A stretch of DNA of 21,535 bases from a virus, in IMG/VR virus record IMGVR_UViG_3300022928_001407, positions 1 through 21,535 of that record; one strand, 5' to 3'. Both the position numbers and the translations under genes were made by a program. The notes beneath the pieces were generated by a model. It was not told the DNA's origin and did no database searches. It saw only the letters and a list, made by a program, of their open reading frames with translations. Positions 1 through 21,535 of this stretch are shown here, piece after piece; the stretch's first letter is position 1; every line of letters begins with the position of its first letter.

Positions 1-122
1 TCTTTAATTGAAGTATCGTCATTGATAACCAATTCAATGTGCTTGCCTTCAGTTTCTTCTTCAGTAGAAGTATCATCCTCAGCAATTACTTCAGATTCTT
101 GTTTCTCTTTATTCACTGTCAT
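1..122 (-). CDS. N-terminus of an acidic unknown protein (runs off the window)
   Basis: Partial gene, 5' end only. It starts at the ATG at 120-122 and stays open to the window edge, giving about 40 residues that begin MTVNKEKQESEV and are very rich in Glu, Asp and Thr. The ATG overlaps the 3' end of the preceding small gene by 14 bp, the same tight coupling seen across the cluster. No domain can be recognised in this fragment. An acidic, probably disordered head on a structural or assembly protein is possible, but that is a guess. Confidence 0.6.
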   Translation of the reverse strand, partial: MTVNKEKQESEVIAEDDTSTEEETEGKHIELVINDDTSIK

Positions 123-294
123 TGTTTACTCCAGCAAAAACGTCCTCGTCTTCGTTCATAACTTTCTTAACAAAACTAAGAGCAGGACCAGGGCGAGAGT
201 ATATGTACTCTATAGTCTCGCCGTACTTGTTGAATTCAACTACCCATCCATTAGTAGCCTCACGAATTTGTATCTCAAGGCGATCTTCGTTCAT
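109..294 (-). CDS. Small conserved-type hypothetical protein, 61 aa
   Basis: Small soluble protein beginning MNEDRLEIQIREATNGWVVE. The N-terminal part looks like a beta-hairpin (alternating hydrophobics, then a Trp-Val-Val-Glu strand); the C-terminal 15 residues are acidic. Its ATG overlaps the TAA of the sliding clamp gene by one base (TAATG), so it is almost certainly translated by coupling from the gp45 mRNA. I do not recognise the family. Its position directly behind gp45 suggests a replication-linked or accessory role, which is inference only. Real coding is supported by the overlaps on both sides. Confidence 0.65.
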   Translation of the reverse strand: MNEDRLEIQIREATNGWVVEFNKYGETIEYIYSRPGPALSFVKKVMNEDEDVFAGVNNDSE

Positions 295-953
295 TACGAA
301 ATCTCCGAGGTCTTATCAAGTGCCAACCAATACTTGACATCAGTTTTCGTATTAGCAAGATACATGAATTTCTTTTCAGAAATAACCACATTATAATTGC
401 CTGAAATAACTTTGAAGTTTTCTATTGCAAGATGTGCTGAAAATGTTTTATCACTTTCACCAATAACTTGTTTGAAAGAATTAGTCTTCGGGGTTGCAGG
501 ATCACCTACAGTCAGAGTAACTTGATTACCATCACCGATCACACTCAGCATAGGAGCACCAGTGATGCCAACTGCCTTTGTAATCATGTTGAGAGAGTCT
601 TCAGACAGATCAAAGCTGTAGTATTCATCTACTTCGATTTGCTTGTTAGGAGCAGAAGTTATGATTGCAGGATCAGCATAATAGTATTCAAAAATACTTT
701 GATCTTTAGAGACTGACAGCGATTCAGTACCGAAATTCACATCAGTGTCTTCCATAAGAGTCAAGAGTCCGAGTAAGCTGTTAAGGTCGTAAATCGCAAA
801 CTCCCGATCAAAACTTTCCGAAACAGTAGCACGAGCAAAAATGTTTTTGCCTGAACTAATAGTTGATAGAACATTGCCTTCACGGATTAGAATATTAGTA
901 TTCACACCTGCAAAGTTTTTAAGAACCGAAATTGTTTCATTGCTAATTTTCAT
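294..953 (-). CDS. 45: DNA polymerase sliding clamp, gp45-like
   Basis: T4 gp45-type trimeric sliding clamp (219 aa; T4 gp45 is 228). In T4 it is loaded by gp44/gp62, holds the polymerase gp43 on DNA and also co-activates late transcription together with gp55 and gp33. Visible family features: an N-terminus similar to T4 (MKIS..T...LKNFA..N), the AIYDLN..LG.L segment near residues 53-67, an ADP/APNK segment near 92-103, and a C-terminal LALDK strand. The start is set at the ATG at 951-953: a GAGG ribosome site lies about 6 bases upstream, whereas the in-frame TTG four codons earlier would consume that site. It has its own consensus promoter, which overlaps the stop codon of the gene before it. 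A gp55 gene in the same window fits the clamp/late-sigma partnership. Confidence 0.93.
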   Translation of the reverse strand: MKISNETISVLKNFAGVNTNILIREGNVLSTISSGKNIFARATVSESFDREFAIYDLNSLLGLLTLMEDTDVNFGTESLSVSKDQSIFEYYYADPAIITSAPNKQIEVDEYYSFDLSEDSLNMITKAVGITGAPMLSVIGDGNQVTLTVGDPATPKTNSFKQVIGESDKTFSAHLAIENFKVISGNYNVVISEKKFMYLANTKTDVKYWLALDKTSEIS

Positions 954-982
954 ATTGTACCTCAATTTGAATTTGTATAACC

Positions 983-1011
983 AGTATACAAAATAAATAA
1001 TATAATGTCAA
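983..1011 (-). promoter_or_regulatory. Sigma-70-type promoter for gp45
   Basis: On the minus strand TTGACA (1006-1011), exactly 17 bp, then TATACT (983-988). The expected start of transcription is near 976, giving a leader of about 23 nt before the gp45 ATG. The -35 box contains the TGA stop codon of the DUF3310-like gene. Host-RNA-polymerase-type early or constitutive promoter by match; not tested. Confidence 0.85.
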
Positions 1012-1295
1012 GAGTCATTATTGATTCTATCGTGTTCATAGAGTGCTAAGAAAGCATAGTGAATTACTTTCATCAAGTCTTTCCTATGATCTGAAGGATC
1101 TCCTTTCTTACCGTATCTAGCGTTGTACTTATCGACATTGCCTAGAAAAAATCCTAAGCCATGTCCTCTATCGACTATGACTTCGGAAGACTGAAGTCCT
1201 CCTTGTCCATAGTGTCCCTTGTAAGTAGAGTCTATGTACTGCTTAAACTCTTCAATAAGGGCGTCCTCGTTAAACTTGTAGATTTTATTTTTCAT
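1008..1295 (-). CDS. DUF3310-like small protein
   Basis: 95 aa. Residues about 45-85 contain GFFLGNVDKYNARYGKKG...H..DL.K.IHYA, which matches the pattern of the phage DUF3310 family (often loosely labelled nucleotide kinase-like): a G-N-x-x-K-Y-x-x-R-x-G-K-K core followed by an Asp-Leu-x-Lys helix. The biochemical role of the family is not established to my knowledge. It starts with ATG inside the end of the preceding gene (11 bp overlap) and its TGA stop is part of the gp45 promoter -35 box. Family assignment is by eye from the motif. Confidence 0.6.
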   Translation of the reverse strand: MKNKIYKFNEDALIEEFKQYIDSTYKGHYGQGGLQSSEVIVDRGHGLGFFLGNVDKYNARYGKKGDPSDHRKDLMKVIHYAFLALYEHDRINNDS

Positions 1296-1680
1296 TTAAA
1301 ACTGCCTCTTTCAAATACTCTATACCTGGACAGTCTGTAAATACATAATCCTTTGCACACAAAACAATGTCCAAATTTCTATTATCAATAAAATCATCTA
1401 CCATATTTTTAAATGTCTCTACATCTAGATTTGCAGAAGGGTCAAACCACTCACGTTGGTATCCTGCAATTTCTCGTAATGGAAAAATACCACGCTTAAA
1501 TTGTCCTTCTAACGATTTGATCGCAGACTTGCCTCCTCTATACATATATTGAAATTCATATGGATCACCATGAATACTATAATCGGAATTGCGTGAAGAA
1601 GGATTAGTAGTATATCCAAATCCTAAATATTTGTGTCCAATTATAATATAAAACCACCAACATTTTTTATTATTTGACAT
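1285..1680 (-). CDS. Possible GIY-YIG (T5orf172/MUG113-like) nuclease-fold protein
   Basis: 131 aa using the ATG at 1678-1680; an upstream in-frame start exists but lies deeper in the previous gene. The N-terminal half resembles the GIY-YIG layout: a hydrophobic strand FYIII, then LGFGYTTNPSSRNSDY with a Thr/Asn and a candidate catalytic Arg, then a helix SLEGQFKR carrying a Glu, and REWFDP, which recalls the R-E-W-F ending of the T5orf172 subgroup. The first GIY/YIG signature is degenerate, so it may be inactive or only a look-alike. It could be a small homing-type or repair nuclease. It overlaps its upstream neighbour by 11 bp and its downstream neighbour by 11 bp. Confidence 0.4.
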   Translation of the reverse strand: MSNNKKCWWFYIIIGHKYLGFGYTTNPSSRNSDYSIHGDPYEFQYMYRGGKSAIKSLEGQFKRGIFPLREIAGYQREWFDPSANLDVETFKNMVDDFIDNRNLDIVLCAKDYVFTDCPGIEYLKEAVLNEK

Positions 1681-2920
1681 AATATGGTTTAGCCTCATTT
1701 ATATAATCAATCAAACGATACTTTCTACCATCATTCCAAATATCTGTGTGTACAAAACCATTTAACATAGCCTTCGGTACCTGTTCAGTACCACCACAAC
1801 ACTTATACATTTGAATCAGAGCTATAGCTAAACTTTTTTCATCATGTTGTTTTGGCTCCAGTTCACAAACTTTATTCCATTCTTGATATGCTTCATCTAT
1901 TGCTTGCATAAAAGCATAATGAGTTGCAAATACATTCTGTACAAGTGCTGCCAACTCTTCCATTAACTTATCACTAACTACTAGATTGGCGTTGGAAAAG
2001 TATGATTCTATATCTCTCCACACAGACCAAACAGAGCTGTGAAATTCATCATTATAAAAATATTTTGATTGATACTGACATGCTAGTTCCGTAGCTTTAT
2101 GTGACTTTGTTTTCCAGAACCCGTCAATATGACTAAAACAATTAGAAAACTTTGTGTTTTTAAATTTGTCACTTAGAGGAAGACATCCAAAACTTTCACA
2201 TATAGACAATCTGTTTTCAAGATCAACATACTCCAGAGTGTCTGTAACTTTATCCACTCTTATAGTTTTAATGGCATTCTTTAATTTCATATATTTGCCT
2301 TGGGGTTTTTTTCCTACACCGTTACTAACTTGAAATTGCTGTCTAGCTTCTGCTAAAGAAGAAGCCTCAGCACCCCACATATCTACCTCGTAGTCCTCCC
2401 AGTTTGGATATCGCTCACCGTTTTCATCAACCCAAAGGCCGGACGCAACCATTATAGCAGCTATAACAGCAGTGTGTTGTGCGTCCGCTGAAACAGGAGT
2501 GTGTTGTGCGTTAGGTGAAACAGGTGACTTCAGATGGGTGTGCATAACACCCACCAGAATAGACATACAGGTATCATTGTAATTTTCTAGGATTTTAGCT
2601 ATATGCTTACAATCCAAAATTCTTTGTAGGTCCTCAGCAATAAGATAATCCCCCAATCTAATCTTCCAAACTTTATTACGTTGGCTTGGACGCTTAGGTC
2701 TCATTCTAGCCTTAATTTTTTTCAAGGCTTTTTTAACCTCAGGAGACTTCATGGCCTCTTCAAGATTTTCAGCCATAGTACGGACTGACTCTATTTCTTT
2801 ATCCAATTCATAATATTGAGAATAAAGATTGATAGGAACTTCAATTTTTTGATTTTTCCAAACAAAAGGATATAAAAACTTTTGATTATTTGATGCTTTG
2901 ATTATGGGTGTTACTGACAT
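1670..2920 (-). CDS. ParB-like domain protein with an internal 9-residue duplication
   Basis: 416 aa, not firmly recognised. Residues about 84-155 look like a ParB/sulfiredoxin-type N-terminal domain as found in phage proteins: a D-L-Q-R motif (97-100), a helix DCKHIAKILENY, a strand MSILVGV, and an A-Q-H-T box where the family usually has D-G-Q-H. That box is duplicated (133-141 PVSPNAQHT and 142-150 PVSADAQHT). The N-terminal 80 residues are basic, with KKALKKIKARMRPKRPSQR suggesting nucleic-acid binding. The C-terminal 240 residues are alpha-helical and unrecognised. It has its own promoter and a GTGAGGA ribosome site shared with cobS and cobT. ParB assignment is an inference; a chromosome-segregation role is not implied. 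Confidence 0.45.
   Translation of the reverse strand: MSVTPIIKASNNQKFLYPFVWKNQKIEVPINLYSQYYELDKEIESVRTMAENLEEAMKSPEVKKALKKIKARMRPKRPSQRNKVWKIRLGDYLIAEDLQRILDCKHIAKILENYNDTCMSILVGVMHTHLKSPVSPNAQHTPVSADAQHTAVIAAIMVASGLWVDENGERYPNWEDYEVDMWGAEASSLAEARQQFQVSNGVGKKPQGKYMKLKNAIKTIRVDKVTDTLEYVDLENRLSICESFGCLPLSDKFKNTKFSNCFSHIDGFWKTKSHKATELACQYQSKYFYNDEFHSSVWSVWRDIESYFSNANLVVSDKLMEELAALVQNVFATHYAFMQAIDEAYQEWNKVCELEPKQHDEKSLAIALIQMYKCCGGTEQVPKAMLNGFVHTDIWNDGRKYRLIDYINEAKPYYVK
2471..2524 (-). repeat. 27-bp tandem duplication inside a coding sequence
   Basis: Two adjacent 27-bp units, 2471-2497 and 2498-2524, identical at 24 of 27 positions and in frame. They encode PVSADAQHT and PVSPNAQHT in the ParB-like gene. 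The three differences cluster in the codons for the fourth and fifth residues, so the copies have begun to diverge at the Ala-Asp / Pro-Asn pair. Confidence 0.9.
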
Positions 2921-2946
2921 TTTTTAGTCCTCACTAATAAAAATAT

Positions 2947-2975
2947 AGTATAACAAAGAATGATGATGATGTCAA
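2947..2975 (-). promoter_or_regulatory. Sigma-70-type promoter for the ParB-like gene
   Basis: TTGACA (2970-2975), 17 bp spacer, TATACT (2947-2952) on the minus strand, about 27 bases before the ATG. The -35 box lies within one arm of a perfect 10-bp inverted repeat (2965-2994). A GTGAGGA ribosome site lies between promoter and start. Confidence 0.85.
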
Positions 2976-2994
2976 GCCTAAACCTGACATCATC
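2965..2994 (-). terminator. 10-bp inverted repeat downstream of cobS (hairpin, terminator or operator)
   Basis: Perfect arms GATGATGTCA (2965-2974) and TGACATCATC (2985-2994) around a 10-base loop. It sits 8 bases after the cobS-like stop, where a hairpin in the mRNA would be expected, but there is no U-run after it in either direction. One arm overlaps the -35 box of the next promoter, so it may instead be an operator. The role is inferred. Confidence 0.5.
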
Positions 2995-3001
2995 CGTAGA
3001 A

Positions 3002-4189
3002 TTACCACTGCTCTCCTACGTTAGCTAAGTCAGCAGTATCTTCTTCGATCAACTCAGAAGGGTTCTCAGGGTCTACCTTACCATACAGATCAATGAATGC
3101 TGCCTTAGTGTCAGCGTCAAAACGATTTGTACATAAAGTGATAGCCTTGAGCTTGTCCTTGAACACACCATACGCATTGACAATATGCTCAAGCCTACGG
3201 GTGCTGACAAGCTCATCAATGGCACCCTCAAAGAAGGTCTTACGAATAACCTCAGACCAAGTGACAAGATGAGTAGCAAAGTCCTCATCCTGATAGCCAG
3301 CCTTGCTCATCTTGTTAAGGATGATGCGCTTCTCTACGGCTGCTGTAGGATACTCCTGCTCCACGGTGATTGCAAAACGCTCAAGGAAAGCCTCGTCCAG
3401 CAACTGTGCGCTGATAAACTTGCCATCATCTGAGCCACGACCTTTAGTGTTAGCCGTTGCAACAATTGTAAACCCGGGAGCAGGAGCGACGGTTTCGCCA
3501 GTCTTCTTGTTGAAGTAAGACTTGCCCTCAAGAATTGCTTGAAGACACATTAGCTTATTAGAGCCTCTGTCTACCTCGTCAAGAATAAGAACAGCCCCTC
3601 GCTTCATAGCGGTGAGGACGGGACCTTCTCTATAGACTACGTTACCATCAACCAAAGTATTGCCACCGATTAAATCGTCCTCGTCGGTCTCAATACTAAT
3701 ATTAACACGGATAGCCTCACGCTTGAGTTGGGCGCAAACTTGCTCAACCATCGTGGTCTTACCGTTACCGGATAAACCGGATATGAAAAGAGGATAAAAC
3801 ATATCACCCTTAAGGATAGTCTTAAGGTCTTTGTGAAACCCGAAAGCTACATAGGTATCGTCTTTAGCAGGTACCAAGCCCTCAATCTCCATAGCTAATT
3901 TAGCCATTGAAACAACCTTAGACTCAGATGCAGCGACAGGAGCAGGTGTTACAGTAGGTGTAACAGCCTCCATGATAGGCTTTCTTACAGCGGGAACCGC
4001 AGAAGTGCCTGTGAACATTTCAGTCAAGTCATAAACACCTCGCTCAACCTTGAACTTATCCTTGAGCAGAAAGCCTGGGTGATTGATACCTATAGACTTG
4101 GACTCACGGATGATATCCTTACGGGATACATAGTTGTTGCCGTCAGCGTATGAACGGAGAGTGTCAATAAGTGCGTTACGGTCAGTCAT
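3002..4189 (-). CDS. cobS: CobS-like / MoxR-type AAA+ ATPase
   Basis: 395 aa AAA+ ATPase like the CobS proteins of T4-like cyanophages. CobS in cellular genomes is the ATPase subunit of aerobic cobaltochelatase, acting with the VWA protein CobT; the phage role is not settled. Domains: residues 1-60 resemble a small winged-helix/HTH, 61-95 form a Pro/Ala/Thr-rich linker, and 110-350 the ATPase core. Walker A is GLSGNGKT (138-145), Walker B LILDEVD (201-207), sensor-1 ATAN (244-247), with an Arg finger candidate at R271. It lies directly downstream of the CobT-like VWA gene but has its own promoter that closely resembles the promoter of that gene. Coding GC is well above most of the window. Cobaltochelatase activity is doubtful without a CobN; a MoxR-VWA chaperone or remodelling machine is the alternative. 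Confidence 0.85.
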   Translation of the reverse strand: MTDRNALIDTLRSYADGNNYVSRKDIIRESKSIGINHPGFLLKDKFKVERGVYDLTEMFTGTSAVPAVRKPIMEAVTPTVTPAPVAASESKVVSMAKLAMEIEGLVPAKDDTYVAFGFHKDLKTILKGDMFYPLFISGLSGNGKTTMVEQVCAQLKREAIRVNISIETDEDDLIGGNTLVDGNVVYREGPVLTAMKRGAVLILDEVDRGSNKLMCLQAILEGKSYFNKKTGETVAPAPGFTIVATANTKGRGSDDGKFISAQLLDEAFLERFAITVEQEYPTAAVEKRIILNKMSKAGYQDEDFATHLVTWSEVIRKTFFEGAIDELVSTRRLEHIVNAYGVFKDKLKAITLCTNRFDADTKAAFIDLYGKVDPENPSELIEEDTADLANVGEQW

Positions 4190-4252
4190 AATATAAGCTC
4201 CTCACAAGCTATTAATAATAAATTTTAGTGCGTTTTTTCAGTTTATACCGTT

Positions 4253-4281
4253 ATTATAAGTGATATAGAGTCAAATGTCAA
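4253..4281 (-). promoter_or_regulatory. Perfect consensus promoter for cobS
   Basis: TTGACA (4276-4281), 17 bp, TATAAT (4253-4258) on the minus strand, followed by AACGGTA. The -35 is extended to TTGACATTTGAC, as in the promoters at 6594-6622 and 18815-18843. The leader to the ATG is about 60 nt and ends in a GTGAGGA ribosome site. The 130-bp gap between the two genes holds nothing else that I can support. Confidence 0.92.
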
Positions 4282-4319
4282 GCATTTATTCAAATTTTAA
4301 TCCCTGAAATATCAATAAC

Positions 4320-6554
4320 TTAGGCAATTTCTGGGACGAATTTCTGTACAAAGATGCGCTGCTGAGCCTTAGAGCCTGCAAATTTGCGGAATCCTCGGAG
4401 CAAATCGCCCTTCTTAGCAGATTTGACCTCAAGCTCCTCGTCCTCAATGCCCAGCTTGTTGCCGTTCATAATGTAGCGTACATCAAAGCCTTTAGTATCA
4501 CGGACTTCAATGAGACCTGAGGCCCGCTGAGGCTGATAGATTTTCTCCCAAGCACCGTAGCCCATATCTGGATTGCCGATAGTAGCATAGTCCTTGCAGT
4601 CCTCAAGTGAGCGTTTGCCAAACTTATCCAAAATGTGATAGTTCACAACCTTAGAACCTGTGATATCTTTGTACATCTCAAGTAGAGTACAGGTCAACTC
4701 TGCGTTGCGATGTGCGTTACCTTCAATCAATGGGTAAGTAGATGAACCGTATTTCAACACAGGCGTATGCCGCCAGCCAATCTGAGCAGGTACCATCTCG
4801 CCATTAAAAGGTGATTCTTTCCACAGGTCAGCAAAGTCAGTAGCAACTCCGTCAGTCAGGATAATAGTGTTAAGAATTTCAACACCGGTAGCCTTACGAA
4901 ATTGTTTGGCAATCTCGATACCTATAACAAGTGTAGAATTTAGAGGAGTGGCTCCCATAGCAAGAGCCTTATTATCACCCATCCATACAGGAAATTCACC
5001 TTCACCATGTCGATAATTCAAACGATAATCAAAGGATGCCCTCCAAAGTAGCAGATACTTGTACGCTTCCTCGAGTTGACTCTTACTGAAGTCTGAAGTC
5101 AGCAGCTTGACGACCTTAATATCCTCAAATACAAAGTCGCCGACCTTAGCATTGACTTTAGCCCCCCCATATCCATATTGACTAGTGAAACCATACACCT
5201 CAAAAGGTACATTGATTTTACGGGCAAACATAGTAAGGTTGATAAGTTGCGAAATAGTGTCAGACATATTACGGAACATAGAACCTGACATATCAAGGTA
5301 CATAACAAAACCGTGATTTTTGCCTTCAGGAATTGAAGTGACTTGCTTGAACAAATCTTCCGAAGTCTTATAAGCCCAGAGGCGATCTTCGTTAAGGTCA
5401 CCTGTCTTAGCAGTTTTAGCCTTGATAAATTGTGATGCCTTGCGCTTCATTTCAAAGGTAGAAACCATTTGATTGATTGTCTTGCTGTTTTGTGCAATGA
5501 ATTCCTTGTACAGTTTTTCAGCATATACTTTCGTATCTAGATCCCTGTAGCTGCCAACCTCAACAATATCCCACCTGTAAACATCACGAGGCTGTACAAT
5601 AACGTCTGTCAGATCGAGATTAGTGGGTATGTTGATATACACTGAGTCCTTAGTACGAGTCTCTTTATCTAACAAATCTACCTCTTTTTCACGGAAAGAA
5701 TTGTCAGTAATTGAACCAACACCACCGTCATCTACAAATTCTTTAATGACCTCAGGTGCTTCATAAACTCCTTCACCTACATCAACACCTTCATCATCAT
5801 CTGATTCTGAAGCAGCTTGAGTATCGTCTGACTCTTCATCAGTCTCCTCACCGCTGTTACCATCAGCCGAACCGCCTTCCTCAGTCTCGTCCTCGTCTGA
5901 GTCTGACTGATCCCAAGATGACATATCGCCGTCCATGTCCATGTCGCTGTCATCTGAGGAGGAATTGATTTCATCCATCAACTGCTCAATATCATTCTCA
6001 GCAGTTTCCTGAGCCTTGCCGTGTAGTTCACGGGCAAGTTCTTCAACCTCTTCCCATGTTTCAGTAGTCGCACAACGCTCTACAAATGGACGCTCAGTGT
6101 CCGAGAATCGAACATTGAGGAACGAACCGACCTTGAAGTGTAGGTTGATACGGTCAATAAGAGGGAGGGTGTTTACATCGATGTCCTTGACACCGAAAAA
6201 GTCACGCTCAAACAATTCACGATAGCCTGCGTAGAAACTACGCACCAAACCAGGATACCGTGTCTTGACCTTGCGCTCAATACGGGCATCCTCAACTACA
6301 TTGAGGAAACTTTTAAGAGTACGATCCTCGCAAACAGCATCATGCCAACCTTCTGCGGGAGTCTCGTGTACATGACCGACCTCGTGACCGATAAGCAGGT
6401 CTTGCATACAAGCAGGCATATCCTTCCACTTAGGAATGAACATAGTGCGACTAGTAGGATCGAATGCTGCGGTTGGGAGATCAGCCTTAACTTCTACCGT
6501 GATGTTTTCGGTAGACAGTAGTTTTGCCAATAGTGACTTTTGTTGAATTTGCAT
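4320..6554 (-). CDS. cobT: CobT-like protein: zinc-metallopeptidase motif plus VWA domain
   Basis: 744 aa. The N-terminal region carries HEVGH (57-61), followed by NVVEDARIERKV (85-96) with a candidate third zinc ligand Glu, a layout seen in VWA-associated putative metallopeptidases. Residues about 195-258 are a highly acidic Asp/Glu/Ser low-complexity linker, as in CobT. The C-terminal VWA domain (about 413-640) has a complete MIDAS: DMSGS (421-425), the GATPLNS threonine (about 536) and ILTDG (565-569). CobT is the VWA partner of the CobS ATPase in aerobic cobaltochelatase; here the CobS-like gene is the next one downstream, so a two-protein ATPase/VWA machine is likely. Whether it handles a chelatase, a capsid/assembly step or proteolysis is unknown. 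It is GC-richer than flanking genes and has its own strong promoter. Confidence 0.78.
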   Translation of the reverse strand: MQIQQKSLLAKLLSTENITVEVKADLPTAAFDPTSRTMFIPKWKDMPACMQDLLIGHEVGHVHETPAEGWHDAVCEDRTLKSFLNVVEDARIERKVKTRYPGLVRSFYAGYRELFERDFFGVKDIDVNTLPLIDRINLHFKVGSFLNVRFSDTERPFVERCATTETWEEVEELARELHGKAQETAENDIEQLMDEINSSSDDSDMDMDGDMSSWDQSDSDEDETEEGGSADGNSGEETDEESDDTQAASESDDDEGVDVGEGVYEAPEVIKEFVDDGGVGSITDNSFREKEVDLLDKETRTKDSVYINIPTNLDLTDVIVQPRDVYRWDIVEVGSYRDLDTKVYAEKLYKEFIAQNSKTINQMVSTFEMKRKASQFIKAKTAKTGDLNEDRLWAYKTSEDLFKQVTSIPEGKNHGFVMYLDMSGSMFRNMSDTISQLINLTMFARKINVPFEVYGFTSQYGYGGAKVNAKVGDFVFEDIKVVKLLTSDFSKSQLEEAYKYLLLWRASFDYRLNYRHGEGEFPVWMGDNKALAMGATPLNSTLVIGIEIAKQFRKATGVEILNTIILTDGVATDFADLWKESPFNGEMVPAQIGWRHTPVLKYGSSTYPLIEGNAHRNAELTCTLLEMYKDITGSKVVNYHILDKFGKRSLEDCKDYATIGNPDMGYGAWEKIYQPQRASGLIEVRDTKGFDVRYIMNGNKLGIEDEELEVKSAKKGDLLRGFRKFAGSKAQQRIFVQKFVPEIA

Positions 6555-6593
6555 ATGATGGTCCTCACAACCGTTTTCTCATTTTGTACCGTT

Positions 6594-6622
6594 ATTATAG
6601 AGGATTGAAGGTCAAATGTCAA
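6594..6622 (-). promoter_or_regulatory. Perfect consensus promoter for cobT
   Basis: TTGACA (6617-6622), 17 bp, TATAAT (6594-6599), followed by AACGGTA, on the minus strand. Extended -35 TTGACATTTGAC. Promoter and leader resemble those of cobS: both contain AACGGTA after the -10, an AAAACG segment and a GTGAGGA ribosome site, which suggests duplication or co-regulation. Confidence 0.92.
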
Positions 6623-6643
6623 ATACAATTTTAGTAATAAAAT

Positions 6644-6677
6644 CAAGCACTTAGAGCAGAGTTGCCGTAAGTGCTTG
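6644..6677 (-). terminator. Hairpin terminator after the clpP operon
   Basis: Perfect 10-bp inverted repeat, CAAGCACTTA (6644-6653) and TAAGTGCTTG (6668-6677), with a 14-base loop. In the minus direction the stem is followed by ATTTTATTAC, a modest U-rich tail; in the plus direction by TTTTATATGG, so it may act both ways. It lies about 50 bases past the clpP-like stop and just before the cobT promoter, separating the two transcription units. The rest of the 173-bp gap is AT-rich without a gene. Confidence 0.75.
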
Positions 6678-6727
6678 TTTTATATGGTATTTTATTTTTA
6701 ATTATTTTTATCAATTAAATCAATGAC

Positions 6728-7342
6728 TTACTTTTTATTTAGTTTATTTAGCTCTCTTTTTTGTTTCTTGTGTTCGGATTCCATGATTTTGTTTCTAGCA
6801 TTTAGGCGCTTAGTTACTTCAGCCGGATCCATCCAATAATCCTTACCCTCTAGTATACTATCTATTTCATCCTTTGTAAAGAAGCCTTTGTACACTCTAG
6901 ACATTAAATTTTTTGCCCACTTGTCATTGTGGCTAACTTGAGCTAACATTTCATTTCCCTTTCCGATAGCTCCGCCTGAAAAGTTATGGAACATGAAAAT
7001 ACTGTGTTCGGATATTTCACACACATCTGCCATCAAGAACAAAAAGGTAGCTGCTGACATGCAAGCTCCTTCTACTATTGCAACAACAGTAGCTCTCGAT
7101 TCGGACATAGCACTCATTAATTGAACTGCTGTTAGTGCTTGGCCGCCATAGCAATTTATGTGCAAGTAAACTACATCTTGTTCGTTTGATGATCTAAGAA
7201 TTTGCGTCCATTCAGAATATTCTTCTGGATTTCCAATAGCACTGTTCAAATAGAAGTCTAGTATCTGACCCGTGGGACGATTAAATACACCTCTGACTAC
7301 TGGAGTTACATCGTAATCTTTGTCTCTGGATAATTTAGACAT
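6728..7342 (-). CDS. clpP: ClpP-like serine protease
   Basis: 204 aa, the size of cellular ClpP and close to ClpP-like proteins found in T4-like cyanophages. The fold signature is visible: strand YLHINCYGGQALTAVQLMSAM, catalytic Ser96 in GACMSAA (93-98), catalytic His119 in MFHNF, and a candidate third residue Asp167 in GKDYWMD. The C-terminal tail is very Lys-rich (KKQKRELNKLNKK), unlike housekeeping ClpP. In phages it may act as a prohead or regulatory protease, or associate with the host ClpX/ClpA; this is inference. It is the last gene of the gp47-gp46-def operon, 13 bp after its neighbour, with a good AAAGGAG ribosome site, and is followed by a hairpin terminator. Confidence 0.85.
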   Translation of the reverse strand: MSKLSRDKDYDVTPVVRGVFNRPTGQILDFYLNSAIGNPEEYSEWTQILRSSNEQDVVYLHINCYGGQALTAVQLMSAMSESRATVVAIVEGACMSAATFLFLMADVCEISEHSIFMFHNFSGGAIGKGNEMLAQVSHNDKWAKNLMSRVYKGFFTKDEIDSILEGKDYWMDPAEVTKRLNARNKIMESEHKKQKRELNKLNKK

Positions 7343-7355
7343 ACTATATACTCCT

Positions 7356-7724
7356 TTAAATGTTATCGTAATAACGGGTAACTGATTTTATTTTTTCAAT
7401 CTGCTTGTCAATAATAGAATTTCTTCCGGGCCAATGTATATAATCCTTGTCTGGATTTTTTTGTAAGTTATATAGTAAAGGTAGAATAAGATCCTCTACT
7501 TGTTTAAGTTTTGAAACGACATCCTGTTGAACTAACTCTCTGTGTTCGTTAATCATAGAAGAATCATCATTGTTAATAATCAAAGCCTCCAACCTTTCTA
7601 GTTTATCCATTAGAGGTTGAATCTGTGAATTATCTAGTTGAGCCACTACAGGATCAGGTGTAGCAGTTTCACTCTGTGGCATTTCATCTACAGCAGTAAA
7701 TCCAAAATCCCAATCATCTGACAT
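7356..7724 (-). CDS. Conserved T4-like marine phage hypothetical protein, 122 aa
   Basis: Starts MSDDWDFGFTAVDE and ends with a motif around residues 90-122, NPDKDYIHWPGR..IIDKQIEKI, which I recall as typical of unannotated proteins in T4-like cyanophages. No enzymatic domain is visible. The N-terminal 25 residues are acidic and probably disordered; residues about 30-85 predict as amphipathic helix, possibly a coiled coil. The ATG overlaps the end of the deformylase gene by 11 bp. The function is unknown; a structural or scaffold-associated role is only a possibility. Confidence 0.65.
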   Translation of the reverse strand: MSDDWDFGFTAVDEMPQSETATPDPVVAQLDNSQIQPLMDKLERLEALIINNDDSSMINEHRELVQQDVVSKLKQVEDLILPLLYNLQKNPDKDYIHWPGRNSIIDKQIEKIKSVTRYYDNI

Positions 7725-8238
7725 TAGAATTTTTCCTTTTATAATTTTTAACCTTTTTATCCATACTCTTCAATGCTCTTTCAATTTTGAGTTTAGAAGC
7801 TCTCATAGTAAAATTTTGACCTACCATATGATCGTATTCGTGCAAAACTACTCTGGCAGGAATGCCACTAAATTCTTCTACTACCTCTTCATTTTCTTCA
7901 TTGTAATATTTCAAAGCACATGTAACAGGTCGTTTTATCATCAACCATAAACCTGGATATGACAAACAGCCCTCTTTCATTATTGTGGTTTGGTTACTTA
8001 CTCCAATCAATTCTGGATTAAAAAAAGTTTTTCCTGGCATGTCACCTATTTTATTAATGACAAACACTTTCATATCTAAGCCTACTTGATTAGCTGAAAT
8101 ACCAATACCCCCAGTTTTAACCATAGCAACATGCAGTTTTTCACTTATATCTTTAGCATCGTTCTCTTCAAAGTTAAAGTCCGCAGGGGCTTTTTTGAGT
8201 AGTGGATCAGTAAAACTTATTAATTCTAAATCTTCCAT
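7714..8238 (-). CDS. def: Peptide deformylase
   Basis: 174 aa, normal for the family. Removes the N-formyl group from nascent proteins; phage copies are common in marine myoviruses and may keep phage protein maturation fast. All three metal-site motifs are present: GIGISANQVG (44-53, motif 1), EGCLS (89-93, metal ligand Cys91) and HEYDH (133-137, two His ligands and the catalytic Glu). The C-terminal extension typical of bacterial enzymes is short and Lys-rich. The ATG overlaps the gp46 stop (TAATG), so it is translated with the recombination genes. Expected to be active. Confidence 0.93.
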   Translation of the reverse strand: MEDLELISFTDPLLKKAPADFNFEENDAKDISEKLHVAMVKTGGIGISANQVGLDMKVFVINKIGDMPGKTFFNPELIGVSNQTTIMKEGCLSYPGLWLMIKRPVTCALKYYNEENEEVVEEFSGIPARVVLHEYDHMVGQNFTMRASKLKIERALKSMDKKVKNYKRKNSNVR

Positions 8239-9908
8239 TATGACATCACCGAATAGTTGTTTTTCTTTTCAAACCTAATTACATTTCTAAACTTATCAAA
8301 TAACTGATCTGATTTATGACTAATGACAAAAACATTAGTCTCTTCACCAATAGTATTTAGTAGTTGCATAACATAATCAGTACCATTTACATCTAGTGAA
8401 CTATCAAACACTTCATCTAAAAGAAGAAGGTTCGTACTTGCACTATTCTTCATCTTAGCAATTGTTCTCCAAGTGAACACAAGTGCCAAATCAATCCTTT
8501 GTTTTTCTCCCTCACTAAAAGAGGCGTAACTAAATTTATCTCTGTGTCTAGATTTAATTTCTTCTTTGAATGTTTCGTCAAGATCAAATTGAACAAAGAA
8601 GTCCATTGACTTCAAATATTTGTTTACTAACTTATTTATCAAAGGTAAGTATTGACGAATAATTTTAGTTTTAATACCAGAGTCTTTTAAAAGAGACTCT
8701 GCTATATTATGGTATTCTTGGTCTTCTTTTAATTTAGTTTTATCTTCAGTCTTTGAAATCAAAACTTTAGCTATTTCTTTTAATTTATCTGTTTCGTTTT
8801 CTATGTCCCCAACTTTATTTTCAGTTTCAGTTTTTTCAAGAACTAACCTTTGAAGGTGAGTTTGTGTAGACATAATAGTATTATTCGTATCTACTATTTT
8901 CTGTTGCAAGGAAATAAATTCATCATAGGTTTTATCTAAACTATCCCACTCACTTTGCAACTTGGTACTTGCGTCTTCTAGTTCAGTTATTTTATTTTCT
9001 TTTTCTTCTTTTATTTCTTCTTTAAATTCATGAGGAATCCCTTGCTTACAGGTAGGACAATCATCATGATCAGCATAAAATAATAATTCTTTTTTCTGTT
9101 CCTTTATTTTTCTTGTAAAATCCAGTTTAAAGGATTCTAACTTTTTGCGCTTGCTTTCTATGTCCCCATATTTGTCTTTGACTTCATTATCGAATTTAAC
9201 CTGTGAAAGCAAAGTATTAATAGTACTTTCGGTGGAATTTATTTCATCAATTATTTTTTCTATTTTTTCCTGCTTGTCTGTCTCTAAAGTTTCTATGTAC
9301 TTTTTCTGTATATTTGCTTTTTCTTTAGTTATGGTTAGTTCAGTTTCTATCTCAGATAACTTGCCCTTTAAGTCAGTCATCCTAGTCTTCAGTACTTCTT
9401 TCATTGTAGTAAAGATGCGAATGTCTAAAATATCCTCAATAATCTCACGGCGAATATTAGGAGTCAACTGCATAAAAGGAGTGAATGAAGCACTACCAAG
9501 AATAACAATCTGAGTAAATGATTTGTAGTTTAGTTTTAGAATGCTTTCTTCTAAATATTTTTGATAATCTCGTATACTTGCATTCTGATCTATTAACTCA
9601 CCTGAAATTTCAATATCAAAAATACTCGGCTGACTTCCTCTCCGAACCAAATAAGACTTAGATCCTATGGTAAACTCAACCTCAACAACCATTTTTTTAC
9701 GATTGATAGTGTTTATCAATTGCGGCTTAGATATATTTCTAAAGGGCTTGTTGAAAAGTGCGAAAGTAATAGCATCTAACAGAGTAGACTTACCTGCGCC
9801 ATTCTCTCCTAGTATGAGAGTACTGCTACTTCTGTTTAGTTGTATTTCGGTGAAAGCATTTCCTGTAGATAGGAAGTTTTTATAACGTATAGTAGAAAAA
9901 TTTATCAT
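8238..9908 (-). CDS. 46: Recombination endonuclease subunit gp46 (Rad50/SbcC-like)
   Basis: 556 aa, essentially the T4 gp46 size. ATPase subunit of the gp46/gp47 complex that resects DNA ends for recombination-dependent replication and host DNA degradation. Walker A GENGAGKS (34-41), a long coiled-coil region (about 170-400) interrupted by a zinc hook CPTC (284-287), ABC signature FSEGEKQR (464-471), Walker B LLLLDEVFD (494-502) and an H-loop His at 531. It overlaps gp47 by 4 bp (ATGA) and is followed by the deformylase gene with TAATG coupling. The gene is among the most AT-rich in the window. Confidence 0.96.
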   Translation of the reverse strand: MINFSTIRYKNFLSTGNAFTEIQLNRSSSTLILGENGAGKSTLLDAITFALFNKPFRNISKPQLINTINRKKMVVEVEFTIGSKSYLVRRGSQPSIFDIEISGELIDQNASIRDYQKYLEESILKLNYKSFTQIVILGSASFTPFMQLTPNIRREIIEDILDIRIFTTMKEVLKTRMTDLKGKLSEIETELTITKEKANIQKKYIETLETDKQEKIEKIIDEINSTESTINTLLSQVKFDNEVKDKYGDIESKRKKLESFKLDFTRKIKEQKKELLFYADHDDCPTCKQGIPHEFKEEIKEEKENKITELEDASTKLQSEWDSLDKTYDEFISLQQKIVDTNNTIMSTQTHLQRLVLEKTETENKVGDIENETDKLKEIAKVLISKTEDKTKLKEDQEYHNIAESLLKDSGIKTKIIRQYLPLINKLVNKYLKSMDFFVQFDLDETFKEEIKSRHRDKFSYASFSEGEKQRIDLALVFTWRTIAKMKNSASTNLLLLDEVFDSSLDVNGTDYVMQLLNTIGEETNVFVISHKSDQLFDKFRNVIRFEKKNNYSVMS

Positions 9909-10966
9909 GCATGATCCTGAGCTTCAACGTATATTGTTTGAAGTAATGTTTTCAATGTTTCCTTATTAACATTAACTTCAATGCCATCAACATATTCTTT
10001 TAACAATGACATAGTGTCTTCTAAGTCAACGTCTTCACCTATTGCCTCATCTTCAAATTCCGACAAGTCTTCAATTATTTTCAATTCAATTAAATTACAT
10101 TGATACAAATTATCTATAAGGGTATCAAACTTCCCAAAGTCAGTTTTCTTTGTAACAATTACCTTTATACAACAATTTTCATAAAGAGAATAATCAATAG
10201 ATTCAATGTCATCTCTGCCAGATTCGGTTGTATCATCATAATATATTTTGTGAAATATTTCATTTGGATTGTTAATGTATTCAATTTCTTTTTTGTTAGT
10301 GTCATAAAGTGCAAACCCTCTAGGATCATCCCAATCAGACCATGTTATTTGATAAGGGTTTCCCATGTATGTGATATTGCCTTTAGTATGCCTGTGATGG
10401 AAATGACCACTAACAACCATAGGAAGATGACTAAAAATAGAAGGATCCATACCATGAGGATTAGGGGATCCACGATACATCTGATAACCAGAAAACTCAA
10501 AGTGTCCCAAACAGATGTCAGCTTCTGACTTGGAAATAATTTTAAAAGATTCTTCATAATTTTCACTGCATATCCAAGGCACGAACAACACTTTGCTCTC
10601 GCCCATTTTAATTTCAGTAACTTTCTCGTAGAGAGTAATGTTTTTATAATCACTCAATAGTAGGTTAGGAGAATTTACATCGTTTGTATTCTTAAAGTAA
10701 GTATCATGATTACCAGGTATCATGTGTAAATCTATATTAGCTTCCTGTAACTTATCAAAGAAATACTCTTTACAGTTTTTAAGAGTATTATAATTGATAT
10801 ACTTTCTTCTGTCAAAGGTATCCCCAAGATCAAAGACTGTTTTTATTCCTTGCCTTTCAAGTTCAGGGAAAAAAACTTCTTCATAAAATCTTCTGAAATG
10901 AGAATCAAAATGCTTAGAATCGCTTCTTGCACCAAAGTGCAAATCTGTTACCATTGCAAACTTCAA
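9905..10966 (-). CDS. 47: Recombination nuclease subunit gp47 (Mre11/SbcD-like)
   Basis: 353 aa; T4 gp47 is 339. Mn-dependent nuclease partner of gp46. Phosphoesterase motifs in order: D8-x-H10 (TDLHFG), GDTFDRRK (48-55), PGNHD (84-88), GHFEF (154-158) and GHFHH (187-191). The start is the TTG at 10964-10966: it aligns the N-terminus with T4 gp47 and has a GAGG ribosome site 7 bases upstream, embedded in the last codons of queD. The alternative ATG at 10952-10954 would cut off the first beta strand. Inside the gene lies a perfect promoter match (10787-10815). Confidence 0.95.
   Translation of the reverse strand: MKFAMVTDLHFGARSDSKHFDSHFRRFYEEVFFPELERQGIKTVFDLGDTFDRRKYINYNTLKNCKEYFFDKLQEANIDLHMIPGNHDTYFKNTNDVNSPNLLLSDYKNITLYEKVTEIKMGESKVLFVPWICSENYEESFKIISKSEADICLGHFEFSGYQMYRGSPNPHGMDPSIFSHLPMVVSGHFHHRHTKGNITYMGNPYQITWSDWDDPRGFALYDTNKKEIEYINNPNEIFHKIYYDDTTESGRDDIESIDYSLYENCCIKVIVTKKTDFGKFDTLIDNLYQCNLIELKIIEDLSEFEDEAIGEDVDLEDTMSLLKEYVDGIEVNVNKETLKTLLQTIYVEAQDHA
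10787..10815 (-). promoter_or_regulatory. Intragenic consensus promoter in gp47
   Basis: TTGACA (10810-10815), 17 bp, TATAAT (10787-10792) on the minus strand, inside the gp47 codons for FDRRKYINYN. It would drive gp46, def, the 122-aa gene and clpP. The match is perfect, but the codons encode a conserved nuclease motif, so coincidence cannot be excluded. Confidence 0.6.
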
Positions 10967-10968
10967 TT

Positions 10969-11412
10969 TTAAACCTCGTAAATTGCTGAGTTAGCGCCAT
11001 GCTCTGCTACTTCTACTTTAACACAACAACACCTTCCGTCAGTCATGGTAACAACAAGTTCGTCTGCAAAATTGAATGCATGTTCAGCAAACTTTTCTGC
11101 ACCCACTCCGTCCATTATAACTATCTCAGCCAAACCTTTATGTTGTAGATCATAGAAGTCAGCTAGATAGGGGTCCATTTTGTCTAATACAAGTTTGTGA
11201 TCAAAATTTTCTTCTAGCCAATTTTTCAATTCTTTAAGACCACCAAAATCTACAACCCAATTCTTGTTATCTAGTTCCTCACATGCAAAGGTAAAAGTAA
11301 ATGCTAGACTATACCCATGTAGTAGACTACAATGAGAATGATCTGCATTTGGCTGCCTGAATACTGCTGATAGACCAACATTGTGACCATACTTTTTTGT
11401 GCTATAGTGCAT
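10969..11412 (-). CDS. queD: 6-carboxytetrahydropterin synthase-like protein QueD (phage type)
   Basis: 147 aa T-fold enzyme of the 6-pyruvoyl-tetrahydropterin synthase family. Converts dihydroneopterin triphosphate (made by FolE) to 6-carboxytetrahydropterin, the QueE substrate. Visible: catalytic Cys28 in HSHCSLLHGY (25-34), DFGGLK (55-60), an FDH motif (70-72) and Glu106 in the AEKFAEH segment. Oddity: the usual zinc motif H-G-H reads H-G-Y (H32, Y34), so one zinc His must come from elsewhere, for example His10, His25 or His27. I have seen the HGY form in other phage QueD proteins, so this is probably a subfamily trait. It is coupled to galE by TAATG and followed 2 bp later by gp47. Confidence 0.85.
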   Translation of the reverse strand: MHYSTKKYGHNVGLSAVFRQPNADHSHCSLLHGYSLAFTFTFACEELDNKNWVVDFGGLKELKNWLEENFDHKLVLDKMDPYLADFYDLQHKGLAEIVIMDGVGAEKFAEHAFNFADELVVTMTDGRCCCVKVEVAEHGANSAIYEV

Positions 11413-12347
11413 TACCTATTCTCCCACTTGTATGCGTGTTCTACAATATCTTCAATTGAATATATAGGATTCCAGTTCAAATAATTTATTGCAAGATCGA
11501 TGTTTGCAAATGTTTGCGCCGGATCTCCAAGTCTTCTTCCTTCATAATTTATTTGTATTTTCTTTCCTGTATAATCCTCAAAAGCGTTTATAACATCTAT
11601 AACACTTTCACCTTTGCCTGTTCCTATGTTAAATACCCTCTCTGGTCCTTCATATTCTAATGCTTTTATGTGTGCATCTGCAATATCATAAACATGAGTA
11701 TAATCTCTTATACAAGTCCCGTCAGGTGTGTCGTAGTCTCTACCAAAAATAGTAAAAGGGAGATCCTGCCCAAAACATCTAGCAAGAATGGGAACTAAAT
11801 GCGAGTAAACATCTTGACAGTAACCGTGCCTGTTCAATGGATCAGCACCCGCAGCATTGAAGTATCTAAGAGCCAGTGTTTTAATACCGTAAGCTCTATC
11901 ATAATCTTTCAATACTTCTTCAAACATGTCTTTTGTTCTACCATAAGGCGACATGGGATTTTTTCTATTATTTTCTGTTGTAGGAAATTTTGGGTCATCA
12001 CCATATACGCTACTAGAACTACTGAAGATAAATTTTTCAACACCTGCCTGAATACACTTATCAAGAAACCTGATGCTGCTAACAACATTATTATTGTAGA
12101 ACACTGATGGTTCCTCAACGCTGCGACCCACTTCATGGTCAGCAGCAAAGTGTATCACTGATTTAATGTTGTGCCTTTTCATAATATCTAAAACAACATT
12201 ATCATCAAATGAGCAAGTATAAGAGTTCTTAGTTGTGTCTGCAACCCAATCTACAACAACAGGTTCATAACCTGCAGCTTTCAACTGCATGACTGTTTGT
12301 GTTCCTATGTAACCATTACCACCTGTAACCAATACACTATCTTTCAT
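11412..12347 (-). CDS. galE: UDP-glucose 4-epimerase
   Basis: 311 aa extended short-chain dehydrogenase. Interconverts UDP-glucose and UDP-galactose (or N-acetyl forms). NAD-binding TGGNGYIG (8-15), a Ser cluster at 109-113, the active-site Tyr135-x-x-x-Lys139 pair (PYGRTK), a RYFNAAGAD segment and IRDYTHVYDIADAH, all as in GalE. It is slightly shorter than E. coli GalE (338). It overlaps the preceding glycosyltransferase gene by 11 bp, which suggests that the epimerase supplies the sugar donor for that transferase. A promoter lies inside the end of the transferase gene. The target of the sugar is unknown: phage DNA base, virion protein or host surface. Confidence 0.93.
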   Translation of the reverse strand: MKDSVLVTGGNGYIGTQTVMQLKAAGYEPVVVDWVADTTKNSYTCSFDDNVVLDIMKRHNIKSVIHFAADHEVGRSVEEPSVFYNNNVVSSIRFLDKCIQAGVEKFIFSSSSSVYGDDPKFPTTENNRKNPMSPYGRTKDMFEEVLKDYDRAYGIKTLALRYFNAAGADPLNRHGYCQDVYSHLVPILARCFGQDLPFTIFGRDYDTPDGTCIRDYTHVYDIADAHIKALEYEGPERVFNIGTGKGESVIDVINAFEDYTGKKIQINYEGRRLGDPAQTFANIDLAINYLNWNPIYSIEDIVEHAYKWENR

Positions 12348-13539
12348 ATTTTGCCTTTGTTACGGATTTACGATAATCAGTGTGACCTCTCAAGTAGGAA
12401 GAGTTCTCACCGTCTAACATACATTCAATGGTTCTGCCTATTGTTCCATTTTGATAATCACTTATCTTACCTATATTATACTTATCTAAACTGTCTGTGT
12501 CAATAGAGACAATCATTCTTTGCAATTTTTCTATTGCATCGTCTATTGACCAAGGAACATACATGTGATTAGCGTTGTTGGCAAAAACCTCAGGAAAACT
12601 TCTATATGCTGGGAACAGTGTGAAGCAGCCCATAGTGTCTGCCTCACTGACCGTATTACTGACCCAATCTTGTAGCGCACAATTGAAAAGTACCTGACTA
12701 TCAGCTAACAAACTGTAGTATTCATTCTTCTTTAGACCTGTATATATTTTAAAGTTTGCTGTGTTTCCTGACTGAAGTTTCATTGCTCTATCTACATAGA
12801 CCTGATTGTTGCTCTTTAGTTCAGGATGACCACAGAAAATAGCAAACTCCATTTCAGTATCTATTTTGTAGTATTCTTCAGCCAAGTCCATGTAAAAATG
12901 TGGCAGTTTCTCATCATCCCAGCGAGAAGAAAAACATACACGTTTTGTTCTGTCTTTGAGTTCTTTTGTAGGTGTTACTCGTTCTAATACTTCTGACTTA
13001 CCGTAAGGCAACCCTGTCACATAAATTGGTTTCTTGAATCCTGCAATACGAAGATGCGCTACAAATTCTTCTGATGCTACCATGATACCATCAACAAACT
13101 GATCGACCATTTCTTCATACTTACGCATCCAATCAAACATACCTTCACGAATTAGAAAATCGTCTGGGTCAACAGTTTGTGCCAAGAAGCGTAGAAACAC
13201 TTTGGGTCTATATCCTTCTGGACTTTGATCCATAATGTATGGCAAACATTCAAGTCCTGGAGTAAACATATCTTCATAGAATATAACATCATCACTTGTC
13301 ACTTCACCATTCTTCATCTTCTGAATAAGATTCATGTGCTGCGACAAACTATAGTAGGTTCTGCCGTGTGCATCAAGCACACTTCCTGTTACAATAGCCT
13401 TAGAGTTATCAAGTTCTTCTCCTTGAATAACTTCATAGTCAATGCCTTGTAACTTGAATACTCGTTCATTCCATTCTTGTAACTGTAGAGTGTAGCGGCT
13501 CTCATAAGATTCTAAACCAATGTAAAATAGTTTACGCAT
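12337..13539 (-). CDS. GT-B type glycosyltransferase-like protein
   Basis: 400 aa. No signal peptide or membrane segment. Residues about 1-185 show a degenerate N-terminal Rossmann-like half; 195-340 match a GT-B C-terminal half: VCFSSRWDDEKLP (201-213), a strand EFAIFCGHPE, IYTGLKKNEYYSLLADSQVLFNCA (265-288) and the donor-site region NTVSEADTMGC (295-305), where the Glu corresponds to the conserved GT4-like acid. The closest named family is uncertain. It is tightly coupled to galE and to the T-fold-like gene (8 bp overlap). It could glycosylate phage DNA, a structural protein or a host glycan; no evidence here separates these. Confidence 0.7.
   Translation of the reverse strand: MRKLFYIGLESYESRYTLQLQEWNERVFKLQGIDYEVIQGEELDNSKAIVTGSVLDAHGRTYYSLSQHMNLIQKMKNGEVTSDDVIFYEDMFTPGLECLPYIMDQSPEGYRPKVFLRFLAQTVDPDDFLIREGMFDWMRKYEEMVDQFVDGIMVASEEFVAHLRIAGFKKPIYVTGLPYGKSEVLERVTPTKELKDRTKRVCFSSRWDDEKLPHFYMDLAEEYYKIDTEMEFAIFCGHPELKSNNQVYVDRAMKLQSGNTANFKIYTGLKKNEYYSLLADSQVLFNCALQDWVSNTVSEADTMGCFTLFPAYRSFPEVFANNANHMYVPWSIDDAIEKLQRMIVSIDTDSLDKYNIGKISDYQNGTIGRTIECMLDGENSSYLRGHTDYRKSVTKAKYER
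12475..12503 (-). promoter_or_regulatory. Intragenic consensus promoter for galE-queD-47
   Basis: TTGACA (12498-12503), 17 bp, TATAAT (12475-12480) on the minus strand, in the last third of the glycosyltransferase gene, about 130 bp before the galE ATG. Perfect match; placement before galE makes function plausible. Confidence 0.7.
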
Positions 13540-13879
13540 TATCTAATATTGCTCCATTCTCATCATCTTCATAAACTTCAACTTGAACGAATCTACCTGG
13601 ATAGTTTACTTCAATATAGTCTAGTAAATCTTCTGCTAACATTTCGCATGACTTATTATCAGCTTGCATAATGTCAGCCCTAAAAAGAATTTCAAGATCA
13701 CGCTTGAACAAAATAAATTCTACATCCCTGTCATTGTGAAAAACCTCAAGCGTCACATAAAAATGAAATATGTGACGATGAGGATGTTTAAGAAATTCTA
13801 CACCTTTAGGTGCGTTAGGATACCTGTGTACACCTTCTTTCTGAAAAGATACTTTTATTTTCCTAGACGTTACTGGCAT
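13532..13879 (-). CDS. T-fold-like phage protein near queD (possible deazaguanine pathway member)
   Basis: 115 aa with start at the ATG at 13877-13879, which has a GGAG ribosome site 7 bases upstream; a longer reading frame would run deep into the preceding gene. Residues 11-50 carry FQKEGVHRYPNAP...FLKHPHRHIFHF, then DRDVEFILFKRDL and a C-terminal SCEMLAEDLL and VEVYEDDENGA. The H-x-x-H-R-H strand and the final E-x-x-E-N-G pattern recall the T-fold of QueD, but it is shorter and lacks the Cys-x3-His-Gly box. I recall similar unannotated proteins in phages with queuosine-type genes. It may process a pterin or deazaguanine intermediate, such as CDG; this is inference. Overlaps both neighbours. 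Confidence 0.55.
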   Translation of the reverse strand: MPVTSRKIKVSFQKEGVHRYPNAPKGVEFLKHPHRHIFHFYVTLEVFHNDRDVEFILFKRDLEILFRADIMQADNKSCEMLAEDLLDYIEVNYPGRFVQVEVYEDDENGAILDNA

Positions 13880-14411
13880 CAAACCACTCCGGTATTTGTC
13901 GTTTAGTCCACTTAGCAAAGCCTCGTTTGTAAATACGATAATAGTTACGATATGCTTCAATCACATTAGGCAACTTTGCATCGTTAGGCATTGCTTGTGG
14001 AATTTCTGTTAGATCACCTTCAGGTATGTTTGAAGGAGTATTACATATTATATGTTCAAGTTTACTCTGTGTCAAGTGGATTCTACCATATCGGTGAGTG
14101 TACTCTTGACACAGAGCAGACCATAACCTGAACATATATTCATAATTTGCTTTAGTTGCCCTCGTCCAAATGCCTGAAGGGTGATTTATGTGTGAGGCCT
14201 TGTAGACATTGTTTTCCAGAACGGTATCAGTCAAACGCCATCTTTTTATATTACGATTGTTGGCAGTTTTACCTTGATACATTGTGCCGTCAAGTACACG
14301 GTGTGCAGTAGACATAAGTTGAGCGTACTCAATTATCATCTTCACGACATGGCGATCACAGTGCATTTGTGCCGAAACAACAGGGTCTTGGTCTAAAGCA
14401 AATATATTCAT
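13863..14411 (-). CDS. Conserved T4-like phage protein of unknown function
   Basis: 182 aa from the ATG at 14409-14411, preceded by GAGGA at a spacing of about 7; a longer in-frame version has no such site. The N-terminal motif MNIFALDQDPVVSAQMHCDRHVVKMIIEYAQLMSTAHRVLDG is well known to me from many tailed phages, with a following HINHPSGIW and HRYGR.H. The D-P, H-C-D-x-H and A-H-R residues look like a metal or nucleotide site, but the biochemical role is not known to me. It lies in the deazaguanine block next to dpdA and dsbA-like genes and has its own promoter; DNA metabolism is a reasonable guess. The stop codon overlaps the next gene by 17 bp. Confidence 0.7.
   Translation of the reverse strand: MNIFALDQDPVVSAQMHCDRHVVKMIIEYAQLMSTAHRVLDGTMYQGKTANNRNIKRWRLTDTVLENNVYKASHINHPSGIWTRATKANYEYMFRLWSALCQEYTHRYGRIHLTQSKLEHIICNTPSNIPEGDLTEIPQAMPNDAKLPNVIEAYRNYYRIYKRGFAKWTKRQIPEWFDASNV
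14047..14075 (-). promoter_or_regulatory. Intragenic consensus promoter for the T-fold gene and glycosyltransferase
   Basis: TTGACA (14070-14075), 17 bp, TATAAT (14047-14052) on the minus strand, inside the conserved 182-aa gene, about 170 bp before the T-fold-like start. Perfect match in coding DNA. Confidence 0.65.
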
Positions 14412-14437
14412 ATCAAATTCCTCAAGTTTACCATTAC

Positions 14438-14466
14438 ATGATAACACTAAAATTTGATTGTGTCAA
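14438..14466 (-). promoter_or_regulatory. Sigma-70-type promoter for the 182-aa conserved gene
   Basis: TTGACA (14461-14466), 17 bp, TATCAT (14438-14443) on the minus strand. The -35 box includes the TGA stop of the dsbA-like gene, the same arrangement as at the gp45 promoter. Leader of about 20 nt. Confidence 0.82.
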
Positions 14467-14693
14467 GACATAATATTTTTAAATGTTGTTTCAAATTCTT
14501 CGTTGATGGTAGTTTCTTCGGCAAAGTTCTGCTTGTGATATACCCTAGCCATTTTTCGGATTACTCTTTTATCCAAGAGTTCTTCTTCATGAACCTTATT
14601 CACAATCTCTTTAACCAAGTCTCTTTCAGCATCCATTCGGGTCATGGAGTTTGAAATTTCTACAATTGCATTTCTAACTTTTTTCGGATCCAT
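14463..14693 (-). CDS. dsbA: DsbA-like dsDNA-binding protein
   Basis: 76 aa. Resembles T4 DsbA (89 aa, a small double-stranded DNA-binding protein reported to help late transcription) in layout: a charged N-terminal helix pair, then VDK/LDKR..RKMARVYHKQN (42-56 here), and a C-terminal EEFETTFKN acidic helix. The YHKQN segment is the strongest match, from memory. It is not related to the periplasmic disulfide enzyme of the same name. The gene follows the dpdA-like gene after 15 bp. An alternative is an unrelated small helical phage protein. Confidence 0.6.
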   Translation of the reverse strand: MDPKKVRNAIVEISNSMTRMDAERDLVKEIVNKVHEEELLDKRVIRKMARVYHKQNFAEETTINEEFETTFKNIMS

Positions 14694-14708
14694 AATATAA
14701 TTCCTTCT

Positions 14709-16073
14709 TTAACAAAATAAATCTTCTAATGTTTCTTTCTCTGATGGTTTAACATGTGAGATGCTTTTTGATTTCTTTTTTTCTTTAAAGATACTACCCC
14801 AACGGCCCATCCAAGCATTGAAAGAATCTATATCTTTAACATCAAAAAGTTGTTGTCCTGATATTCCAGGGTATCTTTTATCAGCTAGTTCCCATAGCTT
14901 ATTTTTATCGTTTATAAGTTCTTCAAGTTCATCCATGAAGTTTTTTATAGACACACTGCACAGTGCAGTTCTTGCAGTATACCAAGTGCTTAGTTCTCCG
15001 TATTTTTCTTTATAAGGAACTGAAGGGACATTCAAACATTCGTGGAATCTTTCCTTTGTCATACCAAGATCGTAAACACGGTTTATGTCATTCATTAGAA
15101 TATCGTATTGTATATCTGGATGTGACTCTCTTGGTTCTCCTATCACTACGGAGTCTGCACTTCTTGCCCTAGTAAAATTCATTGTTCTTCCAGAGCCAGG
15201 AATATAATCTCCGTTGTTAATCGACCCTCTAATATAATACATACCGGTTTCTACGCCTCTAGAATGTGTAGTAGAATCGTATGAGATATGTACATCACCG
15301 TATAATCCAGTGTGTAAAAATATGAGATAAGGTATCATCCTATTAATAGAACCTACACCTAAAACATGTAGATGAAGTTTTCCATTCTCATCTCTAACAG
15401 GAACCTGACTAGCAAAGAAGGCTTTCTGAATATCTTCTAACGGACCAGTACCTAATGCAGCCCCTCCCATCGCCACTCCGCCTATACGAAAATGATCTTC
15501 TTTCGGTACAGTTTTTAATATAGTATCTATCCATTCAAGATATGTTTCTAAATCGCCGCCTTGACAAATCATAAATGGTTTACAGGAACTGTTGTTCTCT
15601 TTAAATACTTCAATTTGACGGGCAACATTATCAGCAGTTTGTTGTGCATACTTTTGACGATTCTCTCTGTCAAAATAACGATTGCTAGTGTCATTCCTGT
15701 CTGATGCTCCTGTAGTGATTACAGGTATCTCATCAAAACTCATTCCTATGTCAGCCCACTGAGACTGATTCTGATAAACCTCTTCTCTAAGGTCGTTCAT
15801 GTTAGTGCCTTTAGGCATTTTATGAGCGAGTGTAACCATTTGCAACCCGCCTGAGTCTGCATGTAAGTTATGAATAGACGGCTTTAACACGCTCAACTTT
15901 TCACCGTAAGAGCTTTCTGCCCAGGCATTATATAAAATAGAAAAGGTGTGTCCAGATTGATTGCCAAATATGTCAGTAAACATATCATTAACTACGGCAG
16001 CAGCTTCTGGATTGCCTTTTAATCTCGCAAGCTGCATAAATGATGTGCCTGAAGCTACATATTCTAACTTCAC
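14709..16073 (-). CDS. dpdA: DpdA-like DNA guanine transglycosylase (TGT superfamily)
   Basis: 454 aa related to tRNA-guanine transglycosylase and to the phage/bacterial DpdA enzymes that exchange guanine in DNA for a 7-deazaguanine. Visible TGT-like parts: HADSGGLQM (71-79) with a substrate-base Asp73 as in the TGT D-S-G-G motif, QGGD (171-174), RIGGVAMGG (196-204), HVLGVGS (236-242), and SYDSTTHSRG (264-273), where Asp266 sits where TGT has its nucleophile. A clear C-terminal zinc site of tRNA-type TGT is not visible, which favours DpdA. The start is a GTG overlapping the dexA stop by 4 bp (GTGA), with GAGATG upstream. With FolE, QueD and QueE nearby, a DNA substrate is the best reading. 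The DpdA subfamily cannot be decided by eye. Confidence 0.82.
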   Translation of the reverse strand: MKLEYVASGTSFMQLARLKGNPEAAAVVNDMFTDIFGNQSGHTFSILYNAWAESSYGEKLSVLKPSIHNLHADSGGLQMVTLAHKMPKGTNMNDLREEVYQNQSQWADIGMSFDEIPVITTGASDRNDTSNRYFDRENRQKYAQQTADNVARQIEVFKENNSSCKPFMICQGGDLETYLEWIDTILKTVPKEDHFRIGGVAMGGAALGTGPLEDIQKAFFASQVPVRDENGKLHLHVLGVGSINRMIPYLIFLHTGLYGDVHISYDSTTHSRGVETGMYYIRGSINNGDYIPGSGRTMNFTRARSADSVVIGEPRESHPDIQYDILMNDINRVYDLGMTKERFHECLNVPSVPYKEKYGELSTWYTARTALCSVSIKNFMDELEELINDKNKLWELADKRYPGISGQQLFDVKDIDSFNAWMGRWGSIFKEKKKSKSISHVKPSEKETLEDLFC

Positions 16074-16612
16074 GATTTTAACATCTCAATCAATAGTTTT
16101 GCTTCTGCCATGGCATCGTCAAGTGCATTATGATTGACACCTGTCTTTTCGATCTTTCTTCCAAGTATACTGGTCAATGTACGCATGTCATAAATGTCCC
16201 AAAACTTCCAGGGCAGATGTTTGCCATAATCTTTATCCTTATCCCAACCTATGGCATAGTAGGCAGATTCTAGAATTGTAATATCAAAACTAGAACCGTT
16301 GCCCCATATAGGATTGCCTATTTTATAAAAGTCAGCAAACTTCTCTAGTGCATAGTCAAGAGGTTGGGGGTCTTTCTGCCAAGATTCTTGTGCTTCTTTA
16401 GATTGATTCTTCCACCATTCAATTGTATTTCGGTCTATATGTAATCCATGATCACGGCAGTCACTAGCATCTACATTAATGAAAAATTCATCAAGTATTC
16501 CTTCTTGCAAGTTAAATGCAACTGCGCCTATAGAAACGATGCAGGAGTTTGGTCGTGTGCTGAGTGTTTCTAGGTCTACTACAACCTGTCTGTCTGTTGG
16601 CTTTATTCTCAT
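16070..16612 (-). CDS. dexA: DexA-like 3'-5' exonuclease (DEDDh)
   Basis: 180 aa exonuclease of the DnaQ/RNase T superfamily; T4 DexA (exonuclease A) is the nearest named phage relative. Exo I VVDLETLS with Asp13 and Glu15, Exo II WGNGSSFDITIL (conserved Asp), Exo III NHNALDDAMAEAKLL (catalytic His and Asp). Start at ATG 16610-16612 forming TAATG with the folE stop; an in-frame TTG two codons upstream is less likely. It lies between folE and dpdA with overlaps on both sides. It may trim DNA or RNA ends; a link to deazaguanine insertion is unproven. Confidence 0.88.
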   Translation of the reverse strand: MRIKPTDRQVVVDLETLSTRPNSCIVSIGAVAFNLQEGILDEFFINVDASDCRDHGLHIDRNTIEWWKNQSKEAQESWQKDPQPLDYALEKFADFYKIGNPIWGNGSSFDITILESAYYAIGWDKDKDYGKHLPWKFWDIYDMRTLTSILGRKIEKTGVNHNALDDAMAEAKLLIEMLKS

Positions 16613-17292
16613 TAACAAGCGTGATCCTGTTGTAGTTTAATATTATCAAAGAATTCTTTCTTTGTAGAAGGGTCAGTAAAGAAACTTCCTCGAAGCACAG
16701 TTGTTTGTGTCAAAGAACTATGGGCTTTGATACCACGGTTTTCGCAGCAACCATGAGTTGCCTGAATATAAACACCGACATGCTCTGCTCCGGTGTGCTT
16801 TTGTATTTCATCTGCAATGATAACATTCAATTCTTCTTGAAGAGTTCCACGCATGGCACACCACTGAGCGATTCTTGTATACTTACTAAGTCCTAGTAGT
16901 TTATCGCCTGCAATGATACCAATATATGCTGTTCCTGTAACAGGCTGATGATGGTGTGAACAAACGCTTTTCAATTCACTTCTAACTACCAACATACCTT
17001 CATAGCCATTGTCTATGTAGTTAGGAAAAGAGTTAGGATTGGGCATTTCATCATAACGACCAGACATAATTTCATTGATATACATTTTTGCCATACGGCG
17101 CCCAGTGTCTTGACTGTTAGGATCATTATCTCTATCAATCACTAAACTGTCAATGACTGTCTCAAATTTTTGAGCCACTTCGTCAATTAGCTGTTCTTTT
17201 TCATCGTCCATGATAAACTCAGAAATATTATCCGCAGCGTAATACCGTCTATTTGCGTTGACAATTCTCTCTTTAATTATATCACTTATCAT
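16612..17292 (-). CDS. folE: GTP cyclohydrolase I
   Basis: 226 aa, the family's usual length. Converts GTP to dihydroneopterin triphosphate, the entry step of folate and queuosine/7-deazaguanine synthesis. Zinc ligands are visible as Cys111 and His114 in SVCSHHHQPVTG and Cys182 in HGCCENRGIKAHSSLTQT. YIGIIAGDKLLGLSK (123-137) is the characteristic central strand-loop. The N-terminal 50 residues are helical, as in bacterial FolE. It overlaps the 63-aa gene by 11 bp and dexA by one base. In this cluster it most likely feeds QueD and QueE rather than folate. Confidence 0.95.
   Translation of the reverse strand: MISDIIKERIVNANRRYYAADNISEFIMDDEKEQLIDEVAQKFETVIDSLVIDRDNDPNSQDTGRRMAKMYINEIMSGRYDEMPNPNSFPNYIDNGYEGMLVVRSELKSVCSHHHQPVTGTAYIGIIAGDKLLGLSKYTRIAQWCAMRGTLQEELNVIIADEIQKHTGAEHVGVYIQATHGCCENRGIKAHSSLTQTTVLRGSFFTDPSTKKEFFDNIKLQQDHAC
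17125..17153 (-). promoter_or_regulatory. Possible weaker promoter inside folE
   Basis: TTGACA (17148-17153), 17 bp, GATAAT (17125-17130) on the minus strand. The -10 has one mismatch at its first, important base. It could add transcription to dexA and dpdA. Weakest of the set. Confidence 0.35.
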
Positions 17293-17473
17293 TTTCTATG
17301 ATCCCCGTATCCCAGTTTCTAGCTGCTGATTCAGCATAATGTATACTTTTATTTGGAAACTCTCTAGTTTCTATTCTTTCTTCATCTTCATAAAAATCTA
17401 CTACATACATCGTGTCGGGTCCAGATGATCCAGACGAAATATGCGGTACTTGCCTTATAGTTGAAGTTCTCAT
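17282..17473 (-). CDS. Small hypothetical protein, 63 aa
   Basis: Start at the ATG at 17471-17473, overlapping the phosphoribosyltransferase stop by 4 bp (ATGA); a longer frame would lie inside that gene. The sequence begins MRTSTIRQVPHISSGSSG, then a strand MYVVDFYED, then REFPNKSIHYAESAARNW, which looks like a helix. No family is recognised. Size and shape (extended N-terminus, beta-alpha) suggest a small binding protein. It lies between two purine-related enzymes and is the first gene after a consensus promoter at 17509-17537. Confidence 0.6.
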   Translation of the reverse strand: MRTSTIRQVPHISSGSSGPDTMYVVDFYEDEERIETREFPNKSIHYAESAARNWDTGIIENDK

Positions 17474-17892
17474 TCTTTCTCCCAGGGGAAGCAAACCCAT
17501 TCACTAACATTATACAAAGTTTGTCCTACTATGTCAAGCAATATATCTTCTCTTTTATTAAATAAAACTGCCGTTGATGCTTCAGGGGCTAAAGTCATGA
17601 CATCTAAAATAGTTTTACCGCTATCTACCATATCATCAACTATAAGATATTTAGGATCATTATAATGAAAGACTTTGGACACATCTTTTCGTTCTCCGTC
17701 TCTAGTTTCCCAAACGAAAGAAGAAAAAGGTACTTCAAGTAAATGTGAAATTATAACCCCTGGTATCAATCCGCCTCTTGATATTCCAACTACTTCTTCG
17801 ATGTTTTTTTCTCTTGCAACATGTGCTATTTCTAAACAGAAATAATCTATATCCTGCCATCTAATAAAAAGTTTGCCGTCTTCGTATTTCAT
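17470..17892 (-). CDS. Purine-type phosphoribosyltransferase
   Basis: 140 aa type I phosphoribosyltransferase. The PRPP-binding loop YLIVDDMVDSGKT lies at 82-94 and the preceding VVGISRGGLIPGVIISHLL (34-52) is the PPi loop strand, both typical of xanthine-guanine or hypoxanthine PRTases. Would join a purine base to PRPP. It starts 2 bp after the queE stop, so it belongs to the queE unit. The substrate could be guanine released by DpdA base exchange, which would recycle it to GMP and so to GTP for FolE; this is inference. A strong promoter for the downstream genes lies inside its 3' end. Confidence 0.82.
   Translation of the reverse strand: MKYEDGKLFIRWQDIDYFCLEIAHVAREKNIEEVVGISRGGLIPGVIISHLLEVPFSSFVWETRDGERKDVSKVFHYNDPKYLIVDDMVDSGKTILDVMTLAPEASTAVLFNKREDILLDIVGQTLYNVSEWVCFPWEKE
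17509..17537 (-). promoter_or_regulatory. Consensus promoter for the folE-dexA-dpdA unit
   Basis: TTGACA (17532-17537), 17 bp, TATAAT (17509-17514) on the minus strand, within the last codons of the phosphoribosyltransferase gene and about 35 bp before the 63-aa gene ATG. Perfect match. Confidence 0.82.
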
Positions 17893-17894
17893 AA

Positions 17895-18782
17895 TTAAGT
17901 TCCAATCTGATTGCCATAGACATACGCATGATTTCTAGTAGCTACTTTGTATCCTCTTTCCATCGCTTCATTGGCTATAAAAGCAATACTTTCTTGCGCT
18001 TCTTTTGTAGCACCTACAGGCATGATCCAAATGTCAGGGCAGTCTATTTCAGCTTGATCACAATACAATTTTACTTCTTTCACATGATTTTCTATTTCTA
18101 GCCAAGACTGTTCTGAACCATTGCATACAAATTTTAAACAACCAGTACTACAAACATTTTCTAGATAGCTCATAAAAGTTTCTACATGTACTGCGTCTTT
18201 CTCGCCTGAAGTATGTAGAATTTTAGGGCTTATAGCCCAGTGCCATCTTACACCCAAATCTACCAATATGTTATTGATGAAGGTTTCAAGTTCTTTTTTT
18301 AAAGGCTTAGTTCCATTAGTTTCTACAGTTATTATTTTAGGGAAGTTACCTCGGTCAATCAATTCTTGTAAAATTGCTTGCATTCTAAGTTGTTGCAACA
18401 TAGGTTCGCCGCCTGTAAAAGCAAGCATATTTTCTTGACCTGTTTCTGGATGTGTGAATTCACCGTGGGGCAATAAATTTACAAACTTATCAGCGGCGCC
18501 TTCTGGCGTAGTGTCTTGTGCCAAATGTTTGAAACGCTTAGACCATGAATATGAAGAATCACACCCGTATTCCCATACAGGCAACTCTTCAACTGCAATT
18601 ACGCTATCAGGGTCAAAGTCTTTGTATGGGAGTTCGTAAGATGATTCGTCAGCCGGATTCTGTTGACCGAAACCATTGCATTCTAAATTACACCCGAAAA
18701 AGCGGAGCCATACTGTTGGAGTTCCGGCAAGTTCAGCTTCACCTTGGAAACTGTAAAACATTTCGGAATAACGAATTTTCAT
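17895..18782 (-). CDS. queE: 7-carboxy-7-deazaguanine synthase QueE (phage type)
   Basis: 295 aa radical-SAM enzyme; converts 6-carboxytetrahydropterin to CDG. N-terminal EMFYSFQGE (7-15) and TPTVWLRFFGCNLEC match QueE. TGGEPM (123-128) is the SAM-binding GGE box, and ITVETNGTKPL is also QueE-like. The [4Fe-4S] cysteines are atypical: Cys31 and Cys35 follow the C-x3-C spacing, but the third, normally two residues later in C-D-T, is at Cys74 in YGCDSSYSW, after an insertion of about 36 residues. The conserved C-D-S-S-Y-S-W context shows that it is the true third ligand. The protein is longer than E. coli QueE (223). Transcribed from its own promoter over the gp55 3' end. Confidence 0.9.
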   Translation of the reverse strand: MKIRYSEMFYSFQGEAELAGTPTVWLRFFGCNLECNGFGQQNPADESSYELPYKDFDPDSVIAVEELPVWEYGCDSSYSWSKRFKHLAQDTTPEGAADKFVNLLPHGEFTHPETGQENMLAFTGGEPMLQQLRMQAILQELIDRGNFPKIITVETNGTKPLKKELETFINNILVDLGVRWHWAISPKILHTSGEKDAVHVETFMSYLENVCSTGCLKFVCNGSEQSWLEIENHVKEVKLYCDQAEIDCPDIWIMPVGATKEAQESIAFIANEAMERGYKVATRNHAYVYGNQIGT

Positions 18783-18814
18783 AATATAAACCTGTTTCTA
18801 TCAGTGTTAGAACC

Positions 18815-18843
18815 ATTATATTATTATTTAGGTCAAATGTCAA
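18815..18843 (-). promoter_or_regulatory. Consensus promoter for queE, encoded in the gp55 tail
   Basis: TTGACA (18838-18843), 17 bp, TATAAT (18815-18820) on the minus strand, with the extended -35 TTGACATTTGAC shared with cobS and cobT. The -35 region also encodes the last residues Leu-Asp-Ile and the stop of gp55. Confidence 0.92.
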
Positions 18844-19390
18844 GCTCTTCTTCTTTATCAAAATATTTAGGTCTTCTTTTCGGTGCCTTGTTGTCCGAAA
18901 CAGTATTCAAATTTTGCTTATCCTTAGCATTCAGATCAACTTGAGTCTGGACCCATTTGAGATATTCATAACTACCGGAATCTCCTTCAACTTCATCCAA
19001 TAGCTGCTGCAAATCAATACTCTGCAAATAATTCATAGCCGTTTCAGTTTGTCTAGCTTCTTTCTTGATGCGGCGAATAAAAGAATAGTATGTAATTTGT
19101 GTAAAATATGCGAAAGGATTTTTAGATTTTTCTGGATTGAATCTATCGGCGTACCGCAAGCAGTTTTCAATGCCGTCCAGGATCATTTCATCTCGGAAAG
19201 TATAATTTACAAAGTTAGATTTATAAGCCAAATGATTTGATATTTTAACGAAACATTCGCCTAAATAATTTGTACACTGTGGTGTAGGCTCATCATTAGC
19301 TACTGCTTCGTCCCACTCTTTCTTCCACTTACTTATCTCTTGATAAAATTTATTGTTATCAACATAGTGGGCACTTTTTTCTTTGCTCAT
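18833..19390 (-). CDS. 55: Late-gene sigma factor gp55
   Basis: 185 aa, same size as T4 gp55. Directs host RNA polymerase to late promoters together with gp33 and the sliding clamp gp45. The diagnostic region is residues 62-112, FRDEMILDGIENCLRYADRFNPEKSKNPFAYFTQITYYSFIRRIKKE, a reduced sigma region 2 in which FAYFTQI...FIRRI is nearly invariant in marine T4-like phages. The C-terminus is basic then acidic (KRRPKYFDKEEELDI). A GGAG ribosome site precedes the ATG. It is expressed from one side of a divergent promoter pair. Confidence 0.93.
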   Translation of the reverse strand: MSKEKSAHYVDNNKFYQEISKWKKEWDEAVANDEPTPQCTNYLGECFVKISNHLAYKSNFVNYTFRDEMILDGIENCLRYADRFNPEKSKNPFAYFTQITYYSFIRRIKKEARQTETAMNYLQSIDLQQLLDEVEGDSGSYEYLKWVQTQVDLNAKDKQNLNTVSDNKAPKRRPKYFDKEEELDI

Positions 19391-19420
19391 TTACTACTCC
19401 AAATAAAAAATCATAATGTA

Positions 19421-19449
19421 ATAATACTATAAAATTTTTTCCTTGTCAA
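19421..19449 (-). promoter_or_regulatory. Leftward promoter for gp55 (half of a divergent pair)
   Basis: TTGACA (19444-19449), 17 bp, TATTAT (19421-19426) on the minus strand, about 30 bp before the gp55 ATG. Its -35 is part of an inverted repeat with the -35 of the plus-strand promoter. Confidence 0.85.
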
Positions 19450-19468
19450 GCGAAAAAAATGCTTGACA
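19444..19468. repeat. Inverted repeat joining two divergent -35 boxes
   Basis: Perfect 8-bp arms TGTCAAGC (19444-19451) and GCTTGACA (19461-19468) around GAAAAAAAT. Each arm contains one -35 box, so the two promoters diverge from a symmetric centre. A dimeric regulator could bind here, or it may simply be a symmetric pair of -35 elements. Confidence 0.85.
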
Positions 19469-19491
19469 TAAGATCGCCGTGTTGTTATACT
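19463..19491 (+). promoter_or_regulatory. Rightward (plus-strand) consensus promoter
   Basis: TTGACA (19463-19468), 17 bp, TATACT (19486-19491). The only strong promoter match I found on the plus strand in a window whose genes are all on the minus strand. The transcript would start near 19498 and run antisense into the 149-aa gene and uvsW. Confidence 0.8.
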
Positions 19492-19497
19492 TGTATT

Positions 19498-19550
19498 GTT
19501 AGGAAGAAAGGGAAGTTCTAATGATAGGTCTCTTTCTTATCACCAATTAG
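19498..19550 (+). ncRNA. Predicted 5' part of a plus-strand RNA with hairpin and 9-codon ORF
   Basis: Downstream of the plus promoter the RNA would carry AGGAAGAAAGGGAAG, then ATG at 19521 opening a 9-residue frame (MIGLFLITN, stop at 19548-19550). AAGAAAGGGA (19504-19513) can pair with TCTCTTTCTT (19529-19538) in ten pairs including one G-U, hiding the ribosome site. No clear terminator was found downstream, so the 3' end is unknown. It could be an antisense RNA to uvsW and its neighbour. Prediction only. Confidence 0.35.
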
Positions 19551-19967
19551 TTTTTCTAGCTGTTCGTCTAGATAATCTAGTTCTTCTTCATTCATAGCCT
19601 GTATGTCTTCAGGAAGTTCTTCTATATTATCTTCTTTATTATCTTCTTTAAAGAAGTTACCCTCAAAAGAAATTGGTTTATTGTAAACATTTTCTACCAT
19701 TTGTTCATAAGATTCAAAAAGTCTTTCACTTAGAGAAGAAGAAGAGATCACCGAAATCTTTTCAATAATTACGTCAGAGTCATCAGTCATTACAAGATAT
19801 GGTCTTAGAACCATATTCTCTCCTATTATATTTCCCTTCTCATCTGATATAGGTTTTGCTGCAATTTCTAAGGGATAAGATATGATTACATCTTTTTCAT
19901 CAAAATATACATTTCCAACTATGTTAAGTCCATTAATTAAATTTACGATCCTGTAATTATTTTGCAT
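19518..19967 (-). CDS. Conserved hypothetical protein downstream of uvsW, 149 aa
   Basis: Residues about 5-75 are beta-strand rich (YRIVNLINGLNIVGNV, DVIISYPLEIA, NMVLRPYLVM), a pattern like a small Sm-type or OB barrel. Residues 108-140 are strongly acidic (EDNKEDNIEELPEDIQAMNEEELDYLDEQLEKL) and helical. I recall comparable unannotated genes next to uvsW in marine T4-like phages. Its ATG overlaps the uvsW stop by 11 bp, so it is co-translated. A promoter match lies within uvsW about 280 bp upstream. The function is not known; binding of nucleic acid or protein is a guess from the fold pattern. Confidence 0.65.
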   Translation of the reverse strand: MQNNYRIVNLINGLNIVGNVYFDEKDVIISYPLEIAAKPISDEKGNIIGENMVLRPYLVMTDDSDVIIEKISVISSSSLSERLFESYEQMVENVYNKPISFEGNFFKEDNKEDNIEELPEDIQAMNEEELDYLDEQLEKLIGDKKETYH

Positions 19968-21441
19968 TTATTGGTACCTTGACGAGTTTGTATTTAAAAC
20001 CTTCTTCATTATATATTTTTACTCTTTCGACCATATGACCTAATGTATAATTCTTTTTTGATTTCCAAGAAATATCATCTCCTATATCAAAAAGGTTACA
20101 GCTTGTTTTGTTGTTACCCTTTCTAAGTCCTCTACCGATAGATTGTAAATTTCTTATGCGAGACTTACTAGGACTTGCAAATACTATGTTGTGTAAATTT
20201 CTTATGTTGATGCCTGTAGAGAAAGTTCCGTATGATGCAACAATAATAGCATCATCTTTTGTTTCTGTCAAAGCTCTTATTTCTTCTCTTTGTTCGGTGT
20301 CGGTGCCACCGTAAACAAAAAACACATCTCTTTCACCCCCTACCTTATTATTTATAAGGTCGTAAAGCACTTTCCCGTGCTTCTCAACGAATTGAAATAA
20401 AACAAGAGTGTTACCTGTTTGCGTAGTACAGAGATTTTTAAGAAATGTATTTCTAACAGGATGACTTACTAACCAATCCATTTCTTCTTGATATGTCATT
20501 CCTTTAACTTCTTTACGCTCTTTATCTGAATATTCTAATACAAGGCAAGTTATATCAAGATTAGCAATTGCATCATTTTCCATCAATTTTTTAGTAGTAA
20601 TAACTTTCTTTACTGTGCCAAAGATGCCTTCTAACACTAGCTTATGTGTCTTTGCTCCGTCTAATGTGCCTGTAGTGCCTATTCTGTACGGAGCATTCAC
20701 ACACTTATCTAATATAGTAGTCAAGGACTTCGCTTTAAAATTGTGTGCTTCATCACCATACACAACGTCAAAATTTTCAAACCATGTTTTTGGAAACTTA
20801 TATATTGATTGCCATGTAGATATAGTAACAGGGTAATCTGCATTTTTTTCTTTGCCGCCATATATTCTATGACAATTTTCAGAAACAATCCAACTATCAG
20901 AAGAAGAATAATCTTGAAAGTCTCCGTACATTTGTTCTACTAATGATGTTGTAGGAACAACAATTAATTGCTTTCTATCAAGTCTTTGATGATAGCGAAT
21001 TAAATTATATATTATTAAAGACTTGCCAGAAGCAGTTGGAGATAAAAGCAAAACTCTTCCATTGTTGATAGTATGTCTTACTGCTTCTGTTTGATATTCT
21101 CTTATTTCAATGTCCTTACCTGCGCTTTGAAGATTTAAGTTTTTGGCAAAGTTCTCGACATATTGAGTTGACACAGGGTCGCCTATGGCAATCATATCAA
21201 TTTCTATCGTGTACTCTAAAGATTCAGAAAATTCTTTTAGATAAGGTAGCAAACCGACATACAACTCTTGTCTATACATATTGTATAGTCTTGCCTTGCC
21301 ATCCCAAGCTCTAGCCCTATAACTAGGCATAAATCTAGCTCCAGGAACATCAAATGTGAAGAAGTCGCAGATTTCTTGACCAGTACTGGGATCCGTTTCT
21401 ATCTTCAGATATGCTTCATTCTTTTTTGTTACTTTAATCAC
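19957..21441 (-). CDS. uvsW: UvsW-type RNA-DNA/recombination helicase
   Basis: 494 aa superfamily 2 helicase; T4 UvsW is 503 aa. It unwinds R-loops and branched DNA and switches T4 from origin- to recombination-dependent replication. N-terminal UvsW domain (1-90, FFTFDVPGARFMPSYRARAWDGKARL aligns with T4), Q-motif-like YQTEAV (116-121), motif I PTASGKS (135-141), Ia VVPTTSLVEQ, II DEAH (230-233), III TTGTL (256-260), V ASYGTFSTGINIRNL and VI QSIGRGLRK (433-441). The start is GTG, forming TAGTG with the stop of the upstream gene; it places the N-terminus level with T4 UvsW. Confidence 0.95.
   Translation of the reverse strand: MIKVTKKNEAYLKIETDPSTGQEICDFFTFDVPGARFMPSYRARAWDGKARLYNMYRQELYVGLLPYLKEFSESLEYTIEIDMIAIGDPVSTQYVENFAKNLNLQSAGKDIEIREYQTEAVRHTINNGRVLLLSPTASGKSLIIYNLIRYHQRLDRKQLIVVPTTSLVEQMYGDFQDYSSSDSWIVSENCHRIYGGKEKNADYPVTISTWQSIYKFPKTWFENFDVVYGDEAHNFKAKSLTTILDKCVNAPYRIGTTGTLDGAKTHKLVLEGIFGTVKKVITTKKLMENDAIANLDITCLVLEYSDKERKEVKGMTYQEEMDWLVSHPVRNTFLKNLCTTQTGNTLVLFQFVEKHGKVLYDLINNKVGGERDVFFVYGGTDTEQREEIRALTETKDDAIIVASYGTFSTGINIRNLHNIVFASPSKSRIRNLQSIGRGLRKGNNKTSCNLFDIGDDISWKSKKNYTLGHMVERVKIYNEEGFKYKLVKVPINAK
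20243..20271 (-). promoter_or_regulatory. Intragenic promoter match in uvsW
   Basis: TTGACA (20266-20271), 17 bp, TATTAT (20243-20248) on the minus strand, inside uvsW. It would serve the 149-aa gene. The -10 has one mismatch; the codons encode TETKDDAII, which is not the most conserved part of the helicase. Confidence 0.5.
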
Positions 21442-21535
21442 TAGAAACTGCCATTAGTGAATTTTTCCCATTCCACGGCGTTCTTGATATCCCAGGTTCT
21501 ACTATTAAGAGATTTCATAATAGTTTCACATTGGA
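21441..21535 (-). CDS. C-terminus of an unknown protein upstream of uvsW
   Basis: Partial gene, 3' end only: 30 residues from the window edge to TAG at 21441-21443, including SLNSRTWDIKNAVEWEKF and ending NGSF. The stop overlaps the GTG of uvsW by one base. Not recognised. The other two frames are closed by stops here, which supports this one. Confidence 0.6.
   Translation of the reverse strand, partial: QCETIMKSLNSRTWDIKNAVEWEKFTNGSF

Follow-up and report, generated by a model that had tools for sequence, protein, structure and literature searches.

We moderately favour the reading that the window, the whole stretch of 21,535 nucleotides analysed here, encodes a 7-deazaguanine DNA hypermodification module that works without QueC and places a sugar on the inserted base. 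Its enzyme families, the lack of QueC and the tight linkage between a glycosyltransferase (GT), a QueD-like protein and DpdA are established by sequence comparison, structure prediction and co-occurrence. The preliminary description of this DNA had proposed a deazaguanine modification cluster with folE, queD, queE and dpdA. All four genes lie on the minus strand at the positions that it gave, with family matches and conserved active-site residues, and the analysis supports a DNA-modification cluster without QueC and with a DNA-type transglycosylase (Table 1). The cluster reaches 7-carboxy-7-deazaguanine (CDG), as had been claimed, but the QueD-like protein, the GT and GalE, all of them tied to DpdA by comparison, had been missed. 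Because a second QueD-fold protein and a GT/GalE pair are linked to DpdA, CDG is probably not the final base and dCDG is doubtful as the end product of this virus; simple insertion of CDG with no further step was rejected, since it does not account for the QueD-like protein and the GT.

Table 1. Genes of the modification cluster in the window and the basis of their assignment
Product	Position	Strand	Basis
QueE (CDG synthase, radical SAM), insertion between second and third cluster cysteines	17895..18782	-	phrog_2076; NCBIfam; Cys
Xanthine/guanine phosphoribosyltransferase-like (PRT)	17470..17892	-	Pribosyltran 2.7e-9; profile vs E. coli XGPRT
FolE, GTP cyclohydrolase I	16612..17292	-	GTP_cyclohydroI (PF01227) 4.7e-38; active-site residues
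3'-5' exonuclease (Rv2179c-like/DexA-like), interleaved	16070..16618	-	PF16473 5.3e-38; phrog_255 exonuclease 1.8e-48
DpdA2, DNA-guanine transglycosylase (predicted)	14709..16073	-	nt-1 DpdA2 profile; Asp; fold
phrog_624 'DNA binding protein', interleaved	13863..14447	-	phrog_624 4.2e-53
QueD-fold protein, proposed CDG-tailoring enzyme (QueD-like protein)	13532..13879	-	phrog_17812 2e-26; Foldseek; Zn His
GT-B glycosyltransferase (GT4-like)	12337..13539	-	relatives' Pfam matches; acidic motif; co-occurrence
GalE, UDP-glucose 4-epimerase	11412..12347	-	TIGR01179 equivalog 320 bits (cut-off 262); motifs GGNGYIG, YGRTK
QueD homologue (proposed CPH4 synthase), HGY variant	10969..11412	-	PF01242 9.5e-17; phrog_2389 9.6e-39

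Organization of the locus and CDG-pathway genes

The cluster lies within the replication/recombination block of a marine T4-like virus, and it is not a chance assembly, since the order queE-PRT-folE-exo-dpdA-...-queD is kept across dozens of contigs. Among 43 loci spanning both flanking T4 genes, queE, folE, dpdA, the QueD-like protein and the GT are found in all 43, queD in 42 and the PRT gene in 38; the last is also present in 36/36 loci found via DpdA. The interleaved exonuclease is probably outside the pathway, and the phrog_624 gene varies in location among related loci, standing before dpdA, after it, or being missing.

The Zn and active-site residues of FolE (C111, H113/H114, H180 and C182) are invariant in 30/30 relatives. 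QueE matches phrog_2076 ('QueE-like', 1.3e-49) and the NCBIfam QueE models (1e-11); its cluster cysteines C31 and C35 are conserved in 33/33 relatives and C74 in 32/33, and an inserted segment of about 38 residues displaces this third cysteine with respect to the CxxxCxxC spacing. The family profile of the PRT matches E. coli XGPRT (1a98, 1.2e-18) and 1vdm (2e-23).

Glycosyltransferase, GalE and their association with DpdA

Glycos_transf_1 (PF00534) is matched by 8 of 11 members of the GT family, the window GT itself having no significant Pfam match. D291-x7-E299 and E317 are invariant in the family, the E-x7-E donor-site motif having D as its first residue.

Viral loci retrieved with the GT alone carry both the QueD-like protein and a DpdA in 56 of 56 cases (DpdA2 in 13 of them and, in the other 43, a second lineage marked by the motifs ADSGGFQ and ISFDxASPF), and loci found via DpdA carry the GT in 36/36 and the QueD-like protein in 35/36, in locus samples that include near-duplicates. 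A clear GT homologue is present in 16 of 50,697 phage records, each of which also has the QueD-like protein and a DpdA-like gene. The GT module is found in cyanophages and in Xanthomonas, Pseudomonas, Acidovorax and Sinorhizobium phages, with two very divergent DpdA lineages, and the cultured phages BUCT-ZZ01, ACP17, X1, PA5oct, Paride and Phosso have it. Neither the QueD-like protein nor the GT was found in the DpdA2 phages that have QueC (nt-1, KVP40, Moby); QueC is absent in the GT phages ACP17, BUCT-ZZ01 and PA5oct, and X1 gave a sub-threshold match only.

This linkage bears on a plainer explanation, according to which the modification stops on the CDG branch, as unglycosylated dCDG or 2'-deoxy-7-deazaguanosine, while GT and GalE act elsewhere, on the host envelope, another base or the capsid. 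In fact, the QueD-like protein occurs without a nearby GT in phiST, RHph_I1_18, D479 and Bakedbeans, so its product needs no sugar and could be a stable end product. We nevertheless consider this explanation unlikely, because the GT is seen only together with DpdA and the QueD-like protein, lies within the operon and accompanies two divergent DpdA lineages in varied phages, a linkage that an envelope or capsid role does not predict.

The alpha- and beta-glucosyltransferases of T4 likewise add a sugar to a modified base after replication, but their acceptor is hydroxymethylcytosine, made by a relative of thymidylate synthase. The thymidylate-synthase/hydroxymethylase family (PF00303) has no member in the complete genomes of ACP17, BUCT-ZZ01 and X1; a hydroxymethyl-pyrimidine is therefore an unlikely sugar acceptor, and hydroxymethylcytosine and hydroxymethyluracil were rejected for these three phages. 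A TET/JBP search gave no match anywhere, controls included, and proves nothing.

The presence of galE tracks the form of the GT: among complete loci, it accompanies the window form in 21/21 and the other form in 0/56. On the gp47 tree at least six switches of GT form and galE are seen; of the 6 independent pairs, 5.5 show galE following the GT form and none the opposite (sign test, p 0.03-0.06). Two loci, L047 and L091, have GTs of the window form and no galE in their examined DNA. Since GalE accompanies this GT form, the sugar added by the window GT is probably galactose.

Two QueD-fold proteins

The QueD homologue keeps C28, D71, H72 and E137 (the Cys-Asp-His triad and the pterin-binding Glu) in 30/30 relatives, and two of the three Zn His of E. 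coli QueD, the first and the third, are replaced by F18 and Y34. These His are retained in E. coli QueD and in that of phage 9g, which is functional (PMC6884629). The HGY type is present in phages with the QueD-like protein (the window virus, BUCT-ZZ01, ACP17, phiST, RHph_I1_18) and not in 9g. As the maker of CPH4 among the two QueD-fold proteins we propose, although not with certainty, the QueD homologue.

The open reading frame of the QueD-like protein extends to 13960; its residues 1-27 are modelled with low confidence, overlap the upstream gene and are missing in most relatives. The model resembles E. coli QueD (4ntk, Foldseek 1.2e-5, prob 1.00), and H45/H61/H63, the Zn His, are invariant together with E131/D132/E134. 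The hhalign comparison of the family with the single E. coli QueD gave 1.2% probability, though the Zn-His region was aligned, so the case for a QueD fold rests on fold and motif; the family profile against PDB sequences returned nothing useful, only chance bacterioferritin matches. A QueD assignment was not adopted: despite the QueD/T-fold and the three Zn His, the catalytic Cys is absent at the position of QueD Cys27, where every member has F or L. At least 594 relatives were confirmed; they lie in viral contigs, and those contigs that were examined are mostly T4-like. We propose that the protein acts on CDG instead of QueC, most likely as a decarboxylase. In 2023 Cui and colleagues reportedly described the phage nucleosides dDG and dCDG and gave the name DpdL to a CDG decarboxylase; were it the same protein, it would presumably supply the role proposed here.

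The losses in the two proteins are complementary, the HGY-type QueD keeping Cys, Asp and His and lacking two Zn His, the QueD-like protein keeping the Zn His and lacking the Cys, and the HGY type was seen in phages with the QueD-like protein and not in 9g. The latter might thus be an accessory subunit of CPH4 synthesis that gives back the lost Zn site, with DpdA2 inserting CDG or host-made preQ0. In the established structures of PTPS/QueD enzymes, however, Zn and Cys belong to the same chain, so that mixing subunits would not rebuild the active site, and a composite site was rejected. Moreover, DpdA2 phages that use preQ0 normally bring their own QueC, as nt-1 does. We judge an accessory subunit improbable, and prefer an enzyme that tailors CDG.

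The transglycosylase is DpdA2

The product of 14709-16073 had been described as DpdA-like, with its subfamily open and Asp73 and Asp266 to be verified. It proved to be a DpdA2 of the nt-1 type (nt-1 YP_008125322: profile E 3e-78, tblastn 4e-39; phrog_10773 1.3e-80) and did not group with tRNA TGT. All 29 relatives keep Asp73 (ADSGGLQ), D114 and Asp266 (ISYDSTTH), and the AlphaFold model (pLDDT 90) is TGT-like (Foldseek, TGT 7ovo 1.6e-7 and bacterial DpdA 7ui4 3.9e-7). The DpdA2 family profile found nothing useful among PDB sequences, and fold comparison was needed. Scans with the DpdA of Moby, nt-1 and ACP17 added little.

The Pfam search gave no match at 1e-3, TGT (PF01702) included; this family was also not matched in the DpdA relatives of ACP17, X1, BUCT-ZZ01 and nt-1, and it was matched in all 14 control genomes. 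The C-terminal zinc site CxCxxC...H was not found, Cys being present only at 164, 170, 346, 372 and 454. Since the protein belongs to DpdA2, keeps both Asp and lacks the Zn cysteine motif, a tRNA-TGT identity was rejected, and the protein very likely inserts a 7-deazaguanine into viral DNA, as predicted.

FolE and QueD are common to the queuosine and folate/pterin pathways, and they would also suit a cluster for tRNA queuosine or folate/pterin supply. That purpose is highly improbable for a cluster that lies in a replication/recombination block and whose transglycosylase is a DpdA2 without the TGT hallmarks, of the same subfamily as that of nt-1, which has deazaguanines in its DNA (PMC6884629).

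Comparison with known systems

The DNA of Vibrio phage nt-1 contains dPreQ0/dADG/dG+ (Hutinet et al. 2019, PMC6884629). This T4-like virus shares with the window the DpdA2 subfamily (profile E 3e-78) and FolE, but it has QueC and its cluster has no second QueD-like protein, GT, GalE or XGPRT. In Synechococcus phage BUCT-ZZ01 (ON615601, 65.7-72.6 kb), QueE, XGPRT, HGY-type QueD, FolE, DpdA2, the QueD-like protein and a GT 54% identical to that of the window are found in one run. It differs in being a cultured freshwater cyanophage, with mostly hypothetical annotations; folE and dpdA are separated by another GT-like gene, and the examined stretch has no annotated GalE. The DpdL/dDG phages of Cui and colleagues are not known to carry a sugar on the base. 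Jumbo phages of the PA5oct/Paride type also have a QueD-like protein, a GT and QueE adjoining a TGT-like DpdA, but this belongs to a separate and larger lineage (~540 aa). The deazaguanine system of PA5oct was predicted earlier (PMC7824862), in an article in which the consulted passages do not mention the GT.

Proposed pathway and significance

In the pathway that we propose, FolE, the QueD homologue and QueE would convert GTP to CDG, and the Zn-binding QueD-like protein, replacing QueC and most likely as a decarboxylase, would convert CDG to 7-deazaguanine. DpdA2 would put this base in the place of guanine in finished DNA, the released guanine being possibly salvaged by the PRT. The GT-B enzyme would then glycosylate the inserted base, in the window virus with galactose from UDP-galactose supplied by GalE, and the bulky base may keep host nucleases off the DNA; protection from restriction is suggested by analogy with other phages. 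All the reactions after CDG, like the attachment point and identity of the sugar, are inferred. Against the proposal, a sugar has no evident point of attachment on 7-deazaguanine: with CDG decarboxylated, C-glycosylation at C7 would be needed, and otherwise a glycosyl ester of CDG.

We put at about even the chances of a wider picture, in which phage DNA carries glycosylated 7-deazaguanine, possibly as a C7 C-glycoside after removal of the carboxyl by the QueD-like protein, the kind of sugar is swapped between viruses as a GT-GalE cassette, and one GT family works with both of the very divergent DpdA lineages. We know of no description of a sugar-decorated 7-deazaguanine as a DNA modification, and literature searches, with incomplete coverage of the key deazaguanine literature, found no glycosylated deazaguanine in DNA. 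The deazaguanine bases known in phages bear small C7 groups (cyano, amido, formamidino, aminomethyl and the like). If the proposal is true, a sugar on deazaguanine would combine base replacement and glycosylation, the two great strategies by which phages camouflage their DNA, in a single base, through a module that is common in viral contigs, and would give roles to two families of proteins whose current annotation is hypothetical.

Genomic context of the cluster

The window (21,535 bases, from IMG/VR) carries a T4-like replication and recombination block on the minus strand, in the order UvsW, gp55, the cluster, gp47, gp46, peptide deformylase, ClpP, CobS-like AAA ATPase, VWA peptidase and sliding clamp. 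The interval from gp55 to gp47 holds queE, a phosphoribosyltransferase gene, folE, an exonuclease gene, dpdA, a phrog_624 gene, the QueD-fold gene, a glycosyltransferase (GT) gene, galE and the queD homologue. Profile searches established that folE, queD, queE and dpdA, named in the preliminary description, are real genes, and its reading of deazaguanine DNA modification is right in outline; it is incomplete in leaving out the QueD-like protein, the GT and GalE. Its 'marine myovirus' fits, the closest relatives of gp46 being those of cyanophages and Methylophilales phages (about 47% identity).

Features of the window and of compared loci
Sequence	Position	Feature
Window	3002-6554	CobS-like AAA ATPase gene (phrog_249 'porphyrin biosynthesis') adjoining VWA protein gene labelled 'peptidase' (phrog_459); pair kept downstream of the block in relatives
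Window	6728-8238	Peptide deformylase and ClpP-like protease genes, kept near gp46 in related contigs
Window	10969-11412	queD homologue
Window	12337-13539	Putative GT-B glycosyltransferase
Window	13532-13960	QueD-like protein
Window	17895-18782	QueE; ~38-residue insertion separating Fe-S cluster cysteines two and three (C31-x3-C35 ... C74)
L005	11142-11421	QueD-like gene in two frames, perhaps assembly error or broken copy
L100 (Cellulophaga phage phiST)	14406-16568	QueD-like gene adjoining MazG-like gene and small kinase-like ATPase gene, not GT and phosphoribosyltransferase genes
L101 (BUCT-ZZ01)	8656-9999	Second glycosyltransferase-like gene (PF13692, 3e-5) between folE and dpdA
L106 (Vibrio phage Bakedbeans)	11212-12363	QueD-like domain as C-terminal part of 383-aa protein with an additional N-terminal part
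L102 (PA5oct)	9224-10846 (PA5oct 222985-224607)	~540-aa DpdA
L047	3518-5098	~540-aa DpdA
L079	1113-2690	~540-aa DpdA

Two lineages of DpdA

The window transglycosylase matches no Pfam family, and a profile of 29 relatives finds Vibrio phage nt-1 DpdA2 (YP_008125322, 3e-78), the protein that defined this subfamily (Hutinet et al. 2019, PMC6884629). Its AlphaFold model (pLDDT 90) matches both TGT (7ovo, 1.6e-7) and bacterial DpdA (7ui4, 3.9e-7), and Asp73 (ADSGGLQ), Asp114 (FDEIP) and Asp266 (ISYDSTTH) are invariant. The TGT zinc cysteines are missing from its sequence, and the protein does not fall into the grouping with tRNA-guanine transglycosylases that had been named as counter-evidence.

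A second, TGT-like lineage of about 540 residues (ADSGGFQ, ISFDxASPF), without Pfam match and annotated as hypothetical protein, is related to DpdA2 at 95% profile probability with both catalytic motifs aligned, and its genes adjoin the same GT and QueD-like genes.

The phosphoribosyltransferase is of the xanthine/guanine type (profile match to E. coli XGPRT, 1.2e-18) and a highly constant member of the cluster, present in 38/43 and 36/36 loci. Each exchange by DpdA sets a single guanine free, and salvage of that base would be a natural role for this enzyme.

Two QueD-related proteins and the absence of QueC

The family of the queD homologue, present in 42 of 43 loci, has lost two of three zinc histidines in all 30 relatives, while Cys28, Asp71 and His72 are kept. 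This 'HGY' type, with Phe or Tyr at the two positions (Phe18 and Tyr34 in the window), also occurs in BUCT-ZZ01, ACP17 and phiST; RHph_I1_18 retains the first histidine. The QueD of phage 9g, which is functional (PMC6884629), keeps its zinc histidines and is not of the HGY type.

The QueD-like ORF has no Pfam match. Its model (pLDDT 84.6) matches E. coli QueD (4ntk, 1.2e-5, probability 1.00) and is unreliable below about residue 30, which points to Met28 (13879) as the probable start. In the alignment the three zinc histidines are kept (H45/H61/H63, equivalent to QueD H16/H31/H33), as are acidic residues near QueD Glu110; no residue corresponds to the catalytic Cys27. The protein cannot work as an ordinary CPH4 synthase. 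Of 39 records of the window kind, 38 lack QueC (PF06508) and the remaining one has a match to a 56-position fragment (23.5 bits); the DpdA2 phages with QueC (nt-1, KVP40, Moby) have no QueD-like protein. As a consequence, we place the QueD-like protein at the QueC position, where it would act on 7-carboxy-7-deazaguanine (CDG), and decarboxylation is the reaction that we favour; a CDG decarboxylase, DpdL, was reportedly named by Cui et al. in 2023. It is very likely that a 7-deazaguanine is inserted into DNA, and that this base derives from CDG rather than from preQ0.

Association of the glycosyltransferase with DpdA

The GT shows a GT-B donor-site pattern with D291-x7-E299 and E317 invariant; Glycos_transf_1 matches 8 of 11 relatives, but not the window GT itself. 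A search begun from the GT alone gave 56 viral loci flanked by 2.5 kb or more on both sides; all 56 carry a DpdA, DpdA2 in 13 and the larger lineage in 43, together with the QueD-like gene. Conversely, a DpdA-based search found the GT in 36/36 loci. Among 50,697 phage records, all 16 clear GT homologues lie in phages carrying both partners (PA5oct-like phages, ACP17, X1, BUCT-ZZ01 and Phosso). The pattern recurs in eleven MAG contigs found through the QueD-like gene, eight with DpdA and GT and three with neither; they are probably misbinned viruses. The module-bearing MAG contigs L269-L279 have assignments that include Bacteroidetes, Rickettsiales, Euryarchaeota and Nitrosarchaeum, and are likewise probably viral.

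Two GT forms exist, related at 99.9% profile probability. In loci spanning the QueD-like gene to queD, galE follows the window form in 21/21 cases and the other form in 0/56. The gp47 tree shows six or more switches of GT form; galE changes with the form in 5.5 out of 6 independent pairs and in none does it change the opposite way (sign test, p 0.03-0.06); L091 and L047 have a window-form GT and no galE in the sequence examined. GalE passes its equivalog cut-off. The simplest reading of these sequences is a GT that would use UDP-galactose in the window virus and another donor elsewhere.

A hydroxymethylpyrimidine is probably not the acceptor, because no PF00303 gene occurs in ACP17, BUCT-ZZ01 or X1, all of them complete genomes. 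The gene associations are best explained, on balance, by glycosylation of the inserted base. Decarboxylation of CDG by the QueD-like enzyme would require attachment of the sugar at carbon 7; without that step, a glycosyl ester is one conceivable linkage. Within the limited reach of our literature check, a glycosylated inserted base would, if true, be new as far as is known.
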